Shown one piece after another: positions 1 through 64,000 of a stretch of 64,000 bases of DNA. The DNA comes from Rhodoferax sp. Its GTDB lineage: Bacteria; Pseudomonadota; Gammaproteobacteria; Burkholderiales; Burkholderiaceae_C. The notes under the pieces were generated by a model that made no database searches, was not told the DNA's origin, and saw only the letters and a list, made by a program, of their open reading frames with translations. Location of the stretch: assembly GCA_013791765.1 (NCBI GenBank), contig VMTC01000109.1, positions 1 through 64,000 of the forward strand. The letters run 5' to 3'. Positions within the stretch are counted from its first letter, which is position 1. Each line of letters opens with the position of its first letter. Both the position numbers and the translations under genes were made by a program.

Positions 1-2112
1 GGCGATAAGGCCGGTCTCTGGACAGATCGTGCAACTGGTCAGGGTGGAGACATCTTCGACCTGATTTCCGGCCACTTGGCGCTCAATGTCCATTCCGACT
101 TTGCCAAGGTGCTGAACTTTGCAGCGCAAATGGTAGGCAAGGCACCACCAGAGGCGACGCGCAAACGCAAGGCTGAGCCCGCCATTGATGAACTGGGCCC
201 AGCAACGGCCAAATGGGAGTATCACGACGGCGAAGGCAAGTTGATCGCAATCGTGTACCGCTATGACCCACCCGGGCAGAAGAAGGAATTCCGGCCATGG
301 GATGTCAAACGCAAGAAGGCTACACCGCCTGATCCACGGCCACTGTACAACCAGCCGGGCATGCTCAAGTCAGATCGGGTGGTTGTGGTCGAGGGGGAAA
401 AGTGTGCCAAAGCCCTGATCGATGCGGGCATCTGCGCCACCACCGCCATGCATGGTGCCAATGCGCCGGTGGACAAAACCGACTGGTCACCGTTGGCGGG
501 CAAAACAGTGCTGATCTGGCCCGACAAGGACAAGCCCGGCTGGACGTATGCAGAAAACGCAGCACAGGCCATTCTTGCAGCCAAGGCCACCAGTTGCGTC
601 ATCCTGTACCCGCCCGAAGGCAAACCCGATGGTTGGGACTGCGCCGACGCGTTGACCGAGGGCGTAGATGTTCACGACATCGTGGCCAACAGCCCTTACA
701 TGACCATTCATCTGCCTGACATTGGAACGGCAAAAGCTGCCCAAACAGCGCCGAGTACGAACAGTGATGAGGAGCATACGGTTTGGGGTACCGAAGATGC
801 GCTGGCAGTGAGTTTCACGAGCCGCTACAAAAATGACTGGCGATACGTTGCGGCGTGGGGCAAATGGCTGATGTGGGATGGCCAGCGCTGGCGCAGCGAG
901 GACACTCTGGCCGCATCCGATCTGGTGCGCCACGTCTGTCGTTTCGCATCGCTCAAGTCTGACAACCCCAAACTTGCGGCGAAACTGGCAGCTTCGGGCA
1001 CCATCAGCGGTGTCGAGCGACTGGCCCGTGCAGACCGCAAGCATGCAGGCACCACGGACGAGTGGGATGCTGACGAGTGGTCGATCAACACCCCCGGTGG
1101 CGTGGTTGACCTGCGTACCGGCCGGATGCGCGGCCATGATCGCACCGACCGCATGACCAAAATCTGCACAGCAACGATTCAGGCAGGCAGCACCTGTCCC
1201 AACTGGCTGGCATTTCTGGCCGATGTGACCGGGGGGGATGCCGATCAAATCCACTACCTGCAAAAGGTGTTCGGCTACTGCATGACAGGCTCCACCCAAG
1301 AGCACGCGCTGTTCTTCTTGTATGGCACCGGTGCCAACGGCAAGTCGGTGTTCGTCAACACCATCTTCACCCTGATGGGCGACTACGCGGCCAACGCGCC
1401 GATGGACACATTCATGGAGTCGCGCGGTGACCGGCACCCAACCGATCTGGCAGGCCTGCGTGGCGCGCGTTTTGTCGGGGCAACCGAAACTGAACAGGGG
1501 CGGCGTTGGAACGAGTCCAAGATCAAGGAGATCACCGGTGGCGACCGGGTCTCGGCGCGCTTCATGCGTCAGGACTTCTTCACCTACCTGCCGCAGTTCA
1601 AGTTGGTCATCGCGGGCAATCACAAACCGGCCATTCGCAACATCGATGAGGCCATGCGCAGGCGCTTGCACCTTATCCCCTTCACGATCACTGTGCCACC
1701 TGAAAAACGCGATAAGCAGCTGCAGGCCAAGCTGCTGATTGAGCGCAACGCGATCTTTGAGTGGGGCGTACAGGGTTGTTTGGCCTGGCAGCGCGAGGGA
1801 CTGATTGCGCCCGAGAGTGTAGTCAGTGCGACCAAGGAGTATTTCGAGGCTGAGGATGCCTTGGGACGCTGGATGGAAGAACGTTGTGTGCGTGTGCCAA
1901 GCGCCAAATCACTGACCACCGAGCTGTTCTCCGACTGGAAGCAGTGGGCAGAAGCGGCTGGTGAGTTCGTCGGGCCACAACGCCGCTTCTCCGATCTGCT
2001 GCTTACCCGAGGCCTTGAGAAATGGCGCAATTCTGTGGGATTGCGTGGCTATCAAGGCATCGGTTTGAAAGAGATTCGCACCCCAAGTTACACGCCTTAT
2101 GCGGACAACTGA
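1..2112 (+). CDS. Phage primase-helicase, P4/D5 family (5' end cut by window)
   Basis: The reading frame is open to base 1, so the gene starts outside the window; a TTG at 76 is only an internal codon. Visible order: an N-terminal stretch resembling the zinc-binding/primase part (GLWTDRATGQGGDIFDL, bases 13-63), a TOPRIM-like segment (VVVVEGEKCAKAL, then TVLIWPDKDKPG), and a superfamily 3 D5-type helicase with Walker A GTGANGKS at about residues 442-449 of the partial protein and the FKLVIAGNHKP motif downstream. In P4-type phages such proteins prime and unwind DNA at the phage origin. The RuvC-like gene and the inverted-repeat cluster just downstream fit a replication module. Family assignment is strong; the missing N-terminus prevents judging whether it is intact. 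Confidence 0.93.
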   Translation, partial: GDKAGLWTDRATGQGGDIFDLISGHLALNVHSDFAKVLNFAAQMVGKAPPEATRKRKAEPAIDELGPATAKWEYHDGEGKLIAIVYRYDPPGQKKEFRPWDVKRKKATPPDPRPLYNQPGMLKSDRVVVVEGEKCAKALIDAGICATTAMHGANAPVDKTDWSPLAGKTVLIWPDKDKPGWTYAENAAQAILAAKATSCVILYPPEGKPDGWDCADALTEGVDVHDIVANSPYMTIHLPDIGTAKAAQTAPSTNSDEEHTVWGTEDALAVSFTSRYKNDWRYVAAWGKWLMWDGQRWRSEDTLAASDLVRHVCRFASLKSDNPKLAAKLAASGTISGVERLARADRKHAGTTDEWDADEWSINTPGGVVDLRTGRMRGHDRTDRMTKICTATIQAGSTCPNWLAFLADVTGGDADQIHYLQKVFGYCMTGSTQEHALFFLYGTGANGKSVFVNTIFTLMGDYAANAPMDTFMESRGDRHPTDLAGLRGARFVGATETEQGRRWNESKIKEITGGDRVSARFMRQDFFTYLPQFKLVIAGNHKPAIRNIDEAMRRRLHLIPFTITVPPEKRDKQLQAKLLIERNAIFEWGVQGCLAWQREGLIAPESVVSATKEYFEAEDALGRWMEERCVRVPSAKSLTTELFSDWKQWAEAAGEFVGPQRRFSDLLLTRGLEKWRNSVGLRGYQGIGLKEIRTPSYTPYADN

Positions 2113-2141
2113 GAACGTCAAATGTCCGCCATCCACCCTAA

Positions 2142-2303
2142 AACTGACGCTGCTGACGCACAGATTGAATCCGGCAATGCGTGTCGGCTGTGTCAGTCAA
2201 ACCAGATTCTGACGCAGCCGACTTTGCCTACGGTTAGTTTCTCACGCGGGCGCGTGACGCGCAGGTTATGGAAGTTAACCGTGAGCAGCGTCGGCTGCGT
2301 CAG
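2142..2303. repeat. Nested inverted-repeat cluster, candidate origin or operator
   Basis: The motif GTCGGCTGCGTCAG occurs at 2290-2303, its exact inverse CTGACGCAGCCGAC at 2209-2222, a one-mismatch direct copy at 2183-2196, and a half copy CTGACGCA at 2153-2160. Inside the large palindrome lies a second inverted pair, ACGGTTA (2230-2236) and TAACCGT (2276-2282). It fills the gap between the primase-helicase and the RuvC-like gene. Repeated sites next to a D5 helicase gene suggest a replication origin or an operator, but this is inferred from position only. Confidence 0.6.
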
Positions 2304-2339
2304 GCCGATAAAAACCCCCCACTTTTGAACCCAATCCCC

Positions 2340-2822
2340 ATGCAACAAACCACCATTTCTCACACCGTTACCCTGGCACTCGACCTTGGTACGACCACAG
2401 GCTGGGCTCTTAAATCCCGAGATAGCCAAATCGCTCACGGCTTCGTGAGCTTCAAATCCCAGCGCTTCGAAGGCGGTGGAATGCGCTTCCTGCGCTTCAA
2501 ACACTGGCTGGCTGAAATCAAAACGATGACTGGCGAGATCAACGCCGTGTACTTCGAGGAGGTACGCCGCCACGTTGGTGTCGATGCAGCCCACGTTTAT
2601 GGCGGCTTGATGGCCACCCTGACCACTTGGTGCGAGCACCACCGTATCCCATACCAGGGCGTGCCCGTGGGCACGATCAAGAAGCATGCCACCGGCAAAG
2701 GCAACGCAGGCAAGGCTGATGTCATTGCTGCCATGCGTGCCCTTGGTCACCCCGTTACTGACGACAACGAAGCCGATGCCTTGGCCATCCTGCACTGGGC
2801 ACTCGACACGCAGGAGGTGTGA
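2340..2822 (+). CDS. RuvC-like Holliday junction resolvase (phage type)
   Basis: A 160-residue protein starting MQQTTISHTV. It has the RNase H/RuvC-fold opening LALDLGTTTGWAL with the first acidic residue, a second acid region AVYFEEVRRHVGVDAAHVYGG, a central VPVGTIKKHATGKGNAGK, and the closing DDNEADALAILHWA with paired acids. RuvC-family enzymes cut four-way junctions; phage versions resolve recombination or replication intermediates before packaging. The ATG at 2340 is chosen because the upstream in-frame extension lies inside the inverted-repeat cluster; a good Shine-Dalgarno is not visible. The next gene starts 1 bp after the stop, so the two are probably co-translated. Confidence 0.88.
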   Translation: MQQTTISHTVTLALDLGTTTGWALKSRDSQIAHGFVSFKSQRFEGGGMRFLRFKHWLAEIKTMTGEINAVYFEEVRRHVGVDAAHVYGGLMATLTTWCEHHRIPYQGVPVGTIKKHATGKGNAGKADVIAAMRALGHPVTDDNEADALAILHWALDTQEV

Positions 2823-2823
2823 C

Positions 2824-3033
2824 ATGAAGGTTCCCACCCACCACTACCAATGCCCCCTTGGTCGTTTGCAGCCAACCGTCACAGACCTGGACAGCGTCAA
2901 GCAACGCGGCTGGCGTGATCAGAACATCCTGGTGGTCAACGCTGAGGACAAGCGGCTGGACTACCTCGAGCGTGAACTGGTGCGACGCATTGGCGAGCGT
3001 CTGTACGGCACACCAAGGACACGTCATGGCTGA
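2824..3033 (+). CDS. Small phage protein of unknown function
   Basis: A 69-residue protein, MKVPTHHYQCPL to GTPRTRHG, starting 1 bp after the RuvC-like stop and preceded by CAGGAGGTG, a good ribosome binding site. The middle reads GWRDQNILVVNAEDKRLDYLERELVRRIGERLYG, consistent with a short helical protein. I do not recognise a family. Its place between a resolvase and a DNA-binding-type protein, with overlapping ends, points to the replication/early operon. Coding is supported by spacing and by good codon structure rather than homology. Confidence 0.7.
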   Translation: MKVPTHHYQCPLGRLQPTVTDLDSVKQRGWRDQNILVVNAEDKRLDYLERELVRRIGERLYGTPRTRHG

Positions 3034-3424
3034 GCGCAACACGCCATGGACACCTGATGACGTGGCCAACCGCTTCGAGGACGCTGCGGTCACGGCAAGG
3101 CGACTGCCCTCGGCCAACGTGCAGGGCTACTTCAACGCGTGGCCCACCATCGTGCGTTGCCAGTGGGAGATGCTGGCAACCGATGAGCGTGTGGTCTGTC
3201 GCTTCCCTCCATCACCGAAGGACGTGGAGGACATGCTTGAGGTCATGCTCTGGGTGCAGTGGCTTGAGGTCGAGCAGCGTCACTTGGTCTGGATGCGTGC
3301 CAAGCGGTACGGCTGGCGTGACATCTGCACGCGCTTTGCCATTGGACGCTCGACTGCTTGGCGGCATTGGAATCAGGCCATGGCTTTGATGGCAGAAAAG
3401 CTCAATGACAGCAGCAAAAAGTGA
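3026..3424 (+). CDS. Phage helix-turn-helix protein, DUF6362-like
   Basis: The ATG at 3026 overlaps the last codons of the preceding gene. The 132-residue product has an N-terminal WTPDDVANRFEDAAVTARRLP and a C-terminal helix-turn-helix-like part, WMRAKRYGWRDICTRFAIGRSTAWRHWNQAMALMAEKL, in which GRSTAWRHW would be the recognition helix. Proteins of this layout are common in prophages of Proteobacteria next to replication genes and are annotated DUF6362 or uncharacterised. A DNA-binding role is inferred from the motif. It is the last gene of the leftmost block; a long hairpin follows its stop directly. Confidence 0.75.
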   Translation: MAERNTPWTPDDVANRFEDAAVTARRLPSANVQGYFNAWPTIVRCQWEMLATDERVVCRFPPSPKDVEDMLEVMLWVQWLEVEQRHLVWMRAKRYGWRDICTRFAIGRSTAWRHWNQAMALMAEKLNDSSKK

Positions 3425-3472
3425 CCCGGCGAGCCCCAATAGCCCGACAAATCATCCGAGCTATTGGGTCAC
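3421..3472 (+). terminator. Long hairpin after the DUF6362-like gene
   Basis: CCCAATAGC (3435-3443) pairs perfectly with GCTATTGGG (3460-3468), and an alternative outer pairing GTGACCC (3421-3427) with GGGTCAC (3466-3472) is possible. There is no T-run, so it is either a factor-dependent end or a protein/RNA-structure site rather than a classical intrinsic terminator. Confidence 0.4.
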
Positions 3473-3959
3473 GTAGGGTAATGCTTTGGCACTCTGTCCT
3501 TTGATTTGGAGTTTGTCCCTTTTGCCTGCAAATTGGTGTGAAACAACCAGAGCGTTTTTCGGTATATTTACGGCTATGGATGGAGAAAACCGCTGACGAT
3601 CAGTTGGAAATTAGCTACTCTGCCCCAGGTAAAAGGGGTCCTTCTTTCAGAAAATCCTATGCGGGGGGCAACAGCGCAAGACTCGCCAACCGACAGACTG
3701 CAAACCAGAGTTTGCAGGGGTTTGCACCAGCAGCAGGTTTGCACCCTGGCACCAAAGGGGGGGGAATTCAATTCACACCCTTTGCCGATCTGACATCCAA
3801 GTTTTCGTCTCCTGACTTTTTCTGAACCCGCCCTCGGAGCTTTCTGACGGCGGGTTCTCTCGTTCAACTCCAGCGCTTGTGATCTCAAGCGACCTCGCGG
3901 CCCGTCACTGGTTTTTATAGACCCGTGCGGGCCGCACTTTTTTGGAAAGCTCCAAACCC
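3425..3959. other. Non-coding stretch with hairpins and GTTTGCA repeats
   Basis: This 535-bp gap has no convincing gene. A 95-codon frame (3538-3825) has a GTG start, no ribosome binding site and low-complexity product. Seen instead: three GTTTGCA copies (one inverted) between about 3697 and 3743, including TGCAAAC-caga-GTTTGCA; a hairpin AACCCGCC (3825-3832)/GGCGGGTT (3849-3856); and an intrinsic terminator at 3897-3943. The arrangement looks like a transcription boundary with a possible operator. Confidence 0.5.
3897..3943 (+). terminator. Intrinsic terminator just before the methyltransferase pair
   Basis: GCGGCCCG (3897-3904) pairs with CGGGCCGC (3928-3935), followed by ACTTTTTTGG. The T-run ends within 20 bp of the likely start of the next gene, so it isolates the methyltransferases from upstream transcription or acts as an attenuator. 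Confidence 0.65.
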
Positions 3960-5411
3960 TTGAATCCCCTCAACGTCGAGTACCGCAAGGTTGACGCGCT
4001 GATCCCGTTTGCCCGTAACCCACGTACCCACAGCGAGGAGCAGGTGGCCAAGATCGCAGCCAGCATCGCCGAGTTTGGCTGGACAAATCCGGTGCTGGTC
4101 GACGGTGTCTGCGGCGTGATCGCCGGGCACGGTCGTCTGGCTGCTGCCCGCAAGTTGGGCTTGACGGAGGTTCCGGTCATTGAACTGGGGCACCTGTCGC
4201 CCACCCAAAAGCGCGCCTATGTGATCGCTGACAACCGCCTGTCACTCGATGCCGGGTGGGACGAAGAGATGCTGGCCCTTGAACTCACTGAGCTGTGTGA
4301 GTCCGGTTACGACCTGGCGCTCACTGGTTTTGAGGATGCCGAGATCGAAGCCATGATGGCCGAACACATTGATGGCGAGACCGGCGACGACCCGGCAGGC
4401 GATGACAAATCCGACGATGCCCCAGACGCAGGTGACGAAGTTCCAGACGCGCCAGTCAATCCGGTATCGCGAACTGGTGATGTCTGGCAGCTTGGCGCAC
4501 ACCGTCTGATCTGTGGTGATGCCGGTGACCCGGCGGTGATCGCTGCTTTGATGCAATCTGAAAAGGCTGCGCTGTGTTTCACCTCGCCGCCCTATGGTAC
4601 CCAGCGCGACTACACCGACACCATTGTTGATTGGGACGCGCTGATGCGTTCGGTCTTCGCGAACCTGCCCATGGCTGCAACCGGCCAAGTGCTGGTCAAC
4701 TTGGGGCTGATCCACCGCGAGCAGGAAGTTGTCCCGTACTGGGATGGCTGGCTGTCCTGGATGCGCCAGCAGGGTTGGCGGCGCTTTGGCTGGTACGTTT
4801 GGGACCAAGGCCCGGGCCTGCCGGGTGACTGGAGTGGTCGCTTTGCGCCAGCGTTCGAGTTCGTGTTTCACTTCAATCGCAAGGACTCCGAGGTGCGCAG
4901 ACCCAACAAGAACGTTCCCTGCATCTACGCTGGACGTGACACCCATCTGCGTGGTGACGGCACCAGCGCCGGTGGCATGCGCAACAAAGATGGCAGCAAA
5001 ACCTCGTGGAACCACGTTGGCACGCTCACCCAAGACACCAAAATTGCTGACTCGGTGATTCGCATCATGCGCCACAAGGGCAAGATCGGGCAGGACATCG
5101 ATCACCCGGCCGTGTTTCCGGTGGCACTGCCCCAGTTCGTGCTGGAAGCGTATTCGGACGCCGGTGACATTGTGTTCGAACCCTTTTGCGGCAGCGGCAC
5201 AACCATGCTGGCAGCGCAGCGCAGTGGTCGCCAGTGCCGACTGGTGGAGATCGCGCCGCAGTATGTGGACGTGGCCGTCATTCGCTTCCAGCAAAACTTC
5301 CCCGATGTGCCGGTGACGCTCGCAGCGACCGGCCAGACCTTCAAGGCGGTCGCCGCAGAGCGACTCGCGCCAGCAACCCAATCAAACGAATCCGCAGAGG
5401 TAAATCCATGA
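3960..5411 (+). CDS. ParB-N domain fused to DNA methyltransferase (first of pair)
   Basis: The N-terminal 100 residues are a ParB/sulfiredoxin-type domain (VDALIPFARNPRTHSEEQ, then GVIAGHGRLAAARKLG), followed by an acidic linker and a beta-class methyltransferase: catalytic motif TSPPYG near residues 208-213, then the AdoMet-binding motif FCGSGTT near 408-414. An SPPY motif is more typical of N4-cytosine than N6-adenine enzymes. Phages use such orphan methylases to resist restriction. I place the start at TTG 3960 because GGAAAG lies 10 bp upstream, while the longer TTG at 3942 sits inside a terminator T-run; the start remains uncertain. The stop overlaps the next gene (ATGA). Confidence 0.88.
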   Translation: MNPLNVEYRKVDALIPFARNPRTHSEEQVAKIAASIAEFGWTNPVLVDGVCGVIAGHGRLAAARKLGLTEVPVIELGHLSPTQKRAYVIADNRLSLDAGWDEEMLALELTELCESGYDLALTGFEDAEIEAMMAEHIDGETGDDPAGDDKSDDAPDAGDEVPDAPVNPVSRTGDVWQLGAHRLICGDAGDPAVIAALMQSEKAALCFTSPPYGTQRDYTDTIVDWDALMRSVFANLPMAATGQVLVNLGLIHREQEVVPYWDGWLSWMRQQGWRRFGWYVWDQGPGLPGDWSGRFAPAFEFVFHFNRKDSEVRRPNKNVPCIYAGRDTHLRGDGTSAGGMRNKDGSKTSWNHVGTLTQDTKIADSVIRIMRHKGKIGQDIDHPAVFPVALPQFVLEAYSDAGDIVFEPFCGSGTTMLAAQRSGRQCRLVEIAPQYVDVAVIRFQQNFPDVPVTLAATGQTFKAVAAERLAPATQSNESAEVNP

Positions 5412-6703
5412 CCGCATCCTGGCTGGCCAACAAAATCGAGCAGTGGCCAACCGGCAAACTGCTGCCATACGCCAGAAATGCGCGCACCCATTCGGAAGAT
5501 CAAGTCGCTCAAATCGCTGCGTCCATCGTTGAGTTTGGCTTTACCAACCCTATTCTGGCTGGCAGTGACGGCATCATCGTGGCGGGCCACGGCAGACTGA
5601 CGGCGGCACAGAAACTCGGACTGGAAGTCGTGCCGGTGGTCGTGCTCGACCATCTGACGCCCACCCAGCGCCGAGCCCTGATCATTGCAGACAACCGCAT
5701 TGCTGAAAACGCAGGCTGGGACGATGCAATGCTGCGGGTAGAACTTGATGCACTGCGCGATGACGATTTCGATTTGTCGCTCACCGGCTTTGATGCGGAC
5801 GCACTGGCCGACCTGTTCGAGGGCGACGAAGGCGACACGGGCCAAACCGGTGACGATGAGGTACCCGAGTCGCAGGAGTCAGTTATCTCGCGCCCAGGCG
5901 ACGTGTGGCTGCTCGGTGGCCACCGCGTTCTGTGTGGTGATGCCACCGATGTCAAGTGCTACGAGCAGTTGCTGCAAGGCAAAGAGGTGGACATGACGGT
6001 CACCGACCCGCCGTACAACGTCAACTATGCCAACAGCGCCAAGGACAAGATGCGCGGTAAAGACCGCGCCATCCTCAACGACAACCTGGGCGACGGGTTT
6101 TATGACTTCCTGCTGGCGGCCCTCACACCCATCATGGCCAACTGTACGGGCGCGGTCTACGTGGCCATGTCGTCAAGTGAACTCGACGTGCTGCAAGCGG
6201 CGTTTCGCGAGGCCGGTGGCAAGTGGTCGACCTTCATCATCTGGGCCAAGAACACCTTCACCATGGGTCGCTCAGACTACCAGCGCCAGTACGAACCCAT
6301 TATGTACGGCTGGCCGGAAGGCGGCAAGCACCACTGGTGTGGCGACCGGGACCAGAGTGACGTATGGCAGATCAAAAAGCCCCACAAGAATGATTTGCAC
6401 CCGACCATGAAGCCGGTCGAGCTGGTGGAGCGTGCGATTCGTAACTCCAGCAAGCCCGGTGACGTGGTGCTCGACCCCTTTGGCGGATCCGGCACGACCC
6501 TGATCGCCGCAGAAAAGTCAGGCCGCACGGCGCGCCTGATGGAACTCGATCCGAAGTATGTCGACGTGATTGTCCGGCGCTGGCAAGACTGGACCGAGAA
6601 ACTCGCCAGTCGCGAGTGCGATGGCGTTGGCTTCAACAATTTGGCCGGAGTTGTCGTCGGGGATACTGGCGACGATAGCCAAAATGATCAGGGTCAATCA
6701 TGA
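5408..6703 (+). CDS. ParB-N domain fused to N6-adenine-type DNA methyltransferase (second of pair)
   Basis: 431 residues, with the same layout as its upstream neighbour: ParB-like N-terminus (KLLPYARNARTHSEDQ, GIIVAGHGRLTAAQKLG), acidic linker, then a beta-class methylase with TDPPYN near residues 199-204 and FGGSGTT near 358-364. DPPY is the usual motif of N6-adenine enzymes, so the pair probably modifies two different bases or sites. It starts at ATG 5408, overlapping the previous stop, with GAGG upstream. The two genes look like an old tandem duplication that has diverged in the target-recognition part. The role of the ParB-like domain is not known; DNA tethering is a guess. Confidence 0.92.
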   Translation: MTASWLANKIEQWPTGKLLPYARNARTHSEDQVAQIAASIVEFGFTNPILAGSDGIIVAGHGRLTAAQKLGLEVVPVVVLDHLTPTQRRALIIADNRIAENAGWDDAMLRVELDALRDDDFDLSLTGFDADALADLFEGDEGDTGQTGDDEVPESQESVISRPGDVWLLGGHRVLCGDATDVKCYEQLLQGKEVDMTVTDPPYNVNYANSAKDKMRGKDRAILNDNLGDGFYDFLLAALTPIMANCTGAVYVAMSSSELDVLQAAFREAGGKWSTFIIWAKNTFTMGRSDYQRQYEPIMYGWPEGGKHHWCGDRDQSDVWQIKKPHKNDLHPTMKPVELVERAIRNSSKPGDVVLDPFGGSGTTLIAAEKSGRTARLMELDPKYVDVIVRRWQDWTEKLASRECDGVGFNNLAGVVVGDTGDDSQNDQGQS

Positions 6704-6966
6704 TGCAGTCGCGCTGGATGTCCCTGGTGGAGTCGGTGGCCAACGTGCTGGTGGGCTACATCGTGGCTGTCACTACTCAGTATTTGGTGTTCCCGCTGTT
6801 TGGACTGCATGCGACCTTGTCGCAGAACCTGATGATCGGATTGATCTTTACGGGTGTGTCGCTGGCGCGCAGCTACTTGCTGCGCCGGGCGTTTGAGGCC
6901 CGGCGAGTGCGTCAGGCAAAAAGCTCGTCGTCGATGGCGGCTTGCACCACAAACCCGGTCAAGTAA
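6700..6966 (+). CDS. Small two-TM phage membrane protein (DUF7220-like)
   Basis: 88 residues starting MMQSRWMSLVESVANVLVGY, with two hydrophobic segments (about residues 8-31 and 40-60), the second ending in an arginine-rich tail LLRRAFEARRVRQAK. The start overlaps the methyltransferase stop (TCATGATG), so it belongs to the same unit. The W/S-rich first helix followed by Q-LVFPLFGL resembles small phage proteins annotated DUF7220. The function is unknown. Its 3' end overlaps 55 bp of the convergent gene that ends at 6912. Confidence 0.72.
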   Translation: MMQSRWMSLVESVANVLVGYIVAVTTQYLVFPLFGLHATLSQNLMIGLIFTGVSLARSYLLRRAFEARRVRQAKSSSSMAACTTNPVK

Positions 6967-7277
6967 GCCATGCCGCGAGGGATGCCAGTTTCCTTGGCGG
7001 TGATGCGGCCAATCGTCCAGCCCATCCATTTGGCAGTTGCTTTGTCAATCGCGTCCTTAAGGTTGCAACCCACAAAAAGTCCGTTTTGGACATCGTCTGC
7101 AAAGTGGCGTCCGTGGCGGCTGTCCAAGAAGGCTCTGACTTGTTCAGGTTCGCACCCTGTGGCTGTGGCAATCGCTGTGGAGGCGATGGGCCAAGCGGCG
7201 GTGGCGTGTTCGTTCATGGTGCCCCAAAAGCCCAAATCAAGGTTCTGTGTGGCGAGGGTTTGTGTTGCGTTGGTCAT
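6912..7277 (-). CDS. Conserved phage/plasmid hypothetical protein
   Basis: 121 residues, MTNATQTLATQNLDLGFWGTM to VVQAAIDDELFA. Preceded by GGAAGA about 7 bp before the ATG. It contains RAFLDSRHGRHFADDV and KATAKWMGWTIGRITAKETGIPRG, a composition common to accessory proteins shared by plasmids and prophages; no catalytic motif is seen. It is the left-most of five leftward small genes, each carrying the same repeated element upstream, which implies common regulation. Overlap with the end of the rightward membrane gene is tail-to-tail. Confidence 0.75.
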   Translation of the reverse strand: MTNATQTLATQNLDLGFWGTMNEHATAAWPIASTAIATATGCEPEQVRAFLDSRHGRHFADDVQNGLFVGCNLKDAIDKATAKWMGWTIGRITAKETGIPRGMAYLTGFVVQAAIDDELFA

Positions 7278-7299
7278 TTCAATTCTTCCGTTTGGTGTG

Positions 7300-7365
7300 T
7301 TGCGATGCCTCTAGTAACGCGCTGTTTGATTGAGAAGCCAAGTTAATTCTGATCATTTTTGAATC
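7300..7365 (-). promoter_or_regulatory. Repeated upstream element, copy 1
   Basis: Read on the minus strand: A-tract (GATTCAAAAAT), TTAACTTGGCTTCTC, then AACAGCGCGTTACTA. It lies directly upstream of the gene starting at 7277. Same layout as the four other copies. Confidence 0.65.
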
Positions 7366-7398
7366 TATTTATCGAGCCAGTTTGCTGGCCCGTTGGTG

Positions 7399-7608
7399 TC
7401 AGGTTTTTGCCTTGTCCCAATCAGAGTGAGATGTAATTTGGACCCAATCGTGCGGCTGCTTTTCAAGCTTTTCCTTAAAGTCCATCGCATCGCAAACATC
7501 GGTGCAGGTCAGCAAATACTCGTCGTTGACAAAGATTTGGTAGCCAACAGTGCGTTGGGTGACAAGTTCTTCGGTGGTGGAGATGCGTTTAACGGTGACT
7601 TGGCTCAT
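7399..7608 (-). CDS. Small phage protein of unknown function
   Basis: 69 residues, MSQVTVKRISTTEELVTQ to HSDWDKAKT. The ATG at 7608 is chosen because AGGA stands 8 bp before it; a longer in-frame extension to 7698 would read through the repeated regulatory element and is unlikely. The sequence QIFVNDEYLLTCTDVCDAMDF suggests a compact alpha/beta protein with no recognisable motif. Second of the five leftward cassette-like genes. A GCCAG-TTTG-CTGGC hairpin lies just after its stop. Confidence 0.65.
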   Translation of the reverse strand: MSQVTVKRISTTEELVTQRTVGYQIFVNDEYLLTCTDVCDAMDFKEKLEKQPHDWVQITSHSDWDKAKT

Positions 7609-7633
7609 GATGTTTGTCCTCTCAGTGTGGTTG

Positions 7634-7700
7634 TTGCGACACCCGTAGTAACGCGCTGTTTGATGGAGAAGCCAAGTCAATTTGGCTTCCTTTTTCAATC
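7634..7700 (-). promoter_or_regulatory. Repeated upstream element, copy 2
   Basis: Minus strand: GATTGAAAAAGG, AATTGACTTGGCTTCTC, then AACAGCGCGTTACTA. On the plus strand GAAGCCAA (7668-7675) and TTGGCTTC (7682-7689) followed by CTTTTT form a hairpin that could terminate rightward transcripts. Confidence 0.65.
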
Positions 7701-7707
7701 AATTTTC

Positions 7708-8067
7708 TTATCCGAGACGCGCCACGTACCGGGCGTAATCGCCGCCTTCGGGGTTGATGTAAAGGTAGGGGCGACCCGGTGCGCAGACCTCGACGCAAAG
7801 GGTGCCTTCACGTGTGGTGCCTCCCCGACCGTTTAGCCAGGGGCGTGAACGAAGCAAGTTGGCGGCGAACTCGTCAAATTCTGTGGTGGTCATCTCGCGG
7901 GTTTCGGTGACCAGCACTTTGGAAGGTGTCCCGCCGCCGAGTTCGCTTAGGTCGCAAGGCTTGCGGGCAAAGGGCAAGGAGACACTCAACTCCTCGGTTT
8001 GGAGGGTGGCGGTGCCAAGTTGGACGGTGCGCGGTGTGCGCTCGATGGTGATGGTCATGGTTGTCAT
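7708..8067 (-). CDS. Phage hypothetical protein
   Basis: 119 residues, MTTMTITIERTPRTVQLG to ARYVARLG. AGGA lies 9 bp before the ATG at 8067. Beta-rich N-terminus followed by a region with MTTTEFDEFAANLLRSRPWLNGRG and a C-terminal RPYLYINPEGGDYARYVA. No family recognised; the last segment looks like a conserved, folded part. Third of five genes with the shared upstream element. Confidence 0.65.
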   Translation of the reverse strand: MTTMTITIERTPRTVQLGTATLQTEELSVSLPFARKPCDLSELGGGTPSKVLVTETREMTTTEFDEFAANLLRSRPWLNGRGGTTREGTLCVEVCAPGRPYLYINPEGGDYARYVARLG

Positions 8068-8095
8068 TGCGTTTTTCCTAAAGGTTCGTCGTCAA

Positions 8096-8163
8096 TCGCG
8101 ACACCTCTATGAAGACGCTGTTCGCTTGAGAAGCCAAGTCAATTCGCATCATTTTTTTGAATC
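8096..8163 (-). promoter_or_regulatory. Repeated upstream element, copy 3
   Basis: Minus strand: GATTCAAAAAAATGATGC, AATTGACTTGGCTTCTC, then AACAGCGTCTTCATA. It precedes the gene starting at 8067 and is followed to the right by a perfect 26-bp palindrome. Confidence 0.65.
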
Positions 8164-8166
8164 AAT

Positions 8167-8192
8167 CTGGGTGCGCAAATTTGCGCACCCAG
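8167..8192. promoter_or_regulatory. Perfect 26-bp palindrome with GCAAATTTGC core
   Basis: Thirteen bases on each side of 8179/8180 pair exactly (CTGGGTGCGCAAA and its inverse). It lies 14 bp after the stop of the DUF3489-like gene. No T-run follows on the minus strand, so an operator is as likely as a terminator. Confidence 0.55.
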
Positions 8193-8205
8193 TCCATACA
8201 TCCGA

Positions 8206-8943
8206 TCAAGCCAGCAATTCATCTGTCGATGCCACAACGCGGTAGCTGCGCTCGCCACCCTGTGGCTTGACCGATGTAATGGTGAGCCCCAGCTTCTTTT
8301 TGAAGGCTCCGGCAAAGGTGCCGCGCACCGTGTGCGCCTGCCAGCCAGTTGCCTCGCAGATCTGGGCGATGGTGGCACCCTCGACGCGTTGGAGCATCCC
8401 GATGATGGTGGCCTGCTTGCTGTGCTCTCGGGTGCGGATGGCCTTCGTAATGGGCTGTTCGGCTGGCGCTGCCGCTGGCAAGGGCTGGCCCTGTGTCGCG
8501 TCGATTTCAGTTGCTGGTGCATCAGTGCCAGCCGGGCGTTCTTCGCAGCCTGTGGCGTTGTCGTGCTGGTCGACTTGTGTTTCGGTTCCGGTTTCGATGG
8601 CGACTTCGCCTGATTCGGCTTGAGCTGCTGGCGCTGACTCGTTGGTATCCACACCTTGCGCCCACGTTGCCTCAGCCTGCGCCACGGCTGCGTCAAGATC
8701 TGGGTCTGGTGCGATGCTGCAAGCAGTGGGTCTGGCGCACCCCAGCGCGTCGTAGCCCTCGGCGGCGACCAGCCAGTCTGATCCATGTGGCGTGATCAAG
8801 GCGCGATTGAAAAGTCCTTGCAACACTTTCTGGCGTGCGCCGCCTTTGATGTTTTCTGGAAACCAGTCGATGCGGCCTTCAGTGTGATGGATGGCATGGG
8901 CCAGCATGCTCTGCTGGGTGGCGGTCAATGAAATGGTGCTCAT
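8206..8943 (-). CDS. DUF3489-family phage protein
   Basis: 245 residues, starting MSTISLTATQQSMLAHAIHH after a strong AAGGAG 6 bp upstream of the ATG at 8943. The N-terminal part (to about residue 75) is helical; a long acidic, alanine- and glutamate-rich linker follows; the C-terminal 70 residues (TREHSKQATIIGMLQRVEGATIAQICEATGWQAHTVRGTFAGAFKKKLGL, written here in part) match the DUF3489 winged-helix type, with a helix-turn-helix around ATIAQICEATGWQAHTVRG. DNA binding is therefore likely; the target is unknown. It could regulate the repeated elements around it, but that is only a guess from proximity. Confidence 0.82.
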   Translation of the reverse strand: MSTISLTATQQSMLAHAIHHTEGRIDWFPENIKGGARQKVLQGLFNRALITPHGSDWLVAAEGYDALGCARPTACSIAPDPDLDAAVAQAEATWAQGVDTNESAPAAQAESGEVAIETGTETQVDQHDNATGCEERPAGTDAPATEIDATQGQPLPAAAPAEQPITKAIRTREHSKQATIIGMLQRVEGATIAQICEATGWQAHTVRGTFAGAFKKKLGLTITSVKPQGGERSYRVVASTDELLA

Positions 8944-8962
8944 TTGAGGCTCCTTCGTGGTG

Positions 8963-9010
8963 GTTGTTAAGACGATGTAATGAACGCGCTGTTTGCAAGA
9001 CAAGCCAAGC
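8963..9010 (-). promoter_or_regulatory. Repeated upstream element, copy 4 (diverged)
   Basis: Minus strand: AAGCTTGGCTTGTC, then AAACAGCGCGTTCATT, upstream of the DUF3489 gene. The TTGAC start of the element is changed to AAGCT because here it forms part of the adjacent hairpin. Confidence 0.55.
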
Positions 9011-9029
9011 TTTTTCTGCTTGGCTTGTC
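8999..9029. terminator. Perfect 12-bp-stem hairpin
   Basis: GACAAGCCAAGC (8999-9010), loop of seven bases, GCTTGGCTTGTC (9018-9029). It lies 9 bp after the stop of the small DUF6900-like gene and overlaps regulatory copy 4. No clear T-tail, so an RNA end structure rather than a classical terminator. Confidence 0.5.
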
Positions 9030-9038
9030 GTGATTTGT

Positions 9039-9248
9039 TTATGTGTTGCCAATCTCCGACTCAGTCGGTTTTGGCATGGATGCACCCAACTCAACCCCTG
9101 CTTTAAAGGCTGCTTCCAGGGCGCTGCGCACACCCCAGACTGACACGTCATGGAAGTCAAGGCTGTCTGAGTTGCGTGTTTCCAGGGTTTCGATAAAGAG
9201 GTGCTTCTCAGCAATCAGGGCAAAAATCTGGTCGATGGTGCTTTTCAT
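9039..9248 (-). CDS. DUF6900-like small protein
   Basis: 69 residues: MKSTIDQIFALIAEKHLFIETLETRNSDSLDFHDVSVWGV and on. The pattern IAEKHL-IETLETRNSDSLDFHDVSVW followed by LEAAFKAGVELG is that of DUF6900 proteins found widely on plasmids and phages, whose function is unknown. CGGAG lies 8 bp before the ATG. Fifth and right-most of the leftward gene set. Confidence 0.8.
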   Translation of the reverse strand: MKSTIDQIFALIAEKHLFIETLETRNSDSLDFHDVSVWGVRSALEAAFKAGVELGASMPKPTESEIGNT

Positions 9249-9268
9249 TTCAAACTCCGTTTGGTTGG

Positions 9269-9335
9269 TTGCGATGCATGTAGTAAGACGCTGTGTGCTT
9301 GAGAAGCCAAGTCAATTTGCATCTTTTTTTGAATC
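9269..9335 (-). promoter_or_regulatory. Repeated upstream element, copy 5
   Basis: Minus strand: GATTCAAAAAAAGATGC, AATTGACTTGGCTTCTC, then ACACAGCGTCTTACTA. It is immediately upstream of the gene starting at 9248. Confidence 0.65.
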
Positions 9336-9372
9336 ATTTTTTTCTTTGATTGGCTTCAAACCAACACCCCAC

Positions 9373-9396
9373 CAGAGATGCAAATTTGCATCTCTG
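9373..9396. promoter_or_regulatory. Perfect 24-bp palindrome with GCAAATTTGC core
   Basis: Twelve bases on each side of 9384/9385 pair exactly (CAGAGATGCAAA and its inverse). It shares the ten-base core with the palindrome at 8167 and lies between the leftward gene set and the rightward terminase operon, where a divergent control site would be expected. Confidence 0.6.
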
Positions 9397-9447
9397 CCGG
9401 ACGCACCTGATGCATCACTTTTGAGATGAAAAGAACAAAACACACCC

Positions 9448-10026
9448 ATGGGACTATCGATTCGCGCCTACGCCCGTCATCGCGGGGTCACCGACACCGC
9501 TGTACACAAGGCCATCCGTAGCGGTCGCATCAATGCGCTCTCCGACGGCACGATTGATCCTGATCAGGCCGATGCCCAGTGGGAACGCAACACCAGCTCG
9601 CCCAAGACCGGCACGCAACGACCCGCCGTCAAGGTCAAAGTGCCGGAGGTCGATGGCGAGGGTGGTGGTGACAGAGTTGGTGCGAGCGCTGCAACCAACA
9701 CTGGTTCTGGCGGTGGTGGTGCAGGCGGCGCTGGTGGAACCTCGCTCTTACAAGCCCGAACCGTCAACGAGGTAGTCAAGGCGCAGACCAACAAGGTGCG
9801 ACTGGCCAGGCTCAAGGGCGAACTCATTGATCGGCCGCAGGCCATTGCCCATGTGTTCAAACTGGCCCGAAGTGAACGTGATGCCTGGCTGAACTGGCCC
9901 GCACGGGTCTCAGCCCAGATGGCCGCCAAATTGGAAATTGATGCGCACACCATGCACGTGGCGCTGGAGAACGCGGTGCGCGAGCACTTGCAGGAATTGG
10001 GTAACTTACAGGCAAGCGTTGACTGA
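9448..10026 (+). CDS. Phage terminase small subunit
   Basis: 192 residues. The N-terminus MGLSIRAYARHRGVTDTAVHKAIRSGRI is a helix-turn-helix like that of Nu1-type small terminases, followed by a Gly/Ala-rich linker (GGGGAGGAGG) and a helical C-terminal part (KVRLARLKGELIDRPQAIAHVFKLARSERDAWLNWPARV). Small terminases recognise phage DNA ends and guide the large subunit. The stop TGA overlaps the ATG of the large terminase at 10026, which is the normal pairing. Homology to Nu1 is by motif and context, so the family name is inferred. Confidence 0.88.
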   Translation: MGLSIRAYARHRGVTDTAVHKAIRSGRINALSDGTIDPDQADAQWERNTSSPKTGTQRPAVKVKVPEVDGEGGGDRVGASAATNTGSGGGGAGGAGGTSLLQARTVNEVVKAQTNKVRLARLKGELIDRPQAIAHVFKLARSERDAWLNWPARVSAQMAAKLEIDAHTMHVALENAVREHLQELGNLQASVD

Positions 10027-12068
10027 TGAGCACCGAAATCGAAACCGATCACTACGATGGCGCAAGCGAAATAGAGCGAGCCTGGCGCGATGGCCTCACG
10101 CCTGACCCTCTGCTGTCGGTGTCCGAGTGGTCCGATCAGCACCGCATGCTCTCCAGCAAAGCCTCTGCCGAGCCCGGTCGCTGGCGAACCAGCCGCACGC
10201 CGTACCTGAAAGAGATCATGGATTGCCTCTCACCATCGTCGCCAGTGGAGCGTGTGGTATTCATGAAGGCAGCGCAACTGGGCGCAACTGAAATGGGCAG
10301 CAACTGGATTGGCTACGTGATCCACCATGCGCCCGGGCCCATGATGGCGGTCTGGCCGACTGTGGACATGGCCAAGCGCAACTCCAAGCAGCGGATCGAC
10401 CCCTTGATTGAGGAGTCAGCGGCGCTGCGCGAATTGATATCACCGGCCAGGTCACGAGACTCCGGGAACACCATTCTGGCCAAGGAGTTCAGGGGTGGCG
10501 TGCTGGTGATGACCGGTGCCAACAGTGCAGTGGGACTGCGCTCAATGCCGGTGCGCTATTTGTTCCTGGACGAGGTCGATGGTTACCCGCTCGACGTGGA
10601 AGGCGAAGGTGATGCGATTTCACTGGCCGAAGCACGCACGCGCACCTTCACCCGGCGCAAAATATTTATTGTGTCGACCCCGACGATCTCGGGTGTATCG
10701 GCCATCGAGCGCGAGTACGAGGCAAGTGACCAGCGGCGCTACTTTGTGCCCTGTCCGCACTGCGACCACCGCCAGTGGCTGCGTTTTGAGAATCTGCGCT
10801 GGGAAAAAGCCAAACCCGAGACCGCCGCTTACGTGTGCGAGTCCTGTGAGCAACCGATTGCCGAGCACCACAAGACGCGCATGCTGGAGCTGGGCCAATG
10901 GCGCAGCATGATCGCGCAAGAGTCTGCAAAGAGCAGCAAAGGTCGCAAAAAGACTGCCGGATTTCACCTCTCCAGCCTATACAGCCCGGTCGGCTGGCGT
11001 AGCTGGCGCGATGTGGCCGCAGCCTGGGAGAGCGCGGTCAGCAAGGAATCTGGTTCTGCTGCTGCCATCAAGACCTTCAAAAACACCGAACTGGGTGAAA
11101 CCTGGCTCGAAGAAGGCGAAGCACCGGATTGGCAGCGCCTGATTGAGCGCCGCGAAGATTACCGAATCGGAAGCGTTGCACTGGGTGGCTTGCTGTTGGT
11201 GGCCGGTGCCGACGTGCAGAAAGACCGGATCGAGGTGTCGATCTGGGCATTCGGACGCGGCAAGGAGTCCTGGCTGGTGGAGCACCGCGTGCTGATGGGT
11301 GACACTGCACGCGATGCCGTCTGGAAACGCTTGTCAGAGTTACTGGCCGAGCGCTGGACGCACGCCAGTGGTGTGTTGATGCCTTTGACCCGGCTGGCGC
11401 TCGATACCGGCTTTGCCACCCAGGAGACCTATGCGTTCGCCCGCAGTTGCCATGACCCGCGACTCATGCCAGTCAAAGGTGTGCGCAGCGGTGCGATGGG
11501 CGGCGCGGCCTTGATTGGCACGCCCACTGCGGTCGATGTGACCCAGGGTGGAAAGAAGCTGCGCCGAGGCATCAAGCTGTATTCGGTGGCGGTGGGCATG
11601 GCCAAGATGGAGCTTTACAACAACCTGCGCAAAGCGGCTGATGTGGGCTCTGACGGCAGCACGCCACTTTACCCAGCCGGATTTGTCCACCTGCCCAAGG
11701 TGGACGCTGAATACGTGCAGCAGTTGTGCGCCGAGAGTTTGATCACCCGCCACGACCGAAATGGCTTTGCACACCGTGAGTGGCAAAAGATGCGCGAGCG
11801 CAACGAGGCTCTGGACTGCTATGTGTACGCCCGGGCTGCTGCATCGAGTGTCGGTCTGGACCGCTTTGAGGAGCGCCACTGGCGCGAATTGGAAAAACAA
11901 CTCGGGCTGGCGCGGCCACCCGACCCCGAGGTGAATGTCACCTCATCAGATTTGTCCACAGATTCCATTGATGCCAGCCCAACTGATCCCAGTCGCGCTG
12001 GCATCAGTGCTTCTGGACAGCCCAAATTCAGTCGCCGCGTGATCCGCAGTCCCTGGCTCAAACGCTAA
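10026..12068 (+). CDS. Phage terminase large subunit, GpA family
   Basis: 680 residues, the usual GpA length. The ATPase part has a deviant Walker A, FMKAAQLGATE, near residues 79-89 and a Walker B RYLFLDEVDGYP near 177-188; the motor domain is followed by a zinc-binding pair CPHC (about 243) and CESC (about 271), then the nuclease half with RLALDTGFAT. GpA-family proteins pump DNA into the prohead and cut it at cos-type or headful sites. It overlaps the small terminase and is followed by two hairpins ending the packaging unit. Confidence 0.96.
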   Translation: MSTEIETDHYDGASEIERAWRDGLTPDPLLSVSEWSDQHRMLSSKASAEPGRWRTSRTPYLKEIMDCLSPSSPVERVVFMKAAQLGATEMGSNWIGYVIHHAPGPMMAVWPTVDMAKRNSKQRIDPLIEESAALRELISPARSRDSGNTILAKEFRGGVLVMTGANSAVGLRSMPVRYLFLDEVDGYPLDVEGEGDAISLAEARTRTFTRRKIFIVSTPTISGVSAIEREYEASDQRRYFVPCPHCDHRQWLRFENLRWEKAKPETAAYVCESCEQPIAEHHKTRMLELGQWRSMIAQESAKSSKGRKKTAGFHLSSLYSPVGWRSWRDVAAAWESAVSKESGSAAAIKTFKNTELGETWLEEGEAPDWQRLIERREDYRIGSVALGGLLLVAGADVQKDRIEVSIWAFGRGKESWLVEHRVLMGDTARDAVWKRLSELLAERWTHASGVLMPLTRLALDTGFATQETYAFARSCHDPRLMPVKGVRSGAMGGAALIGTPTAVDVTQGGKKLRRGIKLYSVAVGMAKMELYNNLRKAADVGSDGSTPLYPAGFVHLPKVDAEYVQQLCAESLITRHDRNGFAHREWQKMRERNEALDCYVYARAAASSVGLDRFEERHWRELEKQLGLARPPDPEVNVTSSDLSTDSIDASPTDPSRAGISASGQPKFSRRVIRSPWLKR

Positions 12069-12125
12069 GGCTGCGGCGCACTGGGCGACTGTTTAACCGG
12101 AGCGTTTTGGCGCTCCATTCCTGAC

Positions 12126-12145
12126 GGCACTTCGGTGCCTTTTTT
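12126..12145 (+). terminator. Intrinsic terminator after terminase
   Basis: GGCAC-TTCG-GTGCC followed by six T. A second hairpin GGAGCG/CGCTCC (12099-12116) precedes it. The pair separates the terminase genes from the following cassette. Confidence 0.85.
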
Positions 12146-12169
12146 ATTGCCTTTTTTGGAGTTCTCCCC

Positions 12170-12676
12170 ATGAGTTTGCAAACACGCCTTGAATCCCTGG
12201 TTCTACGCCTTGCCGCCGAGTTCAAGACCATTTACGGTCAGGTCGGTACGCTGGCCAACCTCTCGACCACTGACAAGACCAACCTGGTCAGTTCCATCAA
12301 TGAGCTGCGCAGCCAGATTTCCACTTTGGCGGGCGTCACCATCATTGACGATGCCAACGCGGCTGGTACGGCAACCACGTTCTCGGCTTCCAAGATCACC
12401 TCCTTGCTTGATGCTCTCAAGGCTGACTTGCTGGGTGGTGCTGATGCGGCCTTCGACACGCTCAAAGAGTTGCAAACGGCCATTCTGGATGACCAGACAG
12501 GCATTGCTGCACTGCTTGCCGCTGTCGACAAGCGGGTGCGCTTTGATGCGGCGCAATCCCTGACTGCCCTTGAGCAGGAACAGGCTCGCCAGAACATCGG
12601 TGCGGTCTCTGTGCTGGACATCGGCAATGCGGATACCGATTTTGTGGCGGCGTTTGAAGCTGCTCTTTTGGCCTGA
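12170..12676 (+). CDS. Phage virion-type protein, possibly fibre related
   Basis: 168 residues with a phrase typical of phage fibre/virion proteins, LSTTDKTNLVSSINELRSQI, followed by alanine- and leucine-rich repeats of helical character (FDTLKELQTAILDDQTGIAALLAAVDKRV) and EQEQARQNIGAVSVLDIG, which also occurs near the ends of tail-fibre proteins. Placement between terminase and head genes is unusual for a fibre protein; it may be a relocated cassette, since terminators precede it. Expressed as part of the structural operon, with 6 bp to the next gene. Confidence 0.7.
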   Translation: MSLQTRLESLVLRLAAEFKTIYGQVGTLANLSTTDKTNLVSSINELRSQISTLAGVTIIDDANAAGTATTFSASKITSLLDALKADLLGGADAAFDTLKELQTAILDDQTGIAALLAAVDKRVRFDAAQSLTALEQEQARQNIGAVSVLDIGNADTDFVAAFEAALLA

Positions 12677-12682
12677 TCGTTC

Positions 12683-13087
12683 ATGAACCTGGCCCAACAC
12701 ATCACCGAATTGGCGCAGCGCCTGGCTCTTGAACTCAAGACCCGCATCACCGCCGATCACCCCGGGGTTGCAAAAGCCTGGGTCTCCTTTGGTGTCAGTG
12801 GCTCTGGTGACGAGGCCACGGTGGTGGTTCGGGCTGGGTTCAATGTTCATAGCGTCACCCGCACAAGCACTGGCAAGTTCCGGGTGACGTTTTTGAGCCC
12901 CATGCCAGATGCCAGTTACTGCTGGCATGCGTTCGCACGCAATGCGGGCAACCAATCCGCCATGAAACACGCTGGCGCACGCGCCACCGCAGAAGCCAAG
13001 ACCGCCCAGTTTGTGGAGGTCGTCTGCACCACCTCAAACGGATCCTTGTCTGACACCACTGAGATGAACCTGACCGTCTGGCGCTGA
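12683..13087 (+). CDS. Phage virion-associated hypothetical protein
   Basis: 134 residues starting MNLAQHITELAQRLALELKTRI, a short amphipathic helix like the start of its upstream neighbour, then a beta-rich domain: AWVSFGVSGSG, VRAGFNVHSVTRTSTGKFRVTFLSPMPDASYCWHAFARNAG. This form (aromatic beta-strands, YCWHAFAR) is often seen in phage tail/fibre tip proteins that describe 'a tested value' domain. The two genes probably form one accessory virion cassette. Function not assigned. Confidence 0.65.
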   Translation: MNLAQHITELAQRLALELKTRITADHPGVAKAWVSFGVSGSGDEATVVVRAGFNVHSVTRTSTGKFRVTFLSPMPDASYCWHAFARNAGNQSAMKHAGARATAEAKTAQFVEVVCTTSNGSLSDTTEMNLTVWR

Positions 13088-13110
13088 TGCGTTAACAGAA
13101 AACAAACACC

Positions 13111-13332
13111 ATGTCCTTCTCACAAACCCAACTCGAAGCCTTGCAGACCGCACTCACTCAAGGCGAGCGTCGTGTCTCCTTTGGCGACAAGACGGTCGAA
13201 TACCGCTCCGTTGACGAACTACGCCAAGCCATTCGTGAGGTCAAACGAGGTCTGTCTGAGCAGGCTGCATCCACTGGCATGTGGCCCGGCGCGCCGCGCC
13301 AGATCCGCATGACCACATCCAAAGGCTTCTGA
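13111..13332 (+). CDS. gpW-like head-tail joining protein
   Basis: 73 residues, MSFSQTQLEALQTALTQGERRVSFGDKTVEYRSVDELRQAIREVK and on. The pattern of an N-terminal helix, the hairpin RRVSFGDKTVEYRS, and a second helix with DELRQAIREVKRGL matches lambda gpW, which seals the portal after DNA packaging. Length and position just upstream of the portal gene match lambda. Stop and next start overlap (TGATG at 13330-13334). Confidence 0.9.
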   Translation: MSFSQTQLEALQTALTQGERRVSFGDKTVEYRSVDELRQAIREVKRGLSEQAASTGMWPGAPRQIRMTTSKGF

Positions 13333-14864
13333 TGGCTTGGTACACAAAAATCAGAAGTCTGTTTGGCCAGGTGGGTCAGGGACCGATACATGAAGCAGCA
13401 GGCCGTGGCAGGCGTGCACAAGCCTGGATGCCCGGCAACCCGGGCGCTGTGTCGGCGCTGCTTGCCACAAATTCCGAACTGCGCACCAAAAGTCGTGATC
13501 TGGTGCGCCGCAACGCCTGGGCGCAGTCCGGCATCGAGGCTTTTGTGGCCAATGCAGTCGGTACCGGCATCAAGCCACAAAGTCTGGCCGGTGACGACAC
13601 GTTCAAGGCGGCAGTGCAGACGCTATGGCGTGACTGGGTTGAAGAAGCCGATGCGGCAGGCCAAACCGACTTCTATGGATTGCAAGCGCTGGCCTGTCGG
13701 GCGATGCTGGAAGGTGGTGAATGCCTGATCCGGCTGCGGCCGCGCCGACCCTAAGATGGGCTGAGTGTGCCGCTGCAACTCCAGCTGATTGAGCCAGAGC
13801 ACTTGCCACTGAATCTCAACATTGATCTCGATTCTGGCAATGTGGTTCGTTCCGGCATCGAATTTGATGGCGTTGGCAAGCGCGTGGCGTACCACTTGTA
13901 CCGATCTCACCCCGAGGATGGCAGGCTGGCACCCATGTCCGGCCAGGGTGGTCTGGAGACGGTGCGCATCGATGCCAGTGAAATCATCCACCTCTACAAG
14001 GTGTTGCGCCCGGGACAGATACGGGGCGAGCCGTGGCTTTCACGCGCCCTGGTCAAGCTCAATGAACTCGACCAGTACGACGACGCGGAACTGGTGCGCA
14101 AGAAGACCGCCGCCATGTTCGCAGGCTTTGTCACCCGGCAAAGCGTGGAGGACAACCTGCTGGGCGAAGGCCTGCCGGATGGAAACGGTGTGTCACTGGC
14201 TGGTTTGGAGCCCGGCACCATGCAGATTCTTGAGCCCGGTGAAGACATCAAGTTCTCTGACCCGGCCGATGTGGGTGGCTCCTATGGCGAATTCCTGCGC
14301 GCCCAGTTTCGGGCAGTGGCAGCGGCCATTGGTATCACCTATGAACAACTGACCGGTGACCTCTCTGGCGTCAACTATTCCAGCATTCGCGCCGGGATGC
14401 TTGAGTTCCGCAGGCGATGCGAGATGGTGCAGCACGGCGTGCTGGTGCATCAGATGTGTCGCCCGGTGTGGGCCGCATGGATGAAGCAGGCCGTGCTCAG
14501 TGGCGCATTGCAGGCTCCAGGCTTTGCCCGGGGCGGCAACGCAAAGCGGCGGCAATACCTCACAGCCAAGTGGATTCCGCAGGGCTGGCAGTGGGTGGAC
14601 CCCGAGAAAGAGTTCAAAGCCATGCTGCTTGCGATTCGCTCCGGTCTGATGAGTCGGTCTGAGGCCATTTCGGCTTCTGGCTATGACGCAGAGGACGTCG
14701 ACCGGGAAATCGCGGCTGACAACCAGCGCGCCGATGACCTGGGTCTGATTTTTGACTCCGACCCTCGGCGTACCTCCAAAGACGGTGGCAGCGCAGAGCC
14801 CAACAAGCATGCAGCTCAAGCCGCCGACACCCAAGCCAGCGATCCCGTCACCACTGACACGTAG
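13332..14864 (+). pseudogene. Phage portal protein (lambda GpB family) with in-frame stop
   Basis: The first part (MAWYTKIRSLFGQVG to CLIRLRPRRP, 140 residues) ends at TAA 13752-13754. Reading straight on in the same frame gives DGLSVPLQLQLIEPEHLPLNLN and the rest of a normal portal to 14864 (about 510 residues in all), with the typical ITYEQLTGDLSGVNYSSIRAG. So there is no frameshift: one codon, most simply GAA to TAA, splits the gene. A GTG at 13767 could restart translation but has no clear ribosome site. The portal is the dodecameric ring of the head vertex, so loss would block head assembly. Either a real nonsense mutation in a decaying prophage or a sequence error. Confidence 0.88.
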
Positions 14865-14873
14865 AGGATTTCC

Positions 14874-16154
14874 ATGAACCTGTTACCGCATTTGGCGGCA
14901 CGCCTATTTGGTGCGCCGCTGCTCATCCATCGCCCAAAACTTGATGTCATCTTGTCGGTGCTGGGCACGCGCGTCGGACTGCCTGACTTGTCGGCACCGA
15001 CTGGCTTTGTCCAGCCTGATCGAAGCGCTGCCCATGCAGATACCGGCGCTGCTCGGTCAAGCATTGCTGTGATTCCCATTTATGGCACGTTAGTGCGGCG
15101 CACCCAGGGGCTTGAAGCCCAGTCTGGCCTGACCAGTTACGCCGGAATTGCCCAGTCGCTGGAAACTGCACTGGCCGACCCGAGCGTTGCTGCCATCCTG
15201 CTCGACATCGACTCGCCCGGTGGTGAATCCTCTGGCGTATTCGATCTGGCTGACCGAATTCGCGCCGCCACGACCATCAAACCGGTCTGGGCGGTTGCCA
15301 ACGACATGGCGTTCTCCGCTGCCTATGCGCTGGGCAGTGCTGCCAGCCGCCTGATCGTCTCGCGCACCGGTGGCGTGGGCTCGATTGGCGTGATTGCCAT
15401 GCACGTTGACCAGTCGGTCAAAGACCAGCAAGACGGTATTGCCTACACCGCAGTCTTTGCCGGTGATCGAAAAAACGATCTCAACCCGCACGCACCCATC
15501 TCGGGTGAAGCACACAGCTTTTTGCAGGGTGAGGTCAACCGCATTTATGACCTGTTTGCAACCACGGTGGCCAAACACCGGCACATGGGCGTGAACACCA
15601 TCAAAAGCACCCAAGCCGCCCTTTACTTCGGCGCAGATGCGGTTGCTTCTGGTCTGGCTGATGACGTGGGAACGCTCGATGACGCGATCAGGCAGATCAA
15701 TTCCATGCTGACCCCACCAGTTCCCTCGCTCTCCCGGCTGCTTGCCAGTCAAACCCTCCCTGAAACCTCACCTGAAAAGGAAATTCCCATGACGCAATCC
15801 GTCCAACCCACTCCTGTGCTCGCCCAAACTGGTATCAATACCACCACATCTGCCGCCACGGCGGCCGCCACTTCACCCGCCGACTCCGTGTTTGCGGTTT
15901 CTGATGCGATTGAAGTCGCGCAAAGTTGCACGCTGGCTGGACGCACCGACCTGATCGCTGGCTTTCTGGAAGCCAAAGTGGCACCCAGTCAGGTGCGCAG
16001 CCAGTTGCTCACGGCAATGGCGCAGCAATCCACGGAAATCGTCAGCCGCATTGACCCGAATGCTGCCGTGCGCCAGGAAATGGCCACTTCCAACCCGGCT
16101 TCGCCTGACAACCCGCTAATTGCCGCCGTCAAAGCCCGAATCGGTGCTCGCTAA
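14874..16154 (+). CDS. Head maturation protease, S49 (GpC-like)
   Basis: 426 residues. The N-terminal 290 form an S49/SppA-type serine peptidase: IAVIPIYGTLVRR, LLDIDSPGGESSG, then NDMAFSAAYALGSAA with the catalytic Ser at about residue 148, and SRTGGVGSIGVIAMHVD. The C-terminal 120 residues are low-complexity and scaffold-like. As in lambda C/Nu3, the protease and a nested scaffold share the 3' end; the internal start is at 15789. The enzyme trims capsid proteins inside the prohead. Ribosome binding site: GAGGATTTCC ATG. Confidence 0.93.
   Translation: MNLLPHLAARLFGAPLLIHRPKLDVILSVLGTRVGLPDLSAPTGFVQPDRSAAHADTGAARSSIAVIPIYGTLVRRTQGLEAQSGLTSYAGIAQSLETALADPSVAAILLDIDSPGGESSGVFDLADRIRAATTIKPVWAVANDMAFSAAYALGSAASRLIVSRTGGVGSIGVIAMHVDQSVKDQQDGIAYTAVFAGDRKNDLNPHAPISGEAHSFLQGEVNRIYDLFATTVAKHRHMGVNTIKSTQAALYFGADAVASGLADDVGTLDDAIRQINSMLTPPVPSLSRLLASQTLPETSPEKEIPMTQSVQPTPVLAQTGINTTTSAATAAATSPADSVFAVSDAIEVAQSCTLAGRTDLIAGFLEAKVAPSQVRSQLLTAMAQQSTEIVSRIDPNAAVRQEMATSNPASPDNPLIAAVKARIGAR
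15789..16154 (+). CDS. Nested capsid scaffold protein (Nu3-like)
   Basis: An in-frame ATG inside the protease gene, preceded by AAGGAAA (15777-15783) at good spacing, would give 121 residues, MTQSVQPTPVLAQTG to VKARIGAR. The product is alanine/threonine-rich at first and then helical (AIEVAQSCTLAGRTDLIAGFLEAKVAPSQVRSQL, written in part), as in lambda Nu3, which shapes the prohead and is then degraded. Support is the strong internal ribosome site and the known gene-in-gene layout; expression itself is not shown. Confidence 0.75.
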   Translation: MTQSVQPTPVLAQTGINTTTSAATAAATSPADSVFAVSDAIEVAQSCTLAGRTDLIAGFLEAKVAPSQVRSQLLTAMAQQSTEIVSRIDPNAAVRQEMATSNPASPDNPLIAAVKARIGAR

Positions 16155-16189
16155 ATCCCACCTGACCCCCTCACCAATAGGAGAACTCC

Positions 16190-16567
16190 ATGGCTGAAAT
16201 CAAACAAACCCTCAATCTGGGCGACTTGCTCAAGTACGAAGACGAAGGCTTTTACTCGCGCGACCGCGCCACACTGACTGCTGGCCAAACCCTGGTACTT
16301 GGCACCGTACTTGGGCTGGTGACCGCCACCGGCAAGGTCAAACAACTTGATCCAAGTGCCACCGATGGCAGCCAACTCGCCTGTGGTGTGTTGTTGCAGG
16401 ACTGCGATGCCTACTTGGTGGACCGGGACGACGCACTGATGCTGGCGCGCCATGGCGCGGTGGCCCAGCACGCACTCACCTGGCCTGCGGCCATCACCGT
16501 GGCAGAGCGCGATGCAGCAGTGGCCCAGCTCAAGACCGTGGGCATTCTGGTGCGCCAAAGCGCCTGA
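16190..16567 (+). CDS. Capsid decoration protein, GpD family
   Basis: 125 residues beginning MAEIKQTLNLGDLLKYEDEGFYSRD, with the beta-tulip GpD features ATLTAGQTLVLGTVLGLVT, and ACGVLLQDCDAYLVDRDDALMLARHGAVA. GpD trimers clamp the expanded capsid. AGGAG stands at ideal distance from the ATG. Placed between protease/scaffold and the major capsid gene as in lambda. Confidence 0.93.
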   Translation: MAEIKQTLNLGDLLKYEDEGFYSRDRATLTAGQTLVLGTVLGLVTATGKVKQLDPSATDGSQLACGVLLQDCDAYLVDRDDALMLARHGAVAQHALTWPAAITVAERDAAVAQLKTVGILVRQSA

Positions 16568-16629
16568 TATCCGCTTTGATCTGCAAGCCAATTCGCCCCA
16601 CTCATCCCACTTTTTGAAGGAAAGCCATC

Positions 16630-17652
16630 ATGGCCATCAACAACCCGTTTCTCAATCCTGCTTTTTCAATGGCATCGCTGACAGCCGCGATCAACCTGCT
16701 GCCCAACCGCTACGACCGACTCGACCAGTTGGGTCTTTTTGCCGCCAAGCCGGTGCGCACCCGCACCATCGTGCTGGAGGAAAAGGCCGGTGTGCTCAAT
16801 TTGCTGCCCAGCCTGCCTGTGGGCTCACCTGGCACGGTCGGCATTCGTGGAAAACGCACGCTGCGCAGCTTTGTGATTCCGCACATCCCGCACGATGACG
16901 TGGTGCTGCCCGAAGAAGTCTCTGGCCTGCGCTCGTTTGGCACCGAGAACGAATTTGCCTCCATTGCGGCGGTACTGGCCGAGCACCTGGACAACATGCG
17001 CACCAAGCATGCGGCCACCCTGGAGTACCTGCGCATGGGCGCTTTGAAAGGCATCGTGCTCGACGCGGATGGTCGGGTTCTGGTCAATCTGTACGACGAA
17101 TTCAAGATCACGCCCAAAACCATCAGCTTCAAACTCAACGTCGACACCACCAACGTGCTGGAAAAATGTCTCGATCTCAAGCGCTACCTTGGCAAAAGCC
17201 TGATGGGTGAACGCATGAGCAGCGTGCAGTGCTTGGTCTCGCCCGAGTTCTTCACCAAGTTGGTGACCCACCCCAGCGTGGTCGATGCGTATCGGCTGTT
17301 CAACGAGAGCCAGATTCTGCGCTCCGACATGCGCTCAGGCTTCCCGTTTGCAGGGGTCACCTTTGAGGAATATGCCGGTGAAGCCAGCGTACCCGATGGT
17401 TCCGGTGGTTGGGTGACCAAACCGTACATCGAAGCGGGCGAAGCGCATGCGTTCCCGCTGGGCACGATTGACACCTTTGCCACCTACTTTGCACCGGCTG
17501 ACTTCAACGAGACGGTCAACACGCTGGGGCAACCCATCTATGCCAAGCAGGCACCGCGACATTTTGAGCGTGGCACTGACCTGCACACCCAGAGCAACCC
17601 GCTGCCCCTGTGCCAGCGTCCAGCCCTGTTGGTGCGCCTGACCGCGACGTGA
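16630..17652 (+). CDS. Major capsid protein, GpE family
   Basis: 340 residues, the usual GpE size (lambda E is 341). Typical features: N-terminal MAINNPFLNPAFSMASLTAAINLLPNRY (in part), the E-loop region VLEEKAGVLNLLP, the motif RTIVLEEK, and the C-terminal end RHFERGTDLHTQSNPLPLCQRPALLVRL found in most GpE proteins. It forms the HK97-fold shell. AAGGAAA upstream of the start. No FI-like gene follows; the connector gene comes next. Confidence 0.97.
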   Translation: MAINNPFLNPAFSMASLTAAINLLPNRYDRLDQLGLFAAKPVRTRTIVLEEKAGVLNLLPSLPVGSPGTVGIRGKRTLRSFVIPHIPHDDVVLPEEVSGLRSFGTENEFASIAAVLAEHLDNMRTKHAATLEYLRMGALKGIVLDADGRVLVNLYDEFKITPKTISFKLNVDTTNVLEKCLDLKRYLGKSLMGERMSSVQCLVSPEFFTKLVTHPSVVDAYRLFNESQILRSDMRSGFPFAGVTFEEYAGEASVPDGSGGWVTKPYIEAGEAHAFPLGTIDTFATYFAPADFNETVNTLGQPIYAKQAPRHFERGTDLHTQSNPLPLCQRPALLVRLTAT

Positions 17653-17665
17653 TCGGGTTAAACCC

Positions 17666-17971
17666 ATGACCACACTGGTCGAAAAAATCTATCTGGCTGC
17701 TGCCAATGTCGGGTTTCTCAAGACCTGCGACTGGCAACCCACCGATAGCGGTGCAGCGCAGACGCATTCTGTCGGATTTTCTGCACCTGACAAGGAAATG
17801 CTCGCAGGGCTTGGTGTCAGCACTGAATACGAGATGACCTACCCGAACTCCTGCTTTGTGGGGCTCAAATCCCGCGAATCAGTGCAGATCGAGGGTGTCG
17901 CGTATCAGGTGCGAGAAGTCACGGCCGTGGGCGACGGGTCCGAAGTGCGCGCCAAACTGATGCGGGTGTAA
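17666..17971 (+). CDS. Head-tail connector/completion protein (FII-like position)
   Basis: 101 residues, MTTLVEKIYLAAANVGFLKTCDWQ to KLMRV. Beta-rich, with VQIEGVAYQVREVTAVGDGSEVRAKL, which matches the phage head-tail attachment proteins that follow the major capsid gene in lambda-like phages (gpFII type) and describe a 'value at interface' barrel. Overall family is inferred from length and position; direct similarity to gpFII is low by eye. Gap of 5 bp to the next gene. Confidence 0.72.
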   Translation: MTTLVEKIYLAAANVGFLKTCDWQPTDSGAAQTHSVGFSAPDKEMLAGLGVSTEYEMTYPNSCFVGLKSRESVQIEGVAYQVREVTAVGDGSEVRAKLMRV

Positions 17972-17976
17972 ATCCC

Positions 17977-18423
17977 ATGGCAGCGAACTCCATTCGTGAA
18001 CGGATTTTGCAGACGCTGGTGGCGCGGTTGACCCCGGTCGCCACGGATCAGGCAGCCACTGTGTGGCGCACGCCCAGCGTGTCGATCACGCGCGACCAGT
18101 GCCCATCGTTGGTGGTGTTTCCTGAGACTGAGTCACTGGCTGATCGCGCCAACGACCGGGTCACTCGCGAGTTGACAGTGCGTATCACCGCACTGGCGCG
18201 CGCGGTTCCACCCGACGTTGCCGAAACCCAAGCGGATGCCTTGCTCTGCGCGGCGCATGCCGCCCTGATGAGTGACGTCAACCTGGGCGGTCTGGCTCTC
18301 GGTGTAAGGGAAGTCGAGTCCGAATGGGAAGTGGATGACGCGGACGGGGTTGCTGCCAGTACATCTGCTCGCTACCAGATCACCTACCGCACCCTGATTG
18401 CTGACATTTCCATTCAAGCCTGA
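17977..18423 (+). CDS. Minor tail/tail completion protein (U-like position)
   Basis: 148 residues, MAANSIRERILQTLVARLTPVATD to IADISIQA. The sequence CPSLVVFPETESLADRANDRVTRELTVRITALAR and ETQADALLCAAHAALM, ending with SARYQITYRTL, is the form of tail terminator proteins of siphoviruses: a short alpha/beta protein with a central strand pair and closing ITYRT strand. Such proteins cap the tail tube. Assigned by pattern and by lying between connector and tail tube genes. Confidence 0.75.
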   Translation: MAANSIRERILQTLVARLTPVATDQAATVWRTPSVSITRDQCPSLVVFPETESLADRANDRVTRELTVRITALARAVPPDVAETQADALLCAAHAALMSDVNLGGLALGVREVESEWEVDDADGVAASTSARYQITYRTLIADISIQA

Positions 18424-18476
18424 ATCACTTTTCCATTTTTCTGTTTATTTATTTCAACTTTTAAGGATCCCAAACC

Positions 18477-19250
18477 ATGAGTACCTATGCATCATTCCAG
18501 GGCCGTGTTTACCTTGGCAAACGTGACGTTGAAGGCAACCCCATCGAGGTTCGCTCACCCGGCAACGTGGCCGAGTTGAAACTCTCGCTCAAAACCGACG
18601 TGCTGGAGCATTACGAGAGCCAAACCGGTCAGCGCACGCTCGATCACCGCATGGTCAAACAAAAGTCCGCCACAGTAAATCTGACCATCGAAGAGTTCAC
18701 CAAAGAGAACCTTGCGCTGGCCCTGTACGGCAACTATGTGGTCGGCACGCCCGGCACTGTGACCAATGAGCCATTGGCGGGCGCTTCTCCCTTGGTCGGC
18801 GAGCGCTATTTCCTGGCTCACCCCAAGGTAGCCAGCCTGGTGATTCTGGACAGCAGCGCCACACCCGCAACGCTTGTCGAAGGGGTGGACTACACGGTCG
18901 ATAAAGACTTTGGGGCGATCCAGTTGCTGCGTCTGAACGATGGAGGCACACCTGCCGTGGCCTACGCCGCACCCTTGAAGGCCAGCTACGCCTTCGGTGT
19001 CACTACTGAGATTGGCATCTTCACCCAGCCCCTGCCAGAGCGTTTCCTTCGGCTGGAGGGCATCAACACCGCCGACGGTAATGCAAAGGTCTTGGTGGAG
19101 TTGTACCGGGTGGCGTTTGATCCCTTGAAGGAAATCTCGTTCATCTCCAACGAATACAACAAGTTCGAAATGGAAGGCTCCTTGCTGGCCGATTCCAGCA
19201 AGCCTTTCGATGCAACGCTGGGCCAGTTCGGCCGCATTGTCCAAATCTGA
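18477..19250 (+). CDS. Major tail tube protein
   Basis: 257 residues; starts MSTYASFQGRVYLGKRDVEGNPIEVRSPGNV. Middle has VTNEPLAGASPLVGERYFLAHPKVASLVI and a tube-protein style VLVELYRVAFDPLKEISFISNEYNKFEMEGSLLADSSKP near the C-terminus, which matches phage tail tube proteins that list a 'defined value' beta-barrel. Its position, directly before the tail assembly chaperone and tape measure, is diagnostic. An upstream AAGGATCCC lies near the start. Confidence 0.87.
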   Translation: MSTYASFQGRVYLGKRDVEGNPIEVRSPGNVAELKLSLKTDVLEHYESQTGQRTLDHRMVKQKSATVNLTIEEFTKENLALALYGNYVVGTPGTVTNEPLAGASPLVGERYFLAHPKVASLVILDSSATPATLVEGVDYTVDKDFGAIQLLRLNDGGTPAVAYAAPLKASYAFGVTTEIGIFTQPLPERFLRLEGINTADGNAKVLVELYRVAFDPLKEISFISNEYNKFEMEGSLLADSSKPFDATLGQFGRIVQI

Positions 19251-19260
19251 AAGGCGCGTC

Positions 19261-19656
19261 ATGACTGATTTGGAAAAACTCATTCCCCAGGACACCCTGG
19301 TGCAGGTGGCAGGCGAAACCATTGCGATATCCCCCCTCAAAGTGGGCCAGTTGCCTGCTTTCCTGCGGGTGATCGCACCCGTGATGGCGCAATTGAGCCA
19401 GCCGCAAATCAACTGGCTGGCGCTGTTTGGCGAGCGTGGTGACGATTTGTTGAACGCCATCGGCATTGCAGTCAAAAAACCGCGCGAGTGGGTGGATGAC
19501 CTGGCTGCGGACGACGCGTTGCTGTTGGCAGCCAAGGTGATGGAGGTCAACGCTGATTTTTTTACCCGAACGGTGATTCCCAAACTCGACGGTCTGTTCA
19601 GTCTGGGCCAGGGCATTCGGGCAGCCAACACTGGTTCGACCTCACCCAGCGCCTGA
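19261..19656 (+). CDS. Tail assembly chaperone (G-like)
   Basis: 131 residues, MTDLEKLIPQDTLVQVAGETIAISPLKVGQLPAF and on, all-helical after the first strand, of the DUF6631 type seen before tape measure genes. Starts at ATG 19261 because the frame upstream belongs to the end of the tail tube gene. A perfect -1 slippery heptamer T-TTT-TTT lies at 19557-19563, codons gat-ttt-ttt, so part of the ribosomes probably shift to make a longer G-T-type protein as in lambda. Chaperones bind tape measure and tube protein during tail assembly. Confidence 0.85.
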   Translation: MTDLEKLIPQDTLVQVAGETIAISPLKVGQLPAFLRVIAPVMAQLSQPQINWLALFGERGDDLLNAIGIAVKKPREWVDDLAADDALLLAAKVMEVNADFFTRTVIPKLDGLFSLGQGIRAANTGSTSPSA

Positions 19657-19853
19657 TCGGGCACGGCCACCGGCTGCCCGACATCTTGGACTACACGCTG
19701 GCGCAGTTGAGAGGTTTTGCAGAGGCCGTTGTGCGTATGGACAGCGCGCGTGATGCCCAACTCTTGTCCCTGATTGCCATTGGCAGCAGGGGCGACTCCA
19801 AAAACCTCGATCAATCGCTTGAACGTCTGACCACTGCATCAAACCCATCATGA
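19563..19853 (+). CDS. Predicted -1 frame extension of the tail chaperone (T-like)
   Basis: In the -1 frame an uninterrupted reading runs from 19557 to TGA 19851-19853. From 19632 it reads WFDLTQRLIGHGHRLPDILDYT and continues with LAQLRGFAEAVVRMDSARDAQLL, clearly protein-like. The stop overlaps the next gene's ATG (19850) in the ATGA manner. There is no convincing independent start, so it is best explained as the T part of a G-T fusion of about 197 residues made by slippage at the T-heptamer. The first 20 residues after the slip look less protein-like, so another route of access is possible. Confidence 0.72.
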   Translation, partial: YPNGDSQTRRSVQSGPGHSGSQHWFDLTQRLIGHGHRLPDILDYTLAQLRGFAEAVVRMDSARDAQLLSLIAIGSRGDSKNLDQSLERLTTASNPS

Positions 19854-20494
19854 AAATCTCCATCCGAATCGACAGCGCTGCCGCGCAAGCCCAGCTACGC
19901 CGTTGGGGCGGGGAGTTTCGTGACAAGGTCAAAAAGGCGGTGGCCAAGGCCATGGCGAAAGAGGCAGTTGAGATTAAGACGGACGTGCGCGACCAGGTGG
20001 CCAGTCAACTGACGGTGGTCAAAAAGACCTTCCTCAAGGGGTTTTCTGCCTACGTGATAGACAAAGACCCCAGTCGCTTACCAGCGCTGTACGTGGGCTC
20101 GCGCATTCCATGGGTTGGCATGCATGAAAAAGGCGGGACCATTTCGGCCAAGATGCTGATTCCCCTGCATGGCCGGGTTGGCCGCAAGCGCTTCAAGGCA
20201 CAGATCGCTGAACTGATGCGGGGCGGCAACGCTTACTTCATCAAAAACGCCAAGGGCAACGTGGTGCTGATGGCCGAGAACATCAAAGAGCACGACCGCC
20301 CCTTGGCTGGATTCAAACGCCGGTACCGAAAAGCTGAAGGAATCAAACGCTTGAAGCGTGGTGCTGATATTCCGATTGCGGTACTCGTTCCGCGCGTCAT
20401 GCTCAAAAAGCGACTTGATATCGAGCGACTGGTGGTACGGCGCATCCCACGACTGGCAGCAAGCATCGAACAACAAATCCGCACGGTCGGATGA
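19850..20494 (+). CDS. Phage tail protein (DUF6441-like)
   Basis: 214 residues, very basic: MKISIRIDSAAAQAQLRRWGGEFRDKVKKAVAKAMAKEA and on; GFSAYVIDKDPSRLPALYVGSRIPWVGMHEKGGTI; ends RLVVRRIPRLAASIEQQIRTVG. This is the form of DUF6441/minor tail Z-like proteins. Its start overlaps the -1 frame extension of the chaperone and it precedes the tape measure gene by 22 bp. The exact role in the tail is not known; a connector or tail-completion role is the usual guess. Confidence 0.8.
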   Translation: MKISIRIDSAAAQAQLRRWGGEFRDKVKKAVAKAMAKEAVEIKTDVRDQVASQLTVVKKTFLKGFSAYVIDKDPSRLPALYVGSRIPWVGMHEKGGTISAKMLIPLHGRVGRKRFKAQIAELMRGGNAYFIKNAKGNVVLMAENIKEHDRPLAGFKRRYRKAEGIKRLKRGADIPIAVLVPRVMLKKRLDIERLVVRRIPRLAASIEQQIRTVG

Positions 20495-20516
20495 CTTTCA
20501 AACATTGAACTGACCC

Positions 20517-23500
20517 ATGGCCAACAACCGTATCGCCGTTTTAGTCGCCCTTGAAGGTGCCGATGACGGGCTCAAACGCGCCCTCAATTCCGCCCAGCAA
20601 AGCCTGGGTGAGTTGGCATCGACGGCCAAGACCGCTGGCGACAAGGCAGCGCGCGGTATGGCCGAGGTCAAGGCAGGCATGTCAGCGTTTGGCGATCAGG
20701 TGGCGACCGCAAAGACGCAACTGTTGGCATTCCTGTCGATCAACTGGGCGGCGGGCAAAGTGCAGGAGATCGTCCAGATTGCCGATGCCTGGAATATGAT
20801 GGGCGCACGCTTGAAACTGGCAACCGCCGGTCAGAATGAATTTGTCATCGCACAAAAGGCGCTGTTCGACATCGCTCAGCGCATTGGCGTGCCCATTCAG
20901 GAAGTCTCTACTCTGTACGGCAAGTTGCAGCAAGCGGTGCGCATGCTCGGTGGTGAACAGAAAGATGCTTTGACCATCACGGAGAGCATCTCGCAGGCCT
21001 TGCGACTGTCCGGTGCGTCGGCCACAGAAGCCCAGTCGTCCCTGTTGCAGTTCGGCCAGGCCTTGGCATCTGGTGTGCTGCGCGGCGAAGAATTCAACTC
21101 CGTGGTCGAGAACAGTCCGCGTCTGGCCCAAGCCCTGGCCGATGGCTTGAACGTGCCCATTGGTCGGCTGCGCAAGCTGGCTGAAGAGGGGCGACTCACC
21201 GCTGACGTGGTGGTCAACGCCTTGATGAGCCAAAAGGACAAGCTTGCCGCTGAATATTCTCAGTTGCCTGCAACGGTCAGTCAGGCCTTTCAGCGCCTGC
21301 AAAACGCCTTCGGGCAGTGGGTAGCGCAGGTGGATGCGGCCACAGGCATCACCAAGAAACTCGCCGATGGCCTGACTTGGCTCGCCACCAATCTGGATAC
21401 GGTCATGCAGTGGCTCAAAAAAATTGCCGAGGTGGGCTTGGCGGTGCTCATTTACCGGTTGCTGCCAGCGTTGGTCACAGCCTGGCAGACCGCCGGGGCC
21501 GCAGCCATCACGGCTGCCACCGCCACCTCTGCGGCCTGGGCCACCGCCAATTTGTCGGTGACGGCTGCAATTGCCAGCGTCGGTCTGCTCAAGACAGCCT
21601 TTGCCGTGCTCGGTGCGTTCGCCGTGGGCTGGGAAATCGGAACCTGGTTGTCCAAGAAATTCGAGATCGTGCGCAAGGCTGGCATCTTCATGGTCGAAAT
21701 TCTGGTCAAAGCGGTTGAGCAGTTGCAGTACCGATGGGAGGCGTTTGCTGCGATCTTTACCAGTGACACCATTGATGCGGCCACCAAGCGCCACGAAGCC
21801 CGGCTGGCCGAGATGAATGTGATTTTTGCCCAGATGTATGCGGATGCCACCAAGGGCTCCGACACCGCCAAGGCAGCAATGACCACTGCGGCCACCACGG
21901 CAGAAGAGATTGCCAAAAAGCTGGAAGCTGTGCGTCAGGGCACCCAAGAAGCGGTCGGTCGTGGCGTTGAGGCTGTTCACTCGGCCGTGGAAAAGCTTAA
22001 ATCCCGGCTGGGTGAGGTCGAACAGGCGGTCACCAAGGCTAACGGCGTGGTGACCGATGCGACAGCAAAAATGGCTGAGGCGTACAAAGGCTTGACTGCC
22101 ATGGTCGAGGCCAACCTGCAAAAACAGGTTGATGCTGTGAAAACACGGTACCAGCAGGAGCAGACGGCATTGGAGTTATCGTCTGCCTCGCAAGCGACCC
22201 AGATCAGCAAATCAACCCTGCTGCTCACCGATGCACTGACTCAGCAGACCACCTTGCGTCAAAAGGCCACCACAGACACACTGAGACTCATCGATGACGA
22301 GTCCAGCGCCAGGGTGGCAGCAGCGGCCAAGCAAGGCGCAACAGAAGCCGAGCGCAGCGCTAACGTGACACGGGTCGAAAATGAGATTCTGGCAACCAAA
22401 CGCCAGTCGATGGTCACAGCCGCCACGGAATACCGCGCTCACATCGATACCTTGAACGCTGAAGCCAACCGGCATTTGGCGGAAATCCAGCGCATTGAAG
22501 AAGCCAAACGTCAACTGACGATGACCACGGAGGAAAAAATCCGTGAGCTGCGCCGTCAAGGCATGACAGAGTTTGAAGCCACGGAAGACCGCAAACGCCA
22601 GATTGTCGAGTTGCAGAGCAAGGCGCGTGATGCGCTGGCCGCAGGTGAATTTGAGCAGGCCAAACAACTGGCGCAGAAGGCCATGGATTTGGCGGTTCAA
22701 GTGGGCAGCACCCAGACCGCAGAGGCAAAGAAGGCGGAAGAAGCCAAGAAACAATCTGAGCAGGCGCACACCCAGGTCGTGACACTGGAGTCGCAGGCGC
22801 GTGAGGCATCGCGCAAACAGGAGTACGACAAGGCTGCCGACCTGATGCGCCAGGCTGATGCCCTGCGCGCAGAACTGGCGCAAAAGACCAAGGAGTCCGA
22901 TGCGGCGATCACTCAGGGCAAGGACGGTGTCAACCGATCCATTCAAGCCATTCGGGAATCCGAGGACATCCTGAATAAGTCACTGGACGCTCAAGCACAG
23001 GCGCACAAACAGGCAGCCCAAGCGGCAGTAGCAGCGCGGGAGCAGATCAAGCAGACCCTCACGGACACGGAAACACAGATAGACCAGATTACCGCCAAGC
23101 TCAAAGATGGCTTGAAAGTGACGCTGGACGCTGACACCAGCCGGTTTGACAAAGCCATGGCTGATCTTGATAAGGCAATGGCCGAGAAGGAAAGGCTGCT
23201 GATCATCAAGGCCGATCTGGAACAGGCCCAGAAAAAGCTCCAGGAATATGAAGCTTTGCTCAAAGAGGGCAAGACGCTGCCTGTCGACGCAGATGTCAGT
23301 CAGGCCAAAGCGGCGCTGGACAAACTGACCGTCTATGCCAAGCAAAACTCGCTGATCGAGTTACAGGTCACCTCTGAAAAAGCTCAAGCCTCGATCAACA
23401 ATGTGGAAGGCATGATCAATGCACTGGGTCGCATCCGGACCGAGTCGCAGCACAGTGTGAACACCAATGCCGACGCGGCACGCTCGCAAATCTCCAGCCT

Positions 23501-24560
23501 CAACGGCATGAACACGTCGAGCACGCACACGATCTATGTGACCAAGGTCGAGACCAATGCCACGGGTGGTCTGGTGGGTGCCGGTGTGCCGCATTTTGCG
23601 GTCGGCGGTTCTGTGGCATCACCAGTTGCCCAGGCATTTGCCCGTATGACCGGTGGCTCCGTGCCGGGCTCGGGCGATCAGGACACAGTGCCGCGCACGC
23701 TGGACGCGGGTGCATTTGTGCTGCGCAAGGCAGCGGTTCGCAAGTACGGCGGTGGTGTTCTGTCCAAACTGGCCAACGGTGTCTCAAGCTTTGGCATCGC
23801 ACACTTTGCGACCGGCGGCGCAGTGACGCCAACCGGACCCACTTCCATCAAACGCAATCGGGATGCCTTTGAGGCGCAAAAAATGATCGATATGGGATTG
23901 GGTGCGATGCGGGAGTACACCAATTGGCTTCGAGCCCACTATGGCGCGGCGCTGAGCATCGACATGGAGTGGCAGACCATGAAGAGTTATGGCCAGCAGG
24001 CTGCAACTGACCGTCAAACGCTGGAGTCCATTCCCAATCGGTCCCAACTCACTGCCAACGAGAAGCAAAAGATTGATGCCATCAAAGGCACTTGGCGGCA
24101 AGCCATGGCGCAGCCACTGGTCTATGGTAAAGATCTTGAGCGAGAACTCATGGATTACATGGAGTTGCATCAGGGCGAATTCTTTCGCGGCGGCGGCATT
24201 TCCAGGTCCGACACGGTTCCTGCCATGCTCACTCCGGGCGAGTACGTGGTCAACCGGTCGGCCGTATCTCGGTTTGGCACCGGCTTTTTTGAGTCACTCA
24301 ACAACCTGAGCCTACCAGCGCAAGCCTTGGCCGCGCGTGTTCAGGGCCAGATCCAAGGTTTTTCCAGTGGGGGGCTGGTGCAGTCACTGGCTTCATCTAT
24401 GGCTGCGCCAAGACCTGCATTTGCAGGTGACGCTGCACCGGTGCGCACTGTGCGGGTTGAACTGGCAGCGGGAAACCGCAGTGTGTCGGCCACGGTCGAT
24501 GCCAGGGATGAGTCGCGCCTGCTCGACATCTTGAAACAAGCCAAAGCTCGGGCTTTTTAA
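20517..24560 (+). CDS. Tail tape measure protein
   Basis: 1347 residues, the longest gene here. N-terminal tape-measure domain with WNMMGARLKLATAGQNEFV and SGASATEAQSSLLQFGQALASGVLRGEEFNSVVENSP; hydrophobic segments around residues 300-370; a long coiled-coil (about residues 430-980) rich in A, K, E and Q; and a C-terminal part with GGxVxGxGxxDTVPxxLxxGEYV-like motifs (GSGDQDTVPRTLDAGAFVLRK and SDTVPAMLTPGEYVVNRSAV). The length sets the tail length; at about 1.5 Angstrom per residue this suggests a tail near 200 nm. The C-terminal motif is repeated twice. Confidence 0.95.
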   Translation: MANNRIAVLVALEGADDGLKRALNSAQQSLGELASTAKTAGDKAARGMAEVKAGMSAFGDQVATAKTQLLAFLSINWAAGKVQEIVQIADAWNMMGARLKLATAGQNEFVIAQKALFDIAQRIGVPIQEVSTLYGKLQQAVRMLGGEQKDALTITESISQALRLSGASATEAQSSLLQFGQALASGVLRGEEFNSVVENSPRLAQALADGLNVPIGRLRKLAEEGRLTADVVVNALMSQKDKLAAEYSQLPATVSQAFQRLQNAFGQWVAQVDAATGITKKLADGLTWLATNLDTVMQWLKKIAEVGLAVLIYRLLPALVTAWQTAGAAAITAATATSAAWATANLSVTAAIASVGLLKTAFAVLGAFAVGWEIGTWLSKKFEIVRKAGIFMVEILVKAVEQLQYRWEAFAAIFTSDTIDAATKRHEARLAEMNVIFAQMYADATKGSDTAKAAMTTAATTAEEIAKKLEAVRQGTQEAVGRGVEAVHSAVEKLKSRLGEVEQAVTKANGVVTDATAKMAEAYKGLTAMVEANLQKQVDAVKTRYQQEQTALELSSASQATQISKSTLLLTDALTQQTTLRQKATTDTLRLIDDESSARVAAAAKQGATEAERSANVTRVENEILATKRQSMVTAATEYRAHIDTLNAEANRHLAEIQRIEEAKRQLTMTTEEKIRELRRQGMTEFEATEDRKRQIVELQSKARDALAAGEFEQAKQLAQKAMDLAVQVGSTQTAEAKKAEEAKKQSEQAHTQVVTLESQAREASRKQEYDKAADLMRQADALRAELAQKTKESDAAITQGKDGVNRSIQAIRESEDILNKSLDAQAQAHKQAAQAAVAAREQIKQTLTDTETQIDQITAKLKDGLKVTLDADTSRFDKAMADLDKAMAEKERLLIIKADLEQAQKKLQEYEALLKEGKTLPVDADVSQAKAALDKLTVYAKQNSLIELQVTSEKAQASINNVEGMINALGRIRTESQHSVNTNADAARSQISSLNGMNTSSTHTIYVTKVETNATGGLVGAGVPHFAVGGSVASPVAQAFARMTGGSVPGSGDQDTVPRTLDAGAFVLRKAAVRKYGGGVLSKLANGVSSFGIAHFATGGAVTPTGPTSIKRNRDAFEAQKMIDMGLGAMREYTNWLRAHYGAALSIDMEWQTMKSYGQQAATDRQTLESIPNRSQLTANEKQKIDAIKGTWRQAMAQPLVYGKDLERELMDYMELHQGEFFRGGGISRSDTVPAMLTPGEYVVNRSAVSRFGTGFFESLNNLSLPAQALAARVQGQIQGFSSGGLVQSLASSMAAPRPAFAGDAAPVRTVRVELAAGNRSVSATVDARDESRLLDILKQAKARAF

Positions 24561-24572
24561 GGGCGAATCCTC

Positions 24573-24980
24573 ATGGAACTTAAAAACCTCTTCAGTGGGG
24601 CCACGTTGACCCTGCCTGACGATTTGCTGTGGAGCGATGAACACGGCTGGAGTCCAGTGGTCTCCAGCGTGTCTTACCTGATCACTGGTTCCCTCTTGGT
24701 GCAGTCGGCCACACGGCAAGCGGGGCGGGCCATCACCCTGGTGGGTGCCGCCGACATGGCATGGGTCGCGAGATCTGTTGTCAATGTTCTGCGCGACTGG
24801 GTGGCACTGCCACTTGACTCGGTCAGTGGCCGCTTTGAGTTGACGCTCACCGATGCCCGAGTTTTCACTGTGGCATTTCGTCATGCCGACGGGGCCCTTG
24901 AAGCCGAGCCCGTTACCGGGTTTCCAGCACGGTCAGAGGCGGACTTCTACCGCATCACTTTGAAGCTGATGCAAATCTGA
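24573..24980 (+). CDS. Tail tip-adjacent hypothetical protein
   Basis: 135 residues, MELKNLFSGATLTLPDDLLWSDEHGWSPVVSSVSYLITGSLLVQSA (in part). The pattern, two beta-hairpins, then VNVLRDWVALPLDSVSGRFELTLTDARVFTVAFRHADGALEAEPVTGF, and FYRITLKLMQI at the end, is that of distal-tail/adaptor beta-sandwich proteins found directly after tape measure genes. Family is inferred from position and shape; I cannot name it further. Confidence 0.75.
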   Translation: MELKNLFSGATLTLPDDLLWSDEHGWSPVVSSVSYLITGSLLVQSATRQAGRAITLVGAADMAWVARSVVNVLRDWVALPLDSVSGRFELTLTDARVFTVAFRHADGALEAEPVTGFPARSEADFYRITLKLMQI

Positions 24981-24998
24981 TTTTTATTTGGAGTTGAC

Positions 24999-27900
24999 AT
25001 GCCCATTCTCACTGGCGACATCAAACTGGTCGCATCCCAAGTCATGGACGACGTGCCCGAGGGCGGTGGCGCACCCACAGCCACAGTCATCACGGACGGA
25101 ACATCAAACGCCATCTTTCCCGATATCTCTGAACTCGACCGTGCTGGTGGTCGGGTGAACCTGCGCAAACTCCATGTCTCTGTGCAGACGATGGACACCG
25201 ACACCTACATGGGCTCGAACATCATCGTCTCAGAGCCGCCAGCGGATCCGAATGTGAGTGTCACGCTGTTCAGCACCCGCGATACCTTTGATCGGCGTGA
25301 CGCCGCATCGGCCAGGGTGGAGAGCTATCTCACCAAAGGGCCGATGTGGGGCGGCATGCTGCTGGAAAACCATATCGCTGGCCAGCGTGCCGTGCAAATT
25401 TTGCAGGGTGTGGATGCTGAACTGCCTCGAATCGGCCAGACCATGGTTTTTTTTTTTAATGATACGGCGACCACCGAGAGAAACCAGTACATCCGAACCA
25501 CTGAGGTCAGCGCCGTCAAGCGCAAGTTCGAGGACAGCCAAGGCAAGATGGTCGACATGAACGTGGTGACCTGTTCTATCAGCGATGCACTGCGCACGGA
25601 TTTTCAGGGTTCGGAAGGCAACGCCAAGGCGGCTCCGGCAGCGGGCGCGACCAAAGTTAGAGACACGACGGTGGCAGATGCTGGCTCCTATGTGGGCGTG
25701 GTGCCGCTGGCCGCTGCCGCCAATCTTGGGACATTCAGCATTCGCGCCAGCAGCGTCTATACGCAGTTGGTGCCGAGTGCCCAGACTGAAACACCACTGG
25801 TTGATCTGAAACCCAACGGTGAACAGGTGGTTTTGTCTGCTGCGGGCGGGCCGTTAACGATCACGACATCGGTGGCACTCAACACCTCTCACACCATCAG
25901 CGTGGGTCAGGCCATCATGCCCAATACGCTCAAACTGACCACAGGCAGCTTGACATTGGTCGACGATGGCGGCCTGTTGTCTGCTGCGGGCAGCGCAGTA
26001 GGTGCGGTGGATTACGCCAATGGGCTGATTTCAATCACCGATCCCGCAGTGAGCTACGCCGGGGCTAAAACGATCATCTACACACCGGCTGCAACACCGG
26101 TGCGTTCACTTCACACCGCCAGTTGGGCGGTCACAGCCGAATCGCGCTCCAGCACCTTGGTGGCGATCTTTGATCCTGCGCCAAAACCGGGCAGTTTTGC
26201 ACTGAGTTATCGCGCCCAGGGCCGTTGGTACACCCTGCGTGATGCGGGTAACGGCCAGTTGCGCAGTGCCTTTGGCTCGGTGGGCGCTGGCACGCTCAAT
26301 TTCAATACCGGATCGATGATGGTCACCCTTGCTGCCTTGCCCGATGCGGGTACCCAGGTGCTCGCCACCTATGGGCTGGCCACTGCCGACACGGCTGTTT
26401 ATGGTGTTGCCATTGCCGCCCAATCCGTATTCACTCTGGCCCACCCTGGCGTGGCGCCAAGCACGGTCACGCTGACCTGGGTGACAGGTGGCGTGAATAA
26501 AACCGCCACTGACAACGGACAGGGGCTGCTCACTGGGGACGCCACTGGAAAAGTGGATTATCTGGATGGCGTGATCACCTTCAAACCATTGATCCTGCCC
26601 AGCTCTGGCGCACAGGTCGGCATTGAATACTCGTGGGGAGCGCCGATTGAAGAGAGTTTCCAGGCACCCGAGCGTTTCGCGCCCGACGGTCACATCGAGA
26701 TCGTTCTGGCCAACCCCAACGTGCTGGCGCGCACCGTCAAGGTTGAGTGGAACACGGTGTATGACGAGAAAGACCTGACCATTGAGGGCCAGATTTCGAC
26801 CCGCTGGCTCTCGCTGACCTACAAACCCCGCGTCGACCCCATCGTCATCGTCCATGACAACGGTGCTGGCGGATTTCAAACGCGTCCTGAGTGCGCAGGT
26901 GTGATCAATTACGCCGCTGGCACTTTGAGTTTCAAGCCAGATACTGTGATTGCACTGCCCAAGCCCAACTGGACAAAGGTGGTCATCGGCACCCAAGTGA
27001 TTGACAACGCTTGGTACACCGGCACCCTGGCTACTGAGAAAACGGTCTTTGGCGGCTTCATCTACCAGACCATCGGGGCCATCATGCCCACCGACATGTC
27101 CGGGTATGTCAAGGTCACTTACCGCACCAGCGCTGCTGGCAACACCAACACCGAGGTGTTTCCGGTGAAGCTTGCGGTCGATCTGACGCAAAGCTCAAGT
27201 GAGCCCATTGTGGGCGGGTCGTGCAGCTTCACACTGGGTGGTACACGTTTTATTGATCGTCAGGGCTCGCTGATTACCAACATCGATCCGGCGACCGGTT
27301 CAGGGTTGACCTCGGGCAGCATCAACTACTCGACCGGCATGGCAAGTCTGACCGTGCTGCCAGTGGGTGCGACGAATTCGGGGGTAATCACCAGCATGGT
27401 GACCAGTCAGAGTCCGATGCCGGTGACTGACGTGCAATTCAGAACCAGCACGGCACCCATTCGTCCGTCCAGTCTGGCGGTGCAGTTTGTGCTGGCTGAC
27501 GACGACGCTCAGGTCTCGCACATCGTCACATCGGATGCCAACGGCAAGATTGAGTCGGCCAACGTCACAGGCAAGGTGGACTATGAGACCGGCATTGTGT
27601 CGCTGGCCTTTGGCAAATGGGAGTTAGCCGCTGGCAATGAGACCAAGTCCTGGTATGACGCGTCCAAAATCATCGGTGGGCATATCTTTGTGGCTTCCGC
27701 CGTCATGGCCGACTCCATTCGTTATGCAGCCGTGGCCTACAGCTATCTGCCACTGGATGCCAATATCCTCGGCATTGACCCGGTACGCTTGCCCAGCGAC
27801 GGGCGCGTGCCGATCTTTCGGCCGGGCGGTTTTGCGGTGGTGGGCAATACCCAATCCATCACGGCGACTGTCGCCAACGGTCAGACCATCAACTGCGCAC

Positions 27901-28622
27901 GCGTGCGTTTGAGTAGGGTTCGGGTGGTCGGGTTTGATGGCAATGTCATCAACGCCGGTTACTCAGTTGATTTGGAAGCCGGAATGGTGACCTTCACAGC
28001 GGTGGCTGGTTACAGCCAGCCCGTGCGAATAGAGCACCGGGTGGAAGACATGGCGGTGGTCAGTGATGTGCAGATCAGTGGCGAGTTGACCTTCACGCGG
28101 CCACTGACGCATGACTATCCCGTCACCAGTCCACCCAGCAGCTTTGTCTCGAGCGCGTTGGTCGCTGGCGACCTCAAAGCACGGGTGTCTGTGCTGTTCG
28201 ATCAGGCGACCTGGAACGGCACCACCTGGCTTGACGGTGTCAGCGGCACGGCGGCCACGGGTACGTTCAACGACGTGCTGGCACCGATTGTGGTGACCAA
28301 CAAGGGCGCAGTCAGTGAACGCTGGGCACTGGTGTTCACCAACACCACGAGTTTTAACGTCATTGGTGAGCACGTCGGGGTCATTGCCATTGGCAGCACC
28401 AACACCGATTTGAGCCCCAACAACCCTGCTACCAACACACCGTACTTCAAGGTTCCTGCATTGGGCTGGGGCATCGGCTGGGCGGCGGGAAACATGCTGC
28501 GCTTTAACACCGTCGGTGCAATGACACCGGTGTGGGTGGTGCGAACCATCCAGCAAGGACCCAACACAGGCATCCAGCACTCCTTCACTTTGCTGTCGCG
28601 TGGCGATGTGGATCGCCCCTGA
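24999..28622 (+). CDS. Large tail tip/fibre-like protein with internal beta repeats
   Basis: 1207 residues. From about residue 336 a motif of the type VDYxxGxIxF recurs at about 336 (VDYANGLISI), 431 (LNFNTGSMMV), 517 (VDYLDGVITF), 635 (INYAAGTLSF), 775 (INYSTGMASL), 858 (VDYETGIVSL) and 988 (VDLEAGMVTF), spaced 80-140 residues, so the protein is a chain of beta domains. It likely forms part of the tail tip that touches the host. Residues about 150-161 (VFFFNDTATTER) are encoded by a T-run plus Illumina adapter sequence and should be regarded as artefact; the true local sequence is unknown. Confidence 0.8.
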   Translation: MPILTGDIKLVASQVMDDVPEGGGAPTATVITDGTSNAIFPDISELDRAGGRVNLRKLHVSVQTMDTDTYMGSNIIVSEPPADPNVSVTLFSTRDTFDRRDAASARVESYLTKGPMWGGMLLENHIAGQRAVQILQGVDAELPRIGQTMVFFFNDTATTERNQYIRTTEVSAVKRKFEDSQGKMVDMNVVTCSISDALRTDFQGSEGNAKAAPAAGATKVRDTTVADAGSYVGVVPLAAAANLGTFSIRASSVYTQLVPSAQTETPLVDLKPNGEQVVLSAAGGPLTITTSVALNTSHTISVGQAIMPNTLKLTTGSLTLVDDGGLLSAAGSAVGAVDYANGLISITDPAVSYAGAKTIIYTPAATPVRSLHTASWAVTAESRSSTLVAIFDPAPKPGSFALSYRAQGRWYTLRDAGNGQLRSAFGSVGAGTLNFNTGSMMVTLAALPDAGTQVLATYGLATADTAVYGVAIAAQSVFTLAHPGVAPSTVTLTWVTGGVNKTATDNGQGLLTGDATGKVDYLDGVITFKPLILPSSGAQVGIEYSWGAPIEESFQAPERFAPDGHIEIVLANPNVLARTVKVEWNTVYDEKDLTIEGQISTRWLSLTYKPRVDPIVIVHDNGAGGFQTRPECAGVINYAAGTLSFKPDTVIALPKPNWTKVVIGTQVIDNAWYTGTLATEKTVFGGFIYQTIGAIMPTDMSGYVKVTYRTSAAGNTNTEVFPVKLAVDLTQSSSEPIVGGSCSFTLGGTRFIDRQGSLITNIDPATGSGLTSGSINYSTGMASLTVLPVGATNSGVITSMVTSQSPMPVTDVQFRTSTAPIRPSSLAVQFVLADDDAQVSHIVTSDANGKIESANVTGKVDYETGIVSLAFGKWELAAGNETKSWYDASKIIGGHIFVASAVMADSIRYAAVAYSYLPLDANILGIDPVRLPSDGRVPIFRPGGFAVVGNTQSITATVANGQTINCARVRLSRVRVVGFDGNVINAGYSVDLEAGMVTFTAVAGYSQPVRIEHRVEDMAVVSDVQISGELTFTRPLTHDYPVTSPPSSFVSSALVAGDLKARVSVLFDQATWNGTTWLDGVSGTAATGTFNDVLAPIVVTNKGAVSERWALVFTNTTSFNVIGEHVGVIAIGSTNTDLSPNNPATNTPYFKVPALGWGIGWAAGNMLRFNTVGAMTPVWVVRTIQQGPNTGIQHSFTLLSRGDVDRP
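25447..25479 (+). other. Illumina P5 adapter-like sequence (assembly artefact)
   Basis: Eleven T (25447-25457) are followed by AATGATACGGCGACCACC and four further bases, a 22-base exact match (25458-25479) to the P5 flow-cell adapter. Translated it gives FFFNDTATTE, a well-known contaminant string in assembled proteins. It lies inside the tail tip gene. Confidence 0.95.
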
Positions 28623-28660
28623 ACCCGAATTTTTTCAATAACGTTTAAGGACTGATTTTC

Positions 28661-29947
28661 ATGACACTGCCCGTCAAATACTACGCCAACACCATGCAAG
28701 GTGCCCCTCAACTGACCAACGACTGGGGCTGCATGACGGCGCTGCTTGATGCGGTGCTGGTCACTGGTTTCAACCTCAAAACCATCGAAACGCTGACCAG
28801 CGTCGCCGGTGTCGCCACAGCCAGCATTCCCGCAGGGCATTTGTACTGGGTGGGTCAGGTCTTGACCATTTCTGGCGCAGACCAGAACGAGTACAACGGC
28901 GAGGTGCGTGTGGTGGCTGTGACGACCAGCACCTTCACCTACGCCATCACTGGCACGCCTGTGAGCCCGGCCACTGGAGCGAGCATCACCTCCAAGGTGG
29001 CACCCCTGGGCTGGGAGATTGCGTTTACCGCCACCAACAAGCGCGCTTACCGCAGCAGAAATGTCCTCTCCAATCGTCCCTACCTGCGGGTGGACGACGG
29101 TTGTGATCCTGCCTACACCACCACTTACGCCAAAAAGGCTAAGGTGACCATGGCCCAAGGCATGAGTGATATTGACACTTTCGTCGGTGCCCGGGCTCCA
29201 TTTGACAGCGCTTACCCCACACGAAACGAAATCGCGACCGGTTCCGGTGCCGGTGTGTATGACGGTTGGTACAAGTGGTACTACGCCAGGTCAGATGGCA
29301 ACGCCTACGACCACTACGGCGCGTCCGTTTTCAACCGCCCGTGGACTTTGGTGGGTGATGATCGTGGCTTTTACATCTTCAATGACACCTGGAGTTCGGG
29401 CGGCTTGGGCGGCAAGTGCTTCACCGACTTCGAGAGTTACCGCAGTGCCGACGGTTTCAACACCTTGCTGTGCGCGCAGGAGGCCTATAACTATGCGTCC
29501 ATACCGAACAGCAGTTTTGATGGCGAAGGCTATCAATCCTCCGACTGGCGCTCACGATTTCCGCGAACCCTGGACGGCACAGGCAAGATTCTGATGCGCA
29601 GCTATCTGCAAATCGGCAACAACGTCAGTGCTTCGTTCACCAGCCTGAACACCAACAACGGCCAAACCACCTCAGGTTACAGCACGGGCATCAGTTGGCC
29701 CAATGGGCCGGACTACAGCATGATCCTGCACCCGACCTTGCTGCGTGAAAGCTCCCACTTGCGCGGCAGGATGCCAGGCATGTTCTGGGTGCATAACGAC
29801 AGCCCTAGTTTCAACCACCTAGACACCATCTCGGGCGTGGCGGGTTACCCAGGGCGCACTTTTCTACTGCTCAAAGTCGCGCATGGTGTCAGCAGTGGCA
29901 ATTACACCGCGACACTGGCCTATGACATCACCGGGCCCTGGTGGTAA
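28661..29947 (+). CDS. Phage tail structural protein, unknown family
   Basis: 428 residues, MTLPVKYYANTMQGAPQLTNDWGCMTALLDAVLVTGFNLK (in part). Early part has VAGVATASIPAGHLYWVGQVLTISGADQNEYNGEVRV, a strand-rich module typical of phage baseplate/tip proteins; the rest is rich in aromatic, Gly and Ser residues (GVYDGWYKWYYARSDGNAYDHYGASVFNRPW). No enzymatic motif. Located in the tail tip operon, 4 bp before the next gene. A receptor-binding or tip-stabilising role is a guess. Confidence 0.75.
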   Translation: MTLPVKYYANTMQGAPQLTNDWGCMTALLDAVLVTGFNLKTIETLTSVAGVATASIPAGHLYWVGQVLTISGADQNEYNGEVRVVAVTTSTFTYAITGTPVSPATGASITSKVAPLGWEIAFTATNKRAYRSRNVLSNRPYLRVDDGCDPAYTTTYAKKAKVTMAQGMSDIDTFVGARAPFDSAYPTRNEIATGSGAGVYDGWYKWYYARSDGNAYDHYGASVFNRPWTLVGDDRGFYIFNDTWSSGGLGGKCFTDFESYRSADGFNTLLCAQEAYNYASIPNSSFDGEGYQSSDWRSRFPRTLDGTGKILMRSYLQIGNNVSASFTSLNTNNGQTTSGYSTGISWPNGPDYSMILHPTLLRESSHLRGRMPGMFWVHNDSPSFNHLDTISGVAGYPGRTFLLLKVAHGVSSGNYTATLAYDITGPWW

Positions 29948-29950
29948 GCC

Positions 29951-31045
29951 ATGAACTGGTGGACAAGTGCTCCGGGGTTGACCCCGATTATTGCGTATGA
30001 CTCCTCACATTTCGAGTCGAACTCGGTTTTGACCGATTTGACAGGTGGCGGTAACCATGCGGACATGGCGGGCCAGTCAGCCAGTCTGGTGGTGGTAGGA
30101 ACCAACCCCATTCAATCCATCACCTGCGTCAAAGGGGTGGGTGCTGGCTGGATCTACCAACGGGTGACTCGTCCGACTTCTGGCGTGCTGATGGCGCTGG
30201 TGAGTCACGTCAATCCACGGGTGATGCTGTTTTCTGATTACGGGGTGGCTGGCAACTTCCATGCACTGCTGATTGAGACAGATGTCACGACACTGAGCCC
30301 ACATGGGCAAATTCGCTGCGAAGGCTCGGCAAACTCGGTCGGACTGCCCACAGGGGCAGCGGTCAAGTTCGTCGCCATCGCTTTTGATGCCAGTGGCTAC
30401 CAGTATTACTGCAACGGAACTTGGGTGGGAGCGAAGTTCTCCGTGCCACTGAGCTTGCTCTCCAGTGTTGGCTCCAATTGGCCCTCATCCTGGGGCATGT
30501 ATGCAAATTTATCGGCACTGGGCATGTTCGACGGAGTTGCCAGCCTGACCGATCTGCAAGACCTGGAAGCTCAGGTTCGCCTGGCTGTGGTGGGGCCACC
30601 TGTGGTTTTTCATGGGTACGGCACTGACCTGAGTCGGGTGAACACCATTCCAACGGTCAATCTGGCAACACAAGGTCTGGGTGACAACACTGGGCGCATC
30701 AACACCGCACCAATGCAGGCGCTCGATGGACTGGGAGTTCGCAATAAAGCGCTGGTTCCGATCTTGGGCCACCACGACATCTACTTCGGTGGTGTCGGCC
30801 AGGTGGTGGGCACCGTCAAAAACACACCAGCCACACCAGTGCGGCGGCGTGTTCTGCTGATCGAGGAATCCACTCGTGCCGTTATCCGTGAGACATGGAG
30901 CGAAGCGGCTACCGGTGCATATTCGTTTGGCAGGGTTTCCACGTACACCACCTACACCGTGGTGAGCTACGACCACACGCAAGCTTTTCGGGCGGTGGTG
31001 GCTGATCGGGTGGTGCCTGAGTTGATGACGGAGCAGTCGCCATGA
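29951..31045 (+). CDS. Phage tail/virion protein with lectin-like layout
   Basis: 364 residues: MNWWTSAPGLTPIIAYDSSHFESNSVLTDLTGGGNHADMAG (in part). It has the feel of a concanavalin-like sandwich (AVKFVAIAFDASGYQYYCNGTWVGAKF, SWGMYANLSALGMFDGVASLTDLQDLEAQVR) followed by a C-terminal domain PVRRRVLLIEESTRAVIRETWSEAATGAYSFGRVSTYTTYTVVSYDHTQAFRAVV (in part), which resembles a carboxypeptidase-regulatory-like beta domain. Its stop overlaps the next start (ATGA at 31042). Function in host binding is inferred from the modules. Confidence 0.7.
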   Translation: MNWWTSAPGLTPIIAYDSSHFESNSVLTDLTGGGNHADMAGQSASLVVVGTNPIQSITCVKGVGAGWIYQRVTRPTSGVLMALVSHVNPRVMLFSDYGVAGNFHALLIETDVTTLSPHGQIRCEGSANSVGLPTGAAVKFVAIAFDASGYQYYCNGTWVGAKFSVPLSLLSSVGSNWPSSWGMYANLSALGMFDGVASLTDLQDLEAQVRLAVVGPPVVFHGYGTDLSRVNTIPTVNLATQGLGDNTGRINTAPMQALDGLGVRNKALVPILGHHDIYFGGVGQVVGTVKNTPATPVRRRVLLIEESTRAVIRETWSEAATGAYSFGRVSTYTTYTVVSYDHTQAFRAVVADRVVPELMTEQSP

Positions 31046-31449
31046 CGCTGGCCATTTCTCCTGCGCACAAGCTGGCGCGGCTAACCGGAACACTGACGTT
31101 TGCGGATGCTGGCCCGCAAAACAGCCGCATTCGACTGTACGCAACGACCCAGCCAGCAACCGGCGGTGATCCAGGTGGTGGGCTGCTGGTGGAGATCCTG
31201 CTGGCCAAGCCGTGCGGTGAGATAAATGCCAGCGTGCTGGCACTCAAGCAGTCAGAGCCTTCGGGTGACCTGATTCTGGAGACTGGCACTGCGCTTTGGG
31301 CACGCTGGATCAATGGGCGGGATGAAGTGGTGGCCGATGGTTCGGTGTCGGACGCTGCTGGTACCGGAGATTTCAAACTCTCGGGCACCAGTGGCACGGT
31401 GCTTTACGCCGGTGCGCGTGCGCTGTTGGGGCAATGCACTTTGACTTGA
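31042..31449 (+). CDS. Tail tip-associated hypothetical protein
   Basis: 135 residues, MTLAISPAHKLARLTGTLTFADAGPQNSRIRLYATTQPATGGDPGGGLL (in part) to GARALLGQCTLT. Beta-rich with repeated L-x-L strands; GDLILETGTALWARWINGRDEVVADGSVSDAAGTGDFKL is typical of small phage tip proteins. Start overlaps the upstream gene. No known family recognised by eye. Confidence 0.68.
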   Translation: MTLAISPAHKLARLTGTLTFADAGPQNSRIRLYATTQPATGGDPGGGLLVEILLAKPCGEINASVLALKQSEPSGDLILETGTALWARWINGRDEVVADGSVSDAAGTGDFKLSGTSGTVLYAGARALLGQCTLT

Positions 31450-31477
31450 TGTTCTTTGATTTGTGAGGGTTCACGCG

Positions 31478-33439
31478 GTGCCAGAAAACTTGGTCTTTGC
31501 TGGTACACCGCTCCTTGACGCGCTGGATCTGGTGTTTGGTGAGGGTGTTGCTGATTCGAACGCCAAAATCACCGATCTGGTGTTTGCCCAGCCGCCCAGG
31601 GTGCATCCGACCCGCTTTGTGTTTGGTGACAGTGACACCAGCACGCACCCGGACTCATTGCTCGAAGTCTCAGGTGCGCTGCCAGAGCTGGTCACCCAAT
31701 TGCGACTGGTCATTGGTGTGCCGGTGGCGTGGCAAGCGGTATTGCCTGATCTGGTCGGTACGGTCGCTGTGAAGTACCAGAGCCAGACGCAACGGCCGAT
31801 GGTGGCGCAGGTGCAGACCTGGTCGCAGGTGTCGCTGGTCAATGAGTCCGGCCTGACCCAACCACAGCAGCACGCCCAAGCGACCAATGCTGGCGCGACG
31901 GATCAAGCGCATAACGCTGCCTCGATCCGCCAGGGCGTGAGCCCGAGTTATGTTGAGGCAATTCGTTCCAGCCGAGAAGTTGGATCGCAGTTTCAGGATG
32001 GATGCGCGACGCGGTCACGCCTGCATGCCAATTGGTCGGACGGGCTGGCTGATCGACGAGTGAACAGCACCAGTCCCTTCCAGGAAGGCCACCGTGGGCC
32101 AACCGTTCGCGCCGTGGGCCGTTTTCAGGACGGGTTGCATGACAGGCGCGCATGGCTCGAGAACTTTTGGGCTGGTGCGATCCCTCGCAACAAGGGGTAC
32201 ACGGGCCATGCTGGCGCTGCCGTTCCACTGAAGAGGTTTCTGCCATCGGCCTTTCAGGAGGCTTGGGTACCGCGACCCGGTGTGCATTTGATCCCGGCGA
32301 CCCCACCCATTAAGCCGACGTGCTGGGGCACAGCCTTGCTGTTTGCCTGTCCGCCACTGGCGGCACCCATGCTGATGTTTGGGGCTCGTCAGTGTGAATT
32401 TCCTTCAACCCCGCCAATCGGCGTTGTGACCGTAGCGGTCAGAAAGGTGTACTTTGTGATCAACGATGTCAGTCTGCGCCGGGCATCCAACGGGGTGGAG
32501 GTGCCGGTCAACAGTTTGTCCCTGTCTCTTGATGCGTCCTCCTGGGCTTGGGGATTTGATGCCGTGTTACCGCACAGTGCGCAAAGTCTGATCGAGCCAA
32601 ACGGCGCTGGCGTGGTGGAACTGCTGGCCACAGTCAACGGCACCACTTATGCAGTCCTTGCTGAAAACATCAGCCGTGAACGCAGCTTTGGGCAAACCAG
32701 CATTCGTTTGACCGGTCGCGGCAAGAATGCCGTGCTGGCAGCACCCTATGCGCCGGTGATGACGTTCACCAACTCACAGGCGCGAACGGCACGCCAGTTG
32801 ATGGACGATGTGCTGACCATCAATGGTGCCTCCATGGGCTGGAGCGTGGACTGGGGACTAACCGACTGGAACGTACCAGCCGGGGTGTTTTCGCACCAAG
32901 GGACATGGATTGAGTCCTTGAGTGTCATTGCTGGGGCAGCCGGTGGTTATCTGCTGCCACACCCCAGAGACCAGACGATTCGCGTGCGACACCGATTTCC
33001 AGTCGCGCCCTGGGAATGGGCCACTGTGACCCCCAACTTTGTTCTGCCAGTCGATGTCGTGGAAAAGGAATCCCTGCGCTGGCTGGAAAAGCCGTCCTAC
33101 AACCGGGTGTTTATCTCAGGCCAGGAAGCCGGAGTGCTGGCGCAGGTGACCCGGGCGGGCACCGCTGGCGATTCTCTGGCACCGATGGTGGTGGATGCCC
33201 TGATTTCTGAGGCTGCTGTTGCCCGCCAGCGCGGATTGGCAGTTTTGAGTGACACCGGTCGGCAGATTGAGGTCAGTTTGAATATGCCGGTGCTGGCTGA
33301 GACCGGAATCATTGAGCCCGGTGCCTTTGTCCAGTACCGAGATGGCGGTATTGACCGCATCGGACTGGTGCGATCCACCCAAGTGCAGGCCGGGTTTCCA
33401 GAGGTCTGGCAAACCTTGGGAGTGCAGACCTATGCATAA
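31478..33439 (+). CDS. Tail tip protein with LysM/late-control-like C-terminus
   Basis: About 653 residues. GTG 31478 is preferred over GTG 31463 because GAGGG lies 9 bp before it and the product then begins PENLVFAGTPLLDALDLVFGEG. The N-terminal 300 residues carry repeats of FVFGD/LVFAQ strands and SFQDG-type motifs (GSQFQDG, TSPFQEG, VGRFQDG); the C-terminal part (VYFVINDVSLRRASNGVEVPVNSLSLSLD, AARTARQLMDDVLTINGASMGWSVDW) looks like a phage hub protein. Probably the tail hub or a tip component; catalysis is not evident. Overlaps the next gene. Confidence 0.72.
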   Translation: MPENLVFAGTPLLDALDLVFGEGVADSNAKITDLVFAQPPRVHPTRFVFGDSDTSTHPDSLLEVSGALPELVTQLRLVIGVPVAWQAVLPDLVGTVAVKYQSQTQRPMVAQVQTWSQVSLVNESGLTQPQQHAQATNAGATDQAHNAASIRQGVSPSYVEAIRSSREVGSQFQDGCATRSRLHANWSDGLADRRVNSTSPFQEGHRGPTVRAVGRFQDGLHDRRAWLENFWAGAIPRNKGYTGHAGAAVPLKRFLPSAFQEAWVPRPGVHLIPATPPIKPTCWGTALLFACPPLAAPMLMFGARQCEFPSTPPIGVVTVAVRKVYFVINDVSLRRASNGVEVPVNSLSLSLDASSWAWGFDAVLPHSAQSLIEPNGAGVVELLATVNGTTYAVLAENISRERSFGQTSIRLTGRGKNAVLAAPYAPVMTFTNSQARTARQLMDDVLTINGASMGWSVDWGLTDWNVPAGVFSHQGTWIESLSVIAGAAGGYLLPHPRDQTIRVRHRFPVAPWEWATVTPNFVLPVDVVEKESLRWLEKPSYNRVFISGQEAGVLAQVTRAGTAGDSLAPMVVDALISEAAVARQRGLAVLSDTGRQIEVSLNMPVLAETGIIEPGAFVQYRDGGIDRIGLVRSTQVQAGFPEVWQTLGVQTYA

Positions 33440-33653
33440 CGTTTACGAGCAGTTCAGGCAATTGCTGTCTGACCCACCGCTACAGGTCGGCACCGTGTCA
33501 GAAATTGGCACCGGTGTTGTCACCGTCCAGTTGCCGGGTGGTGGCACCGTCAAGGCCAGGGGCAGCGCAAGCATGGGAGCGCGCGTTTTTGTGCGCGATG
33601 GCGTTCTGGAAGCCGTTGCACCCAATCTGAGTCTGGAAATCATTGAAATCTGA
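33432..33653 (+). CDS. Small tail protein (last of tip cluster)
   Basis: 73 residues, MHNVYEQFRQLLSDPPLQVGTVSEIGTGVVTVQLPGGGTVKARG (in part), ending EAVAPNLSLEIIEI. It starts inside the end of the preceding gene. The form is a small SH3/OB-like barrel (VGTVSEIGTGVVTVQLPGGGTVKARGSASMGARVFVRDGVLEA), as in phage spike/baseplate assembly V-like proteins. Role inferred from shape and position. Confidence 0.72.
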   Translation: MHNVYEQFRQLLSDPPLQVGTVSEIGTGVVTVQLPGGGTVKARGSASMGARVFVRDGVLEAVAPNLSLEIIEI

Positions 33654-33680
33654 CCCCGACAGAAAACAATTTTTAACCTG

Positions 33681-33730
33681 AAGCCCGCTTCGATGTGCAT
33701 CACGCGCATCTGGCGGGTTTCGCATTTTTG
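33681..33730 (+). terminator. Terminator-like hairpin before the lysis genes
   Basis: AAGCCCGC (33681-33688) pairs with GCGGGTTT (33713-33720), and TTTTT follows at 33726. It ends the tail operon and precedes the lysis cassette. Confidence 0.6.
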
Positions 33731-33741
33731 GAGTATGAAAA

Positions 33742-34035
33742 ATGGAAGCGAATCAAACTGAACGACGCAAGATGGTGACGATGCCGCACGACGACTTTGA
33801 GCAGATGCTTGAGCGTGCGGCTGAGAGGGGTGCGCGTCACGCCCTGCATGAGGTGGGTCTCGATGGTGAGGACGCGGCCCACGACATCCGCGAACTGCGC
33901 AATCTGCTCGATGCCTTCAATGAAGCCAAGAAGACTGCTGGCCTGACCATCATCAAGATGGTGGTCACCGGGCTGGTGATGGCAATCCTGACCGGCACTC
34001 TGATCAAACTCAAACTGTTCGGAGGTGCCCAATGA
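33742..34035 (+). CDS. One-TM phage protein, DUF6127-like (possible lysis accessory)
   Basis: 97 residues, MEANQTERRKMVTMPHDDFEQMLERAAERGARHALHEVGLDGEDAAHDIRELRNLLDAF (in part), then one transmembrane segment LTIIKMVVTGLVMAILTGTLI near the C-terminus. The pattern matches DUF6127 proteins that lie next to phage lysis genes. A holin-like or holin-partner role is inferred. Overlaps the next gene by 4 bp. Confidence 0.75.
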   Translation: MEANQTERRKMVTMPHDDFEQMLERAAERGARHALHEVGLDGEDAAHDIRELRNLLDAFNEAKKTAGLTIIKMVVTGLVMAILTGTLIKLKLFGGAQ

Positions 34036-34508
34036 TCGAAACACTTCTGGGTGGATTGTTGGGTGGGGCCTTTCGACTGGCTCCTGAATTTCTGAAATGG
34101 CTGGACCGCAAGGGCGAGCGAGGCCACGAACTGGCGATGCAGGACAAGGCGTTGGAATTTGAGAAGATTCGTGGTGCGCAGCGCATGGCTGAAATCGGCT
34201 CACAAGCTGACGCGGCATGGAACACGGGTGCAATCGAGGCACTGCGTGACGCTGTACGCACCCAGGGCGAGAAAACAGGTGTCTGGTGGGCTGATGCCTT
34301 GTCATCAAGCGTGCGGCCAATCATCACCTACTGGCTGATGGCGTTGTACTGTGCGGCCAAGACGGTGGCGTTCGTTGCGGCCCTGAACGCTGGGGCTGGC
34401 TGGGGTGCTGCCGTGCTGGCCGCTTGGTCGGAGGCAGATCAGGCGCTTTGGGCTGGTGTGCTGAACTTCTGGTTCCTTGGCCGAGTGTTTGATCGAGGTC
34501 GGTCGTGA
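34032..34508 (+). CDS. Holin-like phage membrane protein (3TM type)
   Basis: 158 residues. MIETLLGGLLGGAFRLAPEFLKWLDRKGERGHELAMQDKALEFEK (in part), a charged helical stretch, then two hydrophobic segments: VRPIITYWLMALYCAAKTVAFVAAL and GAAVLAAWSEADQALWAGVLNFWFLGRVF. This layout is annotated as 3TM-type phage holin. It would make lesions in the inner membrane so that the lysozyme reaches the wall. Its stop TGA overlaps the GTG start of the lysozyme (GTGA at 34505). Confidence 0.8.
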   Translation: MIETLLGGLLGGAFRLAPEFLKWLDRKGERGHELAMQDKALEFEKIRGAQRMAEIGSQADAAWNTGAIEALRDAVRTQGEKTGVWWADALSSSVRPIITYWLMALYCAAKTVAFVAALNAGAGWGAAVLAAWSEADQALWAGVLNFWFLGRVFDRGRS

Positions 34509-34969
34509 TTGGCGCACCCCAAGCAGCCGTGGACTTGGCCAAGCGGTTTGAGGGGTTCCATCGGGTGGCAAGGGCTGATCCCTTGCTCGCACATCCTTAC
34601 ATCTGTCCGGCCGGGTACTGGACTATTGGATATGGCCACCTCTGCGACCCCAAACACCCGCTGATCACCGAAGGTGAGGCAGAGGTTTATCTGGCGAGCG
34701 ATCTGCAAACGGCACTAGCTGCGACGCTGCGCTACTGCCCGGTGCTGGTCACCGAGCCCGAAGAGCGGCTCGCGGCCATCGTGGATTTCACGTTCAACCT
34801 TGGGGCTGGGCGGCTGCAGACGTCTACGCTGCGGCGGCGAGTCACCCAACGGGACTGGATCGCGGCTAGTCAGGAACTGCGCAGGTGGATCTACGGCGGC
34901 GGGAAAGTTCTACCGGGACTTGTCACTCGCCGGGAAGCAGAGGCCACTTTGCTGATTCGCAACACCTGA
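34505..34969 (+). CDS. Phage endolysin, GH24 lysozyme (muramidase)
   Basis: 154 residues, GTG start. The catalytic glutamate is E16 in LAKRFEGFHR, followed by PAGYWTIGYGHL and LITEGEAEVYLASDL; later AIVDFTFNLGAGRLQTSTLRRR and GKVLPGLVTRREAEATLL. These are the hallmarks of T4/P21-type GH24 muramidases. No N-terminal signal-anchor is seen, so release depends on the holin. It cleaves peptidoglycan at the end of the lytic cycle. The prophage structural part ends here. Confidence 0.96.
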   Translation: MIGAPQAAVDLAKRFEGFHRVARADPLLAHPYICPAGYWTIGYGHLCDPKHPLITEGEAEVYLASDLQTALAATLRYCPVLVTEPEERLAAIVDFTFNLGAGRLQTSTLRRRVTQRDWIAASQELRRWIYGGGKVLPGLVTRREAEATLLIRNT

Positions 34970-35048
34970 ACCAGAAATGTCCGGAACAGCTTGGCTTCAT
35001 CCCCGAACAGCGCGTTCATGTCATCCACGCCAACAAGGAGCATTAGCC

Positions 35049-35339
35049 ATGAGCAACCGATTCAAGCGCGCCGTCATCGACGACGTGACCTCGCGCAACA
35101 TCGACGACGTCTTGGAGGCGAGCCTGCTGGATTTATTCGAATCCGCCATGAAAACGGTCGCGACGACGCTTGTGCGCGAAGCGAAATTTGACATTAGTGA
35201 TTTCGCCTCTGCCAAAGAGAGAGGCTGCGAGGGTTTTGCATTACTCGTGAGCCGGGCCCGCGCCGACTCACGCAATGAATGGTTTGGCGCGTTTCAGCGG
35301 GGCGAGCAACGCCTTGATGTCATCGGCCATCTCGAGTAG
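35049..35339 (+). CDS. Unknown small protein at the prophage/island border
   Basis: 96 residues, MSNRFKRAVIDDVTSRNIDDVLEASLLDLFESAMKTVATTLV (in part), ending QRLDVIGHLE. ATG 35049 is chosen because AAGGAG lies 8 bp before it, while a longer reading to 34977 lacks a site. Helical, acidic, not matched to a family by eye. It is convergent with the HrgA-like gene (6 bp between stops). It may be the last phage gene (post-lysis moron) or the first of the island. Confidence 0.6.
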   Translation: MSNRFKRAVIDDVTSRNIDDVLEASLLDLFESAMKTVATTLVREAKFDISDFASAKERGCEGFALLVSRARADSRNEWFGAFQRGEQRLDVIGHLE

Positions 35340-35345
35340 TCTTCC

Positions 35346-36287
35346 TCAGTCGGTCGCCTCGGGCACATCCCAATCGGCCAGCCTTGCTTCGCCGGTTTGG
35401 TAGAACTGCTTCACCAGCTTCACGTAATCGAGAAAATCCCGGTTTTCCGTTGCCAGCCGGTTGGCCATGTCCCAATCAATCTCGTCTCGTTCGCGGGCAG
35501 GAATCAACACCTGACTGTCTGCCGGGTTGTCGGCATCCAGTTTAATCAGGCCGATGCCGTGAGCCGCAAACAGCATCCGCAATTCCTTGAGCGTATCCTG
35601 GCCCTCGATCTCCGCTGCGACCAGATAGCCGAAATTGGCCCATGACGAGTTGGATACCGCCTGGAAGTAGCATTCACGCACGTTCGACCGGTTGATCAGC
35701 AACTTCGCCTCGAACGACCACAGCTTGGTGCGTTTGTCGGAGTACTGATTCACGCAGTCCCGAACCTCCTGGTGCCATTCAGCGCCCAAATCCTCCATCC
35801 CGACTACGTCCGGGTACAGCCAACGGTTTCCGTTTGGCCCTCGCTTGTTGGATGAGCGCTTCTCGTCGATTCGCTTCGAATAGACCCCGAACTCTTCCCA
35901 CAGATACAGCGAGAGCAGCGGGTACATCGCGTGTTCCCCGAGCTTGGCATCGCTACTGTCTGCCATAGGAGCGGCAACCACGCCCTCAGCCGCCGCAACT
36001 TCGGCGACGTCAGATTTCTCCGAGTGGTAATACTTGCGTGGCCGACCCTCGGTGGTCTTCAACTCTGGGTGACGTTTCTGCAAGCGCGGGCGCTGCGAGC
36101 TGATTTCCGCGACAAGCTGCTGCACCAGCTCAGCGTCCGTGCTCACGTACTGGCTGCTCTGCTTCTTCGCTTGGCATTCATCAGGGAACGTGACGAAGAT
36201 CCATTCGGCAATCTGCCGCGCAGTCAGCTTCTCATCAGGCCGCTCCTTCAAGTAACCAAGTACGGCCTTCGCCAGATTTAATGCCAT
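35346..36287 (-). CDS. HrgA-like protein, HTH plus PD-(D/E)xK nuclease-like domain
   Basis: 313 residues. N-terminal winged-helix/HARE-like part (MALNLAKAVLGYLKE, TARQIAEWIFVTFPDEC), a linker, and a C-terminal restriction-endonuclease-like part with P159-D160 (RWLYPDVVGME), E193-x-K195 (LWSFEAKLLI) and Q209 (ECYFQAVSNSSWANFGYLVA). This is the COG2958/HrgA family, first known from Helicobacter restriction loci. Nuclease activity is predicted from the residue pattern. Last gene of the nine-gene leftward operon, 11 bp after the CD-NTase; it could be an extra effector. Confidence 0.82.
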   Translation of the reverse strand: MALNLAKAVLGYLKERPDEKLTARQIAEWIFVTFPDECQAKKQSSQYVSTDAELVQQLVAEISSQRPRLQKRHPELKTTEGRPRKYYHSEKSDVAEVAAAEGVVAAPMADSSDAKLGEHAMYPLLSLYLWEEFGVYSKRIDEKRSSNKRGPNGNRWLYPDVVGMEDLGAEWHQEVRDCVNQYSDKRTKLWSFEAKLLINRSNVRECYFQAVSNSSWANFGYLVAAEIEGQDTLKELRMLFAAHGIGLIKLDADNPADSQVLIPARERDEIDWDMANRLATENRDFLDYVKLVKQFYQTGEARLADWDVPEATD

Positions 36288-36298
36288 AGAAATTCCCC

Positions 36299-37075
36299 TC
36301 AGAGCCTGAACAACTTCTTGATCTCGTTCTCAGCCGTTACCGGCAACTCATCCTTCTCGTACTGCCTGACTTTGGCTACGATATTCTTTGCACGCGTGAT
36401 CTCGTTATTCACCCGCTGTGAGTACGACGTGCTGGTATTGAGGTTTTCGATGACCGCAAGGAAGTAGTCCTTCTGATTTGCCAGGAACCAAAAGCTCAGG
36501 CCGCAGACCCATTTCTCCATCTCGTAGGATTGAAACGGGAATCCAGCGGTTGCATTCCAGTACTTGAACAGACGTACGGTGGGCTTGATCAGCGATTTGT
36601 GTTCCTTGTTTTTTGCATCAAGGGTCGCGTTGAAATCGTTCGGGTTCGTGGTCATCCAGCCACCCGCCCCGTTGGGAATCTGAAGCTCTCCAAGCCACGT
36701 TTTCGTCGCGGGCACCAAGTCGAACTTGATGTGGTTCAGTTCGAGAACGATGGTCGGGTTGGACTGGTAGATCTCCGATGAGCCATACCGCTTTTCAACG
36801 AAGGCTTTCAATCGATTCAGGTAAGTCTGCGGGGTGGCGCTGCCATCGCTGAAGACCACCATGTAGTCAATGTCGGACTGCTCATCCATCGAGCGAGGCA
36901 GAATCGTGCCCCGCGTCGACGAACCAAATCGGAAATGCTGCGTTATTGCACTGCTGTCGAAGTGCAGCGCCATCCGGGATTGAAGCGTTGTGATCGAGGT
37001 CGTAATGGATGACTGCTCGGTTGCAGAAAGCACAGCACTGCTGGCCGTGTTCGTCAGAAAACTCAATACAGACAT
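36299..37075 (-). CDS. CD-NTase (SMODS-type nucleotidyltransferase, CBASS-like synthase)
   Basis: 258 residues; ATG 37075 has AGGAGG 9 bp upstream. The nucleotidyltransferase core is plain: G51-S52 in RFGSSTRGT, D68-x-D70 in SDIDYMVVF, and a third acid D119 in HIKFDLVPA. The helical C-terminus (IKPTVRLFKYWNA, VCGLSFWFL) matches SMODS/CD-NTase proteins, which make cyclic di- or trinucleotides on phage infection. Gap to the upstream SLATT gene is 4 bp. Such SMODS-SLATT pairs are predicted CBASS-type systems in which the nucleotide opens the membrane effector. Product nucleotide not predictable by eye. Confidence 0.88.
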   Translation of the reverse strand: MSVLSFLTNTASSAVLSATEQSSITTSITTLQSRMALHFDSSAITQHFRFGSSTRGTILPRSMDEQSDIDYMVVFSDGSATPQTYLNRLKAFVEKRYGSSEIYQSNPTIVLELNHIKFDLVPATKTWLGELQIPNGAGGWMTTNPNDFNATLDAKNKEHKSLIKPTVRLFKYWNATAGFPFQSYEMEKWVCGLSFWFLANQKDYFLAVIENLNTSTSYSQRVNNEITRAKNIVAKVRQYEKDELPVTAENEIKKLFRL

Positions 37076-37079
37076 CCTG

Positions 37080-37616
37080 TCATTCCTCCTTGTCCACTTT
37101 GTGGGTGGCTTCGCCTTCTTCGATTCCTTTTCGCGCAGCAACAAATGCTCGACGCGGAATACTTGGGCTCTTCAAGTTCAACTCATTGCGCGCTGCCGAA
37201 AGCGCCTTAAGCCGTTCCGGAAGCTCGTCTAGTCGATCTGACTGAAGCAGTTCGATCTCCCGGAAAAACCGTGCCTCGTTCCGAAGGGCAAGGAACTGGC
37301 CAGCGGCAGCCCGGTGCAATGCCGCGCGCTCGTTGGGCTTGAGAAAAGTCATCAACCCAGTGAGCAACGATGCCAGAAGGGTGAACGCTGTGGCCCATTC
37401 AGGTTGGCTCTTGATCAGCGTCGCACCTGCGACGGCTCCGAGCACCGTTGCCGGAACACCCAACCAGTAGTTGCGCCGCACCCATGTGTCTTCGGCGTTG
37501 AAATGTCCCTTGCTCGAATAGAGGGTGTCTTCTTCCAGTCGCTCCGCCTCTCTGCGAAGTGCGGAAGTCTTGCCCTGGTCGGCTGTAGCTGTTCGTGTCA
37601 TTGCGTCCTCTCCCAT
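37080..37616 (-). CDS. SLATT-domain two-TM protein (predicted membrane effector)
   Basis: 178 residues. ATG 37616 (AGGAGG upstream) is favoured; ATG 37601 with GAGAGG is also possible. Two transmembrane helices (about residues 50-68, YWLGVPATVLGAVAGATLI; and 74-92, WATAFTLLASLLTGLMTFL) follow an N-terminal helix and are followed by a long amphipathic helix (AAAGQFLALRNEARFFREIELL). That is the SLATT layout (SMODS and SLOG-associating two-TM effector), thought to form membrane pores on nucleotide signalling. It stands between HsdR (10 bp) and the CD-NTase (4 bp). Confidence 0.86.
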   Translation of the reverse strand: MGEDAMTRTATADQGKTSALRREAERLEEDTLYSSKGHFNAEDTWVRRNYWLGVPATVLGAVAGATLIKSQPEWATAFTLLASLLTGLMTFLKPNERAALHRAAAGQFLALRNEARFFREIELLQSDRLDELPERLKALSAARNELNLKSPSIPRRAFVAARKGIEEGEATHKVDKEE

Positions 37617-37626
37617 TTGCCCCTCC

Positions 37627-40623
37627 TCACGCCGACGCGCCCGTCTGTGGCGGGGTCTTTGGCGGTATTGCACCCGGGTGGTAGGTCGAGTCGAAGACCA
37701 TATCGGTCAGCCAGCGTTTGAAACTGGGGTTATCGCTGAACTGTTTGAACAGCTCGGTGTGGTCGGAGATTAGTTCCAGCACTACGCGATTCAGCGCCTT
37801 GTCGTGCTCCAGCTTGGCGTTCTGCTTGTCGGAGTTGGCCTGCGCGTTTTGGTAGGCCTTGTCCTGAGCCACGCGCGCCGGAATTTCCTCGGTAATGACC
37901 TTGCGAATCTTGTCGCCGTCCTTCCATTCGATGTTGCCGAACATGTCGTTGAAGGCTCTGATGATGTTCGACAACTTGTCGATTTCCGGCGTACCGCCAC
38001 CACCGCCGCCGCCGGGCGGGGGCGGTTCGATGAAGGCGTCGGTATCGTCCATCGACATCTTCAATGACGCCTGCGCTTCTACCCGATAGCTGTCCATGTC
38101 GATGGCTTCCAGCACGCCCTTGGAGAGGTCTTCCTCCTTCGGGGCCGGTAGCTTCGGGATCAGGAAGTTCAGGAAGATCGACAGCTTTTCCCAGGCCGGG
38201 TGGCCGTAGGTCAGGATCGCAGCAAGAAAGCCGTAGCTGCGCACGAAAGCCTTGGCATTGCCCTTGAACTCGACTTGACCCTCTTCGTCCAGGTTGTCGA
38301 TGTACTCGGCCACACAGGTATCGAGAATGGGGTCGAGCTTGTCGCGGTCTGCGCCGGTGACATAGAGCGCAACCAAATCTTCAACCTGCTGCCAGCTGTA
38401 CACCTGCTTGGCATCGAGGTCATTCTTCAAGTCGTGCAGCTTATTGGGGTCGGTTTCGCCGACCTGCACCGTCGCGCGGTAATAGTCCTGAAATGCGGCT
38501 TTCACGGCCTCGGCGTTGTCGGCAAAGTCCAGCACGAAGGTATCGCGCTTTTGCGGGTGAGCTCGGTTCAGTCGAGACAGCGTTTGCACCGCCATCACGC
38601 CACCCAGTGGTTTGTCCACGTACATCGTGTGCAGCAGCGGCTCGTCGAAGCCTGTGACGAACTTGTTGGCGACGATCAGAAAGCGATACGGGTCTTGCTT
38701 GAGCTTGGACGGGATGTCCTTACTCGGGAATGAGTTGAGATCGGCTTCGGTCTTTCTTACCCCGCCAATTTCAAAGTCGCCCGAGTACGCCACGATGGCC
38801 TTAAACGGGCTCTTGATCGAGGTGAGGTAATCCGACACCTCGCGGTAGTAGTCGATGGCCCGTGCGATGCCATTGCAGACGATCATTGCCCGTGCCTTGC
38901 CACCGATCTTCTGCTTACCCGCCACCTGCGCCACGAAGTGATCGATCATGATCTCGGCCTTCTTGCGGATGGCTTTGTCGTGGGATTCGACGTAATGACG
39001 AATCTTCTTCAGCGCCTTCACCTTGTCGAAGTCTGGATCGTCCTCGACTGTCTTGGCGACGTGATAGAAGCTGTCCACCGACGTGTAGTTCGCAATTACG
39101 TCGAGGATGAAACCCTCTTGAATCGCCTGCTTGGTGGTGTAGGTCAGTTCCTCCGGCGAGCGGTATCGCGCCTCACCGCCCTCGATGAACCGCTCCCCGA
39201 ACAACTCCAGTGTTCGGTTCTTCGGCGTGGCCGTGAACGCGAAGTAGCTGGCGTTCGACAGCATCTTGCGCGACTCGATCAATTTGTTGACGGCGTCCTC
39301 GACGGATTCTTCGTCGTCTTCGTCGTCACTAGGAGCGCCTGACAAGGCCATGTGCATCTTGGCCGTCGTCTTGCCGCCCTGGCTGGAATGCGCTTCGTCG
39401 ATCAGCAGCGCGAACTTCTTGCCACCAAGGTCGCCCAGTTCATCGAGGATGAACGGGAACTTCTGCACCGTCGTCACAATGATCTTCTTGCCTTTGCGCA
39501 GGAAGGTGCGCAGTTCGGCCGCATCTTCGGAATGCCCGAAGATCGATGCAACGTGGTCGTAGCTTTTGATGGTGCGCGCGATCTGGGTATCCAGCGCACG
39601 TCGGTCGGTGATGACGATCACCGAGTCGAACTGAGCCAACATCGCATCGGCGGCGGTCTTGAGTTCGACCAACTGGTGAGCCAACCAGGCGATGGTGTTG
39701 CTCTTGCCGCTGCCTGCCGAATGCTGGATGAGATAACGCTTGCCAACCCCATCCTCGCGGGAGCGGTGCAGCAAGGCACGGACGGTACGCAATTGATGAA
39801 AACGAGGGAACACCTGCTTGCGCCGCTTCTTGCCCTTTTCGTCTTCCTCTTCCACCACCTGAGTGAAGTTCTCGATGATGTTGGCCAGCGAGTCCTTGAC
39901 CATCACCTGCTTCCACAAATAGTCGGTTTTCAGGCCATGCGGGTTGGGCGGATTGCCCGCACCGCTGTTCCAGCCCTGGTTGAACGGCAGGAACCACGAG
40001 GTCTTGCCGGTGAGATGCGGGCAGAACCGCACCTCGGCATCATCCACCGCCATGTGCGCCACGCATCGCCCCAACTGGAACAGCAGCTCGCCCGGGTTGC
40101 GGTCGGTCTGGTACTGAGTGATGGCGTCAGCGACAGTTTGCTTGGTCAGCGAGTTTTTCAACTCGAAGGTCATCACCGGAAGACCATTGATGAAGATGGC
40201 GACGTCCAGCGAGCGCTGCGACTCGTCATTGCTGTAGCGCAACTGGCGGGTGACGCTGAAGATGTTCTTGCCGAAGTTCTCAGCAGCACTGGCGTTGCCC
40301 GGTGTCGGTAGCAGCTTGTACAGATCAACGTGAACCGGGCCGTGGCCCACGCCCTTGCGCAGCACATCCACCACGCCCCGCTTGGCGATCTCGCCCTGGA
40401 TGCGGTGCAAGAACTGGGTGCGCTTGATACCGTCGCTTGCCAGTTCCAGTGTTTCGACCGTCTTAGGCTGGGTGGTCTGCAGAAACGCCAGCAACTGCAC
40501 CACGTCCACTGCCACGTCGCGGTTGTAGTCGCTGGGGTTGCCCTGCACGTAACCTCCGCCGGTGCAGAGGTCGCGCACGATCAAGGCCTCCAGGCCTTTT
40601 TCGCTGGTGTCAGTTGTCGCCAT
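37627..40623 (-). CDS. hsdR: Type I restriction enzyme, HsdR subunit
   Basis: 998 residues from ATG 40623 (AGGA 5 bp upstream), which overlaps the end of the hsdS-like gene by 14 bp. The N-terminal nuclease part has VMTFELKNSL (E-x-K near residue 153); the translocase has Walker A HSAGSGKS (about 301-308), DEAH-box LLIDEAHSSQ (about 409) and later TGFDEPLLHTMYVDK. A linker of four Pro and seven Gly (EPPPPGGGGGGG) precedes a helical C-terminal domain ending FDSTYHPGAIPP. It pumps and cuts unmodified DNA in complex with HsdM and HsdS. Complete by length and motifs. Confidence 0.96.
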   Translation of the reverse strand: MATTDTSEKGLEALIVRDLCTGGGYVQGNPSDYNRDVAVDVVQLLAFLQTTQPKTVETLELASDGIKRTQFLHRIQGEIAKRGVVDVLRKGVGHGPVHVDLYKLLPTPGNASAAENFGKNIFSVTRQLRYSNDESQRSLDVAIFINGLPVMTFELKNSLTKQTVADAITQYQTDRNPGELLFQLGRCVAHMAVDDAEVRFCPHLTGKTSWFLPFNQGWNSGAGNPPNPHGLKTDYLWKQVMVKDSLANIIENFTQVVEEEDEKGKKRRKQVFPRFHQLRTVRALLHRSREDGVGKRYLIQHSAGSGKSNTIAWLAHQLVELKTAADAMLAQFDSVIVITDRRALDTQIARTIKSYDHVASIFGHSEDAAELRTFLRKGKKIIVTTVQKFPFILDELGDLGGKKFALLIDEAHSSQGGKTTAKMHMALSGAPSDDEDDEESVEDAVNKLIESRKMLSNASYFAFTATPKNRTLELFGERFIEGGEARYRSPEELTYTTKQAIQEGFILDVIANYTSVDSFYHVAKTVEDDPDFDKVKALKKIRHYVESHDKAIRKKAEIMIDHFVAQVAGKQKIGGKARAMIVCNGIARAIDYYREVSDYLTSIKSPFKAIVAYSGDFEIGGVRKTEADLNSFPSKDIPSKLKQDPYRFLIVANKFVTGFDEPLLHTMYVDKPLGGVMAVQTLSRLNRAHPQKRDTFVLDFADNAEAVKAAFQDYYRATVQVGETDPNKLHDLKNDLDAKQVYSWQQVEDLVALYVTGADRDKLDPILDTCVAEYIDNLDEEGQVEFKGNAKAFVRSYGFLAAILTYGHPAWEKLSIFLNFLIPKLPAPKEEDLSKGVLEAIDMDSYRVEAQASLKMSMDDTDAFIEPPPPGGGGGGGTPEIDKLSNIIRAFNDMFGNIEWKDGDKIRKVITEEIPARVAQDKAYQNAQANSDKQNAKLEHDKALNRVVLELISDHTELFKQFSDNPSFKRWLTDMVFDSTYHPGAIPPKTPPQTGASA

Positions 40624-42703
40624 CGTCTTCCTCCCCATCGGTATCCAATTCTTCGTCGCCGCCGAGCACTGCCAATTCTTCGTCGGCCACAATGTCATCC
40701 GGGCCCGGCACCCAACCTCGCACGTCCACCTGGCCAGTGACCACGTCTGCAATTTGCCGGTCGCGATACTCGCGGATCAGTTTGATTTCTGTCAGTGCCT
40801 GCTCGATGGCTTGATCCAGAGGTGCACTTTCGGCCTTGATGTGAGCAAGAATCGATTGCTGTTCTTCCAAAGTCGAAGGCATCACAACAGGGAACCGACC
40901 GAGCACAGTCTCTGCAATCGCTGGGTAGGCAATGCCGATTGAATTGGCAGTGACGCGATTGACGAAGCCGGTGCTTTGAATTACATAGCCGAGGTATTCG
41001 GACTCAACATCCTTTCCGGGCGTCATAACCGCGAAACCAGTGGAAGCGATCAAATCGTCGGCTTCTTCGTTGACGTACCAGATGGCTTTCAGGTACGTGC
41101 GAACGGTCGAGATGATCGTGTCACCGCGCTGCAATACCCGGCGTGCCCGCGACGGTGCATTTTCAAAACGGAGTCGTTCAAGTTCCTTCGCCAATCGCCC
41201 GGTCTTCACAGACCCGATGTCGAGGTAGCGAAACTCAAAATCCGGATCGGTCTTTTCTCCCAAGGTGCTCGCATTCAAGTGAACCCATCGCTTGAGAGGC
41301 TTGACCGACCAATGCTCAGGTACATCCCCCATCCACTCGATACCGGAAGGCTTGAACGCGACCGACGCATCGAGCCCGCGCGTGACGTTGTGGTCGATGA
41401 TGCGCAACTTTTGCTCGTTCAGCACCGCGATGAGGTCGCGCTTGGCCTTGATGAACCGTGCAATGCGGGCATCCTGCGTACGCAGGTAGGCGACGATCTG
41501 GTCTTGCTCGGGGCGCGGCGGTTGCAGCAGCGCGATGTCGAGGAACTGGTTCGGGTACAGGCGCAGACGCGAGGATCGGATGCCGGTTGAGCGCCCAATG
41601 TATTCAGCAACGTAGGCCCGGGTGCGCAACAGGTAATCGAGATACGCAGGGTTGTAGCTGTCGACACTGTGCGGCCGATACACGCCGTAGGCCGGACTGA
41701 CGATACCCACGTGCCTGCTCGCACCAAGCGCCGCCATCCACGCCCAAAGCGTGTTGATCACGATGTCTCCTGGACGGCACAACTTGGAGCCGACATAGCT
41801 CGCGGACTTGAACATCGTCACTTTTTTCTGGCTGCGGGGCGTAACCCCGGTCAGGTGCGATACCGACAGCAGCTCCTCTTCGCCAGTACGCGAGCGCTCA
41901 TCCACCTCACGAAAAAACACCTTGGCGCGCTGCTCGTCCCAGTGCTTCGGCACGGGCGGCAGCCAACGCATTCGCGCCGTGCGGTAGGTTTCGTAAGCAG
42001 CCTTGTGTGATTGAGCCGCAGCCGGAGCATCCGGAGGAGCTGTAGCCTCGATGGTGACGGTAGCATCCGTCCCAAAGAGGGCGCCTTGTTCCTGATCGGC
42101 GGCGGCCTGCGGCGGCGGCGAATCCGATGCGACTTCAATCGGCCGCCCCAGCAGCAGGAACTGAGGAAGGTCAGGGGGCGCAATATCAAGGGCTGCGTCG
42201 CGCCCTTGCTGCTTCACCTGTTCGCGCAGTTCCATCAGCAGCCTGCCCAAGACATTCATGCCAACGAGGGTCTCACCATTGTCAACGACTTTTGCTCCCC
42301 AAAAATCGTCCTTGCGCGACTCCTCGACGATGGGCCGCTCGCCCGTTCTCAACAGCAGCGCGCTGAAGGTGTTCCAGTTGTTGGCCAGCTTCATGCGCAG
42401 GCTCCAGCGCATGATGCGAACTCGTACCTGATCCCAATCGAGGCGCGAATCCTTGCGGTAGGGCTTGCTCCGCATCTTGGCTGTCATCGGGCTGATTTGG
42501 CCGATGATCATCTTCTGCACATCGGGAAGATGCGGGAAGCGGCAGACCTGATACAACGCCTCTGAGGTTAGTATCCGCAGCCCGTTCACATGGATCGGGT
42601 AGCCACCGGCCATGTTGGAGAGTCCGCCAAACGGTTCGTTCGTCTTGAGAAAGACGACGCTCTCCTTACGGATGTAGGTTCGAGTCTTATCTCTATCGCC
42701 CAT
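40610..42703 (-). CDS. NADAR domain fused to type I specificity subunit HsdS
   Basis: 697 residues, starting MGDRDKTRTYIRKESVVF at ATG 42703, which overlaps the stop of the PRTase-like gene (TGATG). Residues about 14-165 are a NADAR/YbiA-type domain: FGGLSNM (25-31), S47-E48 in LTSEALYQVCRF, E128 and DDFWGAK (132-138), and LGRLLMELRE (152-161). An Ala/Pro/Gln-rich linker follows to about 245. Residues about 260-690 are HsdS with two target recognition halves (LPPVPKHWDEQRA, PSGIEWMGDVPEHWS) each ending in coiled-coil spacers. NADAR enzymes cleave ADP-ribose from guanine or act on riboside intermediates; fusion to HsdS would bring this to the bound DNA. Confidence 0.88.
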   Translation of the reverse strand: MGDRDKTRTYIRKESVVFLKTNEPFGGLSNMAGGYPIHVNGLRILTSEALYQVCRFPHLPDVQKMIIGQISPMTAKMRSKPYRKDSRLDWDQVRVRIMRWSLRMKLANNWNTFSALLLRTGERPIVEESRKDDFWGAKVVDNGETLVGMNVLGRLLMELREQVKQQGRDAALDIAPPDLPQFLLLGRPIEVASDSPPPQAAADQEQGALFGTDATVTIEATAPPDAPAAAQSHKAAYETYRTARMRWLPPVPKHWDEQRAKVFFREVDERSRTGEEELLSVSHLTGVTPRSQKKVTMFKSASYVGSKLCRPGDIVINTLWAWMAALGASRHVGIVSPAYGVYRPHSVDSYNPAYLDYLLRTRAYVAEYIGRSTGIRSSRLRLYPNQFLDIALLQPPRPEQDQIVAYLRTQDARIARFIKAKRDLIAVLNEQKLRIIDHNVTRGLDASVAFKPSGIEWMGDVPEHWSVKPLKRWVHLNASTLGEKTDPDFEFRYLDIGSVKTGRLAKELERLRFENAPSRARRVLQRGDTIISTVRTYLKAIWYVNEEADDLIASTGFAVMTPGKDVESEYLGYVIQSTGFVNRVTANSIGIAYPAIAETVLGRFPVVMPSTLEEQQSILAHIKAESAPLDQAIEQALTEIKLIREYRDRQIADVVTGQVDVRGWVPGPDDIVADEELAVLGGDEELDTDGEEDDGDN

Positions 42704-43737
42704 CACAGATCGCCTCCGGTCAGGTCGGCGAACATTCTTCTCACAGCAGTCTGCGTGTTCGTGGTGCGCGGGAACAGCGGGTACCACGGCGCATCCACCC
42801 AAAAAACCAGCGGAGCGTTGTTGGGGCAGTTGCGATAGGTAACGATGAGCGAGCCGAAGCCCAGTGTCTCCAGCGTCATGTGGCCCAGTGGTCGCTGCGT
42901 GGCACCGAGGTTGGGGCACATTTGCCGGATGCGGACACCTGCTTTCAGGAACTCCTGCTCCAGAAGAATCTTGGCCGCATCGCTGGAGAACAGACCCGCA
43001 GCGCCGGGGCTGCCAGGAGTTCTAAGCATTGGCTGATACTGCATGGCAGCCACGTAGGCTTGCACCGCCGGATCGTTCGGAATCGCCGTCGGGCGCAACA
43101 CGTCCGACGTTGCGCTGTAGGTTCGTCTGTCCTCCAACTCGATGGCACGCCACCAAGTGATGTCAATCTTCTTTCCAGCAGCCTTGATGACTGCCTGAAT
43201 CTTTCCATTCGCGTAATACTGCCCGCCACTGTGCTGGGCGATACAGACCACATGCAGCTTCGCCTGAGCGGGAGCATGGTCATGGACCCATCCTTCCAGA
43301 TCGCGCCGTACCCGGTTGCCAGTGAAGATGCCGTCATCCAGATAGATGAAGACGTCACCGCCTTTCCCGCAACCATCGATGCCAAATCCAAATTCCTCCG
43401 TCAGTTGTTCGGAGAACAGGGCCAGCATGTCGGTCTGGCTGTCGCCGCCGCCTTGGATATCGAGAAAGTTAGCGTTGAGCCAGAACTGCTTGGCGTTATC
43501 GCCAGTGAGCTTTTGGGTGCGAATCGCGCCACGGATGAATTTGGCCACCTTCTCATTCGAGAAGTAGATGTTCTTCAGGACGTGGTCTATCTCCTGCAGG
43601 ATAGGCAACTGCACGGCATCGTCGAACTGCTGGACCCAGTGCTCAACGTGGTCGGTGATGGGCTGAGGGAGCGAGCCACCTCGGTAGTCCTGAATCGTCT
43701 GGGCGATGGACGCCAGAAGGTTGTTCCGTTGGCTCAT
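42703..43737 (-). CDS. PRTase-like protein of conflict systems (PRTase-CE-like)
   Basis: 344 residues. ATG 43737 overlaps the hsdM stop (ATGA). Near residues 130-141 VFIYLDDGIFTGNRV resembles the PRPP-binding loop of phosphoribosyltransferases (hhhhDDhhxTG), with a Rossmann-like order around it (AKLHVVCIAQHSGG, then KKIDITWWRAIELEDRR). Proteins of this type appear in predicted immune operons as PRTase-CE. It likely binds a ribose-phosphate compound and may act with the NADAR domain encoded next. A normal biosynthetic role is unlikely inside a restriction operon. Substrate unknown. Confidence 0.72.
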   Translation of the reverse strand: MSQRNNLLASIAQTIQDYRGGSLPQPITDHVEHWVQQFDDAVQLPILQEIDHVLKNIYFSNEKVAKFIRGAIRTQKLTGDNAKQFWLNANFLDIQGGGDSQTDMLALFSEQLTEEFGFGIDGCGKGGDVFIYLDDGIFTGNRVRRDLEGWVHDHAPAQAKLHVVCIAQHSGGQYYANGKIQAVIKAAGKKIDITWWRAIELEDRRTYSATSDVLRPTAIPNDPAVQAYVAAMQYQPMLRTPGSPGAAGLFSSDAAKILLEQEFLKAGVRIRQMCPNLGATQRPLGHMTLETLGFGSLIVTYRNCPNNAPLVFWVDAPWYPLFPRTTNTQTAVRRMFADLTGGDL

Positions 43738-46133
43738 GCTGGAATTTCTCCCACGATCTTGTGCAGCAAGCCTTCAGTCTGCTGCTCCAGCTTCAGGATG
43801 TCGTCACGGATCTGATCCAGCGTCCGTAGAGGCGTCGGCTTGTAGAAATAGCGGGCAAACGAAATCTCGTAGCCGATCTTGGTGGCGTCCATTGAGATCC
43901 AGGAATCGGGCGCGTGGGGTAGCACTTCTCGGGCGAAAAACGCCTCTATGCCGCCCGGTTCCTTGAGCGGAACCTGCTCGGTGTCGCGCAGGTCGGTATC
44001 GGCCTCGTACTCGACCAAGAAGCGATCCTTGCCCACGGTTTCCAGGTAGGCACCGTCGTGGCCGGGCTCGAAATGATCACCCGCCTTGAGCTTGCTGCGC
44101 TTGGCGATAACGGGCGGTGCCGTTTCGTCGCGCCAGCTCACCGCCTTGTAGATGGCCTTTTTCTCGGGCGCACCCAGCTTCTTGCTGTGCGCCTTCATCG
44201 TGGCATCAAATCGCGTGCGGAACTCGTTGTGGTCGTCGAACACGCCTTCGCCAAGTTCCTGCTGCGCCAGCTTGGCCAGTTCCACCAGCGTCTTGTCACG
44301 CAACCACGTCGCGGGGTCGAGTAGCTTCTTGCGCCGTTTTTCCGGCACCGCTTTCTTGGTGGTCTTGACGTCGTCGTCGTCCGACTCCTCGTCACCATCT
44401 TCGTCGCCATCGTCACCCTTCAGCCACGCTTCGATTTCGGGCTTGAGCTTGGCGAATTCCGTATACAGCTTGTCGCTGTACTTGGTGTAGATTTCGCTGC
44501 GCAGGGTTTCGTCGCCGGTGGCAAAGCGCAGGCTTTCAATGGCGTTGCGTTTGAGCTGACTTTTGAGGCGTAGCGGGCGTTCGACCGTGATCTTCCAGTA
44601 GCCGAAGTCGGCGTTGTCGAACCACTTGCTTTCGGGTACTGCCTTTGCGGCTTCTGCATCGGCGGGTGGTTGGTCGAGGTAATGCTTCAGGATGCGTTCA
44701 ATGTCCGCGTCCGCCAGCTCGCAGTTTTTCTTGCCGAGGTTGCGCCGCATCGGAAGGAACCACTGCGAGGCGTCGATCAGTTGTACCTTGCCGCGCCGGT
44801 GCGCGGGTTTCTTGTTGGCCAGCACCCAAATGTAGGTCGCGATACCGGTGTTGTAGAAGATGTTGAGTGGCAGGGCGATGATGGCTTCGAGCCAGTCGTT
44901 CTCCAGCACCCAGCGGCGCACATTGCTTTCGCCCTGGCCCGCGTCGCCAGTGAACAATGCTGAACCGTTATGCACCAGAGCAATGCGGCTGCCCAGTGGC
45001 GTGTTGTGCTTCATCTTCTGCAGCTTGTTCACCAGGAACATCAGCTGCCCGTCGCTGGAACGGGTGATGAGCTTGAACTCGGCATCGCCGCCGTGATTGA
45101 CGATGAAGCGCGAGTCGCTGAATTCCTTCTTGCCGCCCATCCGGTCAAGGTCGGTCTTCCAACTCTTGCCGTAAGGCGGGTTGGAGATCATGAAATCGAA
45201 CTCGCGCGACCGGAACTGGTCGGCTGAAAGCGTGGACTTGTCCGCGCCGCCGACGATGTTCTCGGCCTCGTCGCCTTCGCCCTTGAGCAGTAAGTCGGCC
45301 TTACAGATGGCGTAGGTCTCGGGGTTGATTTCCTGCCCGAACAGGTGGATCGAGACTTCCTTGTCGTGGCTGGCGGCCAGCTCGTGCAGCGCCTCTTCGG
45401 CCACGGTCAGCATGCCGCCCGTGCCGCAACTGCCGTCGTACAGCAGGTAGGTGCCAGACTGAATTTGGTCGGCCACCGGCATGAACAGCAACTTAGCCAT
45501 CAGCTTGACGACATCACGCGGGGTGAAGTGCTCACCAGCCTCTTCGTTGTTCTCTTCGTTGAAGCGGCGGATCAGTTCCTCGAACACCGTGCCCATGCCG
45601 TGGTTGTCCAGCGCGGGCAGTTTGATCCGGCCGTCTGCATCCTTAACAGGAAGCGGCGCGAGGTTGATCTCCGGGTCGAGGAAGTCGTTGATCAAGTGAC
45701 CGAGGATGTCGGCCTCGACCATCGTTTGGATCTGGTCTCGAAATTTGAACTTTGCCAATATGTCCTGAACGTTCGGCGAGAAACCGTCCAGGTAATCGAC
45801 GAAATTGTCGCGAAGGCGCTGTCCCTGCCCACTGGCGGTGAGAGTGGCCAGGGTGAATTCTGACGTGTTGTAGAACGCTTGCCCGGCAGCCATCCGCAGC
45901 GCGCCGTCCTGCTCTGCCACCTTGTGAGTGTCGAGGAACCTCTTGCGCTCCAGCACCGCCTGCTTGGTTGACTCCAGCACGGCATCAAGCCGCCTCAAAA
46001 CGGTGAAGGGAAGGATCACGTCACGGTACTTGCCGCGCACGTAGACGTCGCGCAGGCGGTCGTCAGCGATATTCCAGATGAAGTCAGCAACCCACTTTAG
46101 GTTGTTTTGATCTTGTTGTTTTACGGGTTTCAT
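43734..46133 (-). CDS. hsdM: Type I restriction-modification methyltransferase, HsdM
   Basis: 799 residues, long for HsdM (usually 480-550). The N-terminal helical domain (LKWVADFIWNIADDRLRD) is followed by HFTPRDVVKLMAKLL, AdoMet motif YDGSCGTGGML near residue 234 and catalytic NPPYGKSW near 317, so an N6-adenine methylase. The extra C-terminal 270 residues include a charged stretch (EDGDEESDDDD then KKAVPEKRRKK) and a terminal helix for HsdS contact (TLDQIRDDILKLEQQTEGLL). It starts at ATG 46133 overlapping the DUF262 gene's stop (TAATG). Confidence 0.96.
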   Translation of the reverse strand: MKPVKQQDQNNLKWVADFIWNIADDRLRDVYVRGKYRDVILPFTVLRRLDAVLESTKQAVLERKRFLDTHKVAEQDGALRMAAGQAFYNTSEFTLATLTASGQGQRLRDNFVDYLDGFSPNVQDILAKFKFRDQIQTMVEADILGHLINDFLDPEINLAPLPVKDADGRIKLPALDNHGMGTVFEELIRRFNEENNEEAGEHFTPRDVVKLMAKLLFMPVADQIQSGTYLLYDGSCGTGGMLTVAEEALHELAASHDKEVSIHLFGQEINPETYAICKADLLLKGEGDEAENIVGGADKSTLSADQFRSREFDFMISNPPYGKSWKTDLDRMGGKKEFSDSRFIVNHGGDAEFKLITRSSDGQLMFLVNKLQKMKHNTPLGSRIALVHNGSALFTGDAGQGESNVRRWVLENDWLEAIIALPLNIFYNTGIATYIWVLANKKPAHRRGKVQLIDASQWFLPMRRNLGKKNCELADADIERILKHYLDQPPADAEAAKAVPESKWFDNADFGYWKITVERPLRLKSQLKRNAIESLRFATGDETLRSEIYTKYSDKLYTEFAKLKPEIEAWLKGDDGDEDGDEESDDDDVKTTKKAVPEKRRKKLLDPATWLRDKTLVELAKLAQQELGEGVFDDHNEFRTRFDATMKAHSKKLGAPEKKAIYKAVSWRDETAPPVIAKRSKLKAGDHFEPGHDGAYLETVGKDRFLVEYEADTDLRDTEQVPLKEPGGIEAFFAREVLPHAPDSWISMDATKIGYEISFARYFYKPTPLRTLDQIRDDILKLEQQTEGLLHKIVGEIPA

Positions 46134-47890
46134 TAAGCCAGCCCTTGCGATGCTGTTGTTGTGTCAGGCGCTTTGCTGACTGATCCGGTTGGCGCTACTT
46201 CAAGTGCCCAGTGTTTCTTGAGCACGCCGACGAGGCGCTTTTGCCGATCAGTCAGCATCGCCGGTGTCCATTTGTCTTCCGAGCGGACTTCCTGAGTCAG
46301 GACGAAGGGTGATGCGGTACCCTTGCCCTTGAAGTACACATTCTTCTTCTTGGCGAAGTCGTAGTTGCTGGCGGACGAGTTCTTGTTCCGGTCAAGCGGA
46401 ACCAAGTTGGCCAGGCGGTGTGTCCACGATTCCCGCTCGCTCTCATCGGGGAACCACTGGAGCCAGTCCGAGCCATTCGGCGGTGTTTGCGGCAGTACGT
46501 GCTCCAACGACACCGCGTTCTGCAGTTGTACTCCGGGGGCCCGCACCAATGATTCAAGGCGCAAGACCAGCGCCATCCGTGCTTTGGGCAGATCGTCGTA
46601 AACGTCGCCATCGAGTGCCGCGACGAACTTACGCTTTTGCACGTCAGTCAGAACCAGCGTGGTGAGCTCGGCCAGATCTCCTTTGAAGGTATCCGGTTCG
46701 ATTTCCTTGGTGAGCGCGGCGTAGGTTTCGATGCGCTCGTTGATGCCCACCTTAGTGACCAGCAAGAAATAGGTCAGCCGTTCCAGTGATTCGAAGAATT
46801 CCGCGAGCAGTTTGGGTTTTTGCCGGAAACTCTTGAAATACACCAGTGCCGGGGGCACCCAGTCTTTAAAGTCCACGCGGTTGAGCCAGGACAGGTGCTC
46901 GTTGATCGTCTCGGCATGCTCGGTGGCCTCGAAGTCGGCGTCGCGCACGAAGTCCCACACTTCGGCGTAGGGCTTGACAACCTTGTCGATCAGGTCGATG
47001 GGGGCCTTGTATTCAGTAACGTGCTCCTGGAACTCCTTGACCAGTGTGTACTTCTGCTTTTTCTTGGCGTAGATGCTGCGGATGTGGCCGAACAGGTCTC
47101 CGAATGCGTCTCGGCCCAGTGCGTTTTCAATCTGGCTCCACTCTTTGGCGTAGGCACGGCTCTTAACGTCGCCTGCCGTGGTGCGGATCAGGCCCAGCAC
47201 TTGCGCCTTGATGATGTCAATGGGCGCGAGGTCGAGCCCCCGGTTGTTGAGCACGGAGAAGATACGGTACGCGGCTTCGAGGTCAGGCGTAGAGATGACA
47301 ACCAGCGAACAGTCGTTGGCGAGGAACTGCCACAGCGCGATCAGGTCGGCGGGCGGTAGAGCCTTGGCCTTGCTCAGCAGCAGCGTGGCGTTTTCGCGGT
47401 AACGCAGACGGCTGTCTTCCAGCTTGTCGGTGCTGGCGACCAACTGCGCAATGCCACCCGGCTCCTGAATGTTGGTGCGGAAGAAGTTGGCGTCTTCCTC
47501 GCGGGCGGTCAGGCGGTACTCGTTCTTCTCGCCAAGACTGACCTTACCCTTCTTATATAGGAAGTCGGTAATGTCGTCAGCGGCATCCGGCATCACGGTG
47601 CGCAGCACGGCGAACAGCATCGTGAGTGTGGATAGGCGCTGCTGGCCATCGACCACCGATGACTTCGGGTCCCGGTCGTTTTTGATCAGAACGATGCTGC
47701 CGAGGAAGTATTGGCTGCTGGCACCCGAGACTCGCGCATCTTTCATCGCCGAGTACAGATCATCGAACAGCTCTGTAGCCTGCTCGGTTGTCCAGGCGTA
47801 GGGGCGCTGGTAGTCCGGAATTTCGAACTGGTAGCTGCCCTCGAAAATTTCGCGGATCAGCTTGTCGTGGGCTTCAAGTGTCTTTGCCAT
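46133..47890 (-). CDS. DUF262/DUF1524 protein (GmrSD-like, predicted modification-dependent nuclease)
   Basis: 585 residues. DUF262 motifs: IPDYQRPYAWTTEQ near residues 24-37 and VVDGQQRLSTLTML near 80-93, a DGQQR element related to ParB/NTPase folds. The C-terminal part has the DUF1524 His-Me finger: SLEHVLPQTPPNGSDW (about 462), then HRLANLVPLDRNKNSSASNYDF. This combination is the architecture of GmrSD-type type IV restriction proteins that cut modified DNA. Here it is second in the operon and overlaps hsdM, so it may add a second, modification-sensing barrier. Both domains appear intact. Confidence 0.9.
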   Translation of the reverse strand: MAKTLEAHDKLIREIFEGSYQFEIPDYQRPYAWTTEQATELFDDLYSAMKDARVSGASSQYFLGSIVLIKNDRDPKSSVVDGQQRLSTLTMLFAVLRTVMPDAADDITDFLYKKGKVSLGEKNEYRLTAREEDANFFRTNIQEPGGIAQLVASTDKLEDSRLRYRENATLLLSKAKALPPADLIALWQFLANDCSLVVISTPDLEAAYRIFSVLNNRGLDLAPIDIIKAQVLGLIRTTAGDVKSRAYAKEWSQIENALGRDAFGDLFGHIRSIYAKKKQKYTLVKEFQEHVTEYKAPIDLIDKVVKPYAEVWDFVRDADFEATEHAETINEHLSWLNRVDFKDWVPPALVYFKSFRQKPKLLAEFFESLERLTYFLLVTKVGINERIETYAALTKEIEPDTFKGDLAELTTLVLTDVQKRKFVAALDGDVYDDLPKARMALVLRLESLVRAPGVQLQNAVSLEHVLPQTPPNGSDWLQWFPDESERESWTHRLANLVPLDRNKNSSASNYDFAKKKNVYFKGKGTASPFVLTQEVRSEDKWTPAMLTDRQKRLVGVLKKHWALEVAPTGSVSKAPDTTTASQGLA

Positions 47891-47908
47891 CGTTTTCTGT
47901 CTTTCCGA

Positions 47909-48829
47909 TCATTTTTTTGTTTGCATCACCGGAAGGCGATACCCTGGTGCCAGCTTTGCGTTTTCCACGCCGTACAAGGCCAGCGGGTCGCTGAGCCATA
48001 GGCGGTACTGTTCTTCCTTGAGGCTGTGATCGGGCGAAGCGTCAACGCTCCAGCGCAGCAGCATGTAGCCTGCGACCGCAGCGCGAACCCGCATTCGTAT
48101 TGAGCCATCCGTCATCCCGTAGTCCATCTGAATGATCTCGGGGCGGCTCAGACGAGGGTGAGGGACAAAGTCCAGCTCCACGATCCGCGTCCACTGGATG
48201 TCGTTGTCCTGGCGTTCGTTCGGCTTTGGCTCCTCGTCGAGCAAGGTTGGTGCTTCAATTCGCGTGATGACGAAATCGCGAAATGTACCGCTCTTGCGAT
48301 CAAAGGCACGGACGTGCCAGCGCAGTCCGGTGTCGACCAAGGCAAAGGGCACGATGACTCGGTCGGACTCACCGCTGCTCATTGAGTGGTAGCGGATGGC
48401 CACCGGGCGATTGGCGTGGATGGCGCGGCAAATCGGAGCCAAGACTTCCATTTGAGGGTTACTCAAGGGTGCAGGGGATTCACAGGGAAGCAAAGGTTTG
48501 GTCTCGCCGTTCACCCCATCGCCAAACCCAAGCGACAACGCCGACAGGACGCGCTGAGGCGAGTGCTGAAAAATTGGGCGGAACACTTTGCCGATGCGGT
48601 AAACCTTGTTGCTACCGTCGAATTCGATGTTCTGAGGTGCGATCTCCCGGTAGAGCGCCAAATCCCGGGTTGCGCCAGCCGGGGCAATTCCAAATCGGTT
48701 AGCCAAGTCAGGCCGTCCGATCTCACCCATAAAGTACAGGCGAAATTCAACGTAGGCCAGGCGCTCCCGTTGGGCGTGACTCAAACTCTCAACACGTTGA
48801 GGGCGCTCAGGGAGCTGATCTTCAATCAT
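47909..48829 (-). CDS. WYL-domain transcriptional regulator (CapW/BrxR-like)
   Basis: 306 residues from ATG 48829. N-terminal winged helix (RERLAYVEFRLYFMGEIGRPDLANRFGIAPAGATRDLALYREIAP, in part), a central WYL part (AIRYHSMSSGESDRVIVPFALVDTGLRWHVRAFDRKSGTFRDFVITRI, in part), and a C-terminal WCX-like end (AGYMLLRWSVDASPDH). This is the form of CapW/BrxR repressors at the head of BREX and CBASS loci, which respond to nucleic acid or nucleotide signals. It is the first gene of the leftward operon (18 bp before the DUF262 gene) and a palindrome lies upstream. Confidence 0.88.
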   Translation of the reverse strand: MIEDQLPERPQRVESLSHAQRERLAYVEFRLYFMGEIGRPDLANRFGIAPAGATRDLALYREIAPQNIEFDGSNKVYRIGKVFRPIFQHSPQRVLSALSLGFGDGVNGETKPLLPCESPAPLSNPQMEVLAPICRAIHANRPVAIRYHSMSSGESDRVIVPFALVDTGLRWHVRAFDRKSGTFRDFVITRIEAPTLLDEEPKPNERQDNDIQWTRIVELDFVPHPRLSRPEIIQMDYGMTDGSIRMRVRAAVAGYMLLRWSVDASPDHSLKEEQYRLWLSDPLALYGVENAKLAPGYRLPVMQTKK

Positions 48830-48882
48830 AGACACCGACCAATAGACACAAAGAAGATGGTTTCATGCTCTTTATCAAATTT

Positions 48883-48909
48883 ATAATCTGATCAATGTGA
48901 TTAGATTAT
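48883..48909. promoter_or_regulatory. Operator candidate of the WYL regulator
   Basis: Twelve-base arms ATAATCTGATCA and TGATTAGATTAT around ATG, with one G/T mismatch. It lies 54-80 bp upstream of the WYL start in an AT-rich stretch, as expected for autoregulation by a dimeric winged-helix protein. Confidence 0.65.
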
Positions 48910-49005
48910 GCGTCAATAATTTGGCATCAATAAGCATTTGGATGAATTGAAACACTATTTGCAGTGGTGCGGCCGCCAGTGTGATGCCTTCTTCACGGAC
49001 TTGCC

Positions 49006-49100
49006 AAGAAAAAACCCAGCGAATTAGGCTGGGTTGAACCCTTGCGGGCTCCGTTCAGGGAGGAGAAACGGAGGGGCAGTAAGCCCGCTCGAAATGTAGC
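49006..49100 (-). ncRNA. Candidate structured small RNA with intrinsic terminator
   Basis: On the minus strand: AGCGGGCT and AGCCCGC (complement of 49082-49088 and 49044-49050) enclose CTCCGTT/AACGGAG (49049-49055/49067-49073), then GGGTTCAACCC, then a perfect terminator GCTGGGTT stem (49013-49020/49028-49035) with six T. No protein gene feeds this terminator, so a short RNA ending there is likely. The shape is reminiscent of phage C4-type antisense RNAs, but that identity is unverified. It lies between the WYL operon and the AAA gene. Confidence 0.5.
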
Positions 49101-49180
49101 ACGCACCTGGGACCCGTTTGGACGGACTTAACTTCGATTGAGACGATTGAAATGCGAGTAAACTGCAGTTTGGAGAACCT

Positions 49181-50170
49181 ATGCCCAGAGCCGACCTAGT
49201 AGTCAATCTTGTGCGAGCGGGCAGCCAAGGCGATCAAAGTCTGTTTCGGTCGACTGTGGAAGCCATGGCCGCAGAAGAACGCGCAAAACAGCACAACCAG
49301 TTAGCAGACCGGTTGGAAGCTAACCTGCGCGCTGCAAACACCCGTCCAAAAGCCGTTGAGGTCGTTCGCAGCTTTGATGGTGGTCACGGTGGACTACTTT
49401 ATGAAATAGATCCTCGGCGCACATTGGAATCAATGTTGCTACCTGACGATGTTCTCAAAGCCACTTCTGAACTCATTGAAGAGCAGCAACGCCGCGATCT
49501 TTTACGATCTTATGGATTGGAGCCAAGGCACCGGGTTCTTGTGTCTGGGCCGCCTGGAAACGGCAAAACCACTCTGGCCGAGGCAGTTGCACATGCGTTG
49601 ATGGTGCCCCTGTTTGTCGTTCGATACGAGGCGGTTATCGGCAGCTTTCTTGGTGAAACCAGCGGTCGCCTAAAAAGACTCTTTGATTTTGTTCGCACCC
49701 ATCAATGTGTTCTATTTTTTGATGAGTTTGATACGCTCGGAAAAGAGCGAGGCGACACCCATGAAACTGGTGAAATAAAGCGGGTAGTTAGCTCGTTGCT
49801 GCTACAGATAGACGCTTTACCAAGCCATGTGGTGGTGGTGACCGCCACTAATCATGCAGAACTTTTGGATCGTGCAGTATGGCGGCGTTTCCAATTGCGT
49901 ATGAACCTGCCTGGGCCTACCACAAATCAAAGAACTGCTTGGTTTGATCGATTTGAAGAACGAATTGGAACTCCGCTTGGGATTTCATCTAAAGTACTTG
50001 CAAGTCGGTTGAAGGCGACCAGTTTTTCTGACCTTGAGCAATTTTGTGAAGATGTGCATCGCCGATACGTTCTTTCATTGCCAAATTCTGATTTGCGTGC
50101 AGTGATAACTGACCGTTTAGAACAGTGGAAAAATCGAGTCTCGTCTGTGACTAGTCCGACGCAACAGTAG
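49181..50170 (+). CDS. AAA+ ATPase paired with subtilase
   Basis: 329 residues. N-terminal 100 residues are helical (ERAKQHNQLADRLEANLRAAN), then an AAA+ core: Walker A SGPPGNGKTT (122-131), Walker B VLFFDEFD (177-184), sensor 1 TATN (221-224) and an arginine pair after LLDRAVWRRF. Lacks a nuclease or protease part itself. Codon use is more AT-rich than the flanks. It precedes the S8 protease by 7 bp. Two-gene AAA-plus-subtilase units recur in defence islands; the ATPase probably controls or feeds the protease. Confidence 0.9.
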   Translation: MPRADLVVNLVRAGSQGDQSLFRSTVEAMAAEERAKQHNQLADRLEANLRAANTRPKAVEVVRSFDGGHGGLLYEIDPRRTLESMLLPDDVLKATSELIEEQQRRDLLRSYGLEPRHRVLVSGPPGNGKTTLAEAVAHALMVPLFVVRYEAVIGSFLGETSGRLKRLFDFVRTHQCVLFFDEFDTLGKERGDTHETGEIKRVVSSLLLQIDALPSHVVVVTATNHAELLDRAVWRRFQLRMNLPGPTTNQRTAWFDRFEERIGTPLGISSKVLASRLKATSFSDLEQFCEDVHRRYVLSLPNSDLRAVITDRLEQWKNRVSSVTSPTQQ

Positions 50171-50177
50171 ATGTCGG

Positions 50178-52733
50178 ATGAGCGATACCCAACGGCCACT
50201 TCTCCTCTTCCCGCAACCAACTTCGTCTGAACGAGAGAAACGCGCTCCTGGCTGGCCGAAAATCCATCTGCCGGATGCTCAACGTCAGGCCGAGCGCATC
50301 TCCCCGAAATTTGGCGCTCTTCGATCTGCATTTAACGCGCGCCGCGTGCAGCTCGAAGCTGCGTCCCCAAATGATGATCCCGAATTGGTGGTGGTTTTTG
50401 AGACGGTTGGATCGATTGATAAGTTTTTGGGCGCAATAAAACACACTCCTGGTCTGGAGTGGCTGATGGAGTCGGACGAAGTTGGTATAGAACCAGACTC
50501 GGATTTTTTTGATACGAAAGAGCACGCAAAACCCCTTCCAGGGCGACTTTTCCTGCTTGGAAGTAATCAGCAGGCACTTACCGAGGTCATCAGCCTTTGG
50601 AATCGATACCAGGCGGATCCGAACGTCAAGCTCGAGCGTGGACTTGCCTTGTGGAAGAACATTTTTAAGCACCTAAGGGACGTTCGATTTTGGGGAGTGC
50701 AAGACCGTATCGGCCAAGATATTCGGGAGTTTTTGGAGTACCGGCTCTCACTCGGGATTGAAAATATCCGATTTGAAATTGAGGCATGGTGCTATGCCTC
50801 AGCTGATAAAAACGGACGCGCCGCCATAGAACTCGAAAAACTCATCTCGGATCAAGGCGGCAGAGTGCTGAGTCGTGCTCATATTCAAGATATTGCCTAT
50901 CATGGTTTCCTTGTGGAAATGCCTGCTGACGGTGTTCGTCGATTGTTGAGTAATCAGCCTCCGGAAATCGTGAATTCAGAAAGGGTAATGTTTTTTAGAC
51001 CTCGTGGGCAAGCGTTGTCGCATCCAGAAGATGTCAATCTTCGGTCACCCAGTGTCGCTGGCTCTGCTCGAACCACCTCTGGCCAACCAGTTATTGCTTT
51101 GCTTGATGGTTTGCCACTTCAGAATCACCCACTTCTCAGAGGACGGCTAATTGTTGATGACCCTGATGGATGGGAGTCTGCATACGAAGCTGGTGATCGT
51201 ATTCATGGTACTTCCATGGCTTCGCTCATACTTTATGGTGAGTTGGATGGATCGCGAATCCCTCTTGCGAGGCCGATTTACGCTAGACCGATCATGCGTC
51301 CAGATTTGGCAGACACGCGTACGCCGCGACAGGAGTCAACACCAGATGATGTGTTGCTGATCGATTTGGTACATCGAGCCGTAAAGCGAATGTTTGACGG
51401 CGAAGGGGGAAGTCCTGCGTCTGCGCCTTCGGTAAAGGTCGTGAATCTATCAGTGGGAGATTCGATTCGGCCGTTTGATAGTGAGCTATCTCCATGGGCG
51501 AGGCTCTTAGATTGGTTGTCTGCCAAGTATCAAATTCTGTTTGTAGTTAGCGCTGGCAATATGTCAGCAGATCTTGAACTCAATGTGCCGCGATACTCCC
51601 TTTCCGCTATGGCACATCCAGACCGTCAGAGTGTGGCTTTGTCTGCATTTATGCGAGATACGACTGGCCGTAGATTGTTGACACCAGCTGAGTCTCTCAA
51701 TGCCATTACAGTAGGTGCCGTACATTCAGATAGTGCGAGTTTTGTCAATGCAAGTGATCGCTATGATCTGTTCAAAGACAGGGGAATATCCCCGTATTCC
51801 TGCATAGGGCATGGATTTCGCCGTGCAGTCAAGCCGGACATCGTCATGCCGGGTGGGCGGGCGCTTCATCGCGAGCAGTACACATCTGCACTTGAAGTAA
51901 CACGGCTGCAAATGATTACGGGCTCAGCATCACCTGGACATCTGGTTGCTGCGCCACCGAATGCCAGCGGGCAGAATACGATTTATACCCGAGGAACCAG
52001 TAACGCTACAGCTCTCGCTAGTCGTGGGGCTGCACAGGCGCATTCGGTAATTGAGGTTTTACGAGCAGCTAGTCCAACGAGTCTTCCTGAGCGTTTTGAT
52101 GCTGTAACACTGAAGGCTTTGCTGATTCATGGTGCGGAATGGGGCGACCTAGAAAATCAAATCAGCGGGGCACGGCCAGAACTCACTGGAAGAGATATAC
52201 AGAATCTGATAACGAGATACGTTGGATATGGGTTATCCGATATTGACCGTGCCATCAGCTGTACTGAGCAGCGAGCGACGTTGATAGGTGCCGGAGCATT
52301 GAAAGATGGTGAAGCACTCGAATTCAGAGCCCCACTGCCGCCAAGTCTGGTCGCACAAAAAGTCAAACGCCGCTTGACAATCACTTTGGCTTGGATGACT
52401 CCAGTAAACGCTCGTAATGCGAAATATCGTTCAGCGCGGCTTTGGATCAAGCCACCTCACGATAGTCTTCGCGTATCCCGTATGAACGCTGATTGGCAAC
52501 ATGTACAGCGTGGCACCGTTCAGCATGAGATTCTCGAAGGCAACGATGCTATCGTCTTTTCTGATGGAGATGAGTTAGTCTTCAAAGTCAACTGTGCTGA
52601 AGATGGTGGCAAATTGCTGACGGCTGTGCCATTTGCCCTTTGCGTAACGCTTGAAACCGGCGAAGGGATCGACCTCCCGATATATCAGGAAATTCAGGAA
52701 AGAGTTAGGCCACGTGTTGGTATCACTACCTGA
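50178..52733 (+). CDS. Subtilisin-family (S8) serine protease, defence associated
   Basis: 851 residues, with no signal peptide, so cytoplasmic. The first 300 residues are an unknown helical/beta domain. The S8 triad is visible: Asp in VIALLDGLPLQNHPL (about 309), His in RIHGTSMASLI (about 342), oxyanion Asn in LFVVSAGNMSADL (about 461) and Ser in TRGTSNATALAS (about 608). The C-terminal 150 residues are a beta domain (LTITLAWMTPVNARNAKYRSARLWI). Lower GC than the phage or host parts suggests separate acquisition. Together with the AAA+ gene it may act by cleaving host or phage proteins on infection; substrate unknown. Confidence 0.93.
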   Translation: MSDTQRPLLLFPQPTSSEREKRAPGWPKIHLPDAQRQAERISPKFGALRSAFNARRVQLEAASPNDDPELVVVFETVGSIDKFLGAIKHTPGLEWLMESDEVGIEPDSDFFDTKEHAKPLPGRLFLLGSNQQALTEVISLWNRYQADPNVKLERGLALWKNIFKHLRDVRFWGVQDRIGQDIREFLEYRLSLGIENIRFEIEAWCYASADKNGRAAIELEKLISDQGGRVLSRAHIQDIAYHGFLVEMPADGVRRLLSNQPPEIVNSERVMFFRPRGQALSHPEDVNLRSPSVAGSARTTSGQPVIALLDGLPLQNHPLLRGRLIVDDPDGWESAYEAGDRIHGTSMASLILYGELDGSRIPLARPIYARPIMRPDLADTRTPRQESTPDDVLLIDLVHRAVKRMFDGEGGSPASAPSVKVVNLSVGDSIRPFDSELSPWARLLDWLSAKYQILFVVSAGNMSADLELNVPRYSLSAMAHPDRQSVALSAFMRDTTGRRLLTPAESLNAITVGAVHSDSASFVNASDRYDLFKDRGISPYSCIGHGFRRAVKPDIVMPGGRALHREQYTSALEVTRLQMITGSASPGHLVAAPPNASGQNTIYTRGTSNATALASRGAAQAHSVIEVLRAASPTSLPERFDAVTLKALLIHGAEWGDLENQISGARPELTGRDIQNLITRYVGYGLSDIDRAISCTEQRATLIGAGALKDGEALEFRAPLPPSLVAQKVKRRLTITLAWMTPVNARNAKYRSARLWIKPPHDSLRVSRMNADWQHVQRGTVQHEILEGNDAIVFSDGDELVFKVNCAEDGGKLLTAVPFALCVTLETGEGIDLPIYQEIQERVRPRVGITT

Positions 52734-52916
52734 GGCATACCAAATTGACCAGTGTGGCTCACGCCGATTGTTGCGAGAATTTGTGAGTAAATCGACGAAT
52801 CGTTTTTCACAATCCGAAACGGACAGTCTCCAAAAGCGGGGACAAGCACCCTATACTTGCCCAACGGTCTTGGAGAACGGATTTGAACCGGCGTCCGCAC
52901 TCCACCACCATATAAG

Positions 52917-52945
52917 AAGGCCCGGAAAGTCCCCGGGCCTTTCCT
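52917..52945 (+). terminator. Hairpin after the subtilase gene
   Basis: AAGGCCCGG (52917-52925) pairs with CCGGGCCTT (52933-52941), followed by TCCTTTT. It closes rightward transcription from the AAA-subtilase unit. The intervening 52734-52916 shows no gene; it holds only a weak tRNA 3'-end-like string. Confidence 0.7.
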
Positions 52946-52951
52946 TTTGCC

Positions 52952-53050
52952 CGCGGGCCTGAAATTCAAAGCATGGAAAACCAGCAACTCACCCATCGCC
53001 GCGACTGGCTCATCCCCCTGCTGATGAACGGCCAGGTTACGGTGGCGTAA
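52952..53050 (+). pseudogene. Fragment: C-terminus of a second HsdS
   Basis: In frame the sequence reads ...RGPEIQSMENQQLTHRRDWLIPLLMNGQVTVA stop. RRDWLLPMLMNGQVxV is the typical C-terminal end of type I HsdS proteins. Nothing upstream continues the protein. So this is a leftover of a lost type I system, distinct from the intact one. The rhuM-like fragment follows at once (TAA ATG). Confidence 0.72.
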
Positions 53051-53407
53051 ATGAGCAAGAAAGAGCTTTGGCAACCCTCCAAGAAAACCGAGGTCTCCAT
53101 CGTCCGCTCCTCAGCAGCCGAATACCTGACCTTTGTTGCCGCCACGGGTGGTGGCAGCGACACGGTGGAAATGCGCTACGAGGATGAAAACCTCTGGCTC
53201 ACGCAGAAAATGATGGCTACGCTCTACGATGTGTCGGTGCCCGCCATCAGCCAGCATTTAAAACGCATCTATGCCGACAACGAGTTGGAGCGCGAGACAA
53301 CTGTTAAGCAGTACTTAATGGTTCAAACCGAGGGCGAGCGGGAGGTGCAGCGCAAGGTCGAGCACTATAGCCTGCAGGCCACCCCCGGCCGTTGCTGTTG
53401 CTGTTGA
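53051..53407 (+). pseudogene. Truncated RhuM-family protein
   Basis: The product begins MSKKELWQPSKKTEVSIVRSSAAEYLTFVAATGG, then TVEMRYEDENLWLTQKMMATLYDVSVPAISQHLKRIYADNELER (in part) and stops after VEHYSLQATPGRCCCC. RhuM proteins (about 300 residues, found inside type I restriction loci) go on after HYSLQ with a conserved region; here it is lost at about 53373 and replaced by unrelated sequence with a CTGTTG repeat. So a degraded gene. Its neighbour, the hsdS tail, is the usual partner. Confidence 0.82.
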
Positions 53408-53619
53408 GCATGCACGACTGACGACCCTGGAGAAAATGACACTGTTTCGCCGCCTGTTTCATGGGCGAACGTGTACTGCATCATGGCGGCCTTGACGACG
53501 ACCTCAATGCCATCCTGCAGCGCCTTGCGCGGCATCTCAGGCGCCACCTGGGTTGGGCAGGCCATGCTAATGCTAGTGCCCGTGGGTCCGGCGATCTGTC
53601 AATCAATTAATTCGTCTAT

Positions 53620-54948
53620 TTATTTTTTCGGCTGTTGCAGGTCCAAGGCCCGCAGTTGTCTGAGCTTCTCGGCAATCCGGATCTCCAGTCCGCGCTCGAC
53701 TGGGCGGTAAAAGCCCGGTTGCGCCATGCCATCCGGCAGGTAACGCTCCCCGGCGGCAAAAGCGCCCTCTTCGTCATGCGCATAGCGATAGCCTTTGCCG
53801 TAGTCCAGCTCTTTCATCAACTTGGTCGGCGCATTGCGCAGGTGCATCGGCACCGGGCGTGTACCGTCCTGCTTGACATAGGCTTTGGCCGCGTTGAAGG
53901 CGGTGTAGACCGCATTTGATTTAGGGGCCACGGCCAGATAGATGACGCATTCGGCCAGCGCCAGCTCACCCTCGGGGCTACCGAGGCGTTCATAGACATC
54001 AGCGGCATCGAGTGCCAGGCGCAAGGCGCGCGGGTCAGCCAGACCAATGTCTTCGCTCGCCATGCGAATCAGGCGGCGGGCCAGATAACGTGGCTCAGCG
54101 CCCCCGTCGAGCATGCGCACAAACCAATAGAGCGCCGCATCCGGGTCGGAGCCACGCACCGATTTATGCAGCGCGCTGATGGTATCGTAGAACTGCTCGC
54201 CGCCTTTGTCATAGCGGCGCATGCGTTCGCCCAGCACCTTGAGCAGCCAGTCCATGGTGATCTCGGCGCGCTTCTCCTGGGTGGCGGCCACCGCCAGGGT
54301 TTCGAGTGTGTTGAGCAAGCGCCGGGCATCGCCATCGGCATAGGCGATCAAATGCTCAGTCGCTACTTTTTCTATAGCTGGTAGCACACGGATTGCCTGG
54401 GCTCTGGTTATTATTTGCTCTAGATCATCGGCTGAGAGCGGCTGCAGCACATAGACCGTGGCACGCGACAGCAAAGCCGAGTTGAGTTCAAACGACGGGT
54501 TCTCGGTGGTGGCCCCGATGAAGGTGAACAAGCCGCTCTCTACATGCGGCAAGAAAGCGTCTTGCTGACTTTTGTTGAAGCGGTGGACTTCGTCCACGAA
54601 TACGATGGTGCGACGCGGCGCCAAGGCATCGAGTGCTTCCTGCGCCTGCAGCACCGCCTCGCGAATCTCCTTGACACCCCCGAGCACGGCGCTGATGGTG
54701 ATGAACTGGGCATCAAAAGCATCGGCCATCAGCCGCGCAATCGTGGTCTTGCCGGTGCCCGGTGGCCCCCACAAAATGCAGCTGTGGGGCTGGCCGGACT
54801 CGAACGCGATGCGCAGTGCCATGCCCTCGCCCAGCAGCTGTTGCTGGCCAATGACTTCGCTTAAAAGCCGGGGGCGCAGGCGCTCGGCCAGTGGCGGATG
54901 GGTGGATGCGGGGGCTGTCAATGAATGGGCCCTTCGGCATCGGGCCAT
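53620..54948 (-). CDS. rarA: Replication-associated recombination protein A
   Basis: 442 residues, near the usual 440-450 of RarA/MgsA. AAA+ features: HPPLAERLRPRLLSEVIGQQQLLGEG, Walker A WGPPGTGKTT (60-69), Walker B IVFVDEVHRFNKSQQDAFLP, sensor GATTENPSFELNSALLSR, and the C-terminal tetramerisation part with YWFVRMLDGGAEPRYLARRLIRMASEDIG and KLMKELDYGKGYRYAHDEEGAFAAGERYLPD. RarA acts at stalled forks with SSB. The first conserved host gene right of the island. It follows lolA on the same strand by 61 bp. The annotated start ATG 54948 may have alternatives. Confidence 0.96.
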   Translation of the reverse strand: MARCRRAHSLTAPASTHPPLAERLRPRLLSEVIGQQQLLGEGMALRIAFESGQPHSCILWGPPGTGKTTIARLMADAFDAQFITISAVLGGVKEIREAVLQAQEALDALAPRRTIVFVDEVHRFNKSQQDAFLPHVESGLFTFIGATTENPSFELNSALLSRATVYVLQPLSADDLEQIITRAQAIRVLPAIEKVATEHLIAYADGDARRLLNTLETLAVAATQEKRAEITMDWLLKVLGERMRRYDKGGEQFYDTISALHKSVRGSDPDAALYWFVRMLDGGAEPRYLARRLIRMASEDIGLADPRALRLALDAADVYERLGSPEGELALAECVIYLAVAPKSNAVYTAFNAAKAYVKQDGTRPVPMHLRNAPTKLMKELDYGKGYRYAHDEEGAFAAGERYLPDGMAQPGFYRPVERGLEIRIAEKLRQLRALDLQQPKK

Positions 54949-55009
54949 GGGCGATCAGACCTGCGCAAATTGCGACCTTGAGCGAGCCGAGCTTGCTTCG
55001 GACAATGGT

Positions 55010-55657
55010 TCACTGCCGGATCACGTCCGCCCCGGCCGGGGTTTTGAACTGAAAGCTACTCCCCGGCAACGCCGGGTTGGCTTGAAATTGCTTGAAGGTC
55101 AAGACCGAGCGCTGGCCGAAACTGTCCAGAATTTCCAGCACCTCCAGCGTGCTGCCTGGCGCTGCGGCAGCATCCCTGAAGCCCACGCGAACGCTCTGCA
55201 ACTGGCCGTCCTTTGACTTGGGCGTGGCAGTCACCCACTGCAAACCATCCTGCTCAGGCGCGTCGACCAGCGTGAAATCAGTCTGCAAAGCGCGCAAATC
55301 GGGCGCAGCCGCAATCAGCGCCGCGGGTGTGGAGCCCAGCACCTTGGACTGCTGGCGCGCCGTCACCTGGTTCAGATCCACGTCGTACAGCCACAGGGTC
55401 TGGCCGTCCGCGACGATGGATTGCTCGAACGGCTTTTTGTAGACGAACTTGAATCGGTCGGGCCGGGCAAACTCAAAGGTGCCACTCGATGTTTTGGCGC
55501 GCGGTGCCTGCCCGTCTTTGGCTGGCGCCGTCACCACCTGGGTGAAGTCGGCGCGGCCTGTATTCACGGTTTTCACAAAATTTTCAAGGCTATTTAAGCC
55601 TCCGGCCCCCGCCAATCCTGCGTAAGAAGCTATGCAAATAGTAGCAATATATTTCAT
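55010..55657 (-). CDS. lolA: Outer membrane lipoprotein carrier protein
   Basis: 215 residues with an N-terminal signal peptide (MKYIATICIASYAGLAGAGG) and a LolA beta-half-barrel: LNSLENFVKTVNTGRADFTQVV, GTFEFARPDRFKFVYKKPFEQSIVADGQTLWLYDVDLNQVTAR (in part), and the C-terminal SVLTFKQFQANPALPGSSFQFKTPAGADVI. It carries lipoproteins through the periplasm from LolCDE to LolB. Order ftsK-lolA-rarA is the common one in Burkholderiales. Confidence 0.96.
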   Translation of the reverse strand: MKYIATICIASYAGLAGAGGLNSLENFVKTVNTGRADFTQVVTAPAKDGQAPRAKTSSGTFEFARPDRFKFVYKKPFEQSIVADGQTLWLYDVDLNQVTARQQSKVLGSTPAALIAAAPDLRALQTDFTLVDAPEQDGLQWVTATPKSKDGQLQSVRVGFRDAAAAPGSTLEVLEILDSFGQRSVLTFKQFQANPALPGSSFQFKTPAGADVIRQ

Positions 55658-55708
55658 CGAAACCTTTTTAAAAATTCACAGTTGGGTCATGGCGAACTGG
55701 CAAAGTTC

Positions 55709-55875
55709 CTTAGGGCCTGTCCATGAATAAGCTTTGCATTTGGCCGCCGGATTTGGGATGCAATGCTAGGCGCAAAGCGTGCCGTGCAGCTCTGCTGCAC
55801 AAGCGATTTGCAACGACGCAGTGCGCCCAAAGGTGGTGAGCCAAATGTGCATGTTATTTGTGGACAGGTCCTTAG
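55709..55875. mobile_element. MITE-like long inverted repeat between ftsK and lolA
   Basis: Ends CTTAGGGCCTGTCCATGAAT and its near inverse CCTGTCCACAAATAA (reverse of 55852-55870) flank about 165 bp that folds on itself: GCATTTGGCCGCC on one side answers CATTTGGCTCACC on the other, and the centre is GTGCAGC-TCT-GCTGCAC. No ORF inside. It stands 2 bp after the ftsK stop. Such a non-coding folding element with inverted ends is MITE-like. Confidence 0.72.
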
Positions 55876-55877
55876 CG

Positions 55878-59235
<3,358 letters not shown>

Positions 59236-59282
59236 AGCAAGACGCGCAAGGCCAGCGCCCGAGTGGCAGCGCCAGAGCCCGC

Positions 59283-59288
59283 TATAAT
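59283..59288 (+). promoter_or_regulatory. Promoter -10 box for the ribosomal protein genes
   Basis: A perfect TATAAT stands 177 bp before rpmB in the trxB-rpmB gap. A matching -35 box is not clear; the gap may contain the leader of the rpmB-rpmG transcript. Confidence 0.45.
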
Positions 59289-59464
59289 CGCAGGCTTTGC
59301 TGAACTTGGCCTGTGAAGGCTTGACTGCAGCAATCGGGTTACCGCCACCCTTTTTCTTGGCGAGGTGAGGCTTGAGCGAGATCGGACGTTGTTGTCAAAG
59401 CTTTTGTTTTAACAATGATAGTTTGATCGACAGTGAAAGCCGTTTTAAGTATCGGAGTGTCCAC

Positions 59465-59698
59465 ATGGCACGCGTATGTGAAGTCACGGGCAAAGGCCCG
59501 ATGGTGGGAAACAAGGTTTCCCACGCCAACAATAGAACCAAGCGCCGGTTCCTGCCGAACCTGCAATACCGCCGTTTCTGGGTCGAGACCGAAAACCGCT
59601 GGATTCGTCTGCGGATTTCCAACGCAGGTCTGCGTTTGATCGACAAAAACGGTATTGATGTTGTGCTCGCAGATTTGCGCGCACGTGGTCAGGCATAA
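59465..59698 (+). CDS. rpmB: 50S ribosomal protein L28
   Basis: 77 residues, [38 protein letters not shown] and on, with the L28 signature [15 protein letters not shown] and a closing [29 protein letters not shown]-like end (here [12 protein letters not shown]). The ATG at 59465 matches other L28 proteins; upstream in-frame codons are leader. Followed by rpmG after 11 bp, as in nearly all betaproteobacteria. Confidence 0.98.
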
Positions 59699-59709
59699 GG
59701 AGCAACACC

Positions 59710-59880
59710 ATGGCAACCAAAGGCGGACGCGAAAAAATCAAGCTGGAATCTACAGCGGGTACTGGTCACTTTTACACCACCAGCAAGAACAAGAAAACCA
59801 TGCCCGAGAAAATGCTGATCAAGAAATTTGATCCTAAAGCTCGCAAGCATGTGGACTACAAGGAAATGAAGCTGAAGTAA
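59710..59880 (+). CDS. rpmG: 50S ribosomal protein L33
   Basis: 56 residues, [35 protein letters not shown] and on to [10 protein letters not shown]. It is the cysteine-free type of L33 (no zinc-ribbon cysteines). AAGGAG stands 8 bp before the ATG. The pair rpmB-rpmG ends in an intrinsic terminator 20 bp after the stop. Confidence 0.98.
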
Positions 59881-59900
59881 TTCAGTTTCTCTGACCAGCA

Positions 59901-59927
59901 AAAAAGCCCGCTCCTGGCGGGCTTTTT
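59901..59927 (+). terminator. Intrinsic terminator of rpmB-rpmG
   Basis: AAAAAGCCCGC (59901-59911), loop TCCTG, GCGGGCTTTTT (59917-59927): a perfect 11-bp stem with A and T runs at both ends, so it can work in both directions, serving also the leftward ABC ATPase gene ending at 59946. Confidence 0.95.
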
Positions 59928-59945
59928 AACGTCCGCGCCGCCTAC

Positions 59946-60737
59946 TCAGAGCATCTTTTCGAGAAACGCCCGGGTGCGCGGATGCTTGGGATCGGCAAAC
60001 AGCTCGCGCGCGGGCCGCGCCTCGACGATGACGCCAGCGTCCATGAAGACGGCGCGGCCCGCCACTTCACGCGCAAATGCCATCTCATGCGTAACGACAA
60101 TCATCGTCATGTGCTCCTCGGCCAGGGCGCGCATGGTGCTCAGCACTTCGCCCGTAAGCTCCGGATCCAGCGCCGAGGTGGGCTCGTCAAACAGCATGAT
60201 GTCGGGCTCCATCGCCAGGGCACGCGCAATGGCGACGCGCTGCTTCTGGCCGCCCGACAAGCGCGACGGATAGCTGTCACGCTTGTCAAACAACCCGACC
60301 TTGCGCAACAGGGCCTCGGCCTTGGGTACGATTTCGTCCAGACGCGCTGCTTTGACCGTCAGCGGCGCCTCAATCAGGTTCTGCAAGACGGTCAGGTGCG
60401 GGAACAGGTTGAAGTGTTGAAAGACCATGCCCATCTTGCGGCAGACGCGCCGGATATCAGCCTCTGGCACGTAGTGGCAATGGCCCTGGTCATCGGTGGA
60501 CACCAGCGCCTCGCCTTCGATAGCTATGCTGCCGCGATGGATGGTCTCCAGGTGAATCAGACAGCGCAGGAAGGTGCTCTTGCCCGATCCCGAGGGGCCG
60601 ATGACGGCCAGCACCTCGCCTTGGCTGACATCCAGCGAAACGCCCTTGAGCACCTCCACCACGCCAAAACGCTTGTGCACATCAACAGCCCTGATCATCA
60701 AGCCATTCGTCAAAGCAGTCATCGGGCTATTCATCAT
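59946..60737 (-). CDS. Polar amino-acid ABC transporter, ATP-binding protein
   Basis: About 263 residues; ATG 60737 or 60734 overlaps the permease stop (TAG 60727-60729). Walker [13 protein letters not shown]-loop [14 protein letters not shown], signature [15 protein letters not shown], Walker [16 protein letters not shown]-loop [13 protein letters not shown]: all of the GlnQ/HisP type. An insertion [23 protein letters not shown] before the Q-loop is longer than in GlnQ. It powers uptake with the two genes upstream. The exact start is uncertain. Confidence 0.94.
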
Positions 60738-61380
60738 AGACGGCGTATTTCTTTTCCAATCGCTGGAACCCATAGGTCAGCACCAACGTCATGATCAGAT
60801 AAAAGGCAGCTGCCACCACGAAGGGCATCGTCGTGAAATCGCGCTGAACAATGCCACGCGCCGCGCGCAGCAGGTCATTCATGGCCAGCACATAGATCAG
60901 CGAGGTGTCCTTGACCAGCGTGATGGTCTCGTTGCTCATCGGCGGCAGGATGCGTTTGAGCACTTGCGGCAGCACGATGCGGCGCATGGTTTGGGGATAG
61001 CTCAGGCCCAGCACCTTGGCGCCTTCGTACTGGCCGCGGTCAATCGACTGGATGCCAGCGCGAAAGATTTCCGCAAAATAGGCGGAATAGTTCAGCACAA
61101 AGGCGACGATCGCCGACGGAAAATCGGGCAAACTCACGCCAATGATCGGAATGAAGGGCAAGGCAAAGTAGATGAACAGCATCTGCAGCATCAGCGGCGT
61201 GCCGCGCATCAGCCAGATGTAGCCGTTGACCAGCCCACTGAGAAAGCGAAAACGCGAGATTCGGAGCAAAGCCAGGCCCAGACCGAGCGGCACAGCGAGC
61301 ACCAGCGTGATCAGGAAGACCTGAAGCGTGACGCTGCTGCCCTGCAACAGGGGGGGCAGGATGTCGACAAGGTAGTTCAT
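60727..61380 (-). CDS. Polar amino-acid ABC transporter, permease
   Basis: 217 residues with five predicted membrane segments; N-terminal [39 protein letters not shown] (in part), the HisM/GlnP-type EAA loop [34 protein letters not shown] (in part). It forms the inner-membrane channel. Starts 102 bp after the binding protein gene, with an attenuator-like hairpin between. Confidence 0.94.
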
Positions 61381-61410
61381 GAGGGAGTCTCAAGACCCGA
61401 AAATAAAAAT

Positions 61411-61450
61411 CCGGCCGGGCAGACGCACAGCGCGCCCACCAGACGGCCGG
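61411..61450 (-). terminator. Attenuator-like hairpin between binding protein and permease
   Basis: On the minus strand CCGGCC (61450-61445) pairs with GGCCGG (61416-61411), followed by ATTTTTATTTT. It would reduce expression of the permease and ATPase relative to the binding protein, as usual for ABC importers. Confidence 0.65.
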
Positions 61451-61482
61451 GTGACTGCGGGCAGTCCCGGAATTTGACCGGT

Positions 61483-62283
61483 TTATTTCTTGACGATGTC
61501 CTTGCCAAACCACTGGGTCGAAATCTTGGCGGCGGTGCCGTCGGCCTTCATGTCATCGAGCGCCTTGTCCAACTTGGCTGCCAGTTCGGTGTCGCTCTTG
61601 CGCGTGCCGACGCCGTAATCTTCGGTGCCGAAATTCTCTTCCAGCACACGGTACTCGCCCGGTTTCTTGCCGGTGTAGTAGCGGCCGACGATTTCATCGA
61701 CCACCAGCGCATCAAGCCGCCCGGCCGACAGGTCCATCAGCGCCGTGACGTTGTCGCCAAACTTCTTGAGTTCCTTGATCGACTTGGCGACAGCTTCGTC
61801 CTTTTGAATCGCTTCAACCGAGCTGCTGCCATCCTGTACACCCACTACCTTGCCACTGAGTTCCGCTTTGGTCTTGATCGGCGACTTCTCGGTCACCACA
61901 ATGATCTGGCGGTTTTCAAGGTAGGGCTTGGTGAACAGGATATTGGCCTTGCGCTCTTCGGTAATCGTCAGGCCGTTCCACAGCACGTCAATGCGATTGC
62001 CATTGAGCTCGGCCTCCTTGGCGCTCCAGTCGATCGGCTTGAAGCTCACCACCGCACCGAGGCGCTTGCCCGCCTCTTTGGCCAAATCGATGTCAAAGCC
62101 GACCAACTCATTCTTGTCATCGCGAAAACCCATCGGCGGAAAATTGTCATCCAGGCCAATGACAATCGCCTTGGCCGGCGCTGCCACCGGGGCCACGGCC
62201 ACCGGCTCGTCCTTCTTACCGCAAGCCGTTAACACCAGCGAAGCCAGCAGGCCCGCCATCAAGCACAAAACGCGTTTTTTCAT
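61483..62283 (-). CDS. Amino-acid ABC transporter, substrate-binding lipoprotein
   Basis: 266 residues. Signal peptide with lipobox LVLTAC (Cys at 21), then the SBP_bac_3 fold: IVIGLDDNFPPMGFRDDKNELVGFDIDLAKEAGKRLG (in part), KPIDWSAKEAELNGNRIDVLWNGLTITEERK (in part) and DYGVGTRKSDTELAAKLDKALDDM. It captures polar amino acids in the periplasm and hands them to the permease. Ligand cannot be named from sequence. First gene of the operon. Confidence 0.95.
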   Translation of the reverse strand: MKKRVLCLMAGLLASLVLTACGKKDEPVAVAPVAAPAKAIVIGLDDNFPPMGFRDDKNELVGFDIDLAKEAGKRLGAVVSFKPIDWSAKEAELNGNRIDVLWNGLTITEERKANILFTKPYLENRQIIVVTEKSPIKTKAELSGKVVGVQDGSSSVEAIQKDEAVAKSIKELKKFGDNVTALMDLSAGRLDALVVDEIVGRYYTGKKPGEYRVLEENFGTEDYGVGTRKSDTELAAKLDKALDDMKADGTAAKISTQWFGKDIVKK

Positions 62284-62538
62284 TTCTTTTCCCAGTTGTA
62301 AAACAGTGATGTATTCGCACGGTGCATGGGGCTGCCAGCTGTTGCAGCGGGCAGTCCGTGCATTCCATGCACAAGCGCACCTATTTTAGCGGCTGAAAAG
62401 TGCGGTCTTTCAGGCTAAGTCGCTTGTTGACGCAAGCCGGCCAGCCCGTCCTGCGGCCCCTGAAAAAGCTCAAGTGACTATAAAATAAATAGCTACATAT
62501 CCAATATACACGAGGGCTACAGCCCGAAAACACTAAAA

Positions 62539-63753
62539 TCAGGCCTGAGCCGCCCGCAAGCGCAGCGAGAACGCCTGCAGCGCTGCAATGCCGCTGGCCT
62601 CGGCCCGCTGGCACCAGGCCTGCAGGTCAGCGGCCAACTGCTCGCGGCTGTGTGAGCGGTTCAGCCACATCTGGCGCAGCTCTTCGCGCATCAGCACCAT
62701 TTTGTCCAAGACCGGCGATGCCGCCCGGGCCAGCGCCAATTGGGGCACGGCAGCAGTGGGCACTTTGTCTGCATCCCGGTGCAGCCAGCGTTTGGCCGAT
62801 CTGATGACCGTTGCATCGGCATGGCGCGCCTGCAGCGCGTGCAACTCGTTTTTGAAGGCACTGCGCATATCTTTGGCGTAAGCCGCCATGATTTCATAGC
62901 GGTTGGAGATCAGCGCTTCCAGGGTTTTCTCATCGGCCACCGCCCGCACGGCACCCAGAGCCAGCTTAGGCGGTGTTTTCTTGACAGTCGCCAAACCAAG
63001 GCGCTGCATCAGACTGATGTAGACCCAGCCAATGTCAAACTCGTAAGGCTTGACCGACAGCTTGGCCGAGGTGGGGTAGGTGTGGTGATTGTTGTGCAGC
63101 TCTTCGCCGGCGATCAAAATCCCCCAGGGCGAAATGTTGGTGCTGGCGTCAGACACTTCAAAATTGCGGTAGCCCCAGTAATGCGCCGCGCCGTTCACAA
63201 TGCCGGCCGCCATCACCGGCGTCCAGGCCATTTGCACTGCCCATACCGCCAGGCCAGCAGCACCAAACAGGGCCAGATCAATCAGCAGCATCAGGCCCAC
63301 ACCCAGCGTGGAAAAGCGGCTGTACAGATTGCGCTCGAGCCAGTCCTTGGGTGTGCCATGGCCATAGCGCGTCATGGTTTCCGGGTTGGCGGCCTCTTTG
63401 CGGTACAGCTCATAGCCCTGCAAGAGCACGGTTTTGATGCCGTAAACATGCGGGCTGTGCGGGTCCTCAAGCTGCTCGCACTTGGCGTGGTGTTTGCGGT
63501 GAATCGAGGTCCACTCTTTGGTGACTTGGCCCGTGGTGAGCCACAGCCAAAATCGGAAAAAATGGGAAGCCACCGGGTGCAGATCGAGCGCGCGGTGGGC
63601 CTGATGCCGATGCAAAAACACCGTCACGCTGACCATGGTGACATGGGTCATGGCCAGAGTGAAGAGCACCAATTGCCACCAACTCAATGACCATAATCCG
63701 TTTGCCAGCCAGTCAAACCCGGCGTTCAATGCAGCCCAATCAGCTAACAACAT
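62539..63753 (-). CDS. Acyl-CoA delta-9 desaturase, membrane type
   Basis: 404 residues from ATG 63753 (a TTG 6 bp upstream is less likely). Histidine boxes HRHQAHR (48-54), HRKHH (85-89) and HNNHH (about 219-223) bind the di-iron centre; hydrophobic segments lie around them (WWQLVLFTLAMTHVTMVSVTVF, GVGLMLLIDLALFGAAGLAVW). The C-terminal 110 residues are helical and charged. It puts a cis double bond in membrane fatty acids, and such DesA/SCD-type enzymes are common in Burkholderiales. Confidence 0.94.
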   Translation of the reverse strand: MLLADWAALNAGFDWLANGLWSLSWWQLVLFTLAMTHVTMVSVTVFLHRHQAHRALDLHPVASHFFRFWLWLTTGQVTKEWTSIHRKHHAKCEQLEDPHSPHVYGIKTVLLQGYELYRKEAANPETMTRYGHGTPKDWLERNLYSRFSTLGVGLMLLIDLALFGAAGLAVWAVQMAWTPVMAAGIVNGAAHYWGYRNFEVSDASTNISPWGILIAGEELHNNHHTYPTSAKLSVKPYEFDIGWVYISLMQRLGLATVKKTPPKLALGAVRAVADEKTLEALISNRYEIMAAYAKDMRSAFKNELHALQARHADATVIRSAKRWLHRDADKVPTAAVPQLALARAASPVLDKMVLMREELRQMWLNRSHSREQLAADLQAWCQRAEASGIAALQAFSLRLRAAQA

Positions 63754-63884
63754 AGTCAAAAATTTCTCAAGTGGGTTTGATAGATATCAGGTTCAACTTG
63801 CGGTTACCTGTCAACGGCTGATTTTATGACGCCCACCGCTCCAAGCCGCTATTGCAGCCGCAATTGGGGCGGCAGCGCATAAGG

Positions 63885-64000
63885 TCAAGTTTTTTGCCAA
63901 ACCGCCGCAAAGAACCCATCGGTCTGGTGCCGGTGCGGCCAAAGGCGCAGGTAACGCTGGCCGGTTTCGCCGCCGCTGCACAGTTTGGCCGCGTCTGCCA
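63885..64000 (-). CDS. rsmB: 16S rRNA m5C methyltransferase RsmB (C-terminal end only)
   Basis: The frame is open from base 64000 to TGA at 63885-63887 and reads ADAAKLCSGGETGQRYLRLW, PHRHQTDGFFAAVWQKT. The phrase LWPHxHxTDGFFxAxxxK is the typical C-terminal end of RsmB/Sun, which methylates C967 of 16S rRNA. Only 38 codons are in the window. It lies 131 bp upstream of the desaturase on the same strand. Confidence 0.85.
   Translation of the reverse strand, partial: ADAAKLCSGGETGQRYLRLWPHRHQTDGFFAAVWQKT

Follow-up and report, generated by a model that had tools for sequence, protein, structure and literature searches.

Defence genes that lie within restriction-modification (R-M) operons are mostly regarded as neighbours. 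PrrC of EcoprrI is a guard, an anticodon nuclease that is coupled to a type I R-M system, with its gene embedded there and no fusion to HsdS; the locus analysed here would likewise place a putative accessory effector on a type I R-M complex, but the effector of EcoprrI is a nuclease and is not joined to HsdS. In CBASS with a 2TM effector a SMODS CD-NTase adjoins a SLATT protein, as it does here, but the cyclase of this locus scores below the NCBIfam cut-off for CBASS cyclases (95.9 vs 200 bits), and the pair is therefore called CBASS-like. According to the available part of the report on the RRDM island (PMC12255303), DarTG2 is embedded in a type I R-M system of EPEC, an arrangement that resembles this locus in having a repressor ahead of a type I operon with an ADP-ribose-type pair inside it; DarT and DarG are described there as unfused and located between hsdS and hsdR, whereas here the pair lies between hsdM and hsdS, a PRTase replaces the ADP-ribosyltransferase (ART), and NADAR is fused to HsdS. 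GmrSD-type genes in a type I R-M operon are also known from TgvAB of V. cholerae VPI-2, which the available part of PMC11411939 presents as two proteins; here there is one two-domain protein, encoded before hsdM. The Type-1 BREX-related Hma systems (PMC12839542, available part) have restriction machinery unlike the type I R-M system found here, but offer a parallel wiring of a PRTase and a NADAR::DUF1156 methylase in three of the loci treated below; the main text of that report mentions neither NADAR nor PRTase. DS-32 (NCBIfam DS32_1 and DS32_2) has a PRTase gene before a NADAR gene, and both proteins of this locus score above its curated cut-offs; it differs in that NADAR is here fused to HsdS and the pair lies inside a type I R-M operon. 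We link the DS-32 families to DefensePredictor (PMC13092281), whose main text refers to DS-n systems and to both a NADAR and a PRTase, although not to 'DS-32' itself.

An ORF check of the window (the whole 64,000-nt stretch of DNA that was analysed, in which all coordinates are given) re-found the nine leftward ORFs at 35346-48829, with the four overlaps and the gaps of at most 18 nt described in the first-pass annotation, and likewise its single NADAR-HsdS gene, which encodes NADAR and a type I specificity subunit on one ORF. The features are, from the head of the operon onwards and with junction lengths that depend on the start codons chosen in the follow-up analysis:

48883..48909, no strand: near-perfect inverted repeat of 12 nt, candidate operator upstream of the WYL gene
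47909..48829, minus strand: WYL regulator of the BrxR/CapW type (Pfam WYL, 2.4e-13); gap of 18 nt to the next gene
46133..47890, minus strand: DUF262/DUF1524 protein of the GmrSD type (GmrSD_N and GmrSD_C); overlap of 1 nt
43734..46133, minus strand: HsdM, type I methyltransferase (HsdM_N and N6_Mtase, NPPY motif); overlap of 4 nt
42703..43737, minus strand: PRTase-CE / DS32_1 (DDGIFTG, PRPP-loop-like motif); overlap of 1 nt
40610..42703, minus strand: NADAR(DS32_2)::HsdS, 697 aa (NADAR 1-190, linker 192-235, HsdS 236-680); overlap of 14 nt
37627..40623, minus strand: HsdR, 998 aa (HSDR_N and DEAH helicase parts); gap of 10 nt
37080..37616, minus strand: SLATT_4 protein with two hydrophobic segments (NCBIfam SLATT_4, 132 bits, cut-off 55); gap of 4 nt
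36299..37075, minus strand: CD-NTase (SMODS, 1.5e-38, GSS...DID motif); gap of 11 nt
35346..36287, minus strand: HrgA-like protein (PD(V/L)(V/I)G...E(A/V)K conserved in a 13-sequence alignment)

This is probably a tightly packed defence operon under WYL control, whose nine genes would form a single transcript. In the region 35000-49400, promoter-like motifs (4 vs 4.1) and terminator-like motifs (13 vs 15.6) were no commoner than in shuffled sequences. The WYL protein matched PDB entry 7qfz (1.8e-86, near full-length, residues 15-299 of 308), CapW (1.5e-36) and BrxR (7t8k, 7.5e-24). In a scripted search, four other loci (L010, L011, L022 and L023) had a comparable palindrome ahead of the WYL gene, at much the same spacing as here; the best scripted repeats of L012 and L014 differ, and a similar TGAT/ATCA motif was spotted there by eye only. 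The operon occupies a prophage cargo site. Because its left flank consists of phage genes, an assignment to the host core genome was ruled out. Judged by its sequence, the locus is a type I R-M operon that serves as a chassis on this site. HsdR comprises an HSDR_N nuclease and an SF2 translocase according to Pfam, with DEAH and D...ELK motifs present, and scores below the NCBIfam hsdR cut-off (211.6 vs 284.55 bits).

The NADAR part of the fusion protein passes the DS32_2 cut-off of NCBIfam (273.1 vs 240 bits) and also matches the riboflavin-intermediate N-glycosidase family TIGR02464 (1.6e-19; 70.7 bits, cut-off 73.7), while the HsdS part was recognized by PADLOC as a type I specificity subunit (2.4e-96) and lies below the cut-off of Pfam Methylase_S. 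The predicted AlphaFold model contains a folded NADAR, a low-confidence linker (192-235) and a complete HsdS that has both TRDs and the two conserved helices (Foldseek matches 7vru, 1yf2, 2y7c and 5ybb). Since NADAR shares its ORF with HsdS and DS-32 is thus not present as a free-standing two-gene unit, the locus was filed as a DS-32-containing variant and not as plain DS-32. No ADP-ribosyltransferase was among the Pfam matches of the nine proteins and the PRTase stands in its place; by these matches the locus lacks the ART partner of a DarT-NADAR toxin-antitoxin system.

The PRTase, encoded immediately before NADAR::HsdS, passes the DS32_1 cut-off of NCBIfam (419.5 vs 250 bits). In a fold search its model resembled known PRTases too weakly to assign a substrate, with uracil PRTases on top (best E 1.9e-3, TM <0.41), and a five-row profile gave only chance-level matches against the PDB. 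It also weakly matches 'PRTase_III-A' of PADLOC (best 5.8e-10), which we take to be a retron effector, and these matches are compatible with an effector role. No match to the PRTase was obtained in 50,697 records of GenBank phages.

Recurrence was assessed in a species-level genome collection, using the best 80 of 110 PRTase loci by score, a set retrieved with a query led by the window's own protein and thus not a random sample. In 27 of these best 80 loci the PRTase and NADAR::HsdS were flanked by this HsdM family on one side and HsdR on the other; HsdM was found in 27/27 and HsdR in 25/27, the remaining two lying on contigs that stop early. The fusion also stands beside this HsdM family in five viral contigs (L013, L014, L015, L207 and L208), of which L013 and L015 are near-copies; L020 is likewise among the near-copy loci. 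None of 854 matching plasmid records covered 80% of the NADAR::HsdS query in one place. The fusion recurs in distant bacteria, and a sequencing error as its origin was ruled out on the same ground. No description of a NADAR::HsdS fusion was found in the published literature, bioRxiv preprints being outside the scope of the search.

Conversely, this HsdM/HsdR was near none of 55 rows in which NADAR is unfused or otherwise fused (BLAST E<1e-20). In three Hma-type loci NADAR is fused to a DUF1156 methylase, with the PRTase directly upstream; two of them (L035 and L089) were matched in full by PADLOC, with HmaA, HmaB and HmaC in one locus, and the third (L090) gave weaker matches (HmaA 9e-169, HmaC 1.7e-85), its methylase being identified as DUF1156 in a Pfam scan. 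The HsdS-fused rows are not monophyletic on the PRTase tree, and the presence of DS-32 switches at least 10 times on the HsdM tree. Monophyly of the HsdS fusions as a whole, a hypothesis set after the PRTase tree had been seen, was rejected (AU p 3.9e-58). Exchange of hsdS cassettes could have spread few fusions widely, which would imply fewer independent origins than loci. Family-invariant residues of NADAR and PRTase are equally kept in fused and unfused rows, with the PRPP loop retained, and dN/dS is 0.07-0.15. Among 26 loci compared, 10 close ones have NADARs that are 81-95% identical, with median identities of 39% for TRD1 and 20% for TRD2.

Counted in favour of a functional tether are the occurrence beside this HsdM family in genomes and viral contigs, its absence from the 55 other rows, the DUF1156 methylase fusions together with the polyphyly of the HsdS fusions and the repeated DS-32 changes, and the kept residues, low dN/dS, predicted fold and diverging TRDs under a near-constant NADAR. 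That the tether is functional appears quite likely from this evidence, and for the more specific reading of an R-M chassis plus a functional NADAR tether we estimate a probability of roughly 0.6. The fusion might instead secure co-inheritance and equal dosage of stacked defences, with DS-32, R-M, GmrSD and CBASS acting separately. DS-32, the type I R-M genes and SLATT/CD-NTase are each found without the others, and TgvAB from a type I operon was protective alone, if less than the whole cluster (PMC11411939, available part). Dosage fails to explain, however, why each DS-32 copy beside this R-M family is fused and why the Hma partner is again the methylating subunit, which bears the TRD according to the available part of PMC12839542, and we regard separate action as rather improbable.

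If the tether is functional, NADAR would enter the M2S and R2M2S complexes together with HsdS, held by a flexible linker, and each complex would thereby keep a glycosidic-bond hydrolase close to its DNA site. Most likely, the R-M complex would restrain or aim the tethered pair. The PRTase may be an antiviral effector that modifies a base or nucleotide at the expense of PRPP, and NADAR may restrain or reverse this action. With NADAR tied to the DNA-reading, self-marking subunit (HsdS, or HmaB in Hma), the intact R-M complex would be an off-switch; once a phage inhibitor has sequestered or destroyed that complex, or once NADAR is displaced as the complex engages foreign DNA, the PRTase would act as a second layer. 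Such guarding has a little less than an even chance, given a functional tether. Direct coupling of HsdM and PRTase is not general, since an entire DUF262 gene lies between them in 5 of the 27 fused loci.

Tentatively, a functional tether could instead serve NADAR action on DNA bases. As an N-glycosidase delivered by HsdS or HmaB to R-M sites, NADAR would remove ribosyl-type base adducts, with the PRTase as writer or partner, and thereby unmask modified phage DNA or clean host sites. NADARs undo guanine ADP-ribosylation in DNA according to the available part of PMC11125620, DNA-reading subunits are the main fusion partners, and the family-invariant residues are kept. Against this, the PRTase and NADAR occur unfused and without this R-M system in 48 of the best 80 of 110 genome loci, so that the tether is not required for whatever the two proteins do, and one fusion partner is DUF4365 (L046). 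We also know of no phage adduct for NADAR to strip, and overall consider delivery to R-M sites doubtful. A shared metabolite reaction, given a functional tether, is similarly doubtful. It could take the form of a futile cycle in which NADAR hydrolyses what the PRTase has made from a base and PRPP, so that PRPP is consumed during infection. Both families act on the base-ribose bond, as the PRPP motif and the TIGR02464 match indicate, but a tether to a DNA-reading subunit would be left without a reason, and we consider this cycle unlikely.

The first-pass annotation had proposed one regulated unit of nine genes, with the CBASS-like pair as a last layer that might fire on failure of restriction. 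The packed operon and the unity of R-M and PRTase/NADAR, through the recurring fusion, were borne out; a nine-gene system was not, the full set being present solely in this genome among the loci examined, many of which are cut by contig ends. Sub-blocks occurring alone had been named there as evidence against such a system, and they are found in other loci: WYL-DUF262-HsdM-S-R (L010, L011), HsdM-S-R-SLATT-CDN-HrgA (L151), HsdM-S-R-HrgA (L159), DUF262-HsdM-S-R-HrgA (L166), SLATT-CDN-HrgA (L153) and, in Rhizobium (L016), the SLATT/CD-NTase pair without R-M. Modules also vary between loci on the same prophage cargo site, and a CD-NTase of this type occurs in 2 of 398 genomes, the source genome included, the other match being partial. 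Cooperation of all nine genes, with the CBASS-like pair as last-resort killer, is therefore very improbable, although one strand, tight spacing and the WYL gene with its palindrome at the head would fit it, as would L026, where a SLATT start follows HsdR at the contig end beside DS-32. The set looks like one among many mix-and-match combinations.

Judging by gene content, the GmrSD-type gene and the SLATT/CD-NTase pair, in which SLATT is encoded directly upstream of the cyclase, are separable, optional plug-ins that occur with or without the rest. The GmrSD-type protein has the DUF262/DUF1524 motifs DGQQR, QR and EH..P/N..P.D, including the DUF1524 His-Me finger, by pattern. The last gene, labelled HrgA-like in the first-pass annotation, had no family match in Pfam, PADLOC or NCBIfam; its conserved motif makes a PD-(D/E)XK nuclease possible.

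The closest wiring within the operon is that of restriction to PRTase/NADAR. That NADAR is covalently fused to subunits of two kinds of R-M systems, and in distantly related bacteria, suggests a wiring of the two machines to each other, and makes cross-talk between a restriction complex and a second effector testable. The fusion partner also provides a handle on DS-32, for which no description of its chemistry was found, by pointing to the subunit that reads DNA and marks self. As a speculative generalization, HsdS and the Hma methylase, as R-M specificity subunits, may repeatedly have been recruited to deliver or restrain a non-nuclease enzyme, a PRTase/NADAR pair that makes and removes base-ribose bonds. 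If so, the self/non-self reading of restriction enzymes would govern an effector whose chemistry is not DNA cleavage.

The nine leftward open reading frames (ORFs) were recovered with the spacing given in the first-pass annotation (overlaps of 1, 4, 1 and 14 nt; gaps of 18, 10, 4 and 11 nt), and their order is WYL regulator, DUF262/DUF1524, HsdM, PRTase, NADAR::HsdS fusion, HsdR, SLATT, CD-NTase (CDN) and HrgA-like. The families assigned there were backed by Pfam, PADLOC and NCBIfam for eight genes, the PRTase and NADAR each exceeding the cut-off of the curated DS-32 families (DS32_1 and DS32_2), but the ninth gene had no family match in these three collections. Its product is suspected to be a PD-(D/E)XK nuclease, since PD(V/L)(V/I)G...E(A/V)K is kept across 13 aligned sequences. 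The nearest structure to the WYL protein was 7qfz (E 1.8e-86), which we take to be a BrxR, followed by CapW and BrxR structures. A 12-nt palindrome lies just upstream of the WYL gene; a script detected comparable palindromes at four further loci, and at another two, for which it ranked a different repeat best, they were seen by eye only. Promoter-like and terminator-like motifs in the operon region did not exceed those of shuffled sequence. The surroundings are as follows.

1–35339: prophage genes (primase, ParB-like/MTase, terminase, portal, protease, tape measure, tail, lysozyme), adjoining the operon on its left
34977–35339: small gene following HrgA
35346–48829, leftward: nine-gene operon
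40610–42703, minus strand: NADAR::HsdS, one ORF of 697 aa
49181–52733, plus strand: complete defence pair IetA (AAA)/IetS (subtilase; PADLOC 1.2e-152 and E=0), head-to-head with the WYL operon

To the right, the IetAS pair is followed by the host genes mgsA, lolA and ftsK. The small gene and lysozyme also follow HrgA in twelve comparison loci (L013, L014, L015, L018, L023, L129, L151, L156, L157, L158, L159, L166), with a lysozyme identity of just 32–33% in L013, L015 and L151, and in L021, L027, L153 and L154 only the small gene was seen. The operon thus occupies a recurrent prophage cargo site. A WYL-DUF262-HsdM-HsdS-HsdR set was found near a TnsE gene on Enterobacter plasmids. The IMG/VR contig IMGVR_UViG_3300015049_000012 (L150; 37,075 bases), which matches the window proteins at 99–100%, is apparently window 1–37075 cut at the CD-NTase start, so that the predicted provirus edge would fall inside the operon.

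A scan of the genome collection with a five-row PRTase alignment yielded 110 relatives. Among the best 80 of these 110, NADAR was fused to HsdS in 27 loci, to a DUF1156 methylase in three and to DUF4365 in one, while 48 had NADAR without a long extension and one (L077) had no readable NADAR before its contig end. The fused/unfused split does not rest on HsdS similarity alone, because 473–544 residues follow NADAR in the 27 HsdS fusions versus at most 109 in the 48 unextended proteins. HsdM of the window family accompanied all 27 and HsdR 25 of them; in L020 and L033, the remaining two, the contig ends shortly afterwards. These 27 loci, several of them from MAGs, are labelled Pseudomonadota (20), Planctomycetota (2), Thermodesulfobacteriota (2), Chloroflexota, Verrucomicrobiota and Acidobacteriota (1 each); the Chloroflexota locus (L027), with its proteobacterial prophage genes, is probably mis-binned. 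Of the 55 rows that lack an HsdS fusion, which include three plasmid loci and of which 40 are at least 15 kb long, none had window-type HsdM or HsdR by BLAST (E<1e-20); with profiles of higher sensitivity, other type I genes turned up solely in L065 and L077, on the opposite strand. Five viral contigs (L013, L014, L015, L207, L208) carry NADAR::HsdS; 18 other new viral loci have NADAR without an HsdS match, and in one of these 18, L211, the ORF is longer, at 401 codons. Locus L089 runs HmaA, PRTase, NADAR::HmaB, HmaC, HmaB being the DUF1156 methylase of the Hma system; in L035 HmaA and the PRTase are separated by an ORF of 1481 codons that matches Sacsin, and L090 matches Hma more weakly. The DUF4365 fusion, a further partner, follows two tandem PRTase ORFs (L046:10001-13739).

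Twelve NADAR residues (E48, Y51, Q52, K76, W100, K105, E127, W135, G136, G148, N150, G153) are invariant in 86/86 rows and E158 is kept in 80/86; the domain aligns with E. coli YbiA (2b3w) and with 8bau, a NADAR solved with ADP-ribose. The PRTase loop retains Asp134 (85/85), Asp135 (84/85) and Gly140 (85/85). The predicted model of the PRTase is confident (pLDDT 92), with weak Foldseek matches headed by uracil PRTases and a weak match to PADLOC PRTase_III-A (5.8e-10). The fusion model m51a12e42efb2 (mean pLDDT 80.5) comprises a folded NADAR, low-confidence residues 192–235 and a complete HsdS, a pTM of 0.57 making the relative domain placement unreliable. Its NADAR part also matches Esub1 (8vsr/8vsq; solved with Prx; TM 0.65–0.68 by target), which is possibly an unrecognised NADAR-like fold.

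On the PRTase tree (86 rows) the HsdS-fused state needs eight changes, four forced by starred branches, and on the HsdM tree (59 chosen loci) DS-32 presence needs 12, ten of them forced; the HsdM nearest to the window's (L159, 93%) lacks DS-32. A single clade of HsdS fusions on the PRTase tree was rejected (p-AU 3.9e-58; short L015 omitted, tree inspected before the test). Exchange of a PRTase-NADAR::HsdS cassette by recombination would give such a pattern, and the number of changes therefore does not equal the number of new fusions. Since their partners differ, the fusions to HmaB and to DUF4365 must each have arisen by a joining event of its own. In 10 of 26 loci NADAR was more than 80% identical (81–95%, median 89.5), while the target-recognition parts of HsdS ranged over 34–93% (TRD1, median 39) and 12–87% (TRD2, median 20); specificity shifts under a near-constant NADAR. 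Against four loci, dN/dS was 0.07–0.13 for NADAR and 0.10–0.15 for the PRTase. A second HsdM, 47% identical, is present in the window's genome (G000:C53:43035-44453).

The proposal that the nine genes form one unit is not supported on this evidence: among the other loci examined, many of them truncated at contig ends, none carries the full set, and partial sets occupy the same cargo site, namely HsdM-S-R-HrgA (L159), DUF262-HsdM-S-R-HrgA (L166), HsdM-S-R-SLATT-CDN-HrgA (L151), WYL-HsdM-PRTase-NADAR::HsdS-HsdR-HrgA (L014), WYL-DUF262-HsdM-PRTase-NADAR::HsdS-(DUF1828/1829)-HsdR-HrgA (L023) and SLATT-CDN-HrgA (L153). The last set recurs in L154, both loci being without window-type R-M, which suggests that HrgA travels with either module. 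An Aeromonas plasmid carries WYL-HsdM-S-R-SLATT-CDN and a DUF262 fragment. A second operon combining DS-32 and SLATT is likely at L026, since its contig end shows DS-32, HsdR and the beginning of a SLATT gene. Elsewhere, the gap between HsdS and HsdR holds a RhuM protein (L013), an HTH-IrrE protein (L027), DUF1828/1829 (L023) or an AAA and McrBC-component pair (L030). DUF262 occurs in 10/32 fused loci, three times before HsdM, six times between HsdM and PRTase (L049, L057, L060, L067, L076, L168/L208) and as a short ORF in L038; the HsdM/PRTase interval is a second route for adding it to the same core. The two such genes scanned with Pfam (L060, L208) match GmrSD_N and not GmrSD_C. DUF262 was found in 0/55 other DS-32 loci and in 10/57 R-M loci without DS-32, seven of these ten being weak and some outside the operon.

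The locus sets above are enriched samples. As for rates, NADAR exceeded the cut-off in 1/100 relatives, namely the window's genome, and in 2/400 genomes around genome G748, once as the Hma fusion itself and once within an ORF of 271 codons. The PRTase was found in 3/398 genomes of the phylum, the window's included, the other two unfused. HsdM matched in 35/274 genomes of the class, again including the window's; stretches were examined in 20 of the remaining 34, for the most part those with the highest scores, and one of these 20 (L133) had PRTase-NADAR::HsdS.

Defence genes embedded in type I operons are already known (PMC12255303; PMC11411939), as is embedding within Hma; the main text of the Hma study (PMC12839542) mentions neither NADAR nor PRTase. 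A survey of NAD/ADP-ribose systems reports, in the part seen, on ARG-centred host systems accompanied by WYL regulators and sometimes NADAR, but not on a NADAR-HsdS fusion (PMC9503650). In the portions of the published literature searched, no description of NADAR fused to HsdS or HmaB was found.

At the level of predicted proteins, a conserved covalent link joins the DS-32 NADAR to HsdS, the type I R-M subunit that reads DNA, and the PRTase gene lies immediately before this fusion; a parallel link joins NADAR to the Hma methylase. The R-M complex would then carry NADAR on a tether. The tethered NADAR may unmask or clean DNA, or PRTase and NADAR may run a PRPP-burning cycle; alternatively, the PRTase would be an effector and the tethered NADAR its restraint. 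PRTase effectors are found in retrons. NADARs reverse guanine ADP-ribosylation and can act as antitoxins (PMC11125620), and DarTG2 is located within a type I operon (PMC12255303). Taken together, these three precedents favour a PRTase effector restrained by tethered NADAR, to which, given a functional tether, we assign a tentative probability of about 0.45.
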